This document shows, piece by piece, positions 1 to 64,000 of a stretch of 64,000 nucleotides of DNA (its first letter is position 1; every line of letters starts with the position of its first letter). The notes beneath the pieces are model-generated. The model ran no database searches and was not told the DNA's origin. It saw nothing but the letters and a program-made list of their open reading frames with translations. The DNA is from Desulfoglaeba alkanexedens ALDC. Its GTDB lineage: Bacteria; Desulfobacterota; Syntrophobacteria; Syntrophobacterales; DSM-9756. The translations under genes were made by a program, and so were the position numbers. The DNA is taken from NCBI RefSeq assembly GCF_005377625.1, contig NZ_CP040098.1:2593279-2657278 (forward strand), given 5' to 3'.

Positions 1-702
1 GAAGCTCACATTGGGATGTCGGCGAAGCTCCACAAGCGTTTCCAGAGCATCGTGAGCCGAGTCCGTTCGCACCAAGAGGCGCTTGCGGGTGATCTTCTGG
101 GCATACACCAACACCTTGCGCAAAAAGTCCACAAATCCGTTCTCGGAATGCTGAGACCCTGGACGAAGCTCAATGCCCAGACACCATCCCTCCTCGCTGA
201 GGTAGGCCCCGATGGGCGCGTACCCGTCGTAGTTCTGGTACGTCCGCGACACCCCTTCTTTCTTGGTGTCGGAATTGTCCAGGCAGAAGACATCCAGGTC
301 CAAAGCCACATGCCCCGTGGGAAGAGCCGTTACGGGAACCTGGGTCCTCTTGAGCAGTTCGATGTTAGCGGCTTCCGCAAGCCGTTGGAAAGCTTTCGCT
401 TGCCTGTCGAAGCGCTGTCGCAAGGTTTCCTGCGAAGGGACCTTTTGGATGTCCAGAGCCTCTTTGAACCAGTCATCGCCGGAGACCCCCTCAGCGGCTT
501 CAAAGTCGCTCTTACCCAGACACAGAAGCCCCAGATAGGTCTTGACCACATCCGCATGAGAGATCATGGGCCGCCCTGGAACTTCCTTTTCCAACCGCTC
601 GCACAAGTCCGTGTAGCCGTTGATCAGATTGCCCACAAGGACCAGGCCCGCGTGTTCGCTGTAGAAGGCTTTCGAAGATTGTTCAATTTCGATTCTCTTC
701 AT
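1..702 (-). CDS. IS1380-family transposase, N-terminal part, cut by window edge
   Basis: Reading the minus strand from the ATG at 702 gives 234 open codons with no stop before the window edge. The protein starts MKRIEIEQSSKAFYS and contains DLDVFCLDNSDTKKEG and RTYQNYDGYAPIGAYL, which match the first catalytic-Asp region of IS1380-type DDE transposases, and VRTDSAHDALETL, which fits the second Asp region. The gene is therefore the N-terminal half of an IS1380-like transposase; the rest lies left of the window. Family members catalyse cut-and-paste movement of their own element. It is one of several mobile elements packed into the first 5 kb. I did not identify its terminal inverted repeat. 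Confidence 0.85.
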   Translation of the reverse strand, partial: MKRIEIEQSSKAFYSEHAGLVLVGNLINGYTDLCERLEKEVPGRPMISHADVVKTYLGLLCLGKSDFEAAEGVSGDDWFKEALDIQKVPSQETLRQRFDRQAKAFQRLAEAANIELLKRTQVPVTALPTGHVALDLDVFCLDNSDTKKEGVSRTYQNYDGYAPIGAYLSEEGWCLGIELRPGSQHSENGFVDFLRKVLVYAQKITRKRLLVRTDSAHDALETLVELRRHPNVSF

Positions 703-985
703 GGGTGCACCTGCCGGGTGAAAGTTTGACAGGAGACCATATAGCATAAAAGCGGATGAAATTCAATAGGATATCTGCGATATGATAGTTTTATCTATAG
801 ACGCAATCTCACGGATTCAGGGATATATTTAGAATTTATTTAGGAAATGAATGGGGGGAACTCTGTGTTCGAGTGGATTGCGTTTTATTCACGCCGATAA
901 ACAAACGAGGCTCATGGTCATGGTGATTGTCAAGATACTGGTACGCATCCAACCAAGGTTCAACCGCCATATTGGCATCTCGTAG
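703..985. other. Stretch between two insertion sequences, no clear gene
   Basis: This AT-richer stretch separates the IS1380-type transposase start from the end of the IS21 element. The minus strand is open from inside the IS21 tip to about 836 and would encode a tail containing AVEPWLDAYQYLDNH; it could be the end of a gene cut by the IS21 insertion, but I recognise no family. It also presumably holds the undetermined end of the IS1380-type element. Confidence 0.3.
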
Positions 986-1299
986 TGACAACCGAAAATT
1001 GACCATCTGTGACAACCGAATTTTGACCACCGTGAGCTCTGCTTGGTTTAGGATGACATGGGGCTTGCCACCCTGCCATTGAATTTTCTGGGAGGCGTTT
1101 GCCGGATGCGGGGCACCCCTTCCTCAAAGTTGCCTGATCCAGGGTCTCTGGGTCCCTCGCGTGTGTACAGCTTTCTCGCTCATGTGGCCGCGGTGTGCGG
1201 CTTGGGGTTTTACTTCCGCCCGGCAACGATCTGAGCCGCGCAGGGCCGCCGAGAATGGGTCCAACCGAGACTCGTCGGAGGCGGCCCGAAGCGGCGGCT

Positions 1300-1751
1300 C
1301 TAGGCGACACTTTGATGGGTAGGTCTTTGCTCCGTGTGTTTGGCTTTGGACCTCAGGCTCTGTTTGAGGCGGTAACTTTCCCAGCTGCAGTGGATGATAT
1401 GGGCTTTGTGGGTGAGACGGTCCAACAGGGCGGCCGTCATAGTTGGATCCCCAAACACCTGGGTCCAATCGGCAAACCCAAGGTTCGTGGTGATGATCAC
1501 GGAGCCTTTCTCGTGGCGTTCCGCCAAGACCTGGAACAACAACTCCGAACCTTCTTTGGAAAACGGAATGTAGGCCAGTTCATCCAGGATCAGCAGATCG
1601 TAGCGAACGTATTTTTGGATCAAACGCTGCAGTGCTCTTTGTTCTCTGGCCTCCACCAGTTCGTTGACCAGCCCGTAGCAGGTCACAAACCGGGTCCGAT
1701 AGTTTTGCCGGCAGGCCTCGATCCCCAGGGCTGTCGCCATATGGGTCTTGC
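1300..1751 (-). pseudogene. istB: IS21 istB remnant (ATPase helper), N-terminus lost
   Basis: The protein keeps the second half of an IstB AAA+ ATPase: GKTHMATALGIEACRQ (end of Walker A), LLILDELAYIPFS (Walker B) and VIITTNLGFADWTQVFGDP. The residues before GKTH are not the expected GPPGTGKTH but AFHNGKTH, because the sequence breaks at the palindrome at 1752-1775. About the first 100 residues of a normal IstB are missing. With no intact Walker A loop the product is very unlikely to work. IstB normally assists IstA by binding ATP and target DNA. Confidence 0.8.
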
Positions 1752-1775
1752 CGTTATGGAAAGCTTTCCATAACG
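1752..1775. repeat. 24-bp perfect palindrome at istA/istB deletion junction
   Basis: The 24 bases centred on AAGCTT are their own reverse complement. To the right lies istA, which breaks off after LDARFIV; to the left lies istB, which begins abnormally at GKTH. The palindrome therefore marks the internal deletion of the IS21 element. Confidence 0.75.
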
Positions 1776-2470
1776 ATGAAACGCGCATCCAAACTGTAAT
1801 AGGCCTTAAACTTCGAAAAGGCTTCCTGTTGCTGACGATCTTTGCCCCGCATGACCTTGCGAACCGCTGCTGTCAAGTTGTCGTAGATCAGAATCGGGAA
1901 AACTCCCCCGAAAAACGCAAACGCTTGCTCATGGCCATCGAAAAACACCTGTTGGCGTTCGCAGGGATAGAACCGCACAAAGTGCTTGCCCGAATACTTG
2001 CTGCGCATGCAAAAAAACTTCAGACGCTGCGCCTCGCCCCCTATCAGCGCGATCGCACCGCCCCAATCCACCTCCCCTTCATAGCCCGCTTCGGGATCAC
2101 AGGGTATGAACGTGCAGGATCCCGCCATCCCAAGCTGCATCTTGGCCAGCCTCACATACCGGCGCACCGTGGATTCACTGCCTTTAAAGCCCTGTTCTTC
2201 AATCAACCGATGGTAGATCCGACGCGCCGTATGCCTTTGCTTGCAAGGTTTATCCCGGTCACCCTCCAACCATCCGTCGATCACCGCCAGATGCTCCCCC
2301 AAGGCCGGAAACGCCTGATGCTCACGCTCCATGTATCCCCACGGTTCACCCCGAATGGCCTTCTTCACCGTATTACGGCAATGACCTGTCAGACGTGCCA
2401 GCTCGCTGATGCTCTTCCCGTACACTCGGTACCCCGTCCTGATCAGTTCGTACTGGTCCATCTTGAGCAC
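1754..2470 (-). pseudogene. istA: IS21 istA remnant (transposase), C-terminal half lost
   Basis: The 238-residue product begins MLKMDQYELIRTGYRVYGKS with an HTH (SISELARLTGHCRNTVKKAI), then the start of the DDE core (YEGEVDWGG, about residue 130) and FPILIYDNLTAAV with the second Asp. It ends after LDARFIV in the palindrome, before the third catalytic Glu, whereas intact IstA proteins are about 390-520 residues. The gene lies upstream of istB on the same strand, as usual. It is judged non-functional. Confidence 0.8.
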
Positions 2471-2589
2471 TCCTCTTCCTCCCTTCTCGTTGGCTTCTGT
2501 TCACGCCAACTTACCAGGAGGACAACCGCCCAAGATGGTCAATTTTCGGTTATCACTCGCCCCTTTTCCTGGTCACTTTTAGGTTATCA

Positions 2590-2654
2590 AAACCACTCGT
2601 TCGGACGCAAACTACGCTGCGCTTCGTTTGCGCCGCACCGCTTGGTTGTTCGGC
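2590..2654 (+). other. attC-like recombination site 1 (upstream of SEC-C gene)
   Basis: The sequence starts AACCACTCG and ends CGCTTGGTTGTTCGGC, whose outer arms are nearly complementary, and encloses an inner hairpin CGCAAAC/GTTTGCG. This is the architecture of an integron attC hairpin. GTTCGGC at 2648-2654 would be its right core site (consensus GTTRRRY, one mismatch), with the crossover between G2648 and T2649. The left core site seems to have been removed by the IS21 tip ending at 2589. This is an inference from structure; no integrase is in the window. Confidence 0.5.
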
Positions 2655-2676
2655 CTGATAAGAAGAAAGGTGTATT

Positions 2677-3060
2677 ATGGGAATAATGGCAAAATCGATG
2701 ATAGCATACGCGCAACCGTTGCTCGACGCAACAGACGGATCACCCGAGCAGATGCAGAATGCACTCTCGATAGCGCAGATGTGCTGGAATCTCGCGTTGC
2801 TGCCTGAGACTGAACAAGAAGAGAGCATTGCCGTAATGCAAGCAGCGCTAAAGATGGAAGAGGCTGAATTTGCAGACTTTCGACACTCAGTCATCGTACC
2901 AATGATTGTGCGGCATCACGAGATGTTTCCCAACATGCCTCGGCTGGATTCACAGAGGACGGCATCGCTTCCACGGGAGGAGAAGTACCCAAGAACGGGA
3001 CGTAATGCCCCTTGTCCGTGCAACAGTGGGAAGAAGTATAAACGTTGCTGTGGAAGGTGA
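2677..3060 (+). CDS. Small SEC-C motif protein, probable integron cassette gene
   Basis: 127 residues. The C-terminus GRNAPCPCNSGKKYKRCCGR is a textbook SEC-C zinc-binding tail as found at the end of SecA and in many small proteins. The first 95 residues are helical and match nothing I know. A GAAAGG ribosome-binding site lies just upstream of the ATG. The gene starts 28 bp after a putative cassette boundary and ends 40 bp before an attC-like site, the usual layout of an integron gene cassette. SEC-C tails bind zinc and sometimes SecB or ribosomes, but the role of this protein cannot be told from sequence. Confidence 0.75.
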   Translation: MGIMAKSMIAYAQPLLDATDGSPEQMQNALSIAQMCWNLALLPETEQEESIAVMQAALKMEEAEFADFRHSVIVPMIVRHHEMFPNMPRLDSQRTASLPREEKYPRTGRNAPCPCNSGKKYKRCCGR

Positions 3061-3100
3061 CGGCATTCGTGATCGCAGACAACCACGGATAGAGAACCGG

Positions 3101-3164
3101 GCCGAACAATTCACTCCAGCCGAGCGCTGAAAGCAGCGGCTGAGTATGTCATTGGGCGTCAAAT
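3101..3164 (+). other. attC-like recombination site 2 (59-base element)
   Basis: The site begins GCCGAACAATTCACTCCAGC and ends GGGCGTCAAAT, closely resembling textbook attC sites (which begin like YCTAACAATTC and end like GGCGTTAGAT). An inner stem pairs CAGCCG with CGGCTG. Its left core GCCGAAC is the exact reverse complement of GTTCGGC at 2648-2654, which is what is expected when both come from the same cassette circle. The right core GTCAAAT has one mismatch to GTTRRRY. The implied cassette is 2649-3158. Confidence 0.55.
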
Positions 3165-3174
3165 GGAGCTAACG

Positions 3175-3333
3175 ATGCATAAATCAGACTCGAGTGAGCG
3201 GTGGGAAGCTGAGGTGTACATTCTCCAGTTGCTGGAAGCGGAGTTGAATGCCGGATTCGATCCGGCTGCACAGCTGCCCATCACTTCACCCCTCGGGCGC
3301 GCTACACGCTCTTTGGAATACTGCATGATGTGA
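3175..3333 (+). CDS. Short hypothetical ORF after attC-like site
   Basis: 52 residues beginning MHKSDSSERWEAEVYILQL. It starts 17 bp after the crossover point of the second attC-like site, as the first gene of a following cassette would. No family is recognised, and no further attC follows because the ISAs1 element is inserted 73 bp downstream. It could be a genuine small cassette gene or chance. Confidence 0.35.
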   Translation: MHKSDSSERWEAEVYILQLLEAELNAGFDPAAQLPITSPLGRATRSLEYCMM

Positions 3334-3406
3334 TGCTCCCTCGCCCCTGAAATTATCAATCATAGATGAATTTAGATCGTGCGACAACTATCCTGACACA
3401 GGGGGC

Positions 3407-4642
3407 CAGGGCAATCGCACGTCATAAGGCTGGACATCTGGCTTCCAATGTGCCACACTACCTTGGTGACCCATAACCCAAGGAGGATGACACATGGAGA
3501 CTGCAGGAAAACCGCGGCTTATGGAGCATTTTTCGTCCCTCACAGATCCTCGAATCGTGGCGAAGACGAGACACAAGCTGATCGATATCGTTGTGATCAC
3601 CCTTTGCGCCGTGTTGGCCGGCGCCGACGAGTGGACGGAAATCGCCGAGTTTGGCCGTATCAAGGAGAAGTGGTTTCGCACTTTCTTGGAATTACCTCAT
3701 GGGATTCCCTCGCACGATACTTTTGGTCGCGTGTTTTCGAAGATTTGTCCCGAAGAGTTCGAGAAGTGCTTCCTGGATTGGGTGCGTGCCGCTTTCCACG
3801 ATATCGCTCCACAGGTCATGGCCGTCGATGGAAAGACGTTGCGGCATTCCTACGACCGATCATCGAACAAGACCGCGATCCACATGGTCAGCGCTTGGGC
3901 CACCGAGAATCGACTGGTGCTGGGACAGGTGAAGGCCGATGAAAAATCCAACGAGATCACAGCCGTCCCAGAACTGCTCAGAGTTCTTGCACTCAAAGGC
4001 TGTATCGTGACCCTTGATGCCATGGGCTGTCAGAAGGAGATCGTCCGACAAATTGTCAGACAAGAAGCGGACTATGTGATCTGCCTCAAAGGCAATCAGG
4101 GTACCTTTCGGAAGGAAGTGGAACTGTTTTTTCAAGACGCCAAAGAAAACGGATTCAAGGATGTTTCCCATGAAACCTACGAAACCACGGACGGAGACCA
4201 TGGCCGCATTGAAATCCGCCGCTTCACCACCACTGCCGAAGTAGACTGGTTTGAGGACAAGTCCCAGTGGCCCAAACTCACCTCTTTGGGCATGCTCGAA
4301 TCGGAACGACACGTTGGCGATAAGATCACCCATGAGACCCGCTACTACATTTCAAGTCTGCCCAGTGATGCCAAGATGTTTGCTCGTGCATCCCGTGGGC
4401 ATTGGGGCATCGAAAACTGCTTGCATTGGTGCCTCGATATAGCGTTTCGCGAGGACGACAGCAGAATACGTATGGGGCATGCTGCCAACAATTTGGCCAT
4501 CATACGGCATTTTGCCCTTAACCTTATCAAACAAGACAAAACAAGAAAGATCGGTGTCAAGGGATCCCGCAAACGCGCCGGCTGGGATGATGACTATATG
4601 CTTCGACTACTCGGCCTCTAAAAATTTCGTGCGATTGCCCTG
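3407..4642 (+). mobile_element. Complete ISAs1-family insertion sequence with 10-bp target duplication
   Basis: The element has perfect 15-bp inverted tips (CAGGGCAATCGCACG at 3407-3421 and its complement at 4628-4642). It is flanked by identical 10-bp direct repeats CACAGGGGGC at 3397-3406 and 4643-4652, the size expected for this family. It contains a single full-length transposase gene. All parts needed for movement look intact, so this is probably a recent insertion. Confidence 0.92.
3494..4621 (+). CDS. ISAs1-family transposase (H-repeat type)
   Basis: 375 residues, the usual length. It opens with the DUF/H-repeat N-terminal region (MEHFSSLTDPRI, LCAVLAGADEWTEI). The DDE core follows: VMAVDGKTLRHS (first Asp), VTLDAMGCQKEI (second Asp), YVICLKGNQ, then HWGIENCLHWCLD with the catalytic Glu and FREDDSRIR. 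A start at ATG 3494 follows an AAGGAGGAT ribosome-binding site. It ends only 7 bp before the right inverted repeat. The gene is uninterrupted and likely functional. Confidence 0.93.
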   Translation: METAGKPRLMEHFSSLTDPRIVAKTRHKLIDIVVITLCAVLAGADEWTEIAEFGRIKEKWFRTFLELPHGIPSHDTFGRVFSKICPEEFEKCFLDWVRAAFHDIAPQVMAVDGKTLRHSYDRSSNKTAIHMVSAWATENRLVLGQVKADEKSNEITAVPELLRVLALKGCIVTLDAMGCQKEIVRQIVRQEADYVICLKGNQGTFRKEVELFFQDAKENGFKDVSHETYETTDGDHGRIEIRRFTTTAEVDWFEDKSQWPKLTSLGMLESERHVGDKITHETRYYISSLPSDAKMFARASRGHWGIENCLHWCLDIAFREDDSRIRMGHAANNLAIIRHFALNLIKQDKTRKIGVKGSRKRAGWDDDYMLRLLGL

Positions 4643-4706
4643 CACAGGGGGCGATCCGGGAGCCGGAATCCATTACCTTGCTACAAAAATCAGACACCCC
4701 GATTGG

Positions 4707-4913
4707 GTAGCGTAGAAAATAATAGACCTGATATTTGATGCCAAATTCTATTTCCCCTCCCCTTGTGGGAGGGGACTGGGGGGATGGGAATGAAACTGAT
4801 TGACATACGTTAATTTTCTCACCCTCACCCCAACCCTCTCTCATCAAGGGAGCGGGGGATTTTTTTGACCTTCGTTAACCTTTTTGCTTAAGGTCTCCAG
4901 ATTAGAACGCTAC
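4707..4913. repeat. MITE-like dispersed repeat, copy 1
   Basis: 207 bp starting GTAGCGTAGAAAATAATAGA and ending ...AGAACGCTAC, so the tips are imperfect inverted repeats. It includes a C/T-rich CCCTCCCCTTGTGGGAGGGG hairpin. A second, shorter copy with the same ends is at 27523-27667. It codes for nothing. The remaining bases up to 5101 contain a small hairpin (TGACCCC/GGGGTCA, 5025-5040) that may end transcription of the radical SAM gene, and nothing else recognised. Confidence 0.65.
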
Positions 4914-5101
4914 CCCCGATCTTATATGAAGATAGAAGATTCACCAATAATGTCGATTGGTTATTGTGCCACGTTTTTGGGCTCTACCCCACTGCCCCGT
5001 ATCCCGAATTTTCATGCTTCGTTGTGACCCCACGGGGTCATGGGGGTTATTGAGAAGATACCAAGTCAAGTTTACGGATTAAGGCTTGTGGCATTCGCAG
5101 C

Positions 5102-6106
5102 TCATGCGCTTTTACCCAGCAGACGCTGCATCAACGAACGTTTCGGCTTGTATGAAAAATCCACCTCATCCTGAACCATGCAGCCGTCGCACAGGGTTCC
5201 CTTGACATTTCCCGCCAGATAATTCCTGCGAAACTGGAGGTATTTTTCGTTGTGCCACACCCCGTACAAGCCTTCAACCGCCACATTGCCCAGAATCGTT
5301 GTGCGCTCCCAGTCCACGCAGCACAGGACGCAATCGCCGTTCCACAGAATATACGCCTGTTGCATGAGCCGGTCGCAGTCGCCGGATAATGCCCGCATCG
5401 GCAATGCATTGAGGCCACGCTGCTGAACGGCATGATGCGAGCGGTTTTCGAAAGCATGAATATTGACCGTTATGCCCCGTGAGTTCCAGTATTCGCGAAT
5501 CTCGTCCAGTTCACGGTCGATGGCCTTGGTATGAACCATCGTGATCTTGAGCCTGGGGGTTTTAGCCTTGCGCCGGCCTTTCAACTCGATGAAGCGATTG
5601 ACATTGGCAAGGTTCTTCTCCCAGCGCAAATTGCCCATGCTGGATTCGTAGGTTTCCCTGCGTATGCCGTGGAAGCTGACATGAAGGCCGTCCAGACCAC
5701 TCTCGATCAGGCGCTCTCCCATCTCTTCATTGAGATAAGAAGCATTGGTATTGATTTTGGTCCGGGTCATCGGCTTCTTGCGGTCGGTTATGTAGCGGAT
5801 CAGGTCGGGAAGCCGCGGATCCGCCAGCGGTTCATTCATCAGATAGGGGCTGATGCGCTTTACCGGATACTTTACTGCTTCATCAATGATGCGGAAAAAC
5901 ATGTCTTCATCCATCCTGCCCATAGAGAGCTTGCCGATGGTGCTCTCATTGGGACAGAACCGGCAACGGGCATTGCATCCGGACTGTGTCTGGATCTGAA
6001 TGTTTTTCGGGAAATCGGGCACCGGACGCATACCTTGCAGCCGGCGGCCTATGAACCGCTCAACCCCGTTTTTGCAGTCTTGTGGGAGAAAGTATCGAAC
6101 AGGCAT
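5102..6106 (-). CDS. Radical SAM/SPASM protein, last gene of envelope operon
   Basis: 334 residues. Near residue 44 is the radical SAM cluster motif CNARCRFC, preceded by IQIQTQSG. The C-terminal third has SPASM-type cysteines (CVLCCVDW and CDGCM), so it should carry an auxiliary Fe-S cluster. Such proteins modify peptides, sugars or other substrates by radical chemistry; the substrate here cannot be named. It lies 54 bp downstream of the ELM1-like gene at the end of a minus-strand operon of glycan-related genes, which suggests a role in surface polysaccharide or lipopolysaccharide modification rather than in peptide maturation. No short precursor peptide gene is seen beside it. Confidence 0.85.
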   Translation of the reverse strand: MPVRYFLPQDCKNGVERFIGRRLQGMRPVPDFPKNIQIQTQSGCNARCRFCPNESTIGKLSMGRMDEDMFFRIIDEAVKYPVKRISPYLMNEPLADPRLPDLIRYITDRKKPMTRTKINTNASYLNEEMGERLIESGLDGLHVSFHGIRRETYESSMGNLRWEKNLANVNRFIELKGRRKAKTPRLKITMVHTKAIDRELDEIREYWNSRGITVNIHAFENRSHHAVQQRGLNALPMRALSGDCDRLMQQAYILWNGDCVLCCVDWERTTILGNVAVEGLYGVWHNEKYLQFRRNYLAGNVKGTLCDGCMVQDEVDFSYKPKRSLMQRLLGKSA

Positions 6107-6160
6107 TGCGAGAATCCCTTTCCGTGCACGGATGTTTGAAACAATGGCAATTACACAAAA

Positions 6161-7315
6161 TCAGCGTAGCATGTTTTTGAGCCAGCGTGCAACCTCGGGC
6201 GCCTCCGCAGGGAGAGGGCTTTGGCGATCGGTCTTGAGTGGAGCCCCGAATGGTTGAGCACGGCCGGATGCGAACAGGGCGCGGTGCAGCAGGGATATAT
6301 CGCGAAGCGGGCGAATCAAGCCACGACGCAGCATCCAGGCACATGCAGTATCTACGATGCCGGCCGGCTTCCCCTCTTTAATCTCTTGTGAGAAGAAAGC
6401 CTGGGCGCGGCACACGCACCATTCGCGCAATCGGCTGCTGAAGCGGGTTGGCTTGATCTCCCTCACTGGAAAGATATAGAGAGGTGCCGTGGTTGCCGCC
6501 GCCTCGGCCAGCATCGATTCGCTTTCGCCGGTGACAACCAGCACATCGGCCTGAGCGAGAAGCGCCCGGTAGGGATTGGCGTGACGGTCCGGTTGCCAGG
6601 TAAAAACGCGATGCGGGGCGGTGAGCACGGACTCCAGGACCCGGGTGGCGGCGGGGCTGGTCCGGCGGCTGGTGACGGCCACAACGCTCCCTCCACCATC
6701 TTCGGCCCACCGCCGTACCAGCAATGCCATTTTTCCCGCGTCATCGGCGCCCAGACGGAAACGAGCGGCATCACCTCCCACCAGAAGCACTACGACGGGC
6801 CGGGGAGCGCCATCCAAGAGCCCGGGCCATTTTTCGCTTTCTTCAGAAAGAAGCTGCAACGAGATGGAATTCAGGGGTGCCGTGGTTTCGTAGCGCCGGG
6901 GATCCGGTGGCAAGCGACAGTGCCGGGGGGTGACTACCGCATCGTACTTGCTTGCCACTGCTCCGCCGACACGGCCCAGCTGCACCGTCAGCGTGCGCCC
7001 CTTGCCGGCGCGGCCGACCCAGCGGGTAATGGGGGCCGTGCTGCGGCCGACGCCGATGACTACATCGGGCCACGGCGGTTCAAGAGGGGAAGATTTCCGC
7101 CGGTCCAGGCCTACCGTCAGGGGGAGAAACGGCAGAGAATCCCGCCAACGGGACCACCGCGTGAAATGCAATTCCTTGACCTCGTAAGGCCAGCCCAATG
7201 CTTCAGCCAAGGCAACGGCCTGAATCCGATTGCCCGGATGGAGATTGGTCAGTACCCACACACGGGCAGGGCAAGATGACGTATCGGGGTGCTCGGGTTC
7301 CATGCCTGTATTCAA
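6161..7315 (-). CDS. ELM1-like (DUF1022) GT-B fold protein
   Basis: 384 residues. Features of the family formerly called mitochondrial fission ELM1/DUF1022 are visible: VWVLTNLHPGNRIQAVALAEALG near the N-terminus, PDVVIGVGRSTAP, and in the C-terminal half the GESESMLAEAAATTAPLYIFP segment. These proteins have a glycosyltransferase-B-like fold and in bacteria usually sit in lipopolysaccharide gene clusters, though no reaction is firmly known. Its start overlaps the stop of the upstream glycosyltransferase by 4 bp (ATGA), so the two are translationally coupled. Confidence 0.75.
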   Translation of the reverse strand: MNTGMEPEHPDTSSCPARVWVLTNLHPGNRIQAVALAEALGWPYEVKELHFTRWSRWRDSLPFLPLTVGLDRRKSSPLEPPWPDVVIGVGRSTAPITRWVGRAGKGRTLTVQLGRVGGAVASKYDAVVTPRHCRLPPDPRRYETTAPLNSISLQLLSEESEKWPGLLDGAPRPVVVLLVGGDAARFRLGADDAGKMALLVRRWAEDGGGSVVAVTSRRTSPAATRVLESVLTAPHRVFTWQPDRHANPYRALLAQADVLVVTGESESMLAEAAATTAPLYIFPVREIKPTRFSSRLREWCVCRAQAFFSQEIKEGKPAGIVDTACAWMLRRGLIRPLRDISLLHRALFASGRAQPFGAPLKTDRQSPLPAEAPEVARWLKNMLR

Positions 7316-8490
7316 CTTTTCACGGAGGCTGAAAGAAGTTCGAAATATATTTCTTCAACACGGGCCGCCCGCTTGTCTTCCGTACATAGCTCGAGCACCA
7401 GTTCGCGGCCTCTTGCGGCGCAGGACCGCGCCAGCTCAGCGTCCCGGAGCATCCTGTCTATCGCGTCGGCCAGTGCCGCCGGATCTCCGGGCGGAACCAG
7501 CAGTCCCGTGCTGTTATGAATCACCAGTTCCCGATTGCCGGCCACATCACTCGAGATTACCGGACGAGCCATGGCGAGCGCCTCGCGCAGCGCGCCGGTC
7601 AACCCCTCGCCGCGAAGTGATGCGCAGACGACAATATCGATTGCGGCCAGCGCCGCGGGAACATCTTCCGTAAAGCCCGCAAAAACCACCCGGTCGGACA
7701 CCCCCAGAGAGGATGCCATGGCTTGCAGCGCACTGGAATCCCCCTCGCCCACCAGTACGAAACGCAGTTCGGGGTATCGGTCCTTGAGGCGAGCCGCTGC
7801 CTCCAGCAGTATCGGCTGGCCCTTCTTGGAAGTATTCAGGGAGCCGATCAAGCCGACAACCGGGACTCCCTCGGACAGTTTCCAGGCTCGACGCATCCCC
7901 GCGCCGGAAACTTCCGGGCGGAAACGATCAGGGTCGAAACTTCCGTACACGACTTCAACTTTTTCCCCGGCGATGCCATCGGCCACCAAAGCATCCCGAA
8001 CGGCATACGCTACAGCGAATATACGGGCAACATGGCGGCGGTGGATAAAATAAGCCAGAGGGCTTTGCGACAACGGATAGACGGTACCTCGATTTGCCGC
8101 CCAGACAGGGCGGCGTATACCCAAGGTTGCGAAGTAAGCACAAAACAAAGCCCGGTTTTTGTGCGTATGGAGAACATCAGGGCGCTCTTCAGCCATCAGC
8201 CGCCGAAATTGCAGCAAGCCGGCAAGGCTTCGCAATCCAAGGCGCCGCGTCCGGACCCCGGCGTTTCGCAGGCTCTGGAACCACATCCCATGCATCGGTT
8301 GATCCGGCTCGCCGTCAAATATACAGGTGAGGCGGTGTCCGCGCCGGGCAAGGGCTCGCGCAAGGGATGCGCACTGCACGGCTCCACCGCGCTCGACGGA
8401 ACCGTGGGAGTCGACCATCACTATGTTAAGCGGTCTATGATCGCAGGGATTTTCAGCGGCATTGTCACTGTTTTTTTCATGGCTTGTCAT
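7312..8490 (-). CDS. Glycosyltransferase family 4-type (GT-B)
   Basis: 392 residues. After about 20 residues comes IVMVDSHGSVERGGAVQCAS, the N-terminal nucleotide-fold loop of GT-B enzymes. The C-terminal domain has VGLIGSLNTSKKGQPILLEA, VVFAGFTEDVPAAL and the E-x7-E donor-binding motif EGLTGALREALAMARPVI. It should move a sugar from a nucleotide-sugar to a lipid or glycan acceptor on the inner face of the membrane. The gene overlaps both neighbours by 4 bp, so it is in one operon with the phospholipase D-like and ELM1-like genes. The acceptor cannot be predicted. Confidence 0.88.
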   Translation of the reverse strand: MTSHEKNSDNAAENPCDHRPLNIVMVDSHGSVERGGAVQCASLARALARRGHRLTCIFDGEPDQPMHGMWFQSLRNAGVRTRRLGLRSLAGLLQFRRLMAEERPDVLHTHKNRALFCAYFATLGIRRPVWAANRGTVYPLSQSPLAYFIHRRHVARIFAVAYAVRDALVADGIAGEKVEVVYGSFDPDRFRPEVSGAGMRRAWKLSEGVPVVGLIGSLNTSKKGQPILLEAAARLKDRYPELRFVLVGEGDSSALQAMASSLGVSDRVVFAGFTEDVPAALAAIDIVVCASLRGEGLTGALREALAMARPVISSDVAGNRELVIHNSTGLLVPPGDPAALADAIDRMLRDAELARSCAARGRELVLELCTEDKRAARVEEIYFELLSASVKS

Positions 8491-9560
8491 GAAGCCATCG
8501 CCTCTGTTTCGTCAAGCATCTGCTTCCACCGGGTCTCGAAAGCATCATAGAGAAAAGGGCTGGATGAGACCACTAAGAGTTCGTGATTTGCATGCAGCGA
8601 GCTTTTCGAAAAATTCATGCTGCCGAAGATGACTTCCCGGGTCCCATGGGTATCGATCAGAATGAACTTGTTATGCATAGGGAATCCTTGGGGATGGCGG
8701 TAGCGGCGGAAGAGCAGGTGTGCATCCAGCAGAGTCTCGACCCATTGCGGAACCCGCCGCTCCGTATCATGGGCAAGGATTTCGATGCCCATTCCGCGCT
8801 TTTTGAGGGTGAGCAGGGTTTTTCCCATCTCGGCATCGTTCAGATGGGAAATCGCCATGCGCAGAATCGCCCCCTCCGGTACTGCAAGGAGCTTCCGGCG
8901 AAGGACATCGCGACGGAGCCGGGGGAAAAGGTAAATGCTCGTATCTCCCGCCGTCAGCACCTTGTTGTTGCGCGGCAGCAGACGTTCCCAGGGACCGTGC
9001 CGGCTGCCATGCAAAAGGCGGAGATGATCGCGCAGAGGGATGACTAGGCGGCTGTCGGTAATTTCCACCAAGTGGTTGTGTCCTCGGTCCTGGTCGCCGA
9101 TTTCTTCCAAGATTCGCGGATCTTCAGGCCGATTACCGGAAGGATTGAACGTGCCGGTAAGCACATGGGGTTTAGGATGACTGAAGTAGTAGAGCTTTAG
9201 ATGCACTCGGGGGTTTTTCCAGTGAAGGTTGTCAGGACAGGAATGCCTGAGCGGCCTGCAATCGCGGGCCAGATTGTCGGCACGTTGCAGCATTTCGAGT
9301 ACGGGGAGGTTGACATGGTTGCTGCGCGGATTCGCTTCCAGGGTCAGCCTGACCGAAACCCCCCGTTTCTTGGCCTGAACAAGCGCATCGGCCAGCGCTT
9401 CATCTCGGAAATAATAGGTCGCCCAGAAAATCTCGCCGCCGGACGGCACGGCGGAGACATGGGAATGGAGCAGGTCACGCAAGGCTCGGGGGGAACGGTC
9501 GGGCCCACCAAAAAAGACGCGGAAATGCGGATTGCCTGGCGAAGATGTGGATATCGTCAT
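8487..9560 (-). CDS. Phospholipase D-like protein with one degenerate HKD motif
   Basis: 357 residues with two HKD repeats. The second is canonical (HNKFILIDTHGTRE then FGSMN, about residues 292-315). The first reads HLKLYYFS then LTGTFN: the Asp expected five residues after the Lys is a Ser. PLD enzymes need two His-Lys pairs; both are present, so activity is possible. Members hydrolyse or transfer phosphodiesters (phospholipids, cardiolipin, DNA). There is no signal peptide or membrane segment, so it is probably cytoplasmic. It is the first gene of the operon and its stop overlaps the glycosyltransferase start. Confidence 0.8.
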   Translation of the reverse strand: MTISTSSPGNPHFRVFFGGPDRSPRALRDLLHSHVSAVPSGGEIFWATYYFRDEALADALVQAKKRGVSVRLTLEANPRSNHVNLPVLEMLQRADNLARDCRPLRHSCPDNLHWKNPRVHLKLYYFSHPKPHVLTGTFNPSGNRPEDPRILEEIGDQDRGHNHLVEITDSRLVIPLRDHLRLLHGSRHGPWERLLPRNNKVLTAGDTSIYLFPRLRRDVLRRKLLAVPEGAILRMAISHLNDAEMGKTLLTLKKRGMGIEILAHDTERRVPQWVETLLDAHLLFRRYRHPQGFPMHNKFILIDTHGTREVIFGSMNFSKSSLHANHELLVVSSSPFLYDAFETRWKQMLDETEAMAS

Positions 9561-9628
9561 AAGAATCTCGGTGGGCGAGGTCGCAGACGAAAATTCACGG
9601 CTTCGCCCTTGCTGCGATGGTGTCCCCT

Positions 9629-9777
9629 GTAGGAGCGGGCTTGCCCGCGATCAGGGTCGCCGGCAAGGCGGCTCCTAAAGAGCATGGGTCTCCTAGGGAC
9701 GTAGGGGCGCAGCGCCCCTACGCGAGAAACGGACACTCCATCCCCAGAAGGGTGAAGGGTATTCTTAGACAGCCTCT
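9629..9777 (-). repeat. Composite REP-containing repeat, copy A
   Basis: Read on the minus strand it starts AGAGGCTGTCTAAGAA, runs through CCGTTTCTCGCGTAG, and ends with a pair of inverted REP units (GGAGCCGCCTTGCCGGCGA ... GGGCAAGCCCGCTCCTAC). The same order recurs on the plus strand at 23080-23234. The REP unit GTAGGAGCGGGCTTGCCCGC is like those common in Pseudomonas. It fills most of the gap between the PLD-like gene and the PagL-like gene. Confidence 0.75.
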
Positions 9778-9795
9778 AACCTCGCGGCCTCTGTA

Positions 9796-10356
9796 TCAAA
9801 AAGACACCCCGCAGCTGAGGACAAAAAAGTTGATACCGTCATTTTCGTCAGCCAGATCAGCGTTCGAATAGTGAACAAGCCTGGCGCGCAAGGAGTATCG
9901 TTCTTGGGGACCAAAGGCCATCCCCAAGCCCACGACGTCTCGAAACTGAAAATGGGAACCGAGCTCTCGGTCGTCGAATTCTTCATGCTCGATGTAGGCC
10001 CCGCCTACCCCTACCTCCAAAAAAGGAGTAACTTCCCCGTCGGTGTGCAGTACATAAGTGAGCATCGGGGTGACATCAAAGTTAACGTCGGTTTTATCGG
10101 ATGAAAACCACAACCCGCCGCCCGCCTCCACTGCAGGCTGAAAATGTCCCACGCCGGTGGACCAAAACTCCCAATCGATTTCCCGGGCATAGCCGACCCG
10201 AATCTTTCCGTCTGTATCCCAAGATCCGCCGCCGCTGAACAACACTGTATTGGGCATGGTATCCTGTCCGGCCATGGCGGGCTGCACCCAAGCACATGTC
10301 AATACAACAGCTAGAGCTATCCATGCGTTTACTACCAGATTGTTGTTGGATTTCAC
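9796..10356 (-). CDS. pagL: PagL-like lipid A 3-O-deacylase, outer membrane
   Basis: 186 residues starting at a GTG behind an AGGAGAGGAG-type ribosome-binding site. Residues 1-29 are a signal peptide ending in MAG. The rest alternates short beta strands and ends in Phe (CGVSF), as outer-membrane barrels do. RLVHYSNADLADENDGINF carries the catalytic His, Ser and Glu arrangement of PagL (H-x-S-N ... E). The enzyme removes the 3-linked acyl chain from lipid A in the outer membrane, altering permeability and recognition. Its place next to a glycan operon fits surface remodelling. Confidence 0.78.
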   Translation of the reverse strand: MKSNNNLVVNAWIALAVVLTCAWVQPAMAGQDTMPNTVLFSGGGSWDTDGKIRVGYAREIDWEFWSTGVGHFQPAVEAGGGLWFSSDKTDVNFDVTPMLTYVLHTDGEVTPFLEVGVGGAYIEHEEFDDRELGSHFQFRDVVGLGMAFGPQERYSLRARLVHYSNADLADENDGINFFVLSCGVSF

Positions 10357-10410
10357 TTCGGTTCTCCTCTCCTAAAGCCATGTCATCAGAAGCGGCGGCT
10401 ATCAAGGGTT

Positions 10411-11229
10411 TCAGGGATTGTGGATGGGGTTCGTGTGAAAGGAATGTTCCGGCCCGGGGAAGGTGCCGTTTTCGACCTCTTCCCGGTAGCGCGTGAGCGC
10501 TTCCACGATGCGCGGGCCGAGCGTTTCGTATTGTTTCACGAATCGGGGCACGAACCGGTCGAAAAGGCCGAGGACATCGTGGACCACCAGCACCTGCCCG
10601 TCGCAGTGGGGTCCGGCCCCGATCCCGATGGTTGGAATGGGGACGGCTTCGGTAATACGCGCCGCAATGGCTTCCGGAATCGCTTCCAGTACCAGGCTGA
10701 AGCACCCGGCTTCCGAAAGGGCGATGGCATCCTCTATGAGGGTTTGGGCGGCTTCGGCGTCTTTCCCCTGGACCTTGAACCCACCGAATTGAGCGATGCT
10801 TTGAGGGGTGAGTCCCAGGTGGCCCTGTACCGGGATGCCGGCCGACACCATGGCTCGAACCTGGGGCAGCACGCGGGCGCCGCCTTCAAGCTTCACGGCC
10901 TGGGCTCGTCCTTCCTTGAGAAACCGTCCGGCGTTCAGCACCGCCTGTTCTACGCTCACCTGGTACGACAGAAACGGCATGTCCCCGATGACAAGCGCCC
11001 GGGCGGCCCCGCGGGTCACCGCCTTGGTGTGATGGAGCATTTCTTCCATGCCCACGGCCAGGGTGTCGTCGTGACCCAGGACCACCATGGCGAGCGAATC
11101 CCCCACCAGGATCATGTCGATCCCGCTTCGGTCGACCCAAAGGGCCGTGGGATAATCATAGGCGGTGAGCATGGTGAGTTTTCTCCGACCTTTGGCGGCT
11201 GTCACATCGGGGACGGTGACACGTTTCAT
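10411..11229 (-). CDS. panB: 3-methyl-2-oxobutanoate hydroxymethyltransferase
   Basis: 272 residues, near the usual 264. Conserved PanB stretches are obvious: KLTMLTAYDYPTALWVD, DMILVGDSLAMVVLGHDDTL (Mg/ketoacid-binding Asp), GDMPFLSYQ, VKLEGG, VQGHLGLTPQS and PTIGIGAG. It makes ketopantoate from 2-oxoisovalerate and methylene-tetrahydrofolate, the first step of pantothenate and coenzyme A synthesis. A GGAGG site lies upstream of the ATG. It follows panE by 36 bp on the same strand, so the two successive steps are encoded together. Confidence 0.97.
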   Translation of the reverse strand: MKRVTVPDVTAAKGRRKLTMLTAYDYPTALWVDRSGIDMILVGDSLAMVVLGHDDTLAVGMEEMLHHTKAVTRGAARALVIGDMPFLSYQVSVEQAVLNAGRFLKEGRAQAVKLEGGARVLPQVRAMVSAGIPVQGHLGLTPQSIAQFGGFKVQGKDAEAAQTLIEDAIALSEAGCFSLVLEAIPEAIAARITEAVPIPTIGIGAGPHCDGQVLVVHDVLGLFDRFVPRFVKQYETLGPRIVEALTRYREEVENGTFPGPEHSFHTNPIHNP

Positions 11230-11265
11230 GGCAAGACCTCCGTTACGTGCAGGTTGGGCGGGAAG

Positions 11266-12222
11266 TCAGCGGCCGCCGACGGATGCCGCGGCCGTCTCTT
11301 CCTCAAAGACAGCTTCCAGGGTGTGGATCAACTCGGTGAGGGTCCGGTTGACCGGAGTGGGGACTTGGAGTACTTCTCCCAGGCGGACGATGGCTCCGTT
11401 GATGGCATCGATCTCGGTCCGCCGCCGGTGGTCCACGTCCTGGCCCATGGACGAACGGTTGGCGGCCGTAGCCTGGGCGATGCGGAACACATCTTCCACC
11501 GAAAAATCGTTCAGGGGAATTCCGGCGGCCTGCGCTACGGCAAGGGCTTCCAGGACCGCGGCTTCTGAAAGCCGCCTGGCGGGGGCGAGCGAGGCTATGG
11601 CTCCATTGCGAATGCCGGTGAGCGCCGTGATCGCATTGATTCCAATGTTCACCATGAGTTTCTTCCAGATGAGGGTTTGGACATCGGATGCGGCGTGGGC
11701 TTCCATGCCGGCCTTATTCCAGAGGCGGACGGTTCGGTATACCCGCTCGTCGGTGCCGCCCGACCAGGCGCCCACGTGGGTGGGGCCGTTGCCGCCGTGG
11801 CGCACCACGCCGGGTTCGACGAAGGTGGCCCCTTGGGCGGTGACACCGGCCAAGACCAATGCCGCCTCGAACGTGCCGGCCAGCAACTCTGCGTTCCCGA
11901 TGCCGTTTTGAAGGGTGAGAAAAAGGGTCGAAGGTTGCAGATGCCTTTCTTGCAGTGAAGCCAAAGCGGCGCCGGTGGCGTAGCTTTTCACCATCACCAG
12001 CACCAGGTCCGCGCGCCAAGGGATGTCCGAAGCGTTGGTCGAGGCTTCGATCGGCGTCGTTTCCAAGCGCCCGTCCAGTTCGATAATGGTCAGACCCTTT
12101 CTGCGGATCGCCGCAATGTGTTCGCGATGAATGTCGAGCAGAAAAACGTTTTCGCCGGCTCGCCCAAATCGGGAACCGAAGAGGCTCCCCATGGCTCCGG
12201 CGCCGATCACGAGTATGTTCAT
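11266..12222 (-). CDS. panE: 2-dehydropantoate 2-reductase
   Basis: 318 residues from the ATG at 12222, which places the NADPH-binding loop (MNILVIGAGAMGSLFG) at the very N-terminus; a longer in-frame start exists but adds nothing conserved. KLMVNIGINAITALTG holds the catalytic Lys of the ketopantoate reductase C-terminal domain. It reduces ketopantoate to pantoate with NADPH, the step after PanB. GGAG is 10 bp upstream of this start. It is first in a two-gene operon with panB. Confidence is high for family; related enzymes can act on other 2-ketoacids. Confidence 0.93.
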   Translation of the reverse strand: MNILVIGAGAMGSLFGSRFGRAGENVFLLDIHREHIAAIRRKGLTIIELDGRLETTPIEASTNASDIPWRADLVLVMVKSYATGAALASLQERHLQPSTLFLTLQNGIGNAELLAGTFEAALVLAGVTAQGATFVEPGVVRHGGNGPTHVGAWSGGTDERVYRTVRLWNKAGMEAHAASDVQTLIWKKLMVNIGINAITALTGIRNGAIASLAPARRLSEAAVLEALAVAQAAGIPLNDFSVEDVFRIAQATAANRSSMGQDVDHRRRTEIDAINGAIVRLGEVLQVPTPVNRTLTELIHTLEAVFEEETAAASVGGR

Positions 12223-12493
12223 GGCTGCACTCCACTGAAAGGCCTTTGTCCCGGCGAACATAGTCTATAAAGGACGGGGGCATCTGGACAAGGAAAATCC
12301 TCGAGCCGCCGGACGGCCGGCAGGTACCTCGCGGGCGCCGACCTGTGCTCTGAACCGCGGCTTCCCTGGATCTCCGTATTCTGGAACACGATCGTTGCGC
12401 TTGACTGCAGCCTCGATGAAAGCCAAAGATGAGCGCATACATCAGTCCGAAAACAGCCGCTCTCCTGCGAGGAAGCGGTCCAGCGAGGGTTCC

Positions 12494-13969
12494 ATGCAAA
12501 CCAGGTTCGGCATCATCAAGAAGCTTTTCTTCTGGTACGCTGTACTTATTGCCGCCTTCTACGGAACCATTTCCGTCTACTACCTCAGCATCCAGAAGAT
12601 CCTCACCCTCTCCGACGATATCGTGAACAAGAACTACCGGATTTCTTCCTCGGCCAAGGCCATGATCGACAGCCTCATTTCCATGGAGGAGAACGAAAAG
12701 CGCTACAGCATTTTGAAGAATCCCGAGTACCGTGGGTATTTCGAATCTTCCCGGCAGGAATTCGAAGACCACTTGGCGGAAATCCTGCGACTCCTCATGG
12801 GAACGAAAGAGGTGGTTCCCTGGGAGGAGTTGTTTCGGAGTTACGCCGCTCAACGCCAGCAAATGTCCCTGACGTTCAGTGCCGGGGAAATCCCGGAGGA
12901 TCTCTGGATTCCGGAACGAATGATCGACGGCTGGATTCAGCGGATTTCCACGGTGCTCGCCACCAATGAACGAGAAGTGGAACTGGCCATGAGGGACCTC
13001 CACGAAAAGGGAAATCTGGCCCGCCGGTGGGGGATGGTCGGTGTGGCGGTGTCCCTGCTTTGCGGCGTCTTGGGAATGATGTTCCTAGCAGGTTCCATGA
13101 GCCGGCCGCTCCGGGAATTGCGGCGTGGGATTCGGAACCTGGCGAGGGACGGTTCCAGCGAGCCCATCCGGATCCTTTCCGAAGACGAGTTCGGCGAACT
13201 GGCTTTCGCCTTCAACGAAATGCTTAACAGGCTGAAGGAAGAAGAGCGGATGCGGGCCGACTTCATTTCCATGCTCAGCCACGAAATCCGCAATCCCCTC
13301 ACCACCATCCGGGAGTCGGTAAACCTTATCGAACAAGGCACCATGGGGACAGTAAACGACAAGCAGCGCCGGTTTCTCGGCATCGCCCGCCAGGAAGCCG
13401 AGCGAATTTCGGGACTGCTCAAGAATCTTCTTCAGCTCTCCAAGCTGGAAGCGGGGCATCCTGCGGTCAACCCCAGGGAGCTGCGGCCCGCCGGGCTGGT
13501 CGAACGATGTGTGCAACGTTTCGCGCCGGCGGCGGAGGCCAAGAGCATCGGGATCCGGATGGACATTCAGCCGGATCTTCCCACCCTGATCGGCGACCCG
13601 GAACTGCTCGAACAGGTCCTGCTGAACCTCATCGCCAATGCGGTCAAGTTTTCACCGCCCGGCAGCGAAGTGGTGGTGGCGGTGAACTGCGGCAGCGGAA
13701 GGGAGCAAGTGGTCTTCGCGGTGACCGACAACGGCCCGGGCATTCCGAAGAGTGAACAGTCCTTCGTGTTTCAAAAATACTACCGCGCTTCTTCCTTTCA
13801 GCATAAGATCGACGGAACCGGTCTGGGGCTCCACATCGCCAAGCACATCGTGGAATCCCACGGGGGAACGGTCTGGCTGGAGAGCCGGGAAGGAAGCGGG
13901 AGCACGTTCGGGTTCACACTTCCTCTCTCGACCAAGGAATGCCGCGATGAAAAAATCGAACAGACTTGA
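12494..13969 (+). CDS. Sensor histidine kinase (QseE/GlrK-like)
   Basis: 491 residues from ATG 12494; a longer frame upstream exists but this start puts the first membrane segment (FFWYAVLIAAFYGTISVYY) near residue 15. A roughly 150-residue periplasmic part follows, then a second membrane segment (VAVSLLCGVLGMMFLAG), HAMP, a HisKA box with phospho-accepting His263 (SHEIRNPLTT) and an HATPase domain (NLIANAVKF, DNGPGIP, GTGLGLHI). It should autophosphorylate on an envelope signal and pass the phosphate to a response regulator. No regulator gene is adjacent. The next gene, overlapping by 23 bp, is a QseG-like lipoprotein, the same pairing as qseE-qseG in enterobacteria. Confidence 0.9.
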   Translation: MQTRFGIIKKLFFWYAVLIAAFYGTISVYYLSIQKILTLSDDIVNKNYRISSSAKAMIDSLISMEENEKRYSILKNPEYRGYFESSRQEFEDHLAEILRLLMGTKEVVPWEELFRSYAAQRQQMSLTFSAGEIPEDLWIPERMIDGWIQRISTVLATNEREVELAMRDLHEKGNLARRWGMVGVAVSLLCGVLGMMFLAGSMSRPLRELRRGIRNLARDGSSEPIRILSEDEFGELAFAFNEMLNRLKEEERMRADFISMLSHEIRNPLTTIRESVNLIEQGTMGTVNDKQRRFLGIARQEAERISGLLKNLLQLSKLEAGHPAVNPRELRPAGLVERCVQRFAPAAEAKSIGIRMDIQPDLPTLIGDPELLEQVLLNLIANAVKFSPPGSEVVVAVNCGSGREQVVFAVTDNGPGIPKSEQSFVFQKYYRASSFQHKIDGTGLGLHIAKHIVESHGGTVWLESREGSGSTFGFTLPLSTKECRDEKIEQT

Positions 13970-14540
13970 GACACGAATTCCGGTGCTTCTGTGCGTCCTG
14001 GCGGTCGCGCTCTGCTACTGGGTGCCGGGATGCGCTCACTTCCGGGGCAAGCAAAGCGCGGCCGAATTGGAAGCTCAAAGAGATGCCGCCATCAAGTGGA
14101 ACGAAGGATTCAAGGCCTTTGAAGAGGGCGATTACGAGACGTCCGCTGAAATCTTCGATTCGCTGAGCCGCCAGGCGGAAGACGAGGCCCTGCGGCGGAG
14201 GGCCCTCTACGCCGCAGCGTGTTCCCACCTGCTCGGTTCCCGTACGGCTCGGGAGTTCGACCAGGCCTTGGAAACCTGGAAGCTCTGGAAGGAAATGGCT
14301 CCTTACCAGCAAGACTTCGAAGATCCCCGAATGCTCGACATCCTCCTCCAAAGACACGCCACCTGCTACAAGGAAGCGCAGAGATCCCGGCAGAGGCTCA
14401 AGCCCCATAACGAAGCCGCCTTGAGAAAGCGCCTCGAGGAGAAGGATAAGGAAATCACGGAACTGAAACAACGGCTGGATGCCCTGGAAACCCTCCACCG
14501 CGAGATCCAGGAAAAGAAGAAAGGGGTTTCTTCACCGTAA
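13947..14540 (+). CDS. QseG-like lipoprotein with TPR-type helices
   Basis: 197 residues. The N-terminus is a lipoprotein signal with lipobox VPGC (Cys about residue 28). The middle has helical repeats (WNEGFKAFEEGDYETSAEIFDS resembles TPR helices) and the C-terminus is a predicted coiled coil (LRKRLEEKDKEITELKQRLD). It overlaps the sensor kinase, so coupling is likely. In enterobacteria QseG is an outer-membrane lipoprotein that modulates the QseE kinase; the same role is inferred from order and layout, not from strong sequence matches. Confidence 0.65.
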   Translation: MKKSNRLETRIPVLLCVLAVALCYWVPGCAHFRGKQSAAELEAQRDAAIKWNEGFKAFEEGDYETSAEIFDSLSRQAEDEALRRRALYAAACSHLLGSRTAREFDQALETWKLWKEMAPYQQDFEDPRMLDILLQRHATCYKEAQRSRQRLKPHNEAALRKRLEEKDKEITELKQRLDALETLHREIQEKKKGVSSP

Positions 14541-14879
14541 CCGGCGGAGTGGAGGCGGCGGCAGGCGCGGAAGGGACCCAGCCCGGAAAGCCTTCGGCGC
14601 AACCAAGCCGGGGAAAGGCGGCGCTCCGGAGGCACCGTCAGGGATCGCCCGCGGTCGCGCGCGATTCCCCTGCGAACGCGGTCAACTCGTAGCGCATGCC
14701 GCGCTTGATCTGAGTGTACGTCCTCCGATCATTGGTGCTCAGCATCCGAGCCAGTGCCATGGCTTCGAAAAACGCGGTGTCATCTTCATCTCGGGCTGAA
14801 GCTATGCAACGTTGATCCCCGTGCACCGGGTCTTTGGATGCCCGCTGGTGAGTACCACCGCGGCATTTTCGGTTGAGCG
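14541..14879. other. Stretch with no convincing gene
   Basis: I see no family match here. A minus-strand frame at 14638-14826 of 62 codons has no recognisable domain or ribosome-binding site and was not called. Confidence 0.4.
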
Positions 14880-15005
14880 TTAGATCTCGTCCGGTATCCG
14901 GTGATGATCTTTCAGAACGTCCGTGGCGAATGTATGGGCGTCTTCCTCATCGCTCATGGTCACCACGAATACGGCGTCCCTCTTCTTGAGATCGAGTGCC
15001 GCCAT
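14880..15005 (-). CDS. Possible 41-residue protein downstream of arsR-type gene
   Basis: The minus strand from ATG 15005 encodes MAALDLKKRDAVFVVTMSDE, continues with an acidic middle and ends HHRIPDEI. A GAGG lies about 9 bp upstream and the start is only 19 bp past the stop of the ArsR-type regulator, so it could be translated from the same message. No family is recognised. It may also be the remnant of a longer gene. Confidence 0.35.
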   Translation of the reverse strand: MAALDLKKRDAVFVVTMSDEEDAHTFATDVLKDHHRIPDEI

Positions 15006-15024
15006 CGGCTGTTCCTCTTCCGCC

Positions 15025-15369
15025 TCATTTGCCGCAAAGGGTTTCCCGGTTCAGATGGGGGAGCCTTTCATAAAGGCGCATGATTTCGGGGTCATCGTTC
15101 AGCCAGTGACGGAGGTTGCCGATGAGGGCCGCCGCGTAAGGACTGCTCTCTCCGTCGGCAAGGCGGTAGTTCACCCAGAGCCCCTCTTTGGTCGATGTGA
15201 CGAGGCCGGCTTCTTCAAGTATTTTAAGATGCTTGGATACAGTAGGCTGGGCCAGGCCGAGGCCGGCCGTGAGTTCACACACGCACAGCTGCCGCCGCTG
15301 AAGCAGCTTCATGATCTTGACGCGACTGGGGTCGGAAAGCGCCTTCATGACCCGAACGAAAGGCTTCAT
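15025..15369 (-). CDS. ArsR/SmtB-family metal-sensing repressor
   Basis: 114 residues from ATG 15369 (GGAG 10 bp upstream); an upstream in-frame start would add an unconserved tail. It is a winged-helix: ALSDPSRVKIMKLLQRRQLCVCEL, LGLAQPTVSKHLKILEEAGLV, then the wing. LCVCEL in the third helix is the CxC metal site of ArsR-type sensors for arsenite and similar ions. Such proteins dimerise, bind operator DNA and release it when metal binds. No arsenic efflux or reductase gene is next to it; the following small frame is uncharacterised. Confidence 0.88.
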   Translation of the reverse strand: MKPFVRVMKALSDPSRVKIMKLLQRRQLCVCELTAGLGLAQPTVSKHLKILEEAGLVTSTKEGLWVNYRLADGESSPYAAALIGNLRHWLNDDPEIMRLYERLPHLNRETLCGK

Positions 15370-15438
15370 GTTCGAAACTCCGTGTGCTCGTGATGTCGGC
15401 ATAATCCTAAGGCTTTTTCCCGATCCTTGCGAGCCCAT

Positions 15439-15995
15439 TGTTTCCTGTTGAAAGCGGTGCGGAGTGCTCGGACCGGCTGCCGGTGGGCGCTGCGGCTTTC
15501 GGGGGGAAGGAGGAACCAGAGGAACCGCGCGGACCCGGGAGGGGTTTGCTTCCCCTCGTTTCCAAGTTCCGGCTTGGGAACGCCCTGCCCGGGAAGCTCC
15601 AGCTTCGCCTCACTGTAAAGGATTTGAACGATTTCGTGGTCTTCGAAATATCTAGGCTGCTCGCGATGCGGTGAATGTGGTTCTCCATGATCACGTGGGC
15701 ATAGAGCCGCATCCACGCTATAACAGCTGATATGACGAAGTAGAGGTGTTTGGGTCCCTTGTTATGGATTTTGCAGCGGGTTCGCCGTGGGTTACGGCCT
15801 CATGGGAATCGAAGCTGGAGCTTCTGCACAGTTGTGTTCCCAAGCTGGAGCTTGGGAACAAGGTGGATGACGGACATTCCATTTCCAGGACCCCCCAGCG
15901 TCTTTCTTTACATATCCGCATGAGTTTGCTAGTTTAAAATATAGTTTTCTTCTGGCACAGGTAACTTCTCAAACAATCTAGCACAGGAGGCAAAA
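15439..15995. repeat. Gap with RAYT remnant and REP palindromes
   Basis: This 557-bp gap is made of decayed repeat material. A RAYT transposase piece lies at 15590-15730 (minus). A 24-bp near-palindrome (GTTCCCAAGCTGGAGCTTGG...) is at 15836-15859, preceded by a degenerate partner (CATGGGAATCGAAGCTGGAG). The same run of sequence occurs at 50644-50730 and, shortened, at 27739-27801. No functional gene is seen. Confidence 0.6.
15590..15730 (-). pseudogene. RAYT (REP-associated tyrosine transposase) fragment
   Basis: The minus strand encodes AWMRLYAHVIMENHIH then RIASS and ISKTTKSFKSFT. This is the HUH-motif block (HIH) of Y1/RAYT transposases, followed by the conserved SFKSFT segment. Only about 45 residues remain of a protein normally 150-250 long; the frame then runs into repeat sequence. 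The catalytic Tyr region is absent. It lies next to REP-type palindromes of the kind RAYTs mobilise. Confidence 0.65.
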
Positions 15996-16532
15996 ATGCG
16001 CATTCTCAACTTGTACTACTCCTCCACCGGCAACACGGCTTTGGTGGCTGAACGCATAGATCAGGTCATCCGCGACGCGGGACACACCCTCGATTCCATC
16101 CGCATTGACAAGGAAACCGTCGTTGACCTGCTCGCCTATGACTTCGTCTTCGCCGGTTCGGGGGTTTACGCCTGGCTGCCCGGCAAACCGATGCAAAACC
16201 TCTTCGAACAGCTGCGCCGCACCTATGTCGAGGACGGCGCCATCAAACCGGCCTCGCCCAAACTGACCGGCAAGTATGCGGTGCTTTACTGCACCTACGG
16301 AGGCGTGCATACCGGTATAAACGAGGCCATCCCCGCCATCAAGTACATGGGCCAGCTCTTCGATCATCTCGGCTTCCATATCCTCGCGGAATGGTACGTC
16401 GTCGGCGCGTATCGCCTGGAAAAGATGCAGGCCATGTCACGCGACGGCAGGCTCGGCGACATCAGTGATCGGCCCAACGAGCAGGATCTGCGGCATATCG
16501 CCGAAGCAACCAGGGGTATTTTGCGGATCTGA
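15996..16532 (+). CDS. Flavodoxin-domain protein
   Basis: 178 residues behind an AGGAGG site. The phosphate loop of flavodoxins is at residues 9-14 (SSTGNT), followed by the second FMN loop (FVFAGSGVYAWLPGKPM) and LYCTYGGVHTGINEAIP. It should bind FMN and carry electrons or act as a small flavin reductase. It is longer than a simple flavodoxin but has no extra domain. It stands alone: upstream is repeat debris, downstream a tandem-repeat region. A hairpin (GCTTGT/ACAAGC) follows the stop. Confidence 0.88.
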   Translation: MRILNLYYSSTGNTALVAERIDQVIRDAGHTLDSIRIDKETVVDLLAYDFVFAGSGVYAWLPGKPMQNLFEQLRRTYVEDGAIKPASPKLTGKYAVLYCTYGGVHTGINEAIPAIKYMGQLFDHLGFHILAEWYVVGAYRLEKMQAMSRDGRLGDISDRPNEQDLRHIAEATRGILRI

Positions 16533-16534
16533 GG

Positions 16535-16552
16535 GCTTGTCGAAAAACAAGC
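16535..16552 (+). terminator. Hairpin after flavodoxin gene
   Basis: GCTTGT-CGAAAA-ACAAGC forms a 6-bp stem directly after the stop codon. There is no U-run, so intrinsic termination is uncertain. Confidence 0.3.
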
Positions 16553-16672
16553 TCATGAAACTCTGCCCCTGATGAGGTTCGTTGTTCCTGCTGGAGTGGT
16601 CTTGGCCGCGATGCAAACCATCTGTAGGAACATGCACGGGTTGCATTTATGCTATTGGGTTGTTTTTAAAGA

Positions 16673-17075
16673 TGAACGTTGAACATCGAACATTGAACGT
16701 TCAACATCGAATTAAAAAAACGTGGTACACGCTGAATAAGTTTTAACCATCTCTGGGTCTCTCTAAGTTCCTTTAATGAGATACGAAGCCTATGGATAAA
16801 GTTCTTTCCCCTGGTTCCCAAGCTCGAGCTTGGGAACGAGGGAAAACGGAGCTGATGCGCTTGTTGCTTCAAGACCATCTGGATCTACCTTAGAGGGTCA
16901 CCCTGGATGTCGTTCTAAAAGGTCCGCAGCCTTCTTGCGTGTCATATGTTTGATTCTTCATCCTTTCCCGTTCACCATTCACCACTCACCACTCACCATT
17001 CAATGTTCAATGTTCAATGTTCAATGTTCGATGTTCAGTGTTCAGTGTTCAGTGTTCAGTGTTCAGTGTTCAGTG
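16673..17075. repeat. Heptanucleotide tandem repeats and REP palindrome
   Basis: From 16971 to 17075 there are 15 heptamers in a row: four of the TTCACCA/CTCACCA type, then eleven TTCAATG, TTCGATG or TTCAGTG. A shorter set in the opposite orientation is at about 16673-16711 (GAACATCGAACATTGAACG). Between them lies a perfect 24-bp palindrome GTTCCCAAGCTC/GAGCTTGGGAAC (16814-16837). The 700-bp gap 16533-17232 has no gene. Confidence 0.85.
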
Positions 17076-17232
17076 TTCATTTTTTCCGCTCGATAGCGGG
17101 CAAAAACAACTTAGCGTTTCTGGGGCGGCCGAGAGTGGGTCACTTTTTTGGTAAAGCCTGTGCAAGTTCGAAGATGCAGGCGCATGTGCGGTGAGCGGCA
17201 CCAGACCGGACTGATCCCGTGAATGTAGACTT

Positions 17233-18399
17233 TTACACTTCACGAAGTGCGGCGACCAGATTCATCCGCGATGCCCGGTAAGCCGGCAGAATACCTCCCA
17301 GAAATCCCATGAAAAGCGAAAACAGGAGTGAATCTGCAATGATTTGCCCGGAAAGGTAAAAGCCGAAGGCCAATTCCGAAAACGTCTGGAAATTAGTGGT
17401 GGAAACCGTGAAGAATTGCAGGAGGGAGGCGAGAAGGAGTCCAGCGCAACCGCCGGTTAGGCCGAGGAAGAGGGATTCCAGTAGAAACGCCGTGAGGATC
17501 GTTCGACGCTGAAAGCCGAGCGCGCGAAGGGTACCGATTTCGCCCGTTCGGTTGGCGACGGCCGCATACATGGTGATCATGGCTCCCACGATGGCCCCGA
17601 TGGAAAAGACGGCGGTGAGGGTTGTTCCGAGGATTCTGAGGAACTTGGCCATGGCGGCGGACTGTTCCCGGTAGTACGTGGTTTCGCGCTTGGCTTCCAG
17701 GGTCAGGCGGGGATCGCTTTCGATTCGTTGCTTGACTTGGTTGAAGGCCGCAGGGTTTTTGAGGCGAAAAATCACCGAGGAGTAGACGGGGCGGCGAAAC
17801 GCTTGGAGGAGCTGGTCGACGTCACCCCAGATTTCGGAACTGAAGCCGGTACTTCCCGCGTCGAAGATCCCCACCACCCGCCACTTGCGCATGGCGAACT
17901 CCAGGGTTCCACCGAGTTCCGCGTTCTTGAAACGTTCCGCCACGCTGCGCCCCACGGCGATTTCCGTCAGGCCTTTCCCGGGAAGGCGTCCGGCCGCCAG
18001 CCGAACCTGGGGCCGAAGCGCGTAGGACATTTCCGAGATTCCGCGGATCACCACGTTGGCCGGACTGCCGGTGCCGCGCTTTTTCAGATTGATGAGGACC
18101 ACCAGTTCCTTCGCCGCCATGGGCCGGCCGTTGTCCCCCACGGCGATTTCCGGGAGTGTTTCCACGAGGGCGGCGTGGCTGCGTTCCACGGCGCTCTGCA
18201 CTTCGGTCGTGGACGAACGGCGGATGGCCACCACGTTTTCGGGGGACCCGGTATCCACGAGGGTTTTTTCCAGGCCTTCGGCCAGCATGAGGATGGCGGC
18301 GAAAACGAAGACCACCAGAGCCATGCCGCCGGCGGTGAGCAGCGTCGTGAAGCGCCGTGCTGCGAGGTTCCTCAGGCTGTAAGCGAAAAGCAATCCCAC
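17233..18399 (-). CDS. ABC transporter permease (FtsX/MacB-type), second of pair
   Basis: 388 residues. One membrane segment near the N-terminus (LLTAGGMALVVFVFAAILML), a periplasmic domain of about 220 residues, and three membrane segments in the last third, the MacB/LolC/LolE arrangement. AVANRTGEIGTLRALGFQRR is the cytoplasmic loop that contacts the ATPase. Such transporters work by mechanotransmission, moving lipoproteins, peptides or drugs across the envelope. The GTG start immediately follows the stop of the sister permease. It is the last gene of a four-gene operon. Confidence 0.9.
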   Translation of the reverse strand: MGLLFAYSLRNLAARRFTTLLTAGGMALVVFVFAAILMLAEGLEKTLVDTGSPENVVAIRRSSTTEVQSAVERSHAALVETLPEIAVGDNGRPMAAKELVVLINLKKRGTGSPANVVIRGISEMSYALRPQVRLAAGRLPGKGLTEIAVGRSVAERFKNAELGGTLEFAMRKWRVVGIFDAGSTGFSSEIWGDVDQLLQAFRRPVYSSVIFRLKNPAAFNQVKQRIESDPRLTLEAKRETTYYREQSAAMAKFLRILGTTLTAVFSIGAIVGAMITMYAAVANRTGEIGTLRALGFQRRTILTAFLLESLFLGLTGGCAGLLLASLLQFFTVSTTNFQTFSELAFGFYLSGQIIADSLLFSLFMGFLGGILPAYRASRMNLVAALREV

Positions 18400-19554
18400 T
18401 CAGCCGATCCTCCGGAGCCCTTCGGCGATGGGCACTCTCACCGCCTGCCAAATAGGAAACCCGGCGGCCACGGTTCCTACCACCGTCACCGCCGCTAAGT
18501 CCTGGTAAAGTGTCCGGACATCCACATTGAACACCGGAAAATACTGACCCAACGCGTCGCGGAAGTAGGCCGCCGCCGGGAAGGTGAGCGCCATGCCGAT
18601 GAGGCCGCCCATGGAGGTGATCACCAGGGATTCCCCGAAAATGAGGCTCCCCAATGTGGCCGCGCCGAAACCCAGAGTCTTGAGAACGGCGAACTCGTCC
18701 AGCCGCTCTCGGACCGACATGGACATGGTGTTGGCCACCACCGCCAAAATGATCACAATCACGACCAGGGAAACCAATTCGATGGCGGTCAGGATCGCTT
18801 CGCTCATGGAAATAAAGCTCATCTGGAATGCTTTTTCGGTTTCGGTGAGGGTCTCGGCGAAGGAGTTTTCAAATAGCTCGTCGATTTTCTGAGCGATCCC
18901 GGCGGCTTCCTCAGCCCGCTCGATGCCCGAGATATAGAAACCCACCTGGTCGGCGCGGGTTGGTTGTACTTTCTTGAGGGTTTCGTTCAGGTAGGCCCAA
19001 TGGAAAAAGAACCGGTTTTCGTCGATGGTTTCGTCGCGAGCCCGGTAGATGCCCCGCAGAACGAAATCCCAGTTTCCGGGGAATATGGTTCCCCGAAGGG
19101 TCAGGGTATCCCCGATATCCCAGCCGTAGCGTTCGGCGAGTTTCCGTCCCGCCACGCACCCTTTGCGATCTGTAAGGAACGCGGTCTTGTGCGATTCGGG
19201 AAGGACGAATTCGGGATGGAGTTCCAGGAAAGACTCCGGTTCCACCGCGAAGTTCGCAAAAAAATGCTTTTCGTCGATGTAGATGCCCCCGAACCAGTTG
19301 CCGTAGGAGACGGTTTCGACGCCGTCGACTCCGCGGATCTTATCGGCGTAAGAGAGGGGCAGGGGAAAGACCAGGGAGATGGCGTTTCGGGTCACCAGGC
19401 GATTGGCGGCCGAGGCTTCCACTCCGGCATACCAGGCGCTGATGACCGTCTGCAGCATCCCGAAGGCCAGGATGGCCACCGCCATGCCGCAGACGGTGAG
19501 GGCGGTCCTCAGCTTGTGCCTAAAGGCATTCCGAAAGAGCAGTTTGAGGAGCAT
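18400..19554 (-). CDS. ABC transporter permease (FtsX/MacB-type), first of pair
   Basis: 384 residues with the same plan as its downstream neighbour: N-terminal membrane segment (ALTVCGMAVAILAFGML), periplasmic domain (about residues 45-260), and three C-terminal membrane segments with SVRERLDEFAVLKTLGFGAA as the coupling loop. It overlaps the ATPase gene by 35 bp. Two different permeases with one ATPase suggest a heterodimeric channel of LolCDE layout, but the adaptor gene in front points to an efflux function instead. Confidence 0.9.
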   Translation of the reverse strand: MLLKLLFRNAFRHKLRTALTVCGMAVAILAFGMLQTVISAWYAGVEASAANRLVTRNAISLVFPLPLSYADKIRGVDGVETVSYGNWFGGIYIDEKHFFANFAVEPESFLELHPEFVLPESHKTAFLTDRKGCVAGRKLAERYGWDIGDTLTLRGTIFPGNWDFVLRGIYRARDETIDENRFFFHWAYLNETLKKVQPTRADQVGFYISGIERAEEAAGIAQKIDELFENSFAETLTETEKAFQMSFISMSEAILTAIELVSLVVIVIILAVVANTMSMSVRERLDEFAVLKTLGFGAATLGSLIFGESLVITSMGGLIGMALTFPAAAYFRDALGQYFPVFNVDVRTLYQDLAAVTVVGTVAAGFPIWQAVRVPIAEGLRRIG

Positions 19555-20245
19555 CCGTGAGCACCCCTTTGTCCAGGACCTTCATGGAATGGGCCCGCTT
19601 GGCCGCGCGGGGGTCGTGGGTCACCATGATTACGGTCTTTCCCAGTTCACGGGCCAGCTGCTCCATGAGTCGCAGTACGTCGTCGGCCGACGCCCGGTCG
19701 AGGTCGCCGGTGGGCTCGTCCGCCACCAGGATCGTGGGGTCGGTCACCACCGCCCTCGCGATGGCCGTCCGCTGCTGCTGTCCTCCGGAGAGTTCTCCCG
19801 GGTAATGATCCAGGCGGTCTTCCAGGTTCACCAGGCGCAGGGCCGATCGGGCGTGTTCGCGGCGTTCCTTTCGGGGAAGGCCTGTGAGCAGCAGTGGAAG
19901 TTCCACGTTTTCAAGGGCCGTGAGGACGGGGATGAGGTTGTAGAATTGAAAGATAAAGCCCACGTGAAGGGCCCGCCACCGGGCCAGCTCGGTTTCCGAA
20001 AGTCCGGTGATTTCCATGCCGCCCACCGTGATGCGCCCTTCATCGGGCTGATCGAGGCCGGCGATGAGGTTGAGCAGCGTGCTCTTTCCGGACCCCGAAG
20101 GGCCCATGAGGGCAAGAAAATCGCCCTCGCAAATGTCCAGGGTGATCTTTTCAAGGACTCGGATCGTCTGCTTACCGCGCCGATAGGCCTTTCCCACGCC
20201 TTCGATCCTGACGATGGGAGGGTGTTTTACAACCGACTCAGGCAT
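19520..20245 (-). CDS. ABC transporter ATP-binding protein (MacB/LolD-type)
   Basis: 241 residues. Walker A GPSGSGKST, signature LSGGQQQR, Walker B ILVADEPTGDLD and the switch His (VTHDP) are all present. FNLIPVLTALENVELPLLL-type spacing places it in the LolD/MacB branch that powers FtsX-fold permeases. It sits 3 bp after the adaptor gene and overlaps the first permease. It would energise the two permeases encoded downstream. Confidence 0.95.
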   Translation of the reverse strand: MPESVVKHPPIVRIEGVGKAYRRGKQTIRVLEKITLDICEGDFLALMGPSGSGKSTLLNLIAGLDQPDEGRITVGGMEITGLSETELARWRALHVGFIFQFYNLIPVLTALENVELPLLLTGLPRKERREHARSALRLVNLEDRLDHYPGELSGGQQQRTAIARAVVTDPTILVADEPTGDLDRASADDVLRLMEQLARELGKTVIMVTHDPRAAKRAHSMKVLDKGVLTDAPQTALSECL

Positions 20246-20248
20246 CTC

Positions 20249-21466
20249 CTAACCTTCCAATGATTTGACCTTGGAACCGGACCTCAACGATGCCGGAGGA
20301 TCCACCACCACCTTGTCCCCCGCTTCCAGGCCGACCCGTACTTCGACCGCCGACCCGAGAAAACGTCCCACCCGGACCGGCACGGCTTCCACCCGGTCGC
20401 CCCGGATCCGGAAGGCCGTGGAACGCTCACCTTCGGTGATCAGCGCCGAGCGAGGGATCGAAAGCACCGGCTGCTCCTCATCCGCCCCCACCTCCCGGGA
20501 AAGGAACGCCACTTTCGCGCTCATTTCCGGGAGGATCCGCGGATCCGGCTCCAGGAAGGCCACTTTGACCATAACGGAAGCCTTGGTACGATCCGCCGTG
20601 GGCACGATCATGTGGACGCGCCCGGAGAACCGGGCGTCGGGAAGGGCGTCCAGCTGAATCACGCAGGGCTGCCCGACGTTCACCTGTCCAATGCTGGATT
20701 CGGAAACGTCCGCTTCCACCTGGAGGGAATTCATATCGGCCAGGGTCACCACCGCCGCCTTAGCATTGGCCGCCGCTCCCAGCGGGGTGAGGATATCGCC
20801 CACATCGGCGTTTTTGGTCAACACCACGCCGTCGAAAGGAGCCCGGATTTCGGCGTAACCGACGGCCACCGCCGCTTCGTCGCGGGCGGCACGAGCCGCT
20901 CGGAGGGCCGCTTCACGAGCCGCTACGGCCGCTCGGGCGGTTTTCATGCGGGCGACCGCCGCGTCGTGTTCCGCCTGGGTGATGTAGCCAGGAACGATGA
21001 GCCGGCGGCTGCGCTCGTAATCCTGGAGCGCGTTTTCGAACTCGGCCCGGGCCTGGTCCAGGTTGTGGCGGGCCAGTTCCACCTCGGCCCTTGTCCGATC
21101 CAGGGCCGCGCGCGCGTCTTCGTTTTCAAGCCGGGCGATCAGTTGGTCGGCCTTGACCCGGCTTCCCTCTTCCACCGCCAGGTGGACCAGCTGGCTGGTG
21201 ATCTTGGGGGCCACGGCGGCTTTCCGCTGAGCCACCACGTAGCCGCTGGCGTTCAACACGGTGAAAGCCTGGGAAGGGTAGAGGTATTGAACGGTCGCCG
21301 GAGTCACTTCGACGGCGGGGGCCAGGATGCCCATTCGGTAAAGTAAAACGCCGAGCCCGCACGCACCGGCGACAAGCGTCCAGAACAGCAGCCGTCCGCC
21401 CCGCCTTCGGCGTATCGATACCTTGCTCTTGTCAATTCGCAGTTTGGAAACGTCATCTTCCGGCAC
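20249..21466 (-). CDS. Periplasmic adaptor (HlyD/MFP family) of ABC efflux system
   Basis: 405 residues from a GTG preceded by AAGGAG. One membrane anchor (LLFWTLVAGACGLGVLLY, about residues 25-42). Then lipoyl half, an Ala/Arg-rich helical hairpin (residues about 100-185, ARAEVELARHNLDQARAEFE), second lipoyl half (GYAEIRAPFDGVVLTKNADV) and beta-barrel domain. Such adaptors link an inner-membrane transporter to a TolC-like channel. As first gene of the operon it defines the system as an efflux pump of MacA-MacB type with the ATPase and permease parts split among three genes. No outer-membrane channel is encoded nearby. Confidence 0.92.
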   Translation of the reverse strand: MPEDDVSKLRIDKSKVSIRRRRGGRLLFWTLVAGACGLGVLLYRMGILAPAVEVTPATVQYLYPSQAFTVLNASGYVVAQRKAAVAPKITSQLVHLAVEEGSRVKADQLIARLENEDARAALDRTRAEVELARHNLDQARAEFENALQDYERSRRLIVPGYITQAEHDAAVARMKTARAAVAAREAALRAARAARDEAAVAVGYAEIRAPFDGVVLTKNADVGDILTPLGAAANAKAAVVTLADMNSLQVEADVSESSIGQVNVGQPCVIQLDALPDARFSGRVHMIVPTADRTKASVMVKVAFLEPDPRILPEMSAKVAFLSREVGADEEQPVLSIPRSALITEGERSTAFRIRGDRVEAVPVRVGRFLGSAVEVRVGLEAGDKVVVDPPASLRSGSKVKSLEG

Positions 21467-21778
21467 GCGAAGGCTCCTTCCTTTCCCTGGAACGAAGGGA
21501 GCATATTCCGATGATCGAACTGCACCTAGAAAAATAATGGAAACTATGACGCTTAGAAAGCCCGCTTCAGCCGGTTTCGAAGAAGCAGCATCGAATTTTG
21601 ATCATTCCCTCGCAGGTCACGGGAGTGAAGAAGAGAGCTTTCCAAAGGCTATTGGCTTGAAGGTTTTGAAACCGGTCGAAGCAGCACCGTGCGAGGACGT
21701 CGACTCTTGGGCGGTTGCCGAGCCGAGGGTTTTCCCACACGGTGGCAGCGGGTAGACTGAAAGAAAAGGGAGTCGCCC
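21467..21778. promoter_or_regulatory. Divergent intergenic region, promoters expected
   Basis: The efflux operon leaves to the left and the 151-residue protein gene to the right, so promoters for both should lie here. I see no clear pair of promoter boxes, operator palindrome or gene in it. Confidence 0.3.
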
Positions 21779-22234
21779 ATGGAAGAGATCTTCCGGGAAA
21801 TGGGAAAGGAAGAGGACTCGCTTTCCAGCGGGGAGCTTCTGGAAGCGATCGATCATCTCTATGCCTCGCTCGAGCTGATGGTTGCCATCGAGCGAGATGT
21901 GTTCGACGGGGTCCTGGACTGGGAGGCGTCATCGAGAGGGCTTGCGGATGCATGGTTTCAGGTCAACTGCTGCCGACTCTATACCGAGCGATTTGTGGAC
22001 ATGGAAGAACGCTTGCAGCCGGCCATGGGGCTCATCAACGACGCCAAATCCATGATCGATTCCATGGTGGCGTGGGGCTACGGCCTGACCCGTGCCGCCC
22101 GAGGGAATGTTGTGGGGAGCCTCGATCAGGCGGGAGACCTGGTTCACTCCGTTCTGGAGGAACTGGAAAGCTGGATCGGTTTCTACGAAAGGGAGTCGGA
22201 CGATTCTTTGGATTCCCCTGCGGCACCACAATGA
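21779..22234 (+). CDS. Hypothetical helical protein
   Basis: 151 residues behind a GGGAG site. It is acidic and helical (ELLEAIDHLYASLELMVAIE; AMGLINDAKSMIDSMVAWGY), with no signal peptide, cysteine pairs or known motif. It lies 115 bp upstream of rubrerythrin on the same strand but with its own spacing. Start and codon use look ordinary, so I believe it is a real gene. No function is proposed. Confidence 0.65.
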   Translation: MEEIFREMGKEEDSLSSGELLEAIDHLYASLELMVAIERDVFDGVLDWEASSRGLADAWFQVNCCRLYTERFVDMEERLQPAMGLINDAKSMIDSMVAWGYGLTRAARGNVVGSLDQAGDLVHSVLEELESWIGFYERESDDSLDSPAAPQ

Positions 22235-22349
22235 ACAGCCGCCTTATTACTTCGCTCCCGTTCTTGACTTGGCGGGGAAAAAGGGTTTGGTAAGTTATCG
22301 GCGTCGTTCGTTCTTGGGTCGTCAACCGTTACGAATGGAGGATCGTTCT

Positions 22350-22901
22350 ATGAAGCTATCGACCCAGCAGAACATGATCAATGCGTTCGGCGGTGAAAGC
22401 CAAGCCAACATGCGTTATCTACATTTCGCCACGCAGGCGGAAAAGGAAAATTTCCCCAACGTGGCCCGCCTGTTTCGCGCCATCGCCCAAGCGGAATACA
22501 TCCACGCGGGCGACCATTATCGCTGTCTCAAACACCTGGACGGCGGGTTTGTCGCCAACAGCATGGCGGCTTTCGGCCCGGGGGATACATCCAAGAACCT
22601 GAAATTGGCCATCGCAGGCGAGGAATTCGAAATCACGGAAATGTACCCGACATACATCGAAGTGGCCAAATATCAGGGGGAAAAGGACGCGCAGCGCAGC
22701 TTCGAATGGTCCTACGGCACGGAAATCGAGCACAAGAAACTGTTCGAAAAGGCCAAACAGGCTGTGGACGGGGGAAGCGACGTAGAGCTGGGTCCCGTGC
22801 AGGTGTGCGAGGTTTGCGGCTATACGGTGGAAGGGGACGCGCCGGATATCTGCCCGCTCTGTAAATCGCCGAAGGAAAAATTCACCGCTTTCATTTCCTG
22901 A
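22350..22901 (+). CDS. rbr: Rubrerythrin
   Basis: 183 residues from ATG 22350 with GGAGG 9 bp upstream. The N-terminal ferritin-like four-helix domain has diiron ligands in GESQANMRYL, IAQAEYIHAGDH, AGEEFEITEMYP and GTEIEHKKLFE. The C-terminal rubredoxin domain has two CxxC knuckles (CEVCGYT and CPLCKSP). Rubrerythrin reduces hydrogen peroxide in the cytoplasm of anaerobes with electrons from NADH-linked rubredoxin. This is the strongest metabolic hint that the host is an anaerobe. Confidence 0.95.
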   Translation: MKLSTQQNMINAFGGESQANMRYLHFATQAEKENFPNVARLFRAIAQAEYIHAGDHYRCLKHLDGGFVANSMAAFGPGDTSKNLKLAIAGEEFEITEMYPTYIEVAKYQGEKDAQRSFEWSYGTEIEHKKLFEKAKQAVDGGSDVELGPVQVCEVCGYTVEGDAPDICPLCKSPKEKFTAFIS

Positions 22902-23699
22902 TCCGTGCCGCAGAGGATGTGAAAACGGTCCGCTTCGGCTCAGCCGAGGCGGCACCATGTCACCATAGGGCAACCAAATGCGTTGCCCGTGTGATCCGAC
23001 ACCTTGACCAAAAACGGCCCCCTTTGAAGTCCCGCCATCGCCCCCTCCCTGTTTCGGTTTCATGGCCGCCATATCCCGAAGAGGCTGTCTGAGAACACCC
23101 TTCATCCTTCTGAGGATTGGGTATCCGTTTTTCGCGTAGTGGCGGTTCGTGAACGGCGGTAGGAGCCGGCTTGCCGGCGACCAGGGTCAACGGGGCATTG
23201 CCGGTTTATGGGTCGCGGGCAAGCCCGCTCCTACCGATAACGGAAAATCGGGCCGATTGCCTGTGGGAGCCGGCTTGCCGGCGAGCGGCATCGCTGTAGG
23301 AGGCCCGCCCTCGGGCCGATGGGGTGGGGCGGAGCATTGGGGTTTGTTCATCGCGGCGAGGCCGCCGCTCCAACTTTCGCGGCGACGTCCCACGGTGGAT
23401 GAAGGTGGCCTTCCGGCGAGCGCCGAAGTCCTTCGCTTCGGGAGTCGATTTTCTGATCGGATCGTTTCACCGTTTTTTTCAGAAGACGCGAGGTTTTGGG
23501 GCACGAAATTGTGTCGAAGGGATCTTCATAGTCCAAATTTGTTTCGCGGTTTGGGATGGCCGGCGGGCCGGAACACCTCCATGACGACTCCGGTTTCGCA
23601 CAAAAAGTGACAGGACCCCGGCGGATTGCCGGACCCCGGCCGGTTTGCGAAAGGGCCGGGCCGACGGGAAGGCATGTGGTTTGCTCTTTCCAAGAAGTC
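22902..23699. repeat. Long intergenic stretch with REP-type repeats
   Basis: About 800 bp without a gene. It holds composite repeat copy B at 23080-23234 (AGAGGCTGTCTGAGAA through inverted REP units GTAGGAGCCGGCTTGCCGGC) and a further REP unit at 23263-23284 (GTGGGAGCCGGCTTGCCGGC). The part from 23320 to 23699 has no recognised element; it would contain the promoter of the NifA-like activator. Confidence 0.65.
23080..23234 (+). repeat. Composite REP-containing repeat, copy B
   Basis: Plus-strand copy of the unit at 9629-9777: AGAGGCTGTCTGAGAACACC, then CCGTTTTTCGCGTAG, then the REP pair GGAGCCGGCTTGCCGGCGAC ... GGGCAAGCCCGCTCCTAC. By eye the first 58 bases agree with copy A at all but about seven positions. 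Confidence 0.75.
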
Positions 23700-25277
23700 A
23701 TGGAACGAGAAGTCTGTCAGCTCGAACTCAAAGTGCTCTACGACATCTGCCGGATCGTGGGCCAGATCCTCCAGCTGGACCAGGCATTGAACACTATCTT
23801 GGAGGTTCTTTCCCGTTCGCTGGCGATGGAGCGGGCGACCATCGTCCTCAAGGACCTGGAAACAGGCCTTCTCAAAATCCGGGCGTCCCATGGGCTCCGG
23901 CAGGAGGAGCGGGAGCGCGGAATCTATCATCCGGACGAGGGCATCACGGGGCTCATTTTTCGATCCGCTCAGCCGTTCGTGGTCCCCGATGTCCGCCAGG
24001 AACCGCTTTTCTTGAACAAAACCAAGTCGCGAGCCATCGAAAAGGAGGGGCTTTCTTTCATCGGAGTTCCGATTCTGCTGCACGGCCGGCCCGTAGGGGT
24101 GCTCAGTGTGGATCGGCTTTTCGGTACCGAAGTCTCATTCCAGGAAGACATCCGCTTTCTCACGATTGTGGCGGCCATCATCGCGCAGTTTTTCGAGCTG
24201 AATCTCCAGGTGGCCGAAAGGGAAAAAACCTTGCGGCGCGAAAACCTGGCGCTTCGCTTGGAAGTTTCCGAAAAATACAACCATTTCTTCATGGTGGGAA
24301 AGAGCAGGCCGCTGGTGGAACTGGGGTGGTTGATTCAGAAGGTGGCCCCGAGCAAAGCTTCGGTCTTGCTCCTGGGGGAATCGGGCACCGGAAAGACGCT
24401 GATCGCTCGCATCGTTCATGAATTGAGTCCAAGGGCTCGGGGGCCGTTCGTTAAGGTGAACTGTGCGGCGCTTCCCGACAATCTGCTGGAATCGGAATTG
24501 TTCGGGCACGAAAGGGGAGCTTTCACGGGAGCGGCCAGCACCAAGACGGGCCGGTTTGAAGAAGCCGATGGAGGCACCATTTTCCTGGACGAGGTGGGTG
24601 AGCTGTCGCTGCCCCTCCAGGCCAAGCTGCTGCGGTTTCTCCATGAAAGGGAGTTCGAGCGCTTGGGAAGCACGCGGACGCGAAAGGTGGATGTCCGGAT
24701 CGTCGCCGCGACCAATAAAGACCTGGCCTCCGCTGTTAAACAAGGTCTGTTCCGCGGCGACCTCTTTTACCGGCTGAACGTATTCCCCATCCATGTCCCC
24801 CCGCTTCGGGAACGCCCGGAAGACATCCCGCTTCTCGCCGAGTACTTTCTGGACAAGGCGTGCGGCGAGTACGGGAAAAACCTGCACTTCGGACCCAGGG
24901 CGATTGCCGAGCTGAAATCGTACGAGTGGCCGGGCAACGTGAGGGAGTTGGAAAACCTCATCGAGCGGTTGGTCATTCTGGTGGATGGGCCCTTGATCGA
25001 CGCCGACGACCTGCCGTCGTTTCTCAAGCTGCACCCGGAGGTGCCGGTTCGAGACGCGGGAGTTTCCCTGAGCCGGATTGAAGAGATGGAGCGGCGGGAA
25101 ATTTTGGGTGCACTGGAGCGCAACAACTGGATCCAGTCGCGGGCCGCCAAAGATCTGGGGCTGACCCTCCGGCAGGTGGGCTACCGTGTTCGAAAATATG
25201 GGCTGGAGGCGTTCATCAAGAACAGGCAGCGCTCCGTGGGCCTTCCGGACATCCGGGAACCGGGATCCGCTTCGTGA
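23700..25277 (+). CDS. NifA-like sigma-54-dependent activator with GAF domain
   Basis: 525 residues from ATG 23700; the frame is open further upstream but only through repeat-rich sequence. Residues about 10-165 form a GAF sensor domain ([35 protein letters not shown]). The AAA+ domain follows with Walker A GESGTGKT, the sigma-54 contact loop GAFTGA (about residue 276) and Walker [12 protein letters not shown]. The C-terminal HTH ([21 protein letters not shown]) is of the NifA type. It remodels sigma-54 RNA polymerase at -24/-12 promoters. No nitrogenase gene is in the window, so NifA function itself is only a possibility. Confidence 0.9.
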
Positions 25278-25304
25278 CCAGACTCCCGAAAGGAAATCAA
25301 CCGG

Positions 25305-26216
25305 TCAGGGGGTTTCAGGGCCTTCACCATTCAAAGCCGCCTGCAAGGTGAGTTCGGCCCTTCGACTCAAGGTGGTGATGAGCACTTTGCCGCCCAGCCC
25401 CTTGATGCGTTCCAATACCGGCCTCGATTCGGGCTCTTCCACGAGAACGAAGAGGGCTGCAGCGCCCGGAGTCAGCATGCAGGACAGTTCTCGGAGGAAA
25501 TCGTTTTCAATGCCTACGTGATCCAAAAGTGCCGGAAGCGCGGAAGACGCCGCGCCCGCGGCGGCTCCCACCGCCGCCCCCAAAAGGGGATGCAACATCA
25601 GGGTCCCCAGAAGCAGACCTGCCAGCCCGCCCGTCGTAACCCCTTTCCCGGAAACCTCATGGTGGTGACGGACCTCGAGGGACCCGTCACCCTTTCGCAT
25701 GACGGTCGCCATATCCGTCACCTTGAGTCGCCGCTCCTGTTCCAGCTCTCGAATTTGCCGCGTGAGTTCTTCGGCCTCCTTTTCGTAGCGCATTTCGATC
25801 ACCACCAGGTGCCCATGGTATTTCGTCCGCAGGAGCGCCTTGGCGAGATTGGAAGCGATCCATTCATGGAAATTCGGGGAAACCGTCTCCCATTTCCCCA
25901 AAGAATCGATCAATGCGACGCTTTCGTCCTTCGTGTTAAGCATGACGTAGACGTCGATGTCTTCACCCAGTTTCTCGATGGTTTTTCTTCCGGCGTAGCC
26001 GATCACGATGTATTCTTCTGGAAGCGATGGAAACGCCGCACGAAAGGATTGGGTGGTTCCGACGACGAACGCCACGTTTCCAAGTCCTGGTATCCAGCTC
26101 GCTTCCGTGACGGGATCTTCAGGAAAACGATCGCCGTGATGCTTGAGGAGATCCAGGTAACACGACGGCGGGCGAACCCCCAGCTCCTTTCGGATGGTCA
26201 TTTCATAGTCGCGCAT
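25305..26216 (-). CDS. SUKH (SMI1/KNR4)-DUF1269 fusion protein
   Basis: 303 residues behind a GAGGGAG site. Residues 1-125 look like a SUKH/SMI1-KNR4 domain: ELGVRPPSCYLDLLKHHGD at the start and NTKDESVALIDSLGKWETVS then FHEWIAS at the end. From about 135 on it matches DUF1269: RQIRELEQERRLKVTDMATV, HHEVSGKGVTTGGLAGLLLG, a glycine/alanine-rich hydrophobic hairpin (LLGAAVGAAAGAASSALPAL), and a final ferredoxin-like part. SUKH domains often act as immunity modules in toxin systems; DUF1269 proteins are small membrane-associated proteins of unknown role. The combination is unusual. No toxin gene is adjacent. Confidence 0.7.
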   Translation of the reverse strand: MRDYEMTIRKELGVRPPSCYLDLLKHHGDRFPEDPVTEASWIPGLGNVAFVVGTTQSFRAAFPSLPEEYIVIGYAGRKTIEKLGEDIDVYVMLNTKDESVALIDSLGKWETVSPNFHEWIASNLAKALLRTKYHGHLVVIEMRYEKEAEELTRQIRELEQERRLKVTDMATVMRKGDGSLEVRHHHEVSGKGVTTGGLAGLLLGTLMLHPLLGAAVGAAAGAASSALPALLDHVGIENDFLRELSCMLTPGAAALFVLVEEPESRPVLERIKGLGGKVLITTLSRRAELTLQAALNGEGPETP

Positions 26217-26330
26217 GGTTTCAACTCCCTCGAAAAAAGCTTATAAGATGAAGACCCGCGAATCAAAGGGAAAGAGGATATGTGGCGAACCCATGGATGG
26301 CCCGATGGTCACCGACTGGAGAAGGAGAAG

Positions 26331-26468
26331 ATGCGGATCCTGGCGTTTTTCAGGAAGTTCCTGGTCCTGGTGATGGTTGCTTTGTGCCTGGGCGGCTGCA
26401 ACACCATTTCGGGAATGGGAAAGGACATCGAATCCTTGGGCCGGACCATCAAACGGGCCGCCGACTGA
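26331..26468 (+). CDS. Entericidin-like small lipoprotein
   Basis: 45 residues from ATG 26331 with GGAGAAGGAG upstream. MRILAFFRKFLVLVMVALCL is the signal peptide and LGGC the lipobox; the mature peptide is CNTISGMGKDIESLGRTIKR plus three residues. This is the entericidin A/B pattern (NTxxGxGxDIxxxGxxI). Entericidins are tiny envelope lipoproteins, in E. coli an antidote/toxin pair linked to stationary-phase lysis. Only one member is present here. The gene is divergent from the SUKH-DUF1269 gene and convergent with iclR. Confidence 0.82.
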   Translation: MRILAFFRKFLVLVMVALCLGGCNTISGMGKDIESLGRTIKRAAD

Positions 26469-26551
26469 ACCGATTTTTGGCGGGAAGCAAACCGGTGGGA
26501 GCCACGGTGATGATCAGCTTCTCCATGGATGCGCCTATTCGCTCGATGTCC

Positions 26552-27352
26552 TTACGCCGGCTGAACCGTTACCTGTTGCTGCAGCAGATCGGAGATGGTC
26601 TTCGCGGTCTTCAGCAACGGACCGGAGAAGTTCTTGGCCAGCTGTTCCAGGTTGTACCGGGCCGTGGGAACGGCGATGTTGATCGCCGCCACCGGCCGGT
26701 TGTCCCGCATGATGGGAGCCGCGATGGAACGCAGTCCCACGGAAAGTTCTTCGTCGCTCACCGCGTAGCACTGCTTTCGCACCTTCTCCAGCTCTTCCAA
26801 GAATCCTTCCCGGGTGGTGATGGTGCGATGTGTGAGCTGTGAAAAGGTGATGCGGTCGAGAAGTTCGGAAAGCTCCTCTTCCGGCAGGTGCGCCAGGATG
26901 GCCTTTCCCATGGACGTACAGTGGAGCGGGAGCCGAGAACCGATGTGCAGCTCCGTCGGCATGATCTGTTCCGTCTTGAAGCGGGCCACGTAGAGGATTT
27001 CCGTCTGGTCGAGAACCGCCATGTTGACGGTTTCACCAAGGAAAGCCGATAGTTCCCTCAAGTGAGATTCACCGACCTGGCGGAGGTCCAGGTTGCAGAC
27101 AATCGCATAGCCGAGTCCCAAGGCCTTGGGCGTGAGTCGGTAGCGCTTCTTGTGGATGCGTTCCACGTAGCCGAGTTCGGTGAGCGTGTAGCAGAACCGG
27201 GACGTCGTGACCTTGTGAAAGCCCACCTCTTCGGACAGTTGGGTGAGGTTGAGGGGCTTGGAACTCCTCGCCAGCGCTTCCAGCACTTGCAGTCCACGGG
27301 CGAGGGACGTAATGAATGACCGAGGTTTGGCGGGGAGCTTGATTTGTCCCAT
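26552..27352 (-). CDS. IclR-family transcriptional regulator
   Basis: 266 residues from ATG 27352; the longer open frame upstream is not conserved. Winged HTH at residues about 15-75 (SLARGLQVLEALARSSKPLN, VGFHKVTTSRFCYTL), then the IclR effector domain (LHIGSRLPLHCTSMGKAILA, CYAVSDEELSVGLRSIAAPI). Such proteins bind DNA as dimers and respond to small carboxylates or aromatics. No catabolic operon lies next to it, so its targets are elsewhere or unknown. Confidence 0.92.
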   Translation of the reverse strand: MGQIKLPAKPRSFITSLARGLQVLEALARSSKPLNLTQLSEEVGFHKVTTSRFCYTLTELGYVERIHKKRYRLTPKALGLGYAIVCNLDLRQVGESHLRELSAFLGETVNMAVLDQTEILYVARFKTEQIMPTELHIGSRLPLHCTSMGKAILAHLPEEELSELLDRITFSQLTHRTITTREGFLEELEKVRKQCYAVSDEELSVGLRSIAAPIMRDNRPVAAINIAVPTARYNLEQLAKNFSGPLLKTAKTISDLLQQQVTVQPA

Positions 27353-27522
27353 AATGCCTCGCTTTCTTGTTAAAATAAATTGTTTATGTGATCTTCCGGC
27401 CGAAGCCGGCCCGTTGCCCGCCGGAGCCGGCACATTCCGTCCTGCGGAGTACTTTTCATGATGCGTTATCATCGTATTGCATTGTAGAATAAGAAAGTGT
27501 GGGGTCGGTGTCAAAGGGTTTG

Positions 27523-27667
27523 TAGCGTAGAAAATAATAGACCTAATATTTGATGCCAAATTCTATTTCCCCTCCCCTTGTGGGAGGGGAGTAAGGGGAG
27601 GGGGGAGAGGGGGATTTTCTGACCTTCGTCATCCTTTTTGCTTAAGGTCTCCACTTTAGAATGCTAC
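27523..27667. repeat. MITE-like dispersed repeat, copy 2
   Basis: 145 bp sharing both ends and the CCCTCCCCTTGTGGGAGGGG hairpin with the copy at 4707-4913, but about 60 bp shorter in the middle. The left tip is GTAGCGTAGAAAATAATAGA and the right tip GAATGCTAC. Confidence 0.65.
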
Positions 27668-27735
27668 CAAAGATTTGAACGAGTGCATGGTCTTCGGTAG
27701 ATCCGGGGCTCCTCGCGATGAGGTGCATGGGTCAC
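27664..27735 (-). pseudogene. RAYT fragment, frameshifted
   Basis: Aligned with the RAYT piece at 15590-15730, this stretch keeps CACCTCATCGCGAG (HLIA) and TCGTTCAAATC (SFKS) but the distance between them is one base longer, so the frame is broken. Only about 24 codons remain. Confidence 0.45.
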
Positions 27736-27738
27736 GGC

Positions 27739-27801
27739 CTCATGGGAATGGAAGCTGGAGCTTGGGAACAAGGTGGATGGTGGAGCTTCGGAACAAGGTG
27801 G
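27739..27801. repeat. REP-like repeat, shortened copy
   Basis: CCTCATGGGAATGGAAGCTG then GAGCTTGGGAACAAGGTGGA, the same family as 15799-15870 and 50644-50730 with an internal deletion. Confidence 0.55.
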
Positions 27802-27903
27802 AATTTCCAGAGAATTCCAGCATCTTACAATGAACACTCTATTTTGTGGAACTGTACTCAGCTGTAACATCGCGTCGCCTCTGTAAAACCGCTTTCGTCG
27901 CTT

Positions 27904-28509
27904 TCATGGAGCATCCACCGTCACCTTCTGAATCACGACCGGGGTCTTAGGTACGTTTTCGTGTCCCCCGACGGCCCGGGTTTCCACCTTCCGGATGGCG
28001 TCCACCACCTCCATGCCTTCAGTCACCTGCCCGAAGACCGCATAGCCATAGCCCGGAGGTGTCTTGTCCCGATGGTCGAGGAAGGGGTTGTCCACCACGT
28101 TGATGAAGAACTGGGACGTGGCGCTGTTGACCAGGTTGGTCCGGGCCATGGCGATGGTGCCCCGGAGGTTTTTCAGTTCCTTCGAAGCTTCGTTCTTGAT
28201 GGGCTGATGGGTCTTTTTGGGTTTCATGTCGGGGGTGAGTCCGCCGCCCTGGATCATGAAATCGTCGATCACTCGGTGGAAAACGGTCCCGTCGTAGAAG
28301 CCCTCCCGAACGTAACGGAGGAAATTGTCCACGGTTTGGGGGGCCTTGTCTTTCCAGAGTTCGATCTTGACGGTGCCCAGGCTGGTTTCCAGGGTCACGA
28401 CGGGGTTGGCGGTTTCGGTCATCTTCGGTTCTCCTTCTGCGAGTGAGGGGAGCGGCGTCGAAAGAAGAATCGCCGCCGGGATCAGCCACGAAAAAAGCAT
28501 CGCCATCAT
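27904..28509 (-). CDS. Secreted cyclophilin-type peptidyl-prolyl isomerase
   Basis: 201 residues from ATG 28509, chosen because AGGAGAGGA lies 6 bp upstream; a TTG at 28533 is the alternative. Residues 1-24 are a signal peptide (LFSWLIPAAILLSTPLPSLA). The cyclophilin core follows: FYDGTVFHRVIDDFMIQGGG (catalytic Arg), GTIAMART, SATSQFFINVVDN and FGQVTEGMEVVDAI. It speeds proline isomerisation of folding proteins in the periplasm. It follows the HTH/Zn-ribbon gene by 36 bp. Confidence 0.93.
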   Translation of the reverse strand: MMAMLFSWLIPAAILLSTPLPSLAEGEPKMTETANPVVTLETSLGTVKIELWKDKAPQTVDNFLRYVREGFYDGTVFHRVIDDFMIQGGGLTPDMKPKKTHQPIKNEASKELKNLRGTIAMARTNLVNSATSQFFINVVDNPFLDHRDKTPPGYGYAVFGQVTEGMEVVDAIRKVETRAVGGHENVPKTPVVIQKVTVDAP

Positions 28510-28545
28510 AAGAAGTCCTCTCCTGAAATGCAAACGGAAGCCCGG

Positions 28546-28827
28546 TCAGCGGATTTGGTACCGGGGTTCTTCCAGGTGGCCTTGCTTACAGCGCGGACAG
28601 CGCCCGGGGCGGGAGAGGCGCTTGCGATCCTTGAAGACGTAGCCGCACACGAGGCACCGAAAAGGGTGGATCACCAGCCTTTTTCCCTGGCCCGCGGCCG
28701 TCCGGGCCACGTGCGGCAAATGGGCGGCGACTTCCCTTTCCGAGAGGTGAAGGGCTTGCGAAAGTTCGCGGACCGTGCGCCCGCCTTCTTCCAGCAACGT
28801 GGCCATGCGTTGCCGTAGGGTTTCCAT
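28546..28827 (-). CDS. HTH plus zinc-ribbon predicted regulator (COG3357-like)
   Basis: 93 residues from ATG 28827; a TTG at 28872 would add 15 residues, but its first codons lie inside a small inverted-repeat element. The N-terminal half is a winged-helix-like HTH (RTVRELSQALHLSEREVAAH), the C-terminal half a zinc ribbon with CLVCGYVF and CPRCKQG knuckles. This is the plan of small predicted regulators that fuse an HTH with a Zn ribbon. It could bind DNA; the target is unknown. Confidence 0.75.
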   Translation of the reverse strand: METLRQRMATLLEEGGRTVRELSQALHLSEREVAAHLPHVARTAAGQGKRLVIHPFRCLVCGYVFKDRKRLSRPGRCPRCKQGHLEEPRYQIR

Positions 28828-28859
28828 GAAGGTGCCCCGAAGTTCCTTCAACGTGCCAA

Positions 28860-29002
28860 GGAGCCTGTCCAAAAAAGATAGGCCGGCGGTCCGGATCCCA
28901 TGCTGGAGCGGCCTTGGCCGCGATCGGGGTCGCCTGCCTGCCGGCAGGCAGGCAGGCCGGCTTCCACAAAAGGGCGCTGAAACCTATTCCCGGACAGGCT
29001 CC
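28860..29002. repeat. 143-bp element with inverted tips between two genes
   Basis: GGAGCCTGTCC at 28860-28870 and its complement at 28992-29002 form perfect 11-bp inverted tips. The inside contains a REP-like core (GGAGCGGCCTTGGCCGCGAT) and a palindrome (GCCTGCCTGCCGGCAGGCAGGC). The right tip lies inside the last codons of the metallopeptidase gene, so the element supplies that protein's end (PREPVRE). Confidence 0.65.
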
Positions 29003-29769
29003 CGGGGTTTCCAATTGGCCCAAGCGGGGACGGCGTGAACGGCGTCCCTCAACGCGGCGTCCTTTTCCCGGGCCTCGGGTTCCAAGCGGCTCAATAGATC
29101 CCAAAAGTCTTGGGAATGGTTCATATGCACCGTGTGGCAGAGTTCGTGGACGACAACGGTGCGAACCAAGGGGGGCTCCAAAAAAAGCAGCTTCCAGCTC
29201 AAGCTGATGGTGCCGCCGGCCGAACAGCTTCCCCACCGACTCTTTTGGCCTCGGATCTGGACCTTTCGATAGCTCAGCCCCGTTTCCCGGCTGAGCCGTT
29301 GGAGCAGGGGAGGGAGGCAGTGGCGGCCGAGACGTTTGAGCCATTCTTGGAGCAGCGTCAAGCAAGCGGCTCGGTCCGTTACGGCGCCGCGGAGCGTCAC
29401 GGTCGCCTTATGGAAAGACGGAATGAGTTCCACTGCCGGACCGTTCTGCCGAACCGTGCTGACGGTGACGGTCTTACCGATGGCCGGAAGCTGGATTTGC
29501 TTGGGAAGTTCGGGCGGCTCAGACGGCGAAAGTCCTTGGGCTTCCAGACTTCGCCAAGCCTGTTCGATCCACGTCCTCTTTTCTTCGAGGATCTCCGGAA
29601 TCAACCGGCGGTCGAACCCGCGAGGTATCACCACTTCCAATCCTTCGTGGGGCCGGACCTTGAGGATGACGCGCTTGGCCCGGGCGTTTTCACGAAGGCG
29701 ATAGTGCGATGTCTGAGGGGGCTTTTTCATACGATGGGCCTGAACCGTAGGGGTCCAATGGACGTTCAT
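28984..29769 (-). CDS. YgjP-like (DUF45) zinc metallopeptidase
   Basis: 261 residues. The C-terminal third has the zinc site VVVHELCHTVHMNHSQDFW (HExxH plus a downstream His), and before it the family signatures SYRKVQIRGQKSRWGSCS and GTISLSWKLLFLEPPLV. The N-terminal half (RVILKVRPHEGLEVVIPRGF) is typical of the YgjP/DUF45 group. Substrates of this family are unknown. The last residues come from a small inverted-repeat element, so the original stop was probably different. A start at 29730 (MKKPPQTS) is a reasonable alternative. Confidence 0.85.
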   Translation of the reverse strand: MNVHWTPTVQAHRMKKPPQTSHYRLRENARAKRVILKVRPHEGLEVVIPRGFDRRLIPEILEEKRTWIEQAWRSLEAQGLSPSEPPELPKQIQLPAIGKTVTVSTVRQNGPAVELIPSFHKATVTLRGAVTDRAACLTLLQEWLKRLGRHCLPPLLQRLSRETGLSYRKVQIRGQKSRWGSCSAGGTISLSWKLLFLEPPLVRTVVVHELCHTVHMNHSQDFWDLLSRLEPEAREKDAALRDAVHAVPAWANWKPREPVRE

Positions 29770-29989
29770 CGGAAGCCGTCGGCGTTCGGATCGGCGCCGT
29801 CATGCGCCTTGCCCCGATCACCTTTACCTGATAGTCTCGCGTAGACGCATGCCCGATAATATAGCCGATGGAGCCTTACGGAGTCACGTGTTTTGCACCC
29901 GTGCCGTTCGAAACCGGGTGTCGCCGGAACTGCGGGGCCCTTGGGCCGGTTCCGGTATCGTTTTTCAAATGGAGGAACAACAGGCCGAA

Positions 29990-31786
29990 ATGCCAAGTAT
30001 TCGAAACTTCAGCATCATCGCCCACATCGATCATGGAAAATCCACCCTCGCGGACCGTCTGATCCAGCATGCCGGGCTGGTGGACGAACGACAGTTTCAC
30101 GACCAAATGCTGGATACCATGGATATCGAACGTGAACGCGGGATCACCATAAAGAGCAACACCATAACGCTCCCGTATACCGGCCGGAACGGGGAAACGT
30201 ACGCCCTGAACCTGATCGACACACCCGGCCACGTGGATTTTTCCTACGAGGTGTCCCGGGCGCTGGCGTCCTGCGAAGGGGTGCTGCTCCTGGTGGACGC
30301 CTCCCAGGGTGTGGAAGCCCAGACCATCGCCAATCTCTACGCGGCCATGGAACACGACTTGGTGGTCATCCCCGTCATCAACAAGATCGATCTTCCCTCG
30401 GCGGACGTGGACCGGGTGAAGGAAGAAATCGAAAACGAACTGGCCCTGGATTCGGAACAGGTGATCCTGTGCTCCGCCAAGGAAGGGATCGGCATTGAAG
30501 ACGTCCTCGAGGCTATCGTGGAACGCATTCCGCCGCCGAAGGGCAGCCCGTCAGAACCGCTGGCCGCCCTGGTTTTCGACGCTCATTACGACCCGTTCCG
30601 GGGTGCCGTCGTGGCCTGCCGAGTGGTCGACGGCGTGGTGCGTCCGGGCGATCTCATCAGGTTCCTGTCGAACGGCGCCGTCCACAAAGTGGAAGAAGTG
30701 GGGATCTTCGGCTTGAAACGCGAAAGCCGCAAATCGCTCAGCGCGGGCGAAGTCGGCTACATCATTGCGGGCATCAAGACGGTGAGCGACGTCAACATCG
30801 GTGACACCATCACCCTGGACCGGATGCCGGTTGAGAAGCCGCTTCCCGGTTTCCGCGAGGTCAAACCGGTCGTCTTTTCGTCCATCTACCCGGTTTCTTC
30901 CGACGACTACCCGTCGCTGGCCGACGCTCTGGAAAAGTACAAGCTGAACGACGCCGCTCTGGTCTACCAGAAGGATTCCTCGGCCGCTCTGGGCCAGGGG
31001 TTCCGCTGCGGTTTTCTGGGGCTCCTGCACCTTGAAATCGTTCAGGAACGGCTGGAACGGGAGTACGACCAGTCCATCATCATGACGGTCCCCAGCGTTC
31101 AATACCGATTCAAACTGGATACCGCTGAGACCGTAATCGTCGAAAATCCGCAGTATTATCCGGATCCCACCCGCATCGTGTCGGCGGAGGAGCCCTTCAT
31201 CCGGGCGAGCATCCTCTGCCCGGACCGCTACATGGGAGCCGTCATGAAGCTGTGCAGCGAGAGGCGGGGCGAAAACCCCCGGTTCAGCGTCCCGACTCCC
31301 GGCCGCGTCGAAATCGTGTTTGACATGCCGCTCGCGGAAGTGATCTTCGATTTCTACGACCGGCTCAAGACAGTCACCCAGGGTTATGGTTCCTTCGATT
31401 ACGAAATCATCGAATATCGGGAAAGCAACCTGGCCAAGCTGGATATCCTCGTCAACGGCGAAAAAGTGGACGCGCTTTCGCTCATCGTCCACCGGGACCG
31501 TGCTCGGGAGTGGGCCGTTCAGGTCTGCGAACGCCTGAAGGAAGAAATCCCCCGACACCAGTTCAAGATCGCCATCCAGGGAGCCATCGGCGGGAAGATC
31601 ATCGCCCGTTCCACCATCTCGGCCTTCCGCAAAGACGTCACCGCCAAGTGCTACGGGGGCGACATCACTCGAAAGCGCAAGCTTCTTGAAAAACAAAAGA
31701 AGGGCAAAAAGCGTATGAAGATGGTGGGGGCCGTCTCCATTCCTCAGAGTGCGTTCGTGGCGGTGCTGAAAGCCGAAAAGGCATAG
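29990..31786 (+). CDS. lepA: Elongation factor 4 (LepA), ribosomal back-translocase
   Basis: 598 residues from ATG 29990 (MPSIRNFSIIAHIDHGKST), the standard LepA length; the longer upstream frame is unconserved, and GGAGG lies about 15 bp before this ATG. GTPase motifs: AHIDHGKST, RERGITIKS, DTPGHVDF, NKIDLP. The C-terminus has the LepA-specific domain (YGGDITRKRKLLEKQKKGKK). It binds stalled ribosomes in the cytoplasm. hemW follows after 13 bp, a very common pairing. Confidence 0.97.
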   Translation: MPSIRNFSIIAHIDHGKSTLADRLIQHAGLVDERQFHDQMLDTMDIERERGITIKSNTITLPYTGRNGETYALNLIDTPGHVDFSYEVSRALASCEGVLLLVDASQGVEAQTIANLYAAMEHDLVVIPVINKIDLPSADVDRVKEEIENELALDSEQVILCSAKEGIGIEDVLEAIVERIPPPKGSPSEPLAALVFDAHYDPFRGAVVACRVVDGVVRPGDLIRFLSNGAVHKVEEVGIFGLKRESRKSLSAGEVGYIIAGIKTVSDVNIGDTITLDRMPVEKPLPGFREVKPVVFSSIYPVSSDDYPSLADALEKYKLNDAALVYQKDSSAALGQGFRCGFLGLLHLEIVQERLEREYDQSIIMTVPSVQYRFKLDTAETVIVENPQYYPDPTRIVSAEEPFIRASILCPDRYMGAVMKLCSERRGENPRFSVPTPGRVEIVFDMPLAEVIFDFYDRLKTVTQGYGSFDYEIIEYRESNLAKLDILVNGEKVDALSLIVHRDRAREWAVQVCERLKEEIPRHQFKIAIQGAIGGKIIARSTISAFRKDVTAKCYGGDITRKRKLLEKQKKGKKRMKMVGAVSIPQSAFVAVLKAEKA

Positions 31787-31799
31787 GGACGCCGCCCGC

Positions 31800-32918
31800 A
31801 TGATCCAAGAACCCGCCGGCCTCTACGTTCATGTCCCGTTTTGCCGCACCAAGTGCCGCTATTGCGACTTCTATTCCGAAACGGACCTTGACGCGGTCTC
31901 GCCGTGGTTCTCGGCCGCTTTGGCTGAAGCCGACCTGTACCGGGAGATCTGCGGCGCGTTCGATACGCTCTACCTGGGCGGAGGCACCCCAAGCCTCCTT
32001 CCGGCTCGCCTGGTGGAATCCCTGCTGCGAGGCCTGAGAGGGTGTTTTTCCTTCGGTCCCGGGACCGAAATCACGCTGGAAGCCAACCCGGACGACGTCA
32101 CGGCGGAAAAGCTCCGGGCGTGGCGGGCGGCGGGGGTGAACCGCTTGAGCCTGGGGGTGCAGTCCTTCGACGACAAGGAGCTGCGATTTCTCGGGCGGCG
32201 GCATGGAGCCCGCTGCGCCATGGAGGCCCTGGATCTCGCGCGCAAGGCCGGTTTTTCCAACGTGGGAATCGACCTCATCTGGGGGCTCCCCGGGCAGTCC
32301 CTTTCCCAGTGGATGACGACCCTCGAAGAGGCGCTCGCCTTCTCCCCGGAACACCTTTCCTGCTATGAACTCACCGTGGAAGAAGGCACCCGGCTGCACG
32401 AAGCCGTAACAACGGGTGCGGTGGTCCTCCCTGCGGAAGCGGACTTGGCCGAACGTTTTCTGGCCACGTCGGAACGGCTCACCGTCTTCGGCTACGACCA
32501 CTACGAAGTTTCCAACTTCGCTCGAACCCGCAGGCATCGTTCCCGCCACAACCAGAAATACTGGCGCCATGTGCCCTACCTCGGACTCGGCCCATCGGCC
32601 CATTCCTTCATGGAGGGTCGCCGGTGGTGGAATGTGCGCTCTCTTCATGATTACATCCGCCGCCTGCAGTGGAACATCAGCCCCGTGGCCGGCGACGAGC
32701 GGCTCACCGGCGACCAACTTCGCCTGGAAACCCTCTATCTGGGCTTCCGAACAAGCGACGGGATCACCCGTCGGGAACTGGGCGAGGGGCCCGAGGTGGA
32801 AAGCGCGCTCGAGGCACTCCGTCGATCTGGAAACCTGGAAGTGGTCGGTGACCGCGTGCGGGCCACCCTCACCGGTTGGCTCATGGCCGACCGGCTGCCC
32901 TCCTTTTTCGACCCTTGA
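31800..32918 (+). CDS. hemW: HemW-type radical SAM heme chaperone
   Basis: 372 residues. HVPFCRTKCRYCDFY at residues 10-24 is the radical SAM cluster motif with the aromatic residue typical of HemW; LYLGGGTPSLL, NRLSLGVQSFDD, GIDLIWGLPGQ and YEVSNFAR follow. It lacks the N-terminal extension of true HemN coproporphyrinogen dehydrogenase, so the heme chaperone HemW is the better call. It lies downstream of lepA and is probably cotranscribed. Confidence 0.93.
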   Translation: MIQEPAGLYVHVPFCRTKCRYCDFYSETDLDAVSPWFSAALAEADLYREICGAFDTLYLGGGTPSLLPARLVESLLRGLRGCFSFGPGTEITLEANPDDVTAEKLRAWRAAGVNRLSLGVQSFDDKELRFLGRRHGARCAMEALDLARKAGFSNVGIDLIWGLPGQSLSQWMTTLEEALAFSPEHLSCYELTVEEGTRLHEAVTTGAVVLPAEADLAERFLATSERLTVFGYDHYEVSNFARTRRHRSRHNQKYWRHVPYLGLGPSAHSFMEGRRWWNVRSLHDYIRRLQWNISPVAGDERLTGDQLRLETLYLGFRTSDGITRRELGEGPEVESALEALRRSGNLEVVGDRVRATLTGWLMADRLPSFFDP

Positions 32919-32940
32919 ACCCTCAGCCCGCCGCCGGGAA

Positions 32941-32954
32941 GCGAGGTTTCTCGC
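32941..32954. terminator. Small hairpin between convergent hemW and NUDIX genes
   Basis: GCGAG-GTTT-CTCGC forms a 5-bp stem in the 40-bp gap between the two stops. No U-run is present, so the role is uncertain. Confidence 0.25.
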
Positions 32955-32958
32955 GCAG

Positions 32959-33519
32959 TTAGGGAGCCGTCCCCGGAAGACCGTATTCCAGGAAAAAACG
33001 GCAAAATGCGGCGACCATGATCGAGTGGGAAATGGCCCCGGTCCGCAACATGCGAGGCACTTCCACCAAGGGGATTCGGACCACTTCGATGTCTTCCGTG
33101 TCGTCGGGTTGCGGCGGGCCGTCCAGGACGACGTTGTTTGCAAGGAACGTGGCGCATTCGTTGTTCTGGATGGCCGGATTCGGGTGCGTGGTGCCCAGGA
33201 ACGTCCACTCGTTGCTTCGGTATCCGGTTTCTTCCATGAGTTCCCGGATCGCCGCCTGTTGCAGGCTGTCGCCTTCTTCCACGACGCCTCCGGGAATTTC
33301 CAGGGTGATGCTGCGGATCCCGTGGCGGTACTGGCGGATCATGACCACCTCACCTTCAGGCGTGAGCGGGATCACGTTCACCCAAGGCGGGAATTCGATG
33401 ACCCAGAAATCGTGGACACAACCGGTCCGCGGGGACCGTACCTTGTCGCTTCGCACATTGAAAATGCCGAAGGATCGACGGGTATCGCCGGAAAGCAGCG
33501 GCCAAGGTTGAATCGCCAT
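32959..33519 (-). CDS. NUDIX hydrolase (ADP-ribose pyrophosphatase-like)
   Basis: 186 residues from ATG 33519, which has GGAAGGAG 5 bp upstream. The Nudix box begins GGVVEEGDSLQQAA and ends RELMEETGY (about residues 75-97). The preceding VIRQYRHGIRSITLEIPGG matches the ADP-ribose pyrophosphatase branch. It should hydrolyse a nucleoside diphosphate linked to another group, with ADP-ribose the most likely substrate. It is convergent with hemW. Confidence 0.9.
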   Translation of the reverse strand: MAIQPWPLLSGDTRRSFGIFNVRSDKVRSPRTGCVHDFWVIEFPPWVNVIPLTPEGEVVMIRQYRHGIRSITLEIPGGVVEEGDSLQQAAIRELMEETGYRSNEWTFLGTTHPNPAIQNNECATFLANNVVLDGPPQPDDTEDIEVVRIPLVEVPRMLRTGAISHSIMVAAFCRFFLEYGLPGTAP

Positions 33520-33885
33520 GACGGACGGCTCCTTCCTTTCTTTGGAATGCATGCACCACACATTTTTACCATACCGGCCCGGAAGCTGGAAGCACGCCTT
33601 TAAAGATGTGCACCCGATGCGGATCGGGTGGGCCGCGCCGCGGCGCATCAGCGATTCCCGTGGCGCCTGTAAAGCTTGAAAACCGGGCCTCTAAGGATTT
33701 CGTTTTCCCAAACCCGAAGGTTCTCCTTTCAGGCCCGCTCTTCCCCCAAAGACGATCCGCTCCGGGAATTGCTGCTCACGGGCAGAGACATGCAGAGTCT
33801 ACACTGGAGTAGACCCGAATGTGAAAAAGAGTTGCTATGAAAAGAACGGCCTTGCTACTATCTCGGCGTTACATGGAGGCTCTAC
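33520..33885. promoter_or_regulatory. Region upstream of the cas operon with palindrome and promoter
   Basis: A perfect 6-bp-arm palindrome GTCTAC-ACTGGA-GTAGAC is at 33797-33814. About 17 bp downstream are TTGCTA (33832-33837) and TACTAT (33856-33861), separated by 18 bp, which could be -35 and -10 boxes. GGAGG at 33875-33879 is the ribosome-binding site of the WYL gene. The palindrome is a candidate operator for the WYL regulator. The rest up to 33519 has no recognised gene. Confidence 0.45.
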
Positions 33886-34848
33886 ATGGCTATTTCCTAT
33901 CAGCGTCGTCTACAACGATTGCTTGAAATCCTTGTAGAGGTCAAGAGTCAACCCGGTCAGCCATTGAGAGGGCTGATCGACAAATTGGGTATCAGCAAGG
34001 CCCAGTTTTATAAAGATCGAAAGATCCTCGCCGAACTCGGCTTTTCCTTTCATTATGACCGATGCGCCGGGCGTTTCGTCGTCGATGGAGACGCCTTTCT
34101 GCCGGTAGAAGATTTGAGCGTGAGCGAACGGATTCTGCTGGTGCTCGCCGTGCGGCAATTGTCTTCCTCGGGAGATTTCTATATCGGCTATCACGCCTTG
34201 AAGGCCGCGAAGAAACTGATCGCCGGGTTGGATGGGGACAGCGCCCGCTTTGCCTCGGCGGTCTTCGACGACCTGGTGCTCAGAGAAGGCTTCGGCTGCC
34301 GACCGGACATCGTGGAGCGCCTTCAGGAAGCCGTTGCGCAGCGCCGACGGATCCGGATCGATTACCTTAAGCCCGGCGCGTTCAAGCCGGCTTGCTACGA
34401 ACTGGACCCCTATTCCTTTTTCTTTCGGCGCCGAGCCCTGTACGTGGAAGGCCATTGTCCCACTCGCAAGGCGCTGCGCACGTTCCGGGTCAATCGCATC
34501 CAGCGCGTCGCCTCAACCGGCATCTTTTTTCAACCAAGGGAAGACTACGATTTCGGGCGCCGCTCTCGAAGCGCCTTTTCCGTTTTCACCTCGGAAAACA
34601 CGCAAGCCGTTCGGGTGCGGTTCAGCTCCAGGGCGCGCCCCTATATCGAAGAAATCTTGTGGCATCCGTCTCAGCAACTGCAAGCCGGCAAGGACGATTC
34701 CCTGATCTTCACCGCGGACGTGGCTAACCCCCGCGAAGTGCTCTGGTGGGCCATGAGCTGGGGAGGGGACGCAGAGATTCTCGAGCCGGACTGGCTACGC
34801 AGGGAAGCGGCCCGGGAAAGCCGGAAAATGGCCGAGCTCTACCGTTGA
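33886..34848 (+). CDS. WYL-domain regulator of the CRISPR-Cas operon
   Basis: 320 residues. The N-terminus is an HTH/DeoR-like winged helix (LQRLLEILVEVKSQPGQPLR, GISKAQFYKDRKILAELGFS). The WYL domain (about residues 145-230) has RRIRIDYLKPGAFKPACYEL and RALYVEGHCPTRKALRTFRV; the final WCX-like part follows (TAVRVRF-type strands). WYL proteins bind nucleic acid ligands and often control CRISPR and other defence loci. It is the first gene of the operon, 23 bp ahead of the large-subunit gene, and a palindrome sits just upstream, so autoregulation is likely. Confidence 0.88.
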   Translation: MAISYQRRLQRLLEILVEVKSQPGQPLRGLIDKLGISKAQFYKDRKILAELGFSFHYDRCAGRFVVDGDAFLPVEDLSVSERILLVLAVRQLSSSGDFYIGYHALKAAKKLIAGLDGDSARFASAVFDDLVLREGFGCRPDIVERLQEAVAQRRRIRIDYLKPGAFKPACYELDPYSFFFRRRALYVEGHCPTRKALRTFRVNRIQRVASTGIFFQPREDYDFGRRSRSAFSVFTSENTQAVRVRFSSRARPYIEEILWHPSQQLQAGKDDSLIFTADVANPREVLWWAMSWGGDAEILEPDWLRREAARESRKMAELYR

Positions 34849-34871
34849 CCCCACGGCATCAGGAGTATTTC

Positions 34872-36881
34872 ATGGATCTATTTCCTCCATCGTGTTTCTG
34901 CTTGCTGGACGAAACGGAATGGGAGGCTCTGGTCGATTCCTCCAGCCGCGATTCGTACCAGCCGCACCTCAGCCGTTTCCTGCGCGCCACCGGGCAGAGC
35001 CGCCTGCTCCGCCGAATGGCTCTCAGCGCGTCTGCAAAGCCCTTTGCCTTCCCCCATGTGGAAATAGATGGCCATGGATGGATCGTCGATAAGGCGGGAA
35101 CGTGCCGCGGCCGACTCGTGAGGCTTTCCCTTCCCGCCCGTTCTTACGAACCCCAACTGGCTCTAAGCTATGACTGGTTTTGGAGCGAATGGTGCTCGTT
35201 TCTCTGCAGTGCTACTTGCTGGGCCCAAATACGGCATGGGGAAGTGGATCTGGTCTTGAGCCGCCGCCATGAAGCGTGGGATCGCATCGAAGAGCAAGGA
35301 ATAACCCGTTGGCTCAAAGAGCGGTGGGAGCAGTGCTGGCAACACCTGGGATCGCGGGCCCATCTGGAGCAGTCGCTCGCCCTCTACTTGGAGCACAAGA
35401 CCCTTTTCAAGAAGCAGGCGAGTCCATGGGGCGTCAAGGACATCCCCGTCTTTTCCCGAGATCTCGCCGAGTTCTTGGTCGAATACTACAAGAACGGTCC
35501 GCACCGGCTGAAGCTTTTCAAGAAGGTGACCCTCCCCGCCAAAACTCATGAGCTGGAAGAATTGCTCGACCGGGGGACCTTCACCTCCATCCCTTTTCCT
35601 TTTAACGAAACAGAGCATACCGCGGTTCCGCCCGGGGACTGCTTTCTCGGTCGTTCCAATCCCGTAGCCTGCCACAGCTGCGGGCGTGCGATAGCTCGCA
35701 GAGAGTCCTATCCGCGGCTTGCCCTTTTCCTCAAAGACGCCGACGAGCGTCCCCAGTCCGGCAAACACAAAGACGAAAAACCGCTCTTTTGCCCGCTATG
35801 CGTCGCCATGGTCCTTGTCTGCCCGGTCAAGCTGACCCCGGAAACCTTGACGGTCCGATTTCTATCCTCCGACGAGGACTCCACGGTCGGTACAACGGCA
35901 ACCGAGGAACTGCGTAAGTACGTAGCCCAGAGCCTTCACGTTCATGCCGGGAACTTTGTGAGCCTGCATGTGCCCGAACGAGCCGACGGCAAATTCCTGG
36001 CCGCCTTGTGGGGGGCGCAGGCCTACAGCCTGTGGAAGATGGCTGTGACCTTTCCTCCGGAACTCTTTCAACGGGGATTCGGCGTGGAAGTCTTCCCCGG
36101 GGAGGAACAGTTCCGGCTTCCCCGGTGGCTGCTATGGTTCACCTCGGCGCTCGCCCACTGGCACCATGGGTTCGAATACCGATGCTACGCTGTGAACGAA
36201 CTGCGTGTCCCCTTCGCCCAGTTCCTGCGCCTGGCGGCGCGGGGGAAGGTCTTTCACGCTTTCTACACCCTGATGGCGGGCGGCGTGATCCAGGAAGACA
36301 GTCGTTCGTGGCGCTGGATCGCACTGCAGGACATCTGGGCTCAATTGGAAACCCTGATGCAAGAGGAGGATGTGATGCCGCTTCCGGACTACCCCACTAT
36401 CGTGGGCTTCGCCGGGTTGCTCCTGCCCCTGGCCGAACGCGTCGAATACCGGAAACGGAGCAACCCCAAGGAGGCCAAACGCGCCATCGGGAAGCTCCTG
36501 GAGGAGGTGGACCGGCCCATCCAGTACGCCTACACGGCGGCGCGCGAAGCAGGAGACAGTACGTTCATCTTCTGCCGCCGCGCGCAGAACCGTACGTTCT
36601 ACGACAAGGCGGTGGAACTTCTGGATCGGGCCGGAGAGGATGTGGAAAGCCTGAGGCGCGAAGGCCGGCGGATTGTGGAAGAACGGGAGGCCTTCGCCTG
36701 GGCTCGAGATGCCGAGGAGCAGATCTTCATCGGCCCGGACCAGGTGGTTCGGGTGACCTGTTATCTCGTCAGCGAAGGCGAGGCGCCTCCCTACGCGGCC
36801 GAAGCGGACTGGCGCGCCTTCGCCTACCAAGTCAAACTCGCTCTGTGGAGCATGTTTCCGCATTACCTCGGAACTGAATGA
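34872..36881 (+). CDS. Candidate Cascade large subunit (Cas8/Cas10d-like) with zinc ribbon
   Basis: 669 residues from ATG 34872 (AGGAG 6 bp upstream). Only one motif is clear: a zinc ribbon CHSCGRA (Cys 267/270) and CPLC (Cys 307/310), as in several Cas8 and Cas10d subunits. I find neither an N-terminal HD motif nor a GGDD-type palm, so it is not a standard Cas10d; a separate HD gene lies downstream. The last 150 residues are helical and charged (RAGEDVESLRREGRRIVEER) and could be a built-in small-subunit (Cas11-like) domain. Function as PAM-reading large subunit is inferred from size and from its place directly before cas7 and cas5. Confidence 0.65.
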   Translation: MDLFPPSCFCLLDETEWEALVDSSSRDSYQPHLSRFLRATGQSRLLRRMALSASAKPFAFPHVEIDGHGWIVDKAGTCRGRLVRLSLPARSYEPQLALSYDWFWSEWCSFLCSATCWAQIRHGEVDLVLSRRHEAWDRIEEQGITRWLKERWEQCWQHLGSRAHLEQSLALYLEHKTLFKKQASPWGVKDIPVFSRDLAEFLVEYYKNGPHRLKLFKKVTLPAKTHELEELLDRGTFTSIPFPFNETEHTAVPPGDCFLGRSNPVACHSCGRAIARRESYPRLALFLKDADERPQSGKHKDEKPLFCPLCVAMVLVCPVKLTPETLTVRFLSSDEDSTVGTTATEELRKYVAQSLHVHAGNFVSLHVPERADGKFLAALWGAQAYSLWKMAVTFPPELFQRGFGVEVFPGEEQFRLPRWLLWFTSALAHWHHGFEYRCYAVNELRVPFAQFLRLAARGKVFHAFYTLMAGGVIQEDSRSWRWIALQDIWAQLETLMQEEDVMPLPDYPTIVGFAGLLLPLAERVEYRKRSNPKEAKRAIGKLLEEVDRPIQYAYTAAREAGDSTFIFCRRAQNRTFYDKAVELLDRAGEDVESLRREGRRIVEEREAFAWARDAEEQIFIGPDQVVRVTCYLVSEGEAPPYAAEADWRAFAYQVKLALWSMFPHYLGTE

Positions 36882-36907
36882 GCTACGGGAACAGGAAGGG
36901 AGATATC

Positions 36908-37819
36908 ATGGCCAAAGCGGCTGAAAACGATGGAAAGAACGCCAAGACCCTCAGCGGACTGCCGGAATCTCAGGAACCCCGGCGCCATTACGACATTTAT
37001 GCCATCCTGGAGGCGCCTCAGGAGCTCTATTTCGGCGACGAGAAGGAAGTGAACGTGAATATTGTGGAGAAGGTCCGGGTGACGACCGCCCGGGGTGCGG
37101 TGGAAAAATGCACCATCGCCCCGTCCAAGCGCCGCGGTGTGGAACGCCGCTGCCTGCTGTGGAGCGATGCCGGCGGCAGGCTGCTCATGGACAAGCTCCA
37201 GTGCGGCATTCCCAACACGTGTTGCCGCGACGACTGTCCGGTGTGTGCCATATTCGGCGGCCTTATCGCCGGCGAAAAGACCTTCATCGGGCGCTTGACC
37301 CACGGCGGGGGCGTGGCCGTGGCCCCGGAAATCGCTCTGGAAAAACAGCGGGCCATGCATCCGGCCCTGATAACCAAGGAAAAAGACAATACGCCCATGC
37401 CTTACCGCAAAGAGTATGCGCAGCCCGGGCTGCTTTATCCGATCAGCAACCATCTGCTTTCGGTGACCGAAAAGGAATTCGGCGCTGCGGCCTATGCGTT
37501 CCTGTTGAGCCTGCACCGGCTGGGAGCCGGAAATCCGAAGGGACTGGGCTTCGCGCGCGCCGCCTGGAACGGCCATTCCGAGGCTGTCGAACCGCTGCTG
37601 GTGGTGGACAGCTACCGGGTGCCGCTCGGCGAACGGCCCTTGGTCAGTCCGTCGATCACCGACAACCAGGAAGCCGTGAACCGGTTCGTCCGGCTGGCAG
37701 AAACGTACAAGCAAGACGCTCGCGACGCCTTCGAAAGGCGACTCGGCGCGCAGGCCCTGGCGTTTCTGCAATCTTGCGCATCGGAGTTCGAAAAGCGCGT
37801 ACTTCGCGCGGACAGCTGA
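36908..37819 (+). CDS. cas7: Cas7 backbone protein, Csc2-like
   Basis: 303 residues from ATG 36908, behind AGGAAGGGAG; an earlier ATG at 36878 overlaps the upstream stop. RRHYDIYAILEAPQELYFGD begins a RAMP-type RRM fold. A cysteine cluster CGIPNTCCRDDCPVCAIFGG (Cys 99, 105, 106, 110, 113) should bind zinc, as in Csc2, the Cas7 of type I-D. MPYRKEYAQPGLLYPI and LLSLHRLGAGNPKGLGFARA fit the second half of that family. Several copies would coat the crRNA. It is flanked by the large subunit and cas5. Confidence 0.75.
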   Translation: MAKAAENDGKNAKTLSGLPESQEPRRHYDIYAILEAPQELYFGDEKEVNVNIVEKVRVTTARGAVEKCTIAPSKRRGVERRCLLWSDAGGRLLMDKLQCGIPNTCCRDDCPVCAIFGGLIAGEKTFIGRLTHGGGVAVAPEIALEKQRAMHPALITKEKDNTPMPYRKEYAQPGLLYPISNHLLSVTEKEFGAAAYAFLLSLHRLGAGNPKGLGFARAAWNGHSEAVEPLLVVDSYRVPLGERPLVSPSITDNQEAVNRFVRLAETYKQDARDAFERRLGAQALAFLQSCASEFEKRVLRADS

Positions 37820-37830
37820 GGGGATTCCCG

Positions 37831-38682
37831 ATGAAGTCCATCTGGATTTGCTCTTTAAAGCTGCAGCCTGCGGGGCCGCTCACTTTTCGCCGGATGCCCT
37901 CGGGGAGCCTGCCCATCATGACTTACCCGTTCGTACCGCCCACTACCCTGAACGGATATCTAGTGCGGCTTTTGAAAATCGCTGAAGGGGCCCGGAGCGG
38001 GGGTCACGATGCCGACTGGCCGGGCTACGGCGAAGATTGGTTCGCCAAGGGCAAGGATGGAAAGCCCGCCCCGGGCCAAGCTTACATACTCACTTTGAGT
38101 CCCGAATACCGCCCCTTAGGCGCATTTCCCCCGCCCGGTGGGTGGTCCATCCACAAGACCCGGCGACAAGGACCGAAGAATTTCGCCCATGTTGAATTTT
38201 CCCAGATTATCCGCAGCAAGGGAAAGATTCGCCAGGATTTCCAGCTGCATCACTGGGAATATCTGCTCTGCGATGAGCTTACGGGCTGGGTGGCGGCGTC
38301 GGAACCAGCCCCACTGGAACGCCTCCGAAGTCTTGTCAACTACGGTGGCAAGGTGGGCAAGGAGGGCTTCCTGGTGGTGAAGGCGGTGGACAAACCGCAG
38401 GAAGCTCCGCGCCGTTCGGGCACCTTCGAGCCGGTGGGGCTCGTGCCGGCGTCGGTTCGGCCCGCCGGTGGAACTTTCTTTCACCTCTACGGGCACCGGT
38501 GGAGTGCGGACTATTTGTGGATAAATGGCGAGCGTGGTGGTGTGACAGGCTACGTTCCCATCGGTGTCTGGTGGGAAACGGGAACCCTGCAGGGACAACA
38601 TTGGAGTCTCGGCGACGGGTGTGGCATTCCGCTGGAAGCCCCTGACCTATTCCTTCAGGGCGATCGAGAGGTCTTTTCGTGA
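37831..38682 (+). CDS. cas5: Cas5-like Cascade subunit
   Basis: 283 residues from ATG 37831 with a GAGGGG site. The N-terminus SIWICSLKLQPAGPLTFRRM, followed shortly by YPFVPPTTLNGYLVRLL, is the Cas5 pattern (RAMP strand, then YPxPPPTT-type turn). Glycine-rich SLVNYGGKVGKEGFLVV lies in the middle. Cas5 caps the 5' handle of the crRNA and contacts the large subunit. Identification rests on the N-terminal pattern and on position after cas7; I cannot tell whether it is nearer Csc1 or the I-A type. Confidence 0.7.
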   Translation: MKSIWICSLKLQPAGPLTFRRMPSGSLPIMTYPFVPPTTLNGYLVRLLKIAEGARSGGHDADWPGYGEDWFAKGKDGKPAPGQAYILTLSPEYRPLGAFPPPGGWSIHKTRRQGPKNFAHVEFSQIIRSKGKIRQDFQLHHWEYLLCDELTGWVAASEPAPLERLRSLVNYGGKVGKEGFLVVKAVDKPQEAPRRSGTFEPVGLVPASVRPAGGTFFHLYGHRWSADYLWINGERGGVTGYVPIGVWWETGTLQGQHWSLGDGCGIPLEAPDLFLQGDREVFS

Positions 38683-38699
38683 TTGGGAGGAAGACCTTT

Positions 38700-39401
38700 A
38701 TGGCGGCATGGGGACGCATCTTTTTCATCTACAGCAAGCAGGGCGCCACGGAGGGGCTTCAGGCGGTCTACGGCCAACCCCTGGAAAACCACGTGGAAAA
38801 TTGCGTATCGCTTTTTACTCATCTTCAAGGCGAGCTGCTCTCCACGGATACCCGGGACAAGCTCGAAACCGCCGTCCGCCTGCACGACCATGGAAAACGG
38901 GAGACCTTCCGGCTCTTCAAGGATTCGGAAACAAAGCGCTGGAGTTATAGCTTCGCGGGGCACAGGTTCCGAGTGCCCCACAAGGATCCCTATGTGGCGG
39001 CGCTCATCCGCAGCCATCACGAGTTTTCCGTGGATCGGATCCAGCGCGAGCGGGCTCTGTTGAGAGGGGCGGAACGGGATCGGTTTGCCGACGACCTGTA
39101 TCTCTTGTGCATGGTGGACCAACTGGAAGCGGAACTGGCGGTCAAGGAAGTGGAGGGAGCAAAGGATGTGGCGCGTACCTTTATGGAATTCGTCACTCGG
39201 CGTGATGAGCGTGACGGTTCCTACCGGGTGGTGCCCTGGCCGTTCACGGGGGACCGTTTGAGCCTGGAGTTGCATCTGCACCCCCTACCCCTAGAAGTTT
39301 TCAACAGCTTATCGAAAGAAGAGGCCGTCACCCGGCATATCCGCAACATGGAGTCCGGTACGGCCGAGACCCGACATATCATGCTCACGGCAGACAATTG
39401 A
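38700..39401 (+). CDS. cas3'': Stand-alone Cas3'' HD nuclease
   Basis: 233 residues from ATG 38700 (GGGAGG 9 bp upstream); a GTG at 38679 overlapping the cas5 stop is the other choice. HD-domain metal ligands are seen in order: PLENHVENC, VRLHDHGKRETF, GHRFRVPH and RSHHEFS. In type I systems this nuclease degrades the displaced DNA strand. Here it is separate from the helicase encoded next, as in type I-A, and not fused to the large subunit as in type I-D. The metal ligands look complete, so activity is expected. Confidence 0.82.
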   Translation: MAAWGRIFFIYSKQGATEGLQAVYGQPLENHVENCVSLFTHLQGELLSTDTRDKLETAVRLHDHGKRETFRLFKDSETKRWSYSFAGHRFRVPHKDPYVAALIRSHHEFSVDRIQRERALLRGAERDRFADDLYLLCMVDQLEAELAVKEVEGAKDVARTFMEFVTRRDERDGSYRVVPWPFTGDRLSLELHLHPLPLEVFNSLSKEEAVTRHIRNMESGTAETRHIMLTADN

Positions 39402-39419
39402 TAAGGAAGGAATCCTGAC

Positions 39420-41252
39420 ATGCCTCCTTGCATGGACATGGAGCGTTTCTATCGGCAGGTGGCCGGATTCCCGCCCAACCCGTTGCAGCGCGCTGCGTGG
39501 GAAGCGTTCTGGAAGACGGAACACCCGGCGATGTTGATCCGCGCGGGAACTGGATCGGGAAAAACCGAGGCTGCCCTACTACCGCCCCTGGCGGCTGGGC
39601 GTCGCGTTCTGTTCGTGCTTCCTTTCAAGGCACTGCTTGAGGATCTGAGCATCCGCTTGGCGCGCATCGGCTGCCGGTTTTCCAAGGCATTCGAACGCCC
39701 GCTTGCCCTCACGCTGGACATGGGCGGAAGTTGTCGCCGCATCCGATGCGTAGACGGCACCTATAACGAGCTCACGAGCCATCGGCACCTCTTTGCTGAC
39801 GACCTCATCGTCACCACCCTGGACAAGTTTCTTTTTCGGTTGTTCGGCTACGGGGAACCCGTCAAATCCTACATCTTTTGTCACCGGGTGTTCGGATCCG
39901 CCCTGGGCAAGCATCCTTTCCTTATCTTCGACGAAGCCCATGACTACGACGGGCTTGCCTTTTCCAACTTTTCCCGGCTGCTTCGAACCCTCTATGAAAA
40001 GGGTAAGGATGTGTGCGTGATGAGCGCCACTCTTCCGCGCGAAACGGCTTCGTTCCTGGATCCCGTGGACGCGATGGAAGGAGACCTGGCGACGGAACAG
40101 AAACGCTTCGAAACGAACGTGCTCGGGCGCACCTCCCAGCAGCTGCATCTGGTGCGCCGCTCGGCGCCCAACACGGCGCGGGGCGAACGAGCGGCGTTTC
40201 TGGATGCTATGGTCGAGGAGATAAAGCGGCGCATTGGACCCGACCGGCGTCTCATCGTTCGCACGGAATGGATCGGCGACCTACTCGATCTCCGAGAGCG
40301 ACTCGAAGATCACGACCCTCTCGTCTACCATGGGCGGCTCACCATGGCACGGCGCCGCAAGGTGATCGCGCGGTTGCAGCAATGCCAGGAGAAGGACGCA
40401 GGGTTCCTGCTGCTGGCCACGTCGGCCGTGGAAGCGGGCTGCGACCTGGATGCCCACACCATCGTGACCGAGCTGTGCAATCCGGACTCGCTGGTGCAAC
40501 TCGCCGGACGTTGCAACCGGCGCGGTTGCATGGAAGACGCAGAACTGGTCGTCGTCGGAAACGGCGTGAAGCCGCAGCTACGAACCTTGCCACAAGATCG
40601 TCATGAGGATTACCTGAACGCTCTGGAGGCCATGGGGGCGACTTTCGACGCCGCCGCCCTTCGCCCTTTCTTCCATTCACCCAAGGGAGACTGGATGGGG
40701 GAGATTCTTTTCGACATGCTATGGGACTACGTCTACGACGGGGACCTCAGTTGCAAGCCGCTCTGGGACCGGGGCATATTGGTCACTCGCAGCTGGGAAC
40801 CGTCGGTGACCCTGTGTACAGGGTTGAATCCGGAGGAACTGCCGGAAAATCCCGTGCAGGTGTCTTTGTCGCGGTTGGCCTCTCGTGTCGCCCCGAACGA
40901 GATGGAAGACCGCCCGGCCCATGAAATCTTTTCCGTGGAAAAGGACGGCATGTGGCATGCCGATCTCTACCGCGTTTATTTCGGCCGGGAGGGCCATGAC
41001 GTTCGGCGGCGCACCTATTCCTTGCAAGGGCGCGTCGGCGCCTACTGGACGACGCTTCTTTGCGTCATCAAGGAACCGTTCCGCGACCGCTACTTCGATT
41101 CTTGCTTGGGCTACACCCGGTTGCCCACGGTTTTGCGCCGGGCTTGGAAGGTCGGCTTTGAGCGTACCCTGGTTGTGAAGCCTGGGATCAAAAAAGACGG
41201 CCGGGTGGACCTCAATAAATGGGAAGCCCTGCTCTGGTACCTAGAGAGATGA
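39420..41252 (+). CDS. cas3': Cas3' superfamily 2 helicase
   Basis: 610 residues. Helicase motifs: NPLQRAAWEAFW (Q), RAGTGSGKTEAAL (I), TTLDKFL, LIFDEAHDYD (II, DEAH), VMSATLPRETA (III), TSAVEAGCDLDAH (V) and QLAGRCNRRG (VI). No HD domain is attached. It would unwind DNA ahead of the separate HD nuclease once Cascade has bound. It starts 18 bp after the HD gene, behind AAGGAAGG, and cas6 starts one base after its stop. Confidence 0.9.
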   Translation: MPPCMDMERFYRQVAGFPPNPLQRAAWEAFWKTEHPAMLIRAGTGSGKTEAALLPPLAAGRRVLFVLPFKALLEDLSIRLARIGCRFSKAFERPLALTLDMGGSCRRIRCVDGTYNELTSHRHLFADDLIVTTLDKFLFRLFGYGEPVKSYIFCHRVFGSALGKHPFLIFDEAHDYDGLAFSNFSRLLRTLYEKGKDVCVMSATLPRETASFLDPVDAMEGDLATEQKRFETNVLGRTSQQLHLVRRSAPNTARGERAAFLDAMVEEIKRRIGPDRRLIVRTEWIGDLLDLRERLEDHDPLVYHGRLTMARRRKVIARLQQCQEKDAGFLLLATSAVEAGCDLDAHTIVTELCNPDSLVQLAGRCNRRGCMEDAELVVVGNGVKPQLRTLPQDRHEDYLNALEAMGATFDAAALRPFFHSPKGDWMGEILFDMLWDYVYDGDLSCKPLWDRGILVTRSWEPSVTLCTGLNPEELPENPVQVSLSRLASRVAPNEMEDRPAHEIFSVEKDGMWHADLYRVYFGREGHDVRRRTYSLQGRVGAYWTTLLCVIKEPFRDRYFDSCLGYTRLPTVLRRAWKVGFERTLVVKPGIKKDGRVDLNKWEALLWYLER

Positions 41253-41253
41253 T

Positions 41254-42099
41254 ATGCCCGTAGCCGCCGTCTTTCGGTTGAAGTGCCTTCGCGCCGCCAA
41301 GCCTCCGCGCGCCTTTCGCGCCCTTTTTCACCCGGTGTTTCTGGAGCGCATGCGCCGAACAGACGACCGCCTCGGCCGCATCCTCCACGATGCCGGGCGC
41401 AACGCGCCCTATTCTCTTTCTCCCGTGTGGGGGACGGTGGACCGCAACGGGCGCCTGCTTGAGAATGGCACCTACCGGGTGCGCCTCGGCCTGCTGGAAG
41501 ACGCTCTGGAAGATGCCTTACACCTGTCTCTGGAACGGGGCGTCTGGCGGGAGCCCATCGATCTGGGAGGCGTTCCCTTCGTGCTTGAGGATCTGCTTCT
41601 AGGGGAATCGTCGGAAGGCGGCGGCTGCGGGCGGGCCCGGTACGAGGACCTCTGGACGGCCGCGGAAGATGCCGCGGCGGCCGTGGGCCGGAAGGGAAGC
41701 CTCAAGGTCCGCGTCCGATTCCTGAGCCCCATGGCTTTCAAGCGCGGCGACCTGCATTATCCGCTGCCCGATGTCAGCCTGGTGACAAGACACTTGACCG
41801 AGCGCTGGAACGCCGCGTGTCCTCACGCTGTACCCGACCCTGTGGGCGCGGCGGAGATTTCCATCGCGCGGTTGAAGCTCGAGACCAGCCGCTATGCCTT
41901 AAGAAACGGAGGCACCGTCATCGGCGCCTTCGGATCGGTCACCTATGTGGCTCAAGGGGCTCGGGAGAGCCTCACGGCGCTGCACGCGCTGCTTCACTTC
42001 GCAGCCTTTTCCGGCATCGGGGTCAAAACCACGCAGGGCATGGGCCAATGCGCCGTCAGTGACACCCAAGATAGAAGGCCCGTTCCCGGGACGGCATGA
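41254..42099 (+). CDS. cas6: Cas6 pre-crRNA endonuclease
   Basis: 281 residues. The C-terminal glycine-rich loop GIGVKTTQGMGQ is the Cas6 signature, preceded by FGSVTYVAQGA and LLHFAAFS. The N-terminus AVFRLKCLRAAKPPRAFRAL starts the first RAMP fold. It should cut inside each repeat, leaving the usual 8-nt handle (ATTGAAAC) on crRNAs. The repeat can form a short stem (TCCCT/AGGGA) suited to recognition. The catalytic His cannot be fixed without an alignment. Confidence 0.85.
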   Translation: MPVAAVFRLKCLRAAKPPRAFRALFHPVFLERMRRTDDRLGRILHDAGRNAPYSLSPVWGTVDRNGRLLENGTYRVRLGLLEDALEDALHLSLERGVWREPIDLGGVPFVLEDLLLGESSEGGGCGRARYEDLWTAAEDAAAAVGRKGSLKVRVRFLSPMAFKRGDLHYPLPDVSLVTRHLTERWNAACPHAVPDPVGAAEISIARLKLETSRYALRNGGTVIGAFGSVTYVAQGARESLTALHALLHFAAFSGIGVKTTQGMGQCAVSDTQDRRPVPGTA

Positions 42100-42115
42100 T
42101 CCCGATGAGGGCGTC

Positions 42116-43765
42116 ATGATGCTCATTCCTATCTCCTATCTCAACGCCTACGTCTATTGCCCGCGAAGGTTTTACCTGGAATGTGTGCGCGGCATGTACG
42201 AGGACAATGTCTACACTCTGGAAGGTCGCGAGATGCACCGCCGCGTGGACGATCCCGGCAAGCAGGCGGTGCCCTTGCGCAAAGAGGACCGCATCCATCG
42301 GCGCTCCGTATGGTGGAGCTCGGAGCGGCTCGGCGTCACCGGACGCTTGGATCTGCTGGAAGAAGACGGGACAGGCTGCCTATACCCGGTGGAATACAAG
42401 AAGGGCAAGGCCCCCAAGGGGCGGGATCCTTGGCTTAACGACCAAATCCAACTTTGCGCCCAGGCGCTCCTCATGGCGGAAAACGGACTGCCGCTTCCGC
42501 CCGCCGGCTACCTTTATTTCGTCGGTTCGAGAAAGCGAGTGGAAGTCCGCATCACGGAGGAGCTGTGCGCCCAGACCCGGGAAGTGATCGCCGCCTGCCG
42601 GGCCCTGCTGGATGAGGACACGCTGCCGCCTGCCGTGGATAACCGAAACCGATGTTTCGGGTGCTCGTTGCTCCCTCTTTGCCTACCGGAGGAAGAAGAG
42701 GTGCTCGCGGGGCACAAGACGAACGCCAGGCGCATCCTGGCTCAACGGCTGGACCAGCAGTCGGTCTACGTGGATCGGCTGGGAGCCCGGGTAAGCCTAA
42801 GCCAAGGGATGCTTCAGGTTTGGGCGCCGGGAGAGGAAAGGCTCGGTGAGGCATCCCTGGAGCAGCTCCAGGAGCTCGTGCTCATAGGGCCCGTGCAGGT
42901 GACCACTCAAGTCCTTCACGAATGTTGTCGCCGGGAGATTCCTGTCCACTACCTCACCTTGTACGGCCGCTACCTGGGTACTACAGCGCCGGCGTTCAGT
43001 CGCCACAGCCTGCTGCGCCGCGCGCAGTGGCAGAGGCACTTCGATCCCGAGCGCAGCAACGAGATCGCGAGAGATATCGTGATGAGTAAACTCACGAGCG
43101 CCCGGACGCTGGCTATGCGGTACCTGCGCGACGAGCGAAGCGAAGAGGACGTGCAGGCCTTCCGGCAGATAAAGGATCTGATCCGGCGCTGCCGGGACTG
43201 CAGCGATACCGAGGGCCTGCGCGGCCTGGAAGGCATGGGAACGCGCCATTATTTCCAATGTTTTCCGCGCTTCATCAAGCCTAGGCTGCGAGAGACCTTC
43301 CAGTTCCAGGGGCGGGTGCGCCGCCCACCCGATAACGCCGTCAACGCGCTACTCAGTTTCGGCTATGCGATTCTCGCCAAAGACTGCATGGGAGCCGCGG
43401 CCCGGGTGGGCTTCGATCCCTATTGCGGCTTTTACCACGTGATGAAGTACGGGCGCCCGGCTCTTGCCCTGGACATCATGGAATATTTTCGCCAGCCCAT
43501 CGTCGATTCCGCCGTGCTCGGTGCCATCAACAACGGGGTTTTCACGCTCCGGGATTTCATGGCCTACCAGGGGACATGCTATCTCAGCGAAAAGGGCCGC
43601 AAGAAGTTCCTCGCTCAATACGAGATGCGCAAGAAAGACCATGTAAGCCATCCGGTGTTCGGCTATCGACTCAGTTACGAGCGGATGATCGAACTGCAGC
43701 TCCGCATTCTAGGCAAATATCTGCTGGGCGACCTGGACAAATACGTGGGGTTTCATATCCGATGA
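42116..43765 (+). CDS. cas4-cas1: Cas4-Cas1 fusion, spacer acquisition
   Basis: 549 residues from ATG 42116 (GATGAGG upstream). Residues 1-205 are Cas4: YCPRRFYLEC (first cluster Cys), GRLDLLEEDG and YPVEYKKGKAP (nuclease D, E and K), and CFGCSLLPLC (three more Fe-S cysteines). The rest is Cas1 with catalytic Glu in LEGMGTRHYF, His in DPYCGFYHVMKYGRPALALD and Asp/Glu in DIMEYFRQPIVDS. Cas4 trims and PAM-selects new spacers, Cas1 with Cas2 integrates them. Such fusions are known in some type I subtypes and assure a joint action. Confidence 0.94.
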   Translation: MMLIPISYLNAYVYCPRRFYLECVRGMYEDNVYTLEGREMHRRVDDPGKQAVPLRKEDRIHRRSVWWSSERLGVTGRLDLLEEDGTGCLYPVEYKKGKAPKGRDPWLNDQIQLCAQALLMAENGLPLPPAGYLYFVGSRKRVEVRITEELCAQTREVIAACRALLDEDTLPPAVDNRNRCFGCSLLPLCLPEEEEVLAGHKTNARRILAQRLDQQSVYVDRLGARVSLSQGMLQVWAPGEERLGEASLEQLQELVLIGPVQVTTQVLHECCRREIPVHYLTLYGRYLGTTAPAFSRHSLLRRAQWQRHFDPERSNEIARDIVMSKLTSARTLAMRYLRDERSEEDVQAFRQIKDLIRRCRDCSDTEGLRGLEGMGTRHYFQCFPRFIKPRLRETFQFQGRVRRPPDNAVNALLSFGYAILAKDCMGAAARVGFDPYCGFYHVMKYGRPALALDIMEYFRQPIVDSAVLGAINNGVFTLRDFMAYQGTCYLSEKGRKKFLAQYEMRKKDHVSHPVFGYRLSYERMIELQLRILGKYLLGDLDKYVGFHIR

Positions 43766-44043
43766 AGCGCAACTATCTGGTTGGCTACGATATCAGTGAC
43801 CCAAAGCGGCTACAGAAGGTGGCCAAAGTGATGAAGGAATACGGCAGCCGCGTGCAGTACAGCTTCTTTCATTGCAGCCTTTCAACAGCCCAAAAGAAAC
43901 GCATGATGGACCGAATCCGCACCTTCATCCGCGAAGATGAAGACCAGGTGCTGATCCTACCGGTCACGGAAACCCAACTGAAAGAGATGGAGTTCATCGG
44001 GCTGAAGAGCCGTCTCGATATGGAGGGGGTTCTTATCTTCTAA
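43762..44043 (+). CDS. cas2: Cas2, spacer acquisition partner
   Basis: 93 residues; the ATG overlaps the Cas4-Cas1 stop (ATGA). NYLVGYDISDPKRLQKVAKV with the conserved Asp at the end of strand 1, then GSRVQYSFFHCSLS and the C-terminal strand. It forms the dimer at the centre of the Cas1-Cas2 integrase. It is the last cas gene; the array leader follows. Confidence 0.95.
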   Translation: MKRNYLVGYDISDPKRLQKVAKVMKEYGSRVQYSFFHCSLSTAQKKRMMDRIRTFIREDEDQVLILPVTETQLKEMEFIGLKSRLDMEGVLIF

Positions 44044-44345
44044 GCTCCCGCGTCGCTTCGCCATGCGGCGCTCTTCCAGTGGCCGCAAAATACCCCGAAA
44101 ACCGATCAGCGGTGAGTTGCGCGCAAGAGGTGCAAGCGTGCTTTCGGGACTCAAGGGCGCGAGAGGTGATGCGGAAGCAAAAGGCCGGGGACCGCTCGCG
44201 ATCAAAAACCACCACAAATTTTAAGAACATAGCACCCGATGAGACGTTACACAGCAAACTGCGGAGGGCTATTCGGGGTCCTTTTCGGAACTCCTCGCAA
44301 TTCTTCTTGCAGTTCGCTGATATTATTTGCTAACCTACAGGCGTG
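44044..44345 (+). promoter_or_regulatory. CRISPR leader
   Basis: 302 bp between cas2 and the first repeat. The 3' end of the repeat (ATTGAAAC) points away from this side, which marks it as the leader end where new spacers enter and transcription starts. The last part is AT-rich (TATTATTTGCTAA at 44321-44333); I cannot fix a promoter. No gene is seen. Confidence 0.75.
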
Positions 44346-47300
44346 GTAATCAAAGACGAATTCCCTGGAAGGGATTGAAACTACTGCAAGTCGATTGAAT
44401 CTTTCAAATCATCCAGCGTGTAATCAAAGACGAATTCCCTGGAAGGGATTGAAACCGACAAGCCCTCTTTGCTGCTGACCTGTGGGGATACTTGTAATCA
44501 AAGACGAATTCCCTGGAAGGGATTGAAACCGCAAAATATTCGACTGCGCGGACAGCCTAAGCTCGGCGTAATCAAAGACGAATTCCCTGGAAGGGATTGA
44601 AACTCTTGGTTAGTCGTACCATGTCGTGCGTCCTTGTTTTCGAGTAATCAAAGACGAATTCCCTGGAAGGGATTGAAACATCGGTCTCGGTTCCGGCACC
44701 AGCCAAAGCAATGACGCGTAATCAAAGACGAATTCCCTGGAAGGGATTGAAACTCGGCGCCACGCCATTTTTTCTCGGGGCCGTAAGGGCGTAATCAAAG
44801 ACGAATTCCCTGGAAGGGATTGAAACACGTTTACAAGCGCTGAATATCCCCAGTTATCCTTCGGTAATCAAAGACGAATTCCCTGGAAGGGATTGAAACA
44901 TCAAACAACCAAATATTGAATCCAGTTGGGTGCATTAGTAATCAAAGACGAATTCCCTGGAAGGGATTGAAACCAGCTAACACGGAGATGTGGGACTGGT
45001 GTCCAGATGTCGTAATCAAAGACGAATTCCCTGGAAGGGATTGAAACGGAACATGAGAACAAGATTCCGCCGGTTTTTCGTGGTAATCAAAGACGAATTC
45101 CCTGGAAGGGATTGAAACGTTTGGACAAAGATGACAACTGCGGCGAAGACGGGATCGTAATCAAAGACGAATTCCCTGGAAGGGATTGAAACAGGCCACC
45201 TCGACCACCATATTCGAATCTGCTGATGGGTAATCAAAGACGAATTCCCTGGAAGGGATTGAAACAACCACCTTGACGGCCTCGAGCCTGCCCAACTCCT
45301 GTAATCAAAGACGAATTCCCTGGAAGGGATTGAAACTTCTGAGGGCCAAAAGCCAAAGTCGGAACCATCCCCGGTAATCAAAGACGAATTCCCTGGAAGG
45401 GATTGAAACAGATTCTGCCATTGATCCCATTCGCAAATTGTTGGTGTAATCAAAGACGAATTCCCTGGAAGGGATTGAAACATGATATCCGACGGGTGCC
45501 GGCGTCGGATATCGGCATGGTAATCAAAGACGAATTCCCTGGAAGGGATTGAAACGATTCCGCGGGTACCAGGCAGTACTTCGTTCCGGCCGGGTAATCA
45601 AAGACGAATTCCCTGGAAGGGATTGAAACGGCGTGAAACGGATGATCCAATCCAGGTAGTCCGATGGGGTAATCAAAGACGAATTCCCTGGAAGGGATTG
45701 AAACTTGGCTGCGTCCAATTCCAGCCCGGCTTTGTAGATTTGGTAATCAAAGACGAATTCCCTGGAAGGGATTGAAACTTAGAGATGGAGGGGTTGGGGT
45801 TGTTGCATAAGTTCGGGTAATCAAAGACGAATTCCCTGGAAGGGATTGAAACTATTTTTAATCATCTCGGCCCAGCTGTTCTCTATCGAGGTGTAATCAA
45901 AGACGAATTCCCTGGAAGGGATTGAAACCGAGTAGTTCCTTGGCCCGCTTCTCGTCGACGCGGAGTAATCAAAGACGAATTCCCTGGAAGGGATTGAAAC
46001 ATTTACAGGATTTCCCCATCATGGATAGTTTGCCCGAGTAATCAAAGACGAATTCCCTGGAAGGGATTGAAACATTTACAGGATTTCCCCATCATGGATA
46101 GTTTGCCCGAGTAATCAAAGACGAATTCCCTGGAAGGGATTGAAACATTTCACACTCCGTCCTTCTACTTCGAGCAGATGCGCAAAGTAATCAAAGACGA
46201 ATTCCCTGGAAGGGATTGAAACGTTGAATAGCCCCGGCGATCTCGCAGAGTAGTACCGTCGTAATCAAAGACGAATTCCCTGGAAGGGATTGAAACACTT
46301 CGAGCCTGTGGCATAGTACCGATATTATAGATATGTAATCAAAGACGAATTCCCTGGAAGGGATTGAAACCGTCCTGACTCCATCGTCCCATTGTGTGTG
46401 GTCCAATCGTAATCAAAGACGAATTCCCTGGAAGGGATTGAAACAGAGTGTAACCCTCCTCCAATTTGCCTGCATATCCGGGTAATCAAAGACGAATTCC
46501 CTGGAAGGGATTGAAACATGTGTGCGGTAGACGGTCCCAAACCGGAGTTCCCTGACGTAATCAAAGACGAATTCCCTGGAAGGGATTGAAACCCCATGAA
46601 TCGCTTAAACCCACAAAAGCCATTTTATGTAATCAAAGACGAATTCCCTGGAAGGGATTGAAACCCTGCCGGCGATCAATCTTGTGGCCAAGGGATTGAC
46701 GGGTAATCAAAGACGAATTCCCTGGAAGGGATTGAAACATCTGCAAAGTTAAGCGTGAGGGTGGACGGCACTTTTGGTAATCAAAGACGAATTCCCTGGA
46801 AGGGATTGAAACGGCTATTCTAGCCCGGGAGTTATGCGAAACAGTTAGGTAATCAAAGACGAATTCCCTGGAAGGGATTGAAACATGGTTATCTGGTACC
46901 CCAAGGGACCACGGCTGCATCACGTAATCAAAGACGAATTCCCTGGAAGGGATTGAAACTGGATGATGTCTGAGTCGGCCTCAGGAATGCTGATAGAGTA
47001 ATCAAAGACGAATTCCCTGGAAGGGATTGAAACATGGTTATCTGGTACCCCAAGGGACCACGGCTGCATCACGTAATCAAAGACGAATTCCCTGGAAGGG
47101 ATTGAAACTGTATGGGGCCCCCATTCTTACCAGTTACCTCTTGGGTAATCAAAGACGAATTCCCTGGAAGGGATTGAAACATAAGTGTTACCCCTCTTAG
47201 CCGCGTGCCACTTCCATTGGTAATCAAAGACGAATTCCCTGGAAGGGATTGAAACCCTGTTGGAGCCGCCTGAGCGCCCCCGTGTATTCATCGTAATCAA

Positions 47301-47460
47301 AGACGAATTCCCTGGAAGGGATTGAAACATTGACCGTGTGGAACTTTCGTGGGCCGCCGTGCCGGAGTAATCAAAGACGAATTCCCTGGAAGGGATTGAA
47401 ACGCGATTACAGCCGCTCTGTTCCGGCGCCTTATGGGTGTAATCAAAGACGAATTCCCTG
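44346..47460 (+). CRISPR. CRISPR array: 42 full repeats, 42 spacers, truncated 43rd repeat
   Basis: The 36-bp repeat begins GTAATCAAAGACGAATTCCC and ends TGGAAGGGATTGAAAC; I saw no variant copies. Repeat-to-repeat spacing is 71-76 bp, giving spacers of 35-40 bp. The first full repeat is at 44346, the last at 47367-47402. The 43rd (47439-47460) stops after 22 bases where an IS21 element begins. Two spacers occur twice: 46001-46037 equals 46074-46110 (neighbours), and 46885-46923 equals 47034-47072 (one other spacer between them). Transcription is rightward, continuing from the cas operon. Confidence 0.98.
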
Positions 47461-49470
47461 TGTCACCATCGGAATAAAATGTCTGGTAAACGCCGGAATA
47501 AAATGTCCTCCCAGATGAGCGAAGGGTTATTCCTCCAGCAAGACCCAAGAGAGCCGGAGGTGACCCATGCTCAAAAAGGAGGACTGCATGGAGATCAGAG
47601 CACAAGTTGAAAAGGGTGTCTACAAGAAGGACATCGCAGAAAGCCTGGGAGTGCATCCAAAAACCATAAGCCGTGCTCTTAGTCGAGGAGGAGTACCCTC
47701 GGGGAAAAGACCCGGTGCAAGGGTGAGCAAACTTGATCCCTTCAAACCCTTGATCGACCAGCTCCTGAGAGATGGAGTCTGGAATGCTATGGTGATCTTG
47801 CGTGAGATCGAACAGCGAGGCTACACGGGCGGGACCACCATCCTTCGGGAGTACATCAGCCCCAGAAGGCCCATGAGGCAAAGCCGGGCAACGGTACGGT
47901 TTGAAACAGATCCGGGAGTTCAGATGCAAAATGATTGGGGAGAGCTCACAACCGAAGTGGCTGAAATCCCACAGAAGGTCTACTTCAGTGTGAATACCCT
48001 CGGATTTTCCCGGCGTCTCTTCTTCTGGTGTGCCCCCAGGAATGATGCCGAGCACACCTACGAAGGGATCATCAGAGCCTTCGAGTACTTTGGAGGAGTA
48101 GTAATAGAGGTGCTCGTGGATAACCAGAAAGCAACGGTTATTGTCCACAGGATCGGGGAGAGTGTTCGCTTTAACGAACGATTTATAGATCTTGCCGGCC
48201 ACTATGGCTTCACCCCCAGAGCCTGTCGCCCGAGAAGAGCAAGGACCAAGGGAAAAGATGAGCGGATGGTGGGCTATATCAAGCACAACTTCTTTGTGCG
48301 TTACCGCAAGTTCGAGAGCTTCGCCCAGATGAACGCTCTCGCTGAGAAGTGGCTCAGAGAGGAAACCGATCAGAGGTTGCACGGAACAGTCAAGGAAATC
48401 GTAGCCGAACGATTCTCCCGTGAGGCTCCTCATCTTCGTCCCCTTCCTGCCCTGCGGTATGACACCTCTTATCTCGAGCACCGGTGTGTCCACTGGGATG
48501 GCTTCATCGATGTTTTGGGCAATAGATACAGTGTGCCCTCTCAGCTGTGTGGACAAACGGTCCGAGTGAGGATCGGGTTGGATGGAACCTTGAGAGTCTA
48601 CGCCGAAGAGACCCTGGTGGCCGAACACACCCTTCGCAGTGCAGCCGAGGGATGGGGAAGCGTTGCAGCCCATCATGCCCAATTGTGGCAGGAGGCATTG
48701 CAGGTTGAGCGAAGGGATCTGTCGATCTACGAGGAGGCGAGCCGATGGAGCTAGCAGGCCTCCTTGAGAAGATGAAGATGGAGCACCTTCTCTCGCAGAT
48801 CGATTCAGTCTGTGAGCAGGCATCAAAGAGGGATCTCTCCTATAAAGACTTCCTTGCGGAAGCCCTTCAGGCCGAATGGCGGGGCAGACACGGAAAGGCC
48901 GTTGAGGCCAGACTCAAGATGGCCCGATTCCCCTGGGTGAAAACTCTTGAGCAATTTGACTTCTCGTTTCAGCCAAGCATCGATCGCAAGGTGATCCGTG
49001 AACTCTCGGGACTCTCCTTCGTCGATAGGGCAGAGAATGTGATCCTCCTTGGCCCTCCGGGGGTGGGAAAGACACATCTTTCCATTTCGCTGGGAGTAAA
49101 AGCCGTAGAGGCCGGATACCGAGTCCTCTTCCTTACTCTCGAGTCGATGCTTACTCGGCTCACTCGAGCCCGGATGGAGAACCGGGTGGAGAGGCAACTC
49201 CAACAGTTTGTCTACCCAAGAGTGCTCATCATCGATGAGATGGGATACCTCCCGATGAGCCGAGATGAAGCAGGGCTTTTCTTCAGGCTTCTTACCAGAA
49301 GATACGAGAAGGCCTCTTTGATCATCACCTCCAACAAGAGCTTTGTTGACTGGGGGGAGATCTTCAATGATCAGGTGCTGGCCACAGCCATACTCGATAG
49401 GCTCCTTCACCACTGCACCACCCTCAACATCAAAGGGGATAGTTTCAGGCTCAAAGAAAAGAGAAAGGCA
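47461..49470 (+). mobile_element. IS21-family element inserted in the CRISPR array, right end lost
   Basis: The left tip begins TGTCACCATCGGAATAAAAT, with a second CGGAATAAAATGTC copy at about 47493, as in IS21 elements. istA and istB follow on the plus strand. No complementary right tip is found anywhere up to 51 kb, and no CRISPR repeat resumes after it. The true right boundary is unknown; 49470 is only an approximate point where IstB similarity ends. Confidence 0.75.
47567..48754 (+). CDS. istA: IS21 transposase IstA
   Basis: 395 residues behind GGAGGTG. N-terminal HTH (KDIAESLGVHPKTISRALSR), then the integrase-type DDE core: MQNDWGELT (first Asp), EVLVDNQKATVI (second Asp) and KGKDERMVGYIKHNF (Glu). 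The C-terminal beta domain includes GNRYSVPSQL. It appears full length. Its stop overlaps istB by 10 bp, the normal IS21 arrangement. Confidence 0.93.
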   Translation: MLKKEDCMEIRAQVEKGVYKKDIAESLGVHPKTISRALSRGGVPSGKRPGARVSKLDPFKPLIDQLLRDGVWNAMVILREIEQRGYTGGTTILREYISPRRPMRQSRATVRFETDPGVQMQNDWGELTTEVAEIPQKVYFSVNTLGFSRRLFFWCAPRNDAEHTYEGIIRAFEYFGGVVIEVLVDNQKATVIVHRIGESVRFNERFIDLAGHYGFTPRACRPRRARTKGKDERMVGYIKHNFFVRYRKFESFAQMNALAEKWLREETDQRLHGTVKEIVAERFSREAPHLRPLPALRYDTSYLEHRCVHWDGFIDVLGNRYSVPSQLCGQTVRVRIGLDGTLRVYAEETLVAEHTLRSAAEGWGSVAAHHAQLWQEALQVERRDLSIYEEASRWS

Positions 49471-49575
49471 GGGCTTGTCGGAGCCGGTCCAGCAATTCCC
49501 GGAGCGGATGGTCTCTGGGCGAAAAGCGGGCGTGAAAGGAGAGTCTTCGAGTGTTCAGCGGGCCGTTTGGGGTGA
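48745..49575 (+). CDS. istB: IS21 helper ATPase IstB, altered C-terminus
   Basis: 276 residues. LLGPPGVGKTHLSISLG (Walker A), RVLIIDEMGYLPMS (Walker B) and LIITSNKSFVDWGEIFND are intact. After GDSFRLKEKRKAGL, where IstB proteins usually end within some residues, the frame runs on through about 40 unrelated residues (from GAGPAIPGADG). This suggests that a deletion removed the end of the element and joined istB to foreign sequence. Confidence 0.88.
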   Translation: MELAGLLEKMKMEHLLSQIDSVCEQASKRDLSYKDFLAEALQAEWRGRHGKAVEARLKMARFPWVKTLEQFDFSFQPSIDRKVIRELSGLSFVDRAENVILLGPPGVGKTHLSISLGVKAVEAGYRVLFLTLESMLTRLTRARMENRVERQLQQFVYPRVLIIDEMGYLPMSRDEAGLFFRLLTRRYEKASLIITSNKSFVDWGEIFNDQVLATAILDRLLHHCTTLNIKGDSFRLKEKRKAGLVGAGPAIPGADGLWAKSGRERRVFECSAGRLG

Positions 49576-49712
49576 TCGAGGGTCCGAACGTCCCGTTGAG
49601 GGATGCCACCCGGAGCGTGAGGGGCTCAGATGCCCGGTTTGAAGGCGCACCTCCGCGTCGGTTTTTCGGGTGAAAGGCTCAGGTTCTGCATGGGGTAATT
49701 CCTTTCTCCGCC

Positions 49713-50522
49713 CTACGAGGTGTTATAGGCGATGATCGGGGTCAGCCTTTTGTATCCGTAAAGAAGGGCCTCGTAGAGCATCCGGATGGACTCCAGGCGG
49801 AAGTCCCAGAACATGGCCCGGATCCTCTCCCAGAGGTCCCGTTTGGTTTGGAGCTTTCGCCATACGGCCTGAAACAGCGGGCAACACAGTTGGAGGCTCT
49901 GGTCCACGCAGAAGGCCAACATCATGAGGGTGACGAAGACGGCGCTAAGGTGTTTTCGGCCCAGGCCGTAGTTGTGTTCGAGGTGGTAGCCCTGGTTTTT
50001 CAAGGTGTTGAAGGTTTCGTTTTCGATGCGCCGGCGTGCCCGGCCGATCCGCATCAAGGTAACGGCGTTTTCCCGGCGGATGAGGATGTCCGTGACCCAG
50101 GAAAACCGGACAAGCCCCTTGGGGGTCACCTGCCAGTATTCGAGGAGGTTCACTCGTAGGTCGGGATGGGACTTGTTGAGGGGAAGGTCGTTCACGAAGC
50201 GGAAGTAATGGAGGGTTTCGGGGTTGTCTTCCGCTGCGTGCCAGAACTCCACAGCCCGGCCCTCCGCGATGGCCTCGTCGGCCTTTTTGAAAAGGAAGGC
50301 GTGATCGCCGGGTTTAACCCCAAGCACGAAGCGGCAGTCGAAGCGCTTGAGGGTTTCAATGTGGGGAGCGTTGGGACTGAGGGCATCTTCGGTCACGATG
50401 AGCTTGATATGGGGGTGGTCGGTTCTCAGGTTTCGGATCTTGGAGGAATGAGCGTCTTTTCTGGGCTTCATAGCAAAATAGCCTACCAGAGACGCGGGCG
50501 GCTGTTCAGCATGAAACAGCAA
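49713..50522 (-). pseudogene. IS4-type transposase, N-terminally truncated
   Basis: The 269-residue frame contains LIVTEDALSPNAPHIETLKR (an Asp motif) and the E-box RRRIENETFNTLKNQGYH, followed by LEHNYGLG, typical of IS4-like DDE transposases (YREK-like). Proteins of this kind normally have more than 100 further residues with the first catalytic Asp before this part; here that part is absent upstream of 50522. The remainder is probably inactive. It lies just past the broken IS21 element. Confidence 0.7.
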
Positions 50523-51171
50523 AATAGTCGAAAAAATTCACCTCCGAAACCGCCTTCGGAGCCCGAAATGACCCCCCGGGCTCGCGAAAACCAAATCCTT
50601 CAATGCCCGGTTTTCAAGGCTTTACAGGGGTTCCGGGAATTGCTGATGGGAATCGAAGCTCGAGCTTCTGCACAGTTGTGTTCCCAAGCTGGAGCTTGGG
50701 AACAAGGTAGATGGTGGAGATTGGGAACAAGGTGGCAACCCCTCAGCCCTGGGCCCGCCCGTAGTATGACGTTCCTGGATTTCCGGCGGCCCCGTTTATG
50801 TCTCCCGGGTTCCCTCATTCGCCGGCGATGCCTCCGCCCTCAGGGGGCGGGATCTTTTGCAGCAATCCCCTCGGTTGCGACGGGCGCGATCCGGAACGCC
50901 TTGAAACGCGTGTCGTATCTTTAGCGGATGCGCTGCGTTCGGCTTCGCCTCACGGCGTGCGTCCTCCGCAACGATTCCCGACTTCGCGATGGACGACCGG
51001 TCCTGCAGGGGTACGCAGAGCCCGCGGCGGCGGGACGGCACTGCGGCGATCCGGAGCCGGGTCGGCCTTTTTTCGGCCTTGACATTTCCGGGGGTAGACC
51101 GCATGTGAGGAGAACTGCGGCATTGGAGGCTGCGCGGAGTGCATCCTGTTACGAGACTTCGGAGGTGGAAC
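50523..51171. other. Gap with REP-like repeat upstream of ndk
   Basis: 50644-50730 is a copy of the REP/RAYT-associated repeat, with the near-palindrome GTTCCCAAGCTGGAGCTTGG... at 50680-50703. No gene is recognised in the rest. GGAGGTGGAA just before 51172 is the ndk ribosome-binding site. Confidence 0.5.
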
Positions 51172-51588
51172 ATGGAGCGGACGCTGTCGATCATCAAGCC
51201 GGACGGAGTGCGGCAAGGCGTGATCGGGGAGGTCATCAGGCGGTTCGAGTCGGCGGGAATCAGGATCGCCGCCATGAAGATGTTGCAGCTCACCCAGGCC
51301 GAGGCGGAAGGCTTCTACGCAGTGCATCGCGAGCGGCCGTTTTTTGAAAGCCTCACCCGGTTCATGTCTTCCGGGCCCATCGTGGTTATGGTGCTTGAAG
51401 GCGACGGCGTGATCGCCAGGAACAGGGAGATCATGGGCGCCACGAACCCGAAGGATGCCGCTCCCGGAACGATTCGTAAGGATTTTGCGTCCAGCGTGGA
51501 GCAGAACGTCGTTCATGGATCCGATGCTCCGGAGACCGCGAGGACGGAAATCGCTTACTTTTTCAGTGAAATGGAGATCTGCGCGTGA
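51172..51588 (+). CDS. ndk: Nucleoside diphosphate kinase
   Basis: 138 residues from ATG 51172 with GGAGG 8 bp upstream; an earlier in-frame start is unconserved. [58 protein letters not shown] and [20 protein letters not shown] (active-site His) cover the family. It exchanges phosphate between nucleoside tri- and diphosphates in the cytoplasm. Confidence 0.97.
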
Positions 51589-51688
51589 ACTTCCCGGCCG
51601 GCTGCCGCTTTGGCCCGGGGGTTTCATGGAGGCTGCGGCTTCCCGGGGAAACAGCCCTGGAGAGTTTACAAAGGATTGGACGACGGCG

Positions 51689-52813
51689 ATGAACGGCGCG
51701 TTTCAGAGACTGATGGTTGTAGGCTTTGCGGTCTTATGCCTTGGATCGGGCCCGGTTGCTTGCGCTTCGGAAAATCGGACGGCCCAAGCGCAGGCTCCTT
51801 CCGAACCCTCCGCTCCCGCCGAGCCGGCTGTGTGGGTCCCCTTCATTCCCACCCCGACCGAAATGGACCTGTGCGGTGAAGCGGTTCCACTGGGAGATGA
51901 AGAGGTCTGGGAACGGTTTGATCGTGAATTTACTATCGTGGTTTATTCTCACGCGCAGGTCTACCTTTGGCTCAAGCGGGCGGAGCGCTTCTTCCCCTGG
52001 TTCGAAGATGAACTGGAGCGCCGCGGGCTGCCTCGGGACCTCAAATACGTGGCCGTCGCCGAAAGCGATCTCCAGCATACCGCGGCGTCCCCCATGGGGG
52101 CCGTGGGGATTTGGCAGTTCATCCCCGCTACGGGGAACCGCTACGGGCTCAACGCCAAAGGTGTTATCGACGAACGCTACGACTTCGAAAAGGCCACCGG
52201 CAGCGCCCTCAACTACCTGAAGGACCTCCACGACATGTTCGGAAACTGGGCGCTTGCCATCGCGGCTTACAACTGCGGGGAAGGCCGCGTAAGGCAGGAA
52301 CTGGCCCAACAGAAAGTCCGCGACTATTACAGTCTGAAGCTGCCTCTGGAGACGGAACGATACGTTTTCCGAATACTGGCCATCAAGGCGGTTTTGAGCG
52401 ATCCCGCCCGCTATGGGTATGCTCTGCCGGCGGGAGCCGGGTACAAGATGCCCGATGTGGAAACGGTGTCCGTCCGGTTTCCGGCTACCGTTCCCATCCA
52501 GGCCGTGGCCGATCTCGCGGGAATCACCTATCGTGAGTTCAAACGCCTCAACCCCTCGTTTCGTTCCAGCGATATCCCTTCGGGCACCTACCTGCTGAGG
52601 TTCCCGAAGGGCCGCGGGGACCGGGTTGCGGAGGGAGCGGAGGCGCTGGCCGAACGGTTCAAGCCTCGGGCCGTTGTCCACACCGTCCGCAGCGGTGACA
52701 CGCTGAGCGGGATCGCCCGCCGCTATGGGGTTACCACTGACGAGATCAAGCGGTGGAACGGCCTGAGGAGCAACATCATCCGGACCGGCCAGCGGTTGCA
52801 GATACAGCGCTGA
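51689..52813 (+). CDS. MltD-like lytic transglycosylase with LysM
   Basis: 374 residues from ATG 51689, giving a signal peptide (LMVVGFAVLCLGSGPVACA). The SLT catalytic domain is at about 105-235: LKYVAVAESDLQHTAASPMG with the catalytic Glu, GIWQFIPATGNRYGL and IAAYNCGEGRV. The C-terminus has one LysM (HTVRSGDTLSGIARRYGVTT). Such enzymes cut the glycan strands of peptidoglycan from the periplasm, leaving anhydro ends. Length and layout fit MltD with fewer LysM repeats. Confidence 0.9.
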   Translation: MNGAFQRLMVVGFAVLCLGSGPVACASENRTAQAQAPSEPSAPAEPAVWVPFIPTPTEMDLCGEAVPLGDEEVWERFDREFTIVVYSHAQVYLWLKRAERFFPWFEDELERRGLPRDLKYVAVAESDLQHTAASPMGAVGIWQFIPATGNRYGLNAKGVIDERYDFEKATGSALNYLKDLHDMFGNWALAIAAYNCGEGRVRQELAQQKVRDYYSLKLPLETERYVFRILAIKAVLSDPARYGYALPAGAGYKMPDVETVSVRFPATVPIQAVADLAGITYREFKRLNPSFRSSDIPSGTYLLRFPKGRGDRVAEGAEALAERFKPRAVVHTVRSGDTLSGIARRYGVTTDEIKRWNGLRSNIIRTGQRLQIQR

Positions 52814-52902
52814 TCCAGAGAAAAGTCCTTGACAATGTTTTCGGCGCCGCCATAGGATGATTGAACGTTAACGCATTAGAAATTCAACAAAATTGGGAAC
52901 AC

Positions 52903-53658
52903 ATGGATTGCCTGAAAGAAGTTGCTGAACGGCTTTCCCGCAGTCGAAACGCCGTCGCGTTGACGGGAGCGGGGATTTCGGTGGAAAGTGGAATCCCCGA
53001 TTTCCGAAGCCCCGGTGGGCTGTGGTCCCGCTACGATCCCCTGGAATACGGCCACATCGCATCGTTCAGGCGCAATCCTGGAAAAGTCTGGCGGATGATT
53101 CTGGAGATGTACCGGCTGGTGGACGCCGCCCGCCCCAATCCCGCCCACCACGCACTGGCGCAGCTGGAGAAACGGGGGATCCTCAAGGCGGTGGTCACTC
53201 AGAACGTGGACAGCTTGCACCAGATGGCGGGAAGCGAAAGAGTGATCGAGTTTCACGGCCACGGGCGGACTCTTCGGTGCGAAACGTGCGGAGCGCGCTA
53301 TCCGCGGGAAAGGGCATCCTTCGATGTCATGCCCCCGGAATGCGGCTGCGGCGGAGTACTCCGGCCCGACTTCGTTTTCTTCGGCGAGGGGATCCCTCCC
53401 AAGGCGCATCACGAGGCGGTGGCGGTGACGGAGCGCGCTGACGTCTTCTTGGTGATCGGGACATCCGCCGCCGTGGCACCGGCATCATATCTTCCCATGC
53501 TGGCCAAAAGTTCCGGGGCCTACCTGGTGGAAATCAATCCCGAACCGACGGATCTTACCTGTCGCTTGACCGATTGCCATATCGCCGAGAGGGCCGGAGT
53601 AGCGCTCCCGGCCGTCCTCGAAGCGATGGGAATATACGCGGAATCCCGAACCTTATAG
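52903..53658 (+). CDS. cobB: Sir2-type NAD-dependent protein deacylase
   Basis: 251 residues from ATG 52903. NAD-binding ALTGAGISVESGIPDFR, TQNVDSLHQMAGS, catalytic His in VIEFHGHGRTLRCETCGARY, a zinc site (CETC and CGCGG) and LVIGTSAAVAPASYLP. It removes acyl groups from lysines in cytoplasmic proteins. It lies 11 bp ahead of tolQ and may be in the same transcript. Confidence 0.94.
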   Translation: MDCLKEVAERLSRSRNAVALTGAGISVESGIPDFRSPGGLWSRYDPLEYGHIASFRRNPGKVWRMILEMYRLVDAARPNPAHHALAQLEKRGILKAVVTQNVDSLHQMAGSERVIEFHGHGRTLRCETCGARYPRERASFDVMPPECGCGGVLRPDFVFFGEGIPPKAHHEAVAVTERADVFLVIGTSAAVAPASYLPMLAKSSGAYLVEINPEPTDLTCRLTDCHIAERAGVALPAVLEAMGIYAESRTL

Positions 53659-53669
53659 GACGAGAACAC

Positions 53670-54479
53670 ATGTTGTGGTTGCACCTTTTCAAATCGACTC
53701 TTCAAACGGCGACCGCCGTGGCCGCTCCCTACGAACGGATTGGAAACGGCGTCGGTGACATGATCTGGCACGCCGGTCCCGTGGTGAAGTTCGTGATGTT
53801 GCTCCTGTTCGCCATGTCCCTTGCGTGCTGGTGCGTGATCTTCATGAAGCTGCGCTACCTTCAAAAGGTCCGCAGGGAAACCGACCGATTTCTCGACCTT
53901 TACGAACAGCGAAAGAACTTCTCGGCTGTTTACCGTGAAACCCAGACCATGGAGTACAGCCCTATGGCGCAGATTTTCCGCCGTGGATACATGGAATGGA
54001 TGCGGTCCGCCAAGATGCTGGGGAGCCAGAACGTGGCGGAGGGGCCGCTCGCCGGCGGTGTTCTCTTCGAGTCCGTGGAACGGGCCGTGGACGGCGTGCT
54101 GCTCGAGGAACGTCAGCGGATGGAACGATTTGTACCTTTCCTTGCGACCACGGGAAGTTCCGCGCCCTTCATCGGGCTGTTCGGAACGGTGTGGGGCATC
54201 ATGACCAGTTTCCAGGATATCGGGCTGAAGGGAGCTGCAAACCTGGCCGTGGTGGCGCCCGGCATCTCGGAAGCCCTTGTCGCCACGGCCATGGGGCTCG
54301 TCGCGGCCATCCCGGCGGTTATCGCGTACAATCACTTCGTGAACCGGTTTCGAGTCCTGGAAAACGAAATGCAGCACTTCGCTTCCGATTTCCTCAACCT
54401 CATGAAACGCGAATGGTACCGCCGTGCCGCACCCGCCCGTGCGGAAGGGGAAACGGCGCGCGCGGTGCATGAAAATTGA
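53670..54479 (+). CDS. tolQ: TolQ (MotA/TolQ/ExbB proton channel)
   Basis: 269 residues from ATG 53670. First membrane segment VVKFVMLLLFAMSLACWCVI (about 40-60), then a cytoplasmic helical loop, then FVPFLATTGSSAPFIGLFGT and ISEALVATAMGLVAAIPAVI, the two conserved segments around the proton path. With TolR it forms the inner-membrane motor that energises TolA. First of the tol-pal genes. Confidence 0.94.
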   Translation: MLWLHLFKSTLQTATAVAAPYERIGNGVGDMIWHAGPVVKFVMLLLFAMSLACWCVIFMKLRYLQKVRRETDRFLDLYEQRKNFSAVYRETQTMEYSPMAQIFRRGYMEWMRSAKMLGSQNVAEGPLAGGVLFESVERAVDGVLLEERQRMERFVPFLATTGSSAPFIGLFGTVWGIMTSFQDIGLKGAANLAVVAPGISEALVATAMGLVAAIPAVIAYNHFVNRFRVLENEMQHFASDFLNLMKREWYRRAAPARAEGETARAVHEN

Positions 54480-54518
54480 CCCGCCGTCGGGCTTCGATGT
54501 TTTTGAAAGTGCACGGTC

Positions 54519-54968
54519 ATGCAGAAACCGAACGATAACCGGGCGATGCTTTCCGAGATCAACGTCACGCCTTTCGTGGACGTGATGCTGGTGCTGCTCA
54601 TCATCTTCATGGTCACCGCACCCATGATGATGCAGGGGCTGGATGTGAATCTGCCGCAGGTTGAGGCTCCCGCCATCCCTGCAGAGGAAGAAAGGCTGGT
54701 GGTGTCCATCGACGGCGAACGCAAGGTGTTCATCAACGAATACGCGGTGGATCTGGAGTCTCTAGGCCCCAAACTGGCCGCCATCTACCAGAACCGGGGC
54801 GACCGGCAGGGGGTCTTTCTTCGTGCGGACGCCTCCGTTCCTTATGGTTTCGTCATGGAAGTGATGGGGAGAATCCGCGAGGCGGGCATCGACCAGATCG
54901 GCATGGTGACGGCTCCTGTGACGGAAAGAGGCCCGGCTGAAGCGAAAGCTGAAAGGTCCGGCGGATGA
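54519..54968 (+). CDS. tolR: TolR (ExbD/TolR family)
   Basis: 149 residues. MLSEINVTPFVDVMLVLLII (membrane segment with the proton-carrying Asp in FVDVMLVLL), then a periplasmic domain (GLDVNLPQVEAPAIPAEEER, GDRQGVFLRADASVPYGFVM). It pairs with TolQ. Its stop overlaps the next start (ATGA). Confidence 0.95.
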   Translation: MQKPNDNRAMLSEINVTPFVDVMLVLLIIFMVTAPMMMQGLDVNLPQVEAPAIPAEEERLVVSIDGERKVFINEYAVDLESLGPKLAAIYQNRGDRQGVFLRADASVPYGFVMEVMGRIREAGIDQIGMVTAPVTERGPAEAKAERSGG

Positions 54969-55834
54969 TATTTGCGGGGGTGATGGGAAAAAATTATCCG
55001 AAGGACGACCTGCTGCTGGGGCTCGCCGGATCCATCGCCGCACATGCCATCCTGCTCTTTGCCGCCCTTCTTCTGCCTTCCCTGGTCCAGAGCCGGCCGG
55101 TGAGGCTCTCCTACACAACGGTGAAGTTGGTGGATCCCGGGGATCTGGCGCCTGGGCGGGAGGGGGCTCAGAAGGCGGGTCCGGCAGTCCGGTCCAGGGA
55201 AACCGCCAAGAAGACGGCGAGGCGCATCGCACCGCCTCCGATCGTTCCGGTCAGGCGGCTCCGCATGCAAGAGCCGCTTCCCGAGACAGGTCTTCGAAAG
55301 ATCGAACCGCAGGAGGTCCCCGACGTCCCGAAGGCGGAAGGTCCACCGGTGGAAAAAACGGTGGAGCAGCTGATGCCTCAGGTATCTCGCGAACCTGCTA
55401 GCAAAACGGCGGCGGCCGCCGGGCCTTCCAGGGACGAAGACAAGTCGGCGTTGGAACGAAGCGGCGGGTTGGGAGAGCGTGCCGCCGACGGGGGCCTTTC
55501 TGGGCCGCCGGGTGCGGATGCGTCAGAGAGCGATGCCATCGGGCTGGCGAGACGCCTCTACTACGCCGAAGTCTGGAACGCCATCCGCCGACAGTGGGCT
55601 TTGCCCAAGACTCTGGTGAATGCCAAGGATCTGGAGGCGGTCCTTGTCATCGTGGTGCGTCGTGACGGCCGGATCTTGGACATCCAGTTCGAAAAGCGTT
55701 CAGGAAACAGCTTGTTCGACGATTCCGTGGTGCGCGCTGTTCAGAAGGCGAATCCGTTGCCGCGGTTTCCCGACATCTACAGTCCACCCCGCGAAGAGAT
55801 CGGGGTCCGCTTTCGGCCCCAAGATATCCTGTGA
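54965..55834 (+). CDS. tolA: TolA/TonB-type periplasm-spanning protein
   Basis: 289 residues. One N-terminal membrane segment (LAGSIAAHAILLFAALLLPS), a long Pro/Glu/Lys/Ala-rich linker (about 45-195), and a C-terminal TonB-like domain (YAEVWNAIRRQWALPKTLVN, VIVVRRDGRILDIQFEKRSG, VVRAVQKANPLPRFPDIYSP). In position and length it serves as TolA, linking the motor to TolB and Pal; by sequence the C-terminus is of the general TonB/TolA type. Confidence 0.88.
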   Translation: MIFAGVMGKNYPKDDLLLGLAGSIAAHAILLFAALLLPSLVQSRPVRLSYTTVKLVDPGDLAPGREGAQKAGPAVRSRETAKKTARRIAPPPIVPVRRLRMQEPLPETGLRKIEPQEVPDVPKAEGPPVEKTVEQLMPQVSREPASKTAAAAGPSRDEDKSALERSGGLGERAADGGLSGPPGADASESDAIGLARRLYYAEVWNAIRRQWALPKTLVNAKDLEAVLVIVVRRDGRILDIQFEKRSGNSLFDDSVVRAVQKANPLPRFPDIYSPPREEIGVRFRPQDIL

Positions 55835-55864
55835 TCTGAAGGGCGCTGAAAAGAGTGTGGTGAC

Positions 55865-57190
55865 GTGAAGGAACGACGGTGGTTCGTGACGGTGATGGCG
55901 GTGTTGCTGAACGGCCTGTTGGCGCTCGGGGGGAGCGGCGAGGCCGCAGAGCGCGTCTATATCGATATCACGCAGCCTTCCTTTGAACGTCTGCCCATCG
56001 CCGTTCCGTCCTTCAAGTGGGACAACCAGGAAGCCTCGTCGGTCAGTACTGAATCGGCGGAGGCCCTGTCCCGGGCCCTGGACTTTTCAGGGCTGTTCCG
56101 CCCACTGGATCCGCGCGGTTTTCTCGATGATCCGCAGCAGATGGGAATCGCCCTGGAAGAGATCCAGTTTCCCATGTGGCGCCGCCTGGGAGCGGAATTC
56201 CTGGTACGGGGCCGGTGCCGGGTGACGGGGGATGGAATTGAGATGGAGATGCGGCTTTTCGACGTCGTGGCTTCCAGGCAAGTGGTGGGGAAGATCTACG
56301 AAGGGCGCCGGGAAGACTGGCGGGAGATGGTTTACCGATTTGCGGACGAAATCCTCCTGGCTTTGACCGGGGAAAGAGGGGTTTTCGGAACGAAGATCGC
56401 CTACGTGCAGATCGAGGGTCAAAGCAAAGAAATCTACCTTGTGGACTTCGATGGATCCAGTCCCATCGCCGTGACCCGTGACAACAGCGTGAACCTCTCG
56501 CCGGCGTGGAGCCCGGACGGGTCGCAACTCGCCTACGTGAGTTACGTGGAAGGCCCCCCCAAGGTGTTCGCTGTGAACCTGGGGACCGGAACCCGGCGTC
56601 TGCTTTTCGGTTTTCCAGGCCTCAATATCACGCCGGCCTGGCGCCCGGGCACCCGGGAACTGGCGGCTACGCTTTCAAAGGACGGCAATCCTGACATCTT
56701 CTTGGTTTCGGATTCCGGCGAGGTGCTACGGCCTCTTGTGAAGACATGGGCCATCGAGGTTTCGCCCTCGTGGTCTCCGCAGGGCGACAGGTTCGCCTAC
56801 GTGTCCAATGAAACAGGGAACCCTCAGATTTACGTGGCTGAAGCCGACGGTGGGCGAGGCCGGCGCATCACCTTCGAGGGAACCTATAACACGTCTCCCA
56901 GCTGGTCGCCCAAGGGCGACTGGATCGCCTACAGCAGCCTCCGGGACGGACGGCACGACATTTTCGTGATTCGTCCCGACGGTTCGGAGTCCCGACGGCT
57001 GACCCACGGAGAAGGCGACAACGAGGCGCCGAGCTGGTCGCCTGACGGGCGGATGCTTGCCTTCAGTTCCACGCGCGACGGAGGCGCACCGGCCGTCTGG
57101 GTGATGCTCGCCAACGGAGAGAGCGTGAGGCGGCTTACACGAGGCGGGGGTGGACAGGAACTTCCCAGATGGTCGCCTCGGTTTGACTGA
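55865..57190 (+). CDS. tolB: TolB beta-propeller protein
   Basis: 441 residues from a GTG. Signal peptide (VLLNGLLALGGSGEAA), the N-terminal TolB domain (RVYIDITQPSFERLPIAVPS, SGLFRPLDPRGFL), then WD40-like propeller blades with repeating SPSWSPQGDRFAYVSNETG-type units (five or six). TolB is periplasmic and binds Pal and TolA. Confidence 0.95.
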   Translation: MKERRWFVTVMAVLLNGLLALGGSGEAAERVYIDITQPSFERLPIAVPSFKWDNQEASSVSTESAEALSRALDFSGLFRPLDPRGFLDDPQQMGIALEEIQFPMWRRLGAEFLVRGRCRVTGDGIEMEMRLFDVVASRQVVGKIYEGRREDWREMVYRFADEILLALTGERGVFGTKIAYVQIEGQSKEIYLVDFDGSSPIAVTRDNSVNLSPAWSPDGSQLAYVSYVEGPPKVFAVNLGTGTRRLLFGFPGLNITPAWRPGTRELAATLSKDGNPDIFLVSDSGEVLRPLVKTWAIEVSPSWSPQGDRFAYVSNETGNPQIYVAEADGGRGRRITFEGTYNTSPSWSPKGDWIAYSSLRDGRHDIFVIRPDGSESRRLTHGEGDNEAPSWSPDGRMLAFSSTRDGGAPAVWVMLANGESVRRLTRGGGGQELPRWSPRFD

Positions 57191-57240
57191 TGGCGTGACA
57201 CATGTTCGAAACTCGGGGGTTCGTGAGGAGGATGTTCGTG

Positions 57241-57804
57241 ATGAAAAGACGGATCATGGTGACGGGGTTGATGTTGAGCGCGATGGCTTTGGCGGCCCTG
57301 AGCGGGTGTGCGAAGAAGACGGTACCGGTTCAGTCGGGGATGCCTGCGGTGTCCGAAACGGGGCCGAAAGCGGCGTCGGGCTTGAGTCACGGCATCGACG
57401 AAAGCAAGTGGAGGGAACTGGGGCTGCTTACTGAGGAAGAGCGGGTGGAGTTCCTCGACAAGGCGGAGTCCTTCGAAAACGACGACGTTTATTTCGAATT
57501 CGATTCTTACGTACTGTTGGAAGAAGCCCGCCAGGTGCTTGATCGCAAGGTGGAATTCCTCCGGCGATATCCGAAGGTCACGGTGACCATCGAGGGGCAC
57601 TGCGATGAACGTGGAACCAGCGAGTACAACCTGGCCCTGGGCGAAAGGCGCGCCAACAGTGTGTGGCAGTATTTCGTGAATTCAGGTGTCGACCCCTCGC
57701 GCCTCAGTATGATCAGCTACGGTGAAGAGCGGCCCATCGCCCTGAGTCACGACGAAGCGTCTTGGGCCAGGAACCGCCGCGCTCATTGCGTGCTGCATTA
57801 CTAG
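57241..57804 (+). CDS. pal: Pal, peptidoglycan-associated lipoprotein
   Basis: 187 residues from ATG 57241 (GAGG 10 bp upstream); a start at 57202 is possible. Lipobox LSGC near residue 20. The OmpA domain has VYFEFDSYVLLEEARQVLDR, VTIEGHCDERGTSEYNLALG (diaminopimelate-binding Asp and Arg region) and SMISYGEERPI. It anchors the outer membrane to peptidoglycan and is moved by the Tol motor. Confidence 0.95.
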   Translation: MKRRIMVTGLMLSAMALAALSGCAKKTVPVQSGMPAVSETGPKAASGLSHGIDESKWRELGLLTEEERVEFLDKAESFENDDVYFEFDSYVLLEEARQVLDRKVEFLRRYPKVTVTIEGHCDERGTSEYNLALGERRANSVWQYFVNSGVDPSRLSMISYGEERPIALSHDEASWARNRRAHCVLHY

Positions 57805-57811
57805 GATTCGT

Positions 57812-57841
57812 CCAGGCCGCGCCCCGCGGGGCGCGGCCTGG
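57812..57841 (+). terminator. 30-bp perfect GC-rich palindrome after pal
   Basis: CCAGGCCGCGCCCCG is followed directly by its complement, giving 15-bp arms. It lies 8 bp after the pal stop. There is no U-run, so it could stop, slow or protect the transcript rather than be a classic terminator. Confidence 0.55.
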
Positions 57842-57939
57842 ATCCAGCAAAACGTTTGGGACGATGGCGGTAGAGGTCAAAGCGCCACGAGGGAGACACC
57901 GTTGCCGGTTATGTAAGAGTTGCTGGAGGTTACGGGAGC

Positions 57940-58776
57940 ATGAAAATACCGGATAAAACGGCCTTGTGGTTCGGCCTGGCCACTCTTCTTTCTTTGAGCT
58001 TCGGGTGCGCCGCTTCGCATCAGTCCGTGGCGCTGGAACAGAACGTGTACCGCCTCGAGAGCCAGGTGCAGGAACTGGAACGCCGGGTCGAATCGCTGGA
58101 AGGCGCGATCCAGGGCGGTGGTCAGGGCCGCCAGAGCCTGGCCGACCTCTATGCCCGGCTGGAAGCGCTGCAGGTGGAGATGGGGGCTCTGAGGGGTCAG
58201 GTGGAAACACAGGCGCGACAGATCGAACGGGCCGCGGGCGGGGGCACGCAAGCGTCTCCGGCCCATGTCTCTTCGGCTCCGCAGGGCACGGCGCCCGTGG
58301 AACCCGAACCGGTCATCCGGATGCCGGAAGGCGGTGAGCCGGCACAGTCCACGCCGGAAGGCCCATCGCCTCCCGCCACCGCCGTCGTAAAGCCTCCCGA
58401 AGATCCCGAGAAGGCACATTATAACCGCGCCCTGGACCTGTTCCAGAAAAGCGACTATGAAGGCGCGCGGAAGGAATTCCTCGATTTCGCCTCCAAGTAT
58501 CCCGATTCGGAGCTGGCCGACAATGCCTACTTCTGGGTGGGAGAATGCTACTACTTGCAGGAGCGGTACCGTGAGGCCGTGGAGTCCTACCAGGTGGTGC
58601 TGGACCGCTACCCCAAGGGCAACAAGGTCCCTTACGCGCTCCTGAAACAGGGCGCCGCATTCCATAAGCTGGGCGATCCGACCGCTGCAAGGATCCTTTA
58701 CGAACGGGTGATTGAAGATCACCCGGATACGCCCCAGGCCGAAATCGCCAGGAAATGGCTGGCGAATCTGCCCTGA
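57940..58776 (+). CDS. cpoB: CpoB/YbgF, Tol-Pal coordinator
   Basis: 278 residues behind GGAGG. Signal peptide or lipoprotein signal (LATLLSLSFGCAAS), an N-terminal coiled coil (NVYRLESQVQELERRVESLE, about 30-95), a Pro-rich linker, and C-terminal TPRs (YNRALDLFQKSDYEGARKEF, AYFWVGECYYLQERYREAVE). In E. coli CpoB couples Tol action with peptidoglycan synthesis during division. It is the usual sixth gene of the cluster. Confidence 0.92.
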   Translation: MKIPDKTALWFGLATLLSLSFGCAASHQSVALEQNVYRLESQVQELERRVESLEGAIQGGGQGRQSLADLYARLEALQVEMGALRGQVETQARQIERAAGGGTQASPAHVSSAPQGTAPVEPEPVIRMPEGGEPAQSTPEGPSPPATAVVKPPEDPEKAHYNRALDLFQKSDYEGARKEFLDFASKYPDSELADNAYFWVGECYYLQERYREAVESYQVVLDRYPKGNKVPYALLKQGAAFHKLGDPTAARILYERVIEDHPDTPQAEIARKWLANLP

Positions 58777-60671
58777 AACGGACGGGAAAAAGGTTCTTGG
58801 CCTGGACCCCTGCCGCCTTCAGGACCGGGAAATTTCAAACGGTCCCTTTCCTTATTGTGTTGTTCTTCGTAGGGCTTGCGGTATGGGATGCGGCGGTGGC
58901 TGCATCCCATGCCGAAAAGACTTCCGAAGAACGCCCCGTCGTTCGCTTCGTTCAGTTCAACGGAGTGGATTCGCTTTCTCCAAGTGAAATCAAGAAGATC
59001 ATGAAGACCCGGGAAAAGCGTTTCCGCTGGTTCGGCGGATCCCCGCTCGACCCTGAAGTGCTCGAGGAAGACCTGAGGCGCATAGAGCGGTATTACCAGA
59101 GCCAGGGATTTTACGACGCCCGCGTGGTGTCTCACAAGTTGACGCCCCTGGTGGGCGGTGAAGTGATCCTGGAAATCGCCATCGAAGAAGGCGACCCCTT
59201 GGTGGTCTCGTCCGTCCGACTTACCATCAACGGGCAAACCACCGGACCCTGGCACGACGACGTGATAGCGCTGATGCCGCTCAAACCCGGCGACCGTTTC
59301 ACCACCTCCGGCTATCGCGACATCGAAAAAGTGCTGCTCCGTTTTTTCGCCGAGTGGGGATACCCCAAGACTGAGGTGTCTCTCAAGGCGCGGCTCGACA
59401 AGGGCGCCCACCGGGCGGAAGTGGAGGCCGCGGTGAACACCGGGGCGGTGTGCCGGTTCGGGCCGGTGACCATTGAAGGCAATCACCGGGTGGACGATGC
59501 CATCATCCTTCGCGAACTGACGCTCCGGGAGGGGGACCGATTCAAGGCGTCGAAGATCCAGGAAAGCCAGAAGAGACTTTTCGATCTGCGGCTGTTCCAG
59601 TTCGTAGATCTACAGGTCAAGGGGCTGGAAGGAGAGCAAACGGATCTACCCATCCATATCCTGGTCAAGGAAGCCAAGAAGCAGACCGTTCGGTTCGGTG
59701 TGGGCTATGGTAGCGAAGACCGGCTGCGGGCCCAGCTGGGTCACGAGATCCGGAACTTTCTTGGAGACGCCCGGAGCCTGCAGCTGAACGCCAAGGCCAG
59801 CTCCCTGGTGCAACTCGTCGAAGGGCGGTTCATTCAGCCTTACCCCTTGAGTCTGCGAAACACCTCGTTCGTGGCCACGGGAGGCGTGACTCGGGAGGAC
59901 CAGGAGGCCTTTGAAAACGAGAAGATCTATGTTTCGAGCCAGCTGGATCACGGGCTTTTCGACAGGGTACAGGTCCACGTGGGGCACCGTCTGGAAATGA
60001 ACCGGCTGCTGGATGTGAGTGCGGTCGCAGCGGACGACGATGTGGATCAGGAACGGGAAGAATACTACATATCCTCGATCTTCGGCGGTTTGTCCTACCG
60101 GGTTCTGGACGATCCACTGAACCCCACGCGGGGTGTTCAATTCATCAACACGGCGGAGTGGGGATCCAGGGGCTTGGGTTCCGAAGTGGATTTCGTCAAG
60201 TTAACCTTGGAGGGCCGGGGCTATGTGCCCTTGGAGCGCTTCGGCGTGATGGCTCTCCGATTGAGGTGGGGGGGGATCCGGGAACTGGAAGACACTTCCC
60301 GGGTTCCCGTTTTCAAGCGTTTCTTTTCAGGTGGCAGCAACAGTGTCCGGGGTTATCCCTACCAGCAGCTGGGACCCCTGGACCGAGACGGCGACCCCTA
60401 CGGCGGGCTCACCCTGGTGGAAGGAAACGCCGACTGGCGTTTCCCTATCCGGAACTCGTGGGAAGGGGTTCTCTTCTTCGATTTCGGAAACGTGTACAAA
60501 CAAAGTTACGAAATCGTCATGGATGAACTCAAGTACACCGTGGGTGGAGGGTTGAGGTACCAGACGCCCATCGGTCCCGTCAGGCTGGATGTGGGTTATC
60601 AGCTGAACCCCCCCGATGATCCCCCGTTCAACCGCTACCAGATCCACGTGAGCATCGGGCAGGCTTTCTGA
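58755..60671 (+). CDS. tamA: TamA-like BamA-family outer-membrane translocase
   Basis: 638 residues. The ATG lies inside cpoB (22-bp overlap). After a signal segment (VPFLIVLFFVGLAVWDAAVA) come three POTRA domains (RFVQFNGVDSLSPSEIKKIM; VSSVRLTINGQTTGPWHDDV; CRFGPVTIEGNHRVDDAIIL), then the barrel with the BamA-family VRGYPYQQLGP and GPVRLDVGYQLN motifs and final Phe (SIGQAF). Three POTRAs point to TamA rather than BamA (five). It works with TamB, encoded 1.1 kb on, in outer-membrane protein or phospholipid transport. Confidence 0.9.
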   Translation: MAGESALKRTGKRFLAWTPAAFRTGKFQTVPFLIVLFFVGLAVWDAAVAASHAEKTSEERPVVRFVQFNGVDSLSPSEIKKIMKTREKRFRWFGGSPLDPEVLEEDLRRIERYYQSQGFYDARVVSHKLTPLVGGEVILEIAIEEGDPLVVSSVRLTINGQTTGPWHDDVIALMPLKPGDRFTTSGYRDIEKVLLRFFAEWGYPKTEVSLKARLDKGAHRAEVEAAVNTGAVCRFGPVTIEGNHRVDDAIILRELTLREGDRFKASKIQESQKRLFDLRLFQFVDLQVKGLEGEQTDLPIHILVKEAKKQTVRFGVGYGSEDRLRAQLGHEIRNFLGDARSLQLNAKASSLVQLVEGRFIQPYPLSLRNTSFVATGGVTREDQEAFENEKIYVSSQLDHGLFDRVQVHVGHRLEMNRLLDVSAVAADDDVDQEREEYYISSIFGGLSYRVLDDPLNPTRGVQFINTAEWGSRGLGSEVDFVKLTLEGRGYVPLERFGVMALRLRWGGIRELEDTSRVPVFKRFFSGGSNSVRGYPYQQLGPLDRDGDPYGGLTLVEGNADWRFPIRNSWEGVLFFDFGNVYKQSYEIVMDELKYTVGGGLRYQTPIGPVRLDVGYQLNPPDDPPFNRYQIHVSIGQAF

Positions 60672-61688
60672 TTATTCTTCCGGAACAAGGACGGCCGTCC
60701 CGCGGATTTTATCCTGCTTGAGTTCGAGCAGCACCTCGTTGGCCTCGCGCAGAGGGAAGCAACGCACCGTCGGGCGGATGGGAATCTGGGCGGCGACGCG
60801 CAGTAGTTCCCGGCCGTCTTCACGGGTATTGGCCGTTACGCTGTGGACGTTCTTTTCGTAGAAAAGGTGTTTTTCGTAGTTGAGGATGGGGATGTCGGTC
60901 ATGTGAATGCCGGCGAGAGCGAGTGTGCCTCCCTTCCGAAGGTGTTCGAGTGCTTCGGGGACCAGCGGGCCCGCCGGGGCGAACAGGATAGCGCTGTCCA
61001 CGGGAACCGGAAGTTCGTCGGCCTTTGCTCCCGCCCACCGGGCCCCCAGGTCCCGGGCCAGCTGCTGATGCGATTCCGTTCGCGAAACGGCATATACGTC
61101 GTAGCCCCAATGGCGGGCGATCTGGATGACGATGTGGGCGGAGGAACCGAAACCGTAGAGGGCTAGGCGGCGGGTTCCCGCGGGTTCGGGACCGCACCCG
61201 GCGCGCTTGAGGCTGCGGTAGCCGATGATACCTGCGCAGAGGAGCGGGGTGGCTTCCGCGTCGTCGAAGGTTTCGGGTATGGGGTAGGCGAAGTCTTCCT
61301 GGACGACGGCATATTGTGCGAAACCTCCGGGGGCGTGGTAACCGGTGAAGAGGGCGTTTTCGCACAGGTTTTCCTGGCCCGCGGTGCAGAAGGTGCAAGA
61401 GCCGCAGGTGTGGCGTAGCCAGGCGACGCCGACCCGGTGTCCGTTCTGAAAGCGACGGGCGCCGGGCCCAAGGCGGTCGACGTGGCCCACGATCTGGTGC
61501 CCCGGGATGACAGTATGTTCCAGCTGGGGGAGATCCCCTTCGATCACGTGCAGATCCGTCCGGCAGACGCCGCAGGCCCGAACCTTCACTCGAATTTCCC
61601 CCGGCCCCGGTTCCGGATCCGGAAGGTCCATCATCTGGAGCGGGCGTGTTTCGATCGACGCACATCGATGCAGCACCATCGCCTTCAT
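60672..61688 (-). CDS. Zinc-dependent alcohol dehydrogenase family protein
   Basis: 338 residues from ATG 61688; the longer frame adds an unconserved stretch. Catalytic zinc ligands in ACGVCRTDLHVIEGD and VIPGHQIVGHVDRLG; structural zinc cysteines in CGSCTFCTAGQENLC; the NAD(P) loop is LALYGFGSSAH (degenerate GxGxxG). It likely oxidises an alcohol or reduces an aldehyde, substrate unknown. It lies on the opposite strand between tamA and tamB, its stop touching the tamA stop. Confidence 0.92.
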   Translation of the reverse strand: MKAMVLHRCASIETRPLQMMDLPDPEPGPGEIRVKVRACGVCRTDLHVIEGDLPQLEHTVIPGHQIVGHVDRLGPGARRFQNGHRVGVAWLRHTCGSCTFCTAGQENLCENALFTGYHAPGGFAQYAVVQEDFAYPIPETFDDAEATPLLCAGIIGYRSLKRAGCGPEPAGTRRLALYGFGSSAHIVIQIARHWGYDVYAVSRTESHQQLARDLGARWAGAKADELPVPVDSAILFAPAGPLVPEALEHLRKGGTLALAGIHMTDIPILNYEKHLFYEKNVHSVTANTREDGRELLRVAAQIPIRPTVRCFPLREANEVLLELKQDKIRGTAVLVPEE

Positions 61689-61824
61689 GGCTATCCCTCC
61701 GTGTGACAAGTTGGCAACGGAACATTGATTTACTCCATGACGCAAGCGATAATGCGTATATTCTCCCAAATGGGCATGAAACGCAATTTCGTTGAGAACC
61801 GGCGAGACCGGGAAGAGGCTGGAT

Positions 61825-64000
61825 GTGACAGAGTCTTATGGAAAGGCGGGCGCAAGAACCGGCTGCGGTTCACGGCGGCCGCTTCCAAGAAGCCGCTTTT
61901 CGTGGTTTCTCCTGGCCGTGGCATCCACCGTGGTCCTGGTGCCGCTTCTGCTGCTCCTTCTGGTGCACTTGCCTTGGATTCAGTCCCGGATCATCGAAAA
62001 GGTGGTGGCGGTGGTCGAAAGGGACACGGGGTTCCGGGTTTCCCTGGAACGGTTCCGATGGAACCCGCTTTCGAGGCTCAGCCTGAGGGGCCTGGCCGTT
62101 CGGGATCCAAGCGGGCTCGAGGTCATTCGCTGCGGAACGGCCGAAGTTCGTTACGCGTTCTCGGCGGGTGCTCCGTACGTCGACCTGCGCTATATCATCC
62201 TGGAACGGCCTTTTCTCAGGTTCGAAAAGGACGCGTCGGGGCGGTGGCGTGTCCCCGGTACGGGTGAATCCGGTCGAGAGGTGGCACAAGGCGACCGTAA
62301 ACTGTGGCAGGAATGGCCGCTCCCGCCGATCCGGGTGGTGGAAGGCCGGCTGGTGGGCCTTCATGAAGGGAAGACGGTTTTTTCCGTGGATCGGGTGGAC
62401 GGGCTGATGACTTTCACTGTGGATGAAGAATCCGGAAGCCCGGTCCTGGATATCCGCTTCGATCAGTGGGGAGGCGAATTCATTGAACCGAAGCTGGGCC
62501 GAGCGCAGGTGGAAGGAAACGTGCGTTTGGCACCGGGTTGGGTGTCCTGGCACGCCGTGGAAGCCGCCGTGGGACCGGACAACCGAGTGAGGTTGGACGG
62601 CCGCTGGCATTTCGAAGACGGGGGGCCTGCGGAAGTTCAGGTGGAAATTCGGTCTCTTTCCCCCACCGTTTTTACCAGGGAAGCCTCGCCGCGCACCATG
62701 CCTTCCGCTTTTCAAGGGAACTTGTCGGTGAAAAGGGATACCGGGGGGAGGTGGGTCGCTGCATGCGATCTTCGAAGTGATCGGGGGGCGATTTCCGGAG
62801 AGGGTTTCATCGAAACGTCCAGGGAAGGCGTGCACGTGGCCTGGGAAAGTCGGTTTGCCGGTGTTCAGGCGACGCTTCCCGGCCGGAACATCCCGGTGGC
62901 GCTGGACGGGACCATGGAGATCTCCGGACGTGGCCCCGTGCTGGAGGAAACAACCCTTTTGTGGAAACTTGCCGTCACGAAGGGAAGCGCGGGTGCGGAA
63001 ACCATCGAGGCGGGATTTCTCGAAGGCGCGATCGGCGCCGGGGCTCTGGAGGTTCACAGATTGGATCTCGACAGCACGATGGGCGGGTTCCATGCCGCCG
63101 GCGCCATCCGTTTCGAGTTCGCGCCGGGACAAGGGCGGAACGGGCGTCTGCCGATCTTTCACGAGCTCGAGTACGAAGCCACTCAAGTGGACCTCGGCAA
63201 AGCCTCGGCGCTCGCCGGTGTGGGAGAACTTTCCGGAAAGCTGGCTTCCCGGGGGCGGATCAGCGGAACTTGGCCCGCCTTGCAGTGGGAAGGGCGCATG
63301 AATCTTTCCGATGCCCGATATTCGGACATCCAAGCCGATCGTGTCGACCTTTCCGGAAACGGGGTCCTCGGGGTAAAGGAAGGCGAAAAGACCTTGAATA
63401 TCCGGGCGACCGGAATGAATCTTCGAGGAACGCGGCTTCGATCGGTTTCGGTGGAACTGGAGCAGGAGGCGGCCGTGTGCCGATTCAGCGCGGCCGGTGA
63501 GGTTTTCGAAGAGGAGGGTTCGTTTTCTGTTTCGGGCCGGGTCGAAAACATCTGGGACGTTCCCCGGATTTTGACGTTGCAGGGCGGAAGGCTTCAATGG
63601 GGCGACAAGACCCTGCAGTTCAGCGGGTCGGCTCGGGCGGGCGGAGACCGGCTGGACGGACTCCGCCTGGAGTTGGTGCGGGCGGCCGAGCGACTGACGC
63701 TGACGGGAAGTCTGGCACGGGAAAAGCCGACCGACCTGGACGTGGAGCTCGTGGGTTTCCAGCCTAAGGAGTGGCCGGAACTCGCGGACCTTTTCGGCGG
63801 ATCGAATTCCCTCGATGGGACCGTTTCCGGCCGTGCTCACGTTTCCGGTGCCCTTTCCAATCCCCACGTACGTTTCGAAGTGGAATGGATGGATCTCCGC
63901 TACGCCAAGGCCTCGTTCGACCGCGCCGCATTTTCCGGGACGGCTTCCGGGGGGTTGCTGGAATTCAGGGGCCGATTGGCGGTCGATTCCGAAGAGGAAC
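61825..64000 (+). CDS. tamB: TamB/AsmA-like protein, C-terminus beyond window
   Basis: From GTG 61825 (GGAAGAGG 6 bp upstream) a frame runs open to the window edge, about 725 residues. A membrane anchor (WFLLAVASTVVLVPLLLLLL, about 27-46) is followed by AsmA-type start RIIEKVVAVVERDTGFRVSL, then long beta-rich repeats (VEGNVRLAPGWVSWHAVEAA; GELSGKLASRGRISGTWPAL; LDGTVSGRAHVSGALSNPHV). TamB forms a hydrophobic groove across the periplasm and pairs with TamA. The conserved C-terminal DUF490 domain would lie right of the window, so the final proof is missing. A long minus-strand frame opposite it is a shadow. Confidence 0.85.
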   Translation, partial: MTESYGKAGARTGCGSRRPLPRSRFSWFLLAVASTVVLVPLLLLLLVHLPWIQSRIIEKVVAVVERDTGFRVSLERFRWNPLSRLSLRGLAVRDPSGLEVIRCGTAEVRYAFSAGAPYVDLRYIILERPFLRFEKDASGRWRVPGTGESGREVAQGDRKLWQEWPLPPIRVVEGRLVGLHEGKTVFSVDRVDGLMTFTVDEESGSPVLDIRFDQWGGEFIEPKLGRAQVEGNVRLAPGWVSWHAVEAAVGPDNRVRLDGRWHFEDGGPAEVQVEIRSLSPTVFTREASPRTMPSAFQGNLSVKRDTGGRWVAACDLRSDRGAISGEGFIETSREGVHVAWESRFAGVQATLPGRNIPVALDGTMEISGRGPVLEETTLLWKLAVTKGSAGAETIEAGFLEGAIGAGALEVHRLDLDSTMGGFHAAGAIRFEFAPGQGRNGRLPIFHELEYEATQVDLGKASALAGVGELSGKLASRGRISGTWPALQWEGRMNLSDARYSDIQADRVDLSGNGVLGVKEGEKTLNIRATGMNLRGTRLRSVSVELEQEAAVCRFSAAGEVFEEEGSFSVSGRVENIWDVPRILTLQGGRLQWGDKTLQFSGSARAGGDRLDGLRLELVRAAERLTLTGSLAREKPTDLDVELVGFQPKEWPELADLFGGSNSLDGTVSGRAHVSGALSNPHVRFEVEWMDLRYAKASFDRAAFSGTASGGLLEFRGRLAVDSEEE

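What the first reader, a model, noticed from the sequence alone, without database searches (positions are those of the whole stretch)
33886..44043. Type I CRISPR-Cas operon mixing I-D-like and I-A-like traits
Seen: nine tightly packed genes (gaps from -4 to 26 bp) in the order WYL, Zn-ribbon large subunit, Cas7, Cas5, stand-alone HD, helicase, Cas6, Cas4-Cas1, Cas2. Known: in type I-D the HD domain is part of Cas10d and Cas7 is Csc2; in type I-A Cas3' and Cas3'' are separate. Here a Csc2-like Cas7 occurs with a separate HD nuclease and a large subunit lacking HD and palm, plus a Cas4-Cas1 fusion. Inference: this is a rare variant or an unnamed branch between I-A and I-D.
Basis: partly seen in the sequence, partly recalled or inferred. 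Interest (0 to 1): 0.8.

Follow-up and report, generated by a model that had tools for sequence, protein, structure and literature searches.

The report
Split-Cas3 variant of Thermus-type "I-B" CRISPR
This is a complete bacterial immune system of a rare CRISPR family already known from the hot-spring bacterium Thermus and filed under subtype I-B; here its DNA-cutting enzyme is split into two genes, and several traits (target-recognition motif, interchange with subtype I-D, backbone protein) look more like subtype I-D than the label suggests.

Summary
The nine-gene operon is real and complete, with a 42-repeat array downstream. It is not an unknown system. The same effector family (WYL, large subunit, Cas7, Cas5, Cas3, Cas6) lies on Thermus thermophilus pTT27 and Picosynechococcus plasmids. 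The literature calls the Thermus system subtype I-B; its interference, PAM and Cas6B structure are published. PADLOC has family-specific profiles labelled Cas8b/Cas7b/Cas5b; Pfam and NCBIfam recognise none of the three proteins. The stand-alone HD is the domain that is fused to the helicase in Thermus and Picosynechococcus, so it is not evidence for I-A. Split Cas3 and a Cas4-Cas1 fusion recur in other Desulfobacterota: a new variant of a known kind.

Thermus spacers show a GTN-type PAM, which a published survey lists for I-D and not I-B. In Picosynechococcus this effector cassette replaces an I-D cassette, keeping cas6/4/1/2 and the repeat. Cas7 aligns, through one bridging sequence, with Csc2. 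The helicase tree is unresolved; large subunit and Cas5 match neither subtype. A conserved internal start in the large-subunit gene predicts a 168-aa Cas11. The I-B label may be wrong, but a separate subtype is not shown.

The parts
33886..34848 (+). WYL/WCX-domain transcriptional regulator
   Evidence: Pfam WYL 5.9e-18 and WCX 9.1e-20; in the same place in Desulfobacterota and Thermus relatives
34872..36881 (+). Large subunit of 669 aa, PADLOC 'Cas8b' family PDLC01527, with a four-cysteine zinc ribbon
   Evidence: PDLC01527 4.9e-41 over residues 265-666; no Pfam or NCBIfam match; C267, C270, C307, C310 invariant
36375..36881 (+). Predicted internally translated Cas11-like small subunit of 168 aa (inferred)
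   Evidence: ATG with AGGAGG-type Shine-Dalgarno conserved at the homologous place in several lineages
36878..37819 (+). Cas7 backbone subunit, family PDLC01388; alternative start at 36908
   Evidence: PDLC01388 6e-105, Cas7d PDLC01322 4e-4; C4-FG motif shared with Csc2-type Cas7
37831..38682 (+). Cas5, family PDLC01389
   Evidence: PDLC01389 3.1e-48
38679..39401 (+). Stand-alone HD nuclease, Cas3''; alternative ATG start at 38700
   Evidence: HD motifs conserved; family HMM hits the N-terminus of fused Thermus and Picosynechococcus Cas3
39420..41252 (+). Cas3' helicase
   Evidence: TIGR01587 cas3_core 9.8e-34, above cut-off; PADLOC Cas3d PDLC01196 1.1e-56
41254..42099 (+). Cas6 crRNA endoribonuclease
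   Evidence: Pfam CRISPR_Cas6 6.3e-18; PDB matches Cas6A/Cas6B of T. thermophilus
42119..43765 (+). Cas4-Cas1 fusion
   Evidence: NF049935 cas4g_cas1g 1.3e-203, above cut-off
43762..44043 (+). Cas2
   Evidence: Pfam CRISPR_Cas2 1.3e-21
44044..44345 (+). Presumed leader, about 300 bp
   Evidence: Lies between cas2 and the first repeat; repeat 3' end ATTGAAAC implies + strand transcription
44346..47402 (+). CRISPR array: 42 perfect 36-nt repeats, 41 spacers of 35-40 nt
   Evidence: no other copy of this repeat in the genome
47439..47460 (+). Truncated last repeat, cut by an IS21-like element
   Evidence: IstA-like 47567-48754 and IstB-like 48745-49575

Best explanation
A complete, probably working, DNA-targeting type I CRISPR-Cas system of the effector family that databases and the Thermus literature call subtype I-B, in a Desulfobacterota variant with Cas3 split into HD (Cas3'') and helicase (Cas3') and Cas4 fused to Cas1. 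Proposed working: Cas4-Cas1 and Cas2 insert about 38-nt spacers. The array is transcribed from the leader and cut by Cas6 at the 3' side of the repeat hairpin, leaving an AUUGAAAC 5' handle. Cas5, several Cas7, the zinc-ribbon large subunit and an internally translated Cas11 form Cascade. Cascade recognises a GTN-type PAM and opens an R-loop. Cas3' and Cas3'' then unwind and cut the DNA. The WYL protein regulates the operon. Shown here: gene content, homologies, conservation of the layout, motif integrity, and the PAM of the Thermus relatives. Inferred: all activity in this organism, its own PAM, and Cas11.
For: Gene content and profiles. The same nine-gene order occurs in the Desulfacinum MAG and G318, and from the large subunit on in G042 and G078, whose short contigs end in or before that gene. 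The same effector set in T. thermophilus HB8 and HB27 and in Picosynechococcus. Published interference by HB27 I-B (PMC10989782); TTHB224 Cas1 assigned to the I-B locus (PMC7515739); published I-B repeat identical to the repeat beside these genes, with PAM GGTN (PMC6452258). Cas6 of the HB8 locus is Cas6B, PDB 4c98. Stand-alone HD homologous to fused HD. GTN in 9 of 11 Thermus protospacers with up to 5 mismatches. Conserved repeat hairpin and ATTGAAAC end in four Desulfobacterota genomes. Internal start.
Against: No activity data in this organism, and none of its spacers matched phages or, for three tried, viral contigs, so its PAM is borrowed from relatives. The Shine-Dalgarno before the internal start is partly forced by the protein sequence (synonymous-shuffle P 0.13-0.52 per gene), and its product hits no Cas11 profile. 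The HB27 interference tests used TTN PAMs, which do not fit GGTN; this is unexplained. The array tail is cut by an insertion element.
Confidence: 0.8

Rival explanations
1. The family is a separate type I lineage closest to I-D, wrongly filed under I-B: an I-D relative in which the large subunit lost its HD and palm and became Cas8-like, with the HD free or joined to the helicase.
For: GTN-type PAM; a published survey lists GTN, GTT, GTG and GGTG for I-D and none of that form among 11 I-B PAMs (PMC8482600). In Picosynechococcus the cassette replaces an I-D cassette between 89-90% identical flanks, with cas6/4/1/2 products 96-99% identical and the same repeat. Cas7 aligns with the G004 I-D-variant Cas7 (hhalign E 6e-7), which aligns with Csc2 (E 4e-8), and shares the C4-FG motif. 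Best-scoring helicase and Cas6 profiles are Cas3d and Cas6d. Full helicase tree: sister to I-D, 99/98.
Against: Without long-branch rows the helicase grouping drops to 70/46 and AU does not reject grouping with fused Cas3 (p 0.205) or I-A (p 0.39). Cas7 tree unresolved. Large subunit and Cas5 show no kinship to Cas10d or Csc1, though these thin profiles have little power.
Confidence: 0.35
2. A fast-evolving but true member of canonical subtype I-B with an ordinary Cas8b, as labelled.
For: PADLOC labels of all three effectors; published I-B label in Thermus; HD-helicase Cas3 fused in Thermus and Picosynechococcus; helicase grouping with fused Cas3 not rejected.
Against: No Pfam or NCBIfam Cas7, Cas5 or Cas8 family of I-B is hit; the PADLOC Cas7 profile hits almost only this family; Cas7 falls outside the DevR group (100/99); PAM not of I-B kind.
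Confidence: 0.25
3. A genuine mixture of I-A and I-D, with an I-A-type separate Cas3''.
For: Separate HD and helicase genes; helicase HMM scores an I-A Cas3' (121 bits) above I-D Cas3' (38 bits); grouping with I-A not rejected.
Against: The HD belongs with the fused HDs of its own family and the family HD HMM does not hit the I-A Cas3''; Cas7 and large subunit are not Cas7a or Cas8a.
Confidence: 0.04

Closest known systems
Subtype I-B system of Thermus thermophilus pTT27 (HB8, HB27)
   Same: Same WYL, large subunit, Cas7 (47% identity), Cas5, Cas3, Cas6 order; same large-subunit zinc ribbon and internal start; repeat ending in ATTGAAAC
   Different: There HD and helicase are one gene, cas4 and cas1 are separate and divergently transcribed, and the large subunit is longer (766 aa)
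Picosynechococcus PCC 73109 plasmid locus
   Same: Same effector family (Cas7 52% identity); order WYL, LS, Cas7, Cas5, Cas3, Cas6, Cas4, Cas1, Cas2
   Different: Fused Cas3, separate Cas4 and Cas1, WYL divergent, adaptation genes and repeat shared with an I-D locus
Subtype I-D (Cas10d, Csc2, Csc1, Cas3')
   Same: GTN-type PAM in relatives, Cas6d-like Cas6, remote Cas7 similarity, Cas3' helicase separate from HD
   Different: No Cas10d; HD not in the large subunit; Cas5 not detectably Csc1
Canonical subtype I-B (Cas8b with Csh2 or Cst2/DevR)
   Same: Type I gene set; label in PADLOC and Thermus papers
   Different: Effector proteins hit none of the Pfam or NCBIfam families tested; PAM differs; Cas3 split
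Type I-G Cas4g-Cas1g fusion
   Same: Cas4-Cas1 fusion scores above the curated cut-off
   Different: Adaptation module only; effector is not I-G by profile

Membership tests
Thermus-type 'I-B' effector family | Family-specific large subunit, Cas7 and Cas5 (PDLC01527, PDLC01388, PDLC01389) | tested here: met
   4.9e-41, 6e-105, 3e-48
Thermus-type 'I-B' effector family | Fused HD-helicase Cas3 (seen in Thermus and Picosynechococcus; not known to be defining) | tested here: not met
   Two genes here; HD orthologous to the fused domain
Canonical subtype I-B | Cas7 of Csh2/Csd2 or DevR/Cst2 type | tested here: not met
   No PF05107, PF01905 or NCBIfam hit; outside DevR clade
Canonical subtype I-B | Cas8b large subunit homologous to Csh1, Cst1 or TM1802 types | tested here: inconclusive
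   Only the family-specific 'Cas8b' profile hits; structure models unusable
Canonical subtype I-B | I-B-type PAM (TTN, CCN and others) | tested here: not met
   Relatives show GTN; not measured in this organism
Subtype I-D | Cas10d large subunit carrying the HD domain | tested here: not met
   No Cas10d hit; HD is a separate gene
Subtype I-D | Csc2-type Cas7 | tested here: inconclusive
   Cas7d 4e-4; bridge through G004; tree unresolved
Subtype I-D | GTN PAM | tested here: met
   In Thermus relatives only (PMC6452258)
Subtype I-D | Csc1-type Cas5 | tested here: not met
   No significant match; low power
Subtype I-A | Cas8a with Csa2-type Cas7 and I-A Cas3'' | tested here: not met
   No such profile hits; HD HMM misses the I-A Cas3''
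Type I-G adaptation module | Cas4-Cas1 fusion | tested here: met
   NF049935 677 bits, cut-off 560
Cas11 by internal translation (I-B, I-C, I-D) | Internal start with ribosome-binding site at the large-subunit C-terminal domain | tested here: inconclusive
   Conserved Met and SD, but SD partly forced by sequence

The most novel reading that the evidence does not exclude
The Thermus-type 'I-B' family is a separate subtype, sister to I-D, that represents the postulated step in which the HD left the Cas10d-like large subunit (which shrank to a Cas8-like protein): free-standing HD in Desulfobacterota, fused to the helicase in Thermus and cyanobacteria, with the I-D PAM and exchangeable I-D adaptation and processing genes retained.
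Probability: 0.3. Interest if true: 0.65.

Novelty: new variant of a known kind. Interest (0 to 1): 0.4.

Why it matters
If the family is I-D-related, the present I-B label is wrong, and its PAM and editing tools in Thermus should be planned on I-D lines (GTN rather than TTN). It would also give a testable model of the published idea that other type I systems arose from a I-D-like ancestor by moving the HD nuclease from the large subunit to the helicase (PMC10212523). The Picosynechococcus cassette swap suggests that two very different Cascades can follow one crRNA, repeat and acquisition set. Even as an ordinary I-B variant it offers a split Cas3 and three effector proteins that Pfam and NCBIfam do not recognise.

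Tried and rejected
AlphaFold2 models of large subunit and Cas7 from two close sequences were unusable (pLDDT about 30), so no fold search was run. PDB sequence search with Cas7, large subunit and Cas5 gave nothing relevant. Viral-contig scans for relatives found none. Spacers of the window: no match in phages nor, for three of them, in viral contigs. The helicase tree first placed the family beside I-D at 99/98; removing long rows dissolved this, so it is not claimed. HD tree: deep branches unresolved, so fission and ancestral separation of the HD cannot be told apart. Profile-profile tests of large subunit and Cas5 were negative but weak: even canonical Cas10d failed to find the G004 Cas10d. 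Cas1 tree shows repeated exchange of adaptation modules and says nothing on the effector.

Full report
Observation. The operon is as described: WYL 33886-34848, large subunit 34872-36881, Cas7 36878-37819, Cas5 37831-38682, HD 38679-39401, helicase 39420-41252, Cas6 41254-42099, Cas4-Cas1 42119-43765, Cas2 43762-44043, all on the + strand with gaps of -4 to +23 bp. A CRISPR array follows in the same direction: 42 perfect 36-nt repeats (44346-47402), 41 spacers of 35-40 nt, 39 unique, and a truncated repeat at 47439-47460 where an IS21-like element begins. The repeat occurs nowhere else in the single-contig genome. The closest named relative is a Desulfacinum MAG.

What the proteins are. In PADLOC the large subunit hits Cas8b PDLC01527 (4.9e-41), Cas7 hits Cas7b PDLC01388 (6e-105) and Cas5 hits Cas5b PDLC01389 (3e-48), all labelled I-B; Cas7 also hits Cas7d PDLC01322 weakly (4e-4). 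Pfam and NCBIfam hit none of the three. The Cas7 profile is family-specific: of 297 genomes of the phylum only five match, four of them strongly, while in samples of 148 the common Cas7 families PF05107 and PF01905 match 41 and 11 genomes. The helicase passes the cas3_core cut-off, and Cas4-Cas1 passes the Cas4g/Cas1g cut-off.

It recurs, and part of it is known. The same nine-gene order occurs in the Desulfacinum MAG and in G318; in G042 and G078 the order from the large subunit on is the same, but those short contigs end in or before the large-subunit gene, so the WYL end is not seen. In a sample of 395 genomes of the phylum, five carry this Cas7 convincingly. On plasmids the Cas7 is found in 15 T. 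thermophilus and two Picosynechococcus records, and the loci inspected hold the same effector set. In T. thermophilus it is the published subtype I-B: the Cas1 gene TTHB224 is assigned to the I-B locus (PMC7515739), the published I-B repeat consensus fits the repeats beside these genes (PMC6452258), the HB8 Cas6 is Cas6B of PDB 4c98/4c9d, and HB27 I-B interferes with plasmids (PMC10989782). The annotation of those plasmids calls its large subunit, Cas7 and Cas5 hypothetical proteins.

The separate HD. An HMM of the Desulfobacterota HD proteins hits the N-terminus of the fused Cas3 of Thermus (1e-39) and Picosynechococcus (3e-30) but not Cas10d nor an I-A Cas3''. Motifs are intact, and split and fused forms are one clade (100/99). 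So the 'I-A-like' trait is a split of this family's own Cas3, or an old separate state kept; the trees cannot say which, because the family's inner root is not fixed.

I-D leanings. (a) PAM: spacers from the Thermus arrays match Thermus phages; GT at -3/-2 in 9 of 11 matches with up to 5 mismatches, usually GGTN. Lopatina et al. published GGTN for these arrays. Vink et al. list GTN, GTT, GTG and GGTG under I-D and none of that form among 11 I-B PAMs (PMC8482600); Synechocystis I-D uses GTN (PMC10212523). (b) Module exchange: Picosynechococcus PCC 73109 (this family) and PCC 7117 (I-D) share about 89-90% identical flanks, cas6/4/1/2 products 96-99% identical and the same repeat, with different effector cassettes between. 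(c) Cas7: family profile against the Cas7 of an I-D variant in G004 gives hhalign probability 92, E 6e-7; that protein against Csc2 gives E 4e-8; the C4-FG motif is in all seven family members, four of eight I-D proteins and G004, but in one of 16 others. (d) The full helicase tree put the family beside I-D at 99/98, but without long rows support falls to 70/46 and alternatives are not rejected, so this is not evidence. Large subunit and Cas5 match nothing convincingly.

A hidden tenth product. The large subunit has a Met at residue 502, preceded by AGGAGG, at the start of its C-terminal helical domain. Met plus a strong Shine-Dalgarno recur at the homologous place in G318, G078 and Thermus, near it in G034, and the Met with a weak one in Picosynechococcus. 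Within each gene only 0.3-1.4% of codon positions have as good a site (12% in Picosynechococcus), but because the residues there are K/E-E the sequence partly forces it (shuffle P 0.13-0.52 per gene). Internal translation of Cas11 is known in I-B, I-C and I-D (PMC11096372; PMC11899642, abstract), so a 168-aa Cas11 is likely but not proven.

Mechanism. Spacer capture by Cas4-Cas1-Cas2; + strand transcription from the roughly 300-bp leader; Cas6 cleavage after the conserved hairpin (AATTCCCTGNAAGGGATT in four Desulfobacterota genomes) leaving AUUGAAAC; Cascade of Cas5, Cas7, large subunit and Cas11; PAM reading by the large subunit (family knowledge); DNA degradation by Cas3' and Cas3''. Activity in this organism is inferred.

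Verdict. Real, complete and recurrent; a new variant (split Cas3 plus Cas4-Cas1 fusion) of a known but under-described family. The statement 'unnamed branch between I-A and I-D' fails on 'unnamed' and on I-A, but the I-B label itself looks doubtful and an I-D connection is a live possibility.

Noticed in passing
L025 (G004:C105) 1143-9107, - strand: A locus with PADLOC I-D profiles in which HD (250 aa), an HD-less Cas10d (693 aa) and Cas11d (205 aa) are separate genes, with Csc2-like Cas7, Cas5d and a 934-aa Cas3: an I-D variant with free HD, useful as a bridge sequence.
   Followed up: partly
L017 9350-16427 versus L062: In-place exchange of this effector cassette for a I-D cassette between Picosynechococcus plasmids, keeping cas6/4/1/2 and the repeat.
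   Followed up: partly
L024 7544-9675 (G162): Truncated remnant of the operon in a genome of the same family: WYL and the 5' part of the large subunit, then the similarity ends.
   Followed up: partly
L115 5000-18939 (G000:C1:3155500-3175400): A second CRISPR locus in the window's genome: Cas1, Cas2, its own array (repeat core GTCTCAATCCCCTCAAATCGGGGCCGT, about 41 copies) and a Cas10-like 850-aa protein beginning with an HD motif, probably type III.
   Followed up: partly
window 47461-49575: IS21-like element (IstA/IstB) inserted in the last repeat; array sequence beyond it is lost.
   Followed up: yes
L018 10654-13103: In T. thermophilus HB27 the Cas3 gene is annotated as two pieces, 600 and 219 aa, whereas HB8 has one 817-aa gene: a C-terminal break, different from the HD split here; HB27 I-B is nevertheless reported active.
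   Followed up: no
L075 17658-18118 (Thermus phage Lalka8): A CRISPR array is annotated on this phage; its repeat is not the one of this family.
   Followed up: no
window 46001-46110 and 46885-47072: Two spacers are each present twice in the array.
   Followed up: no
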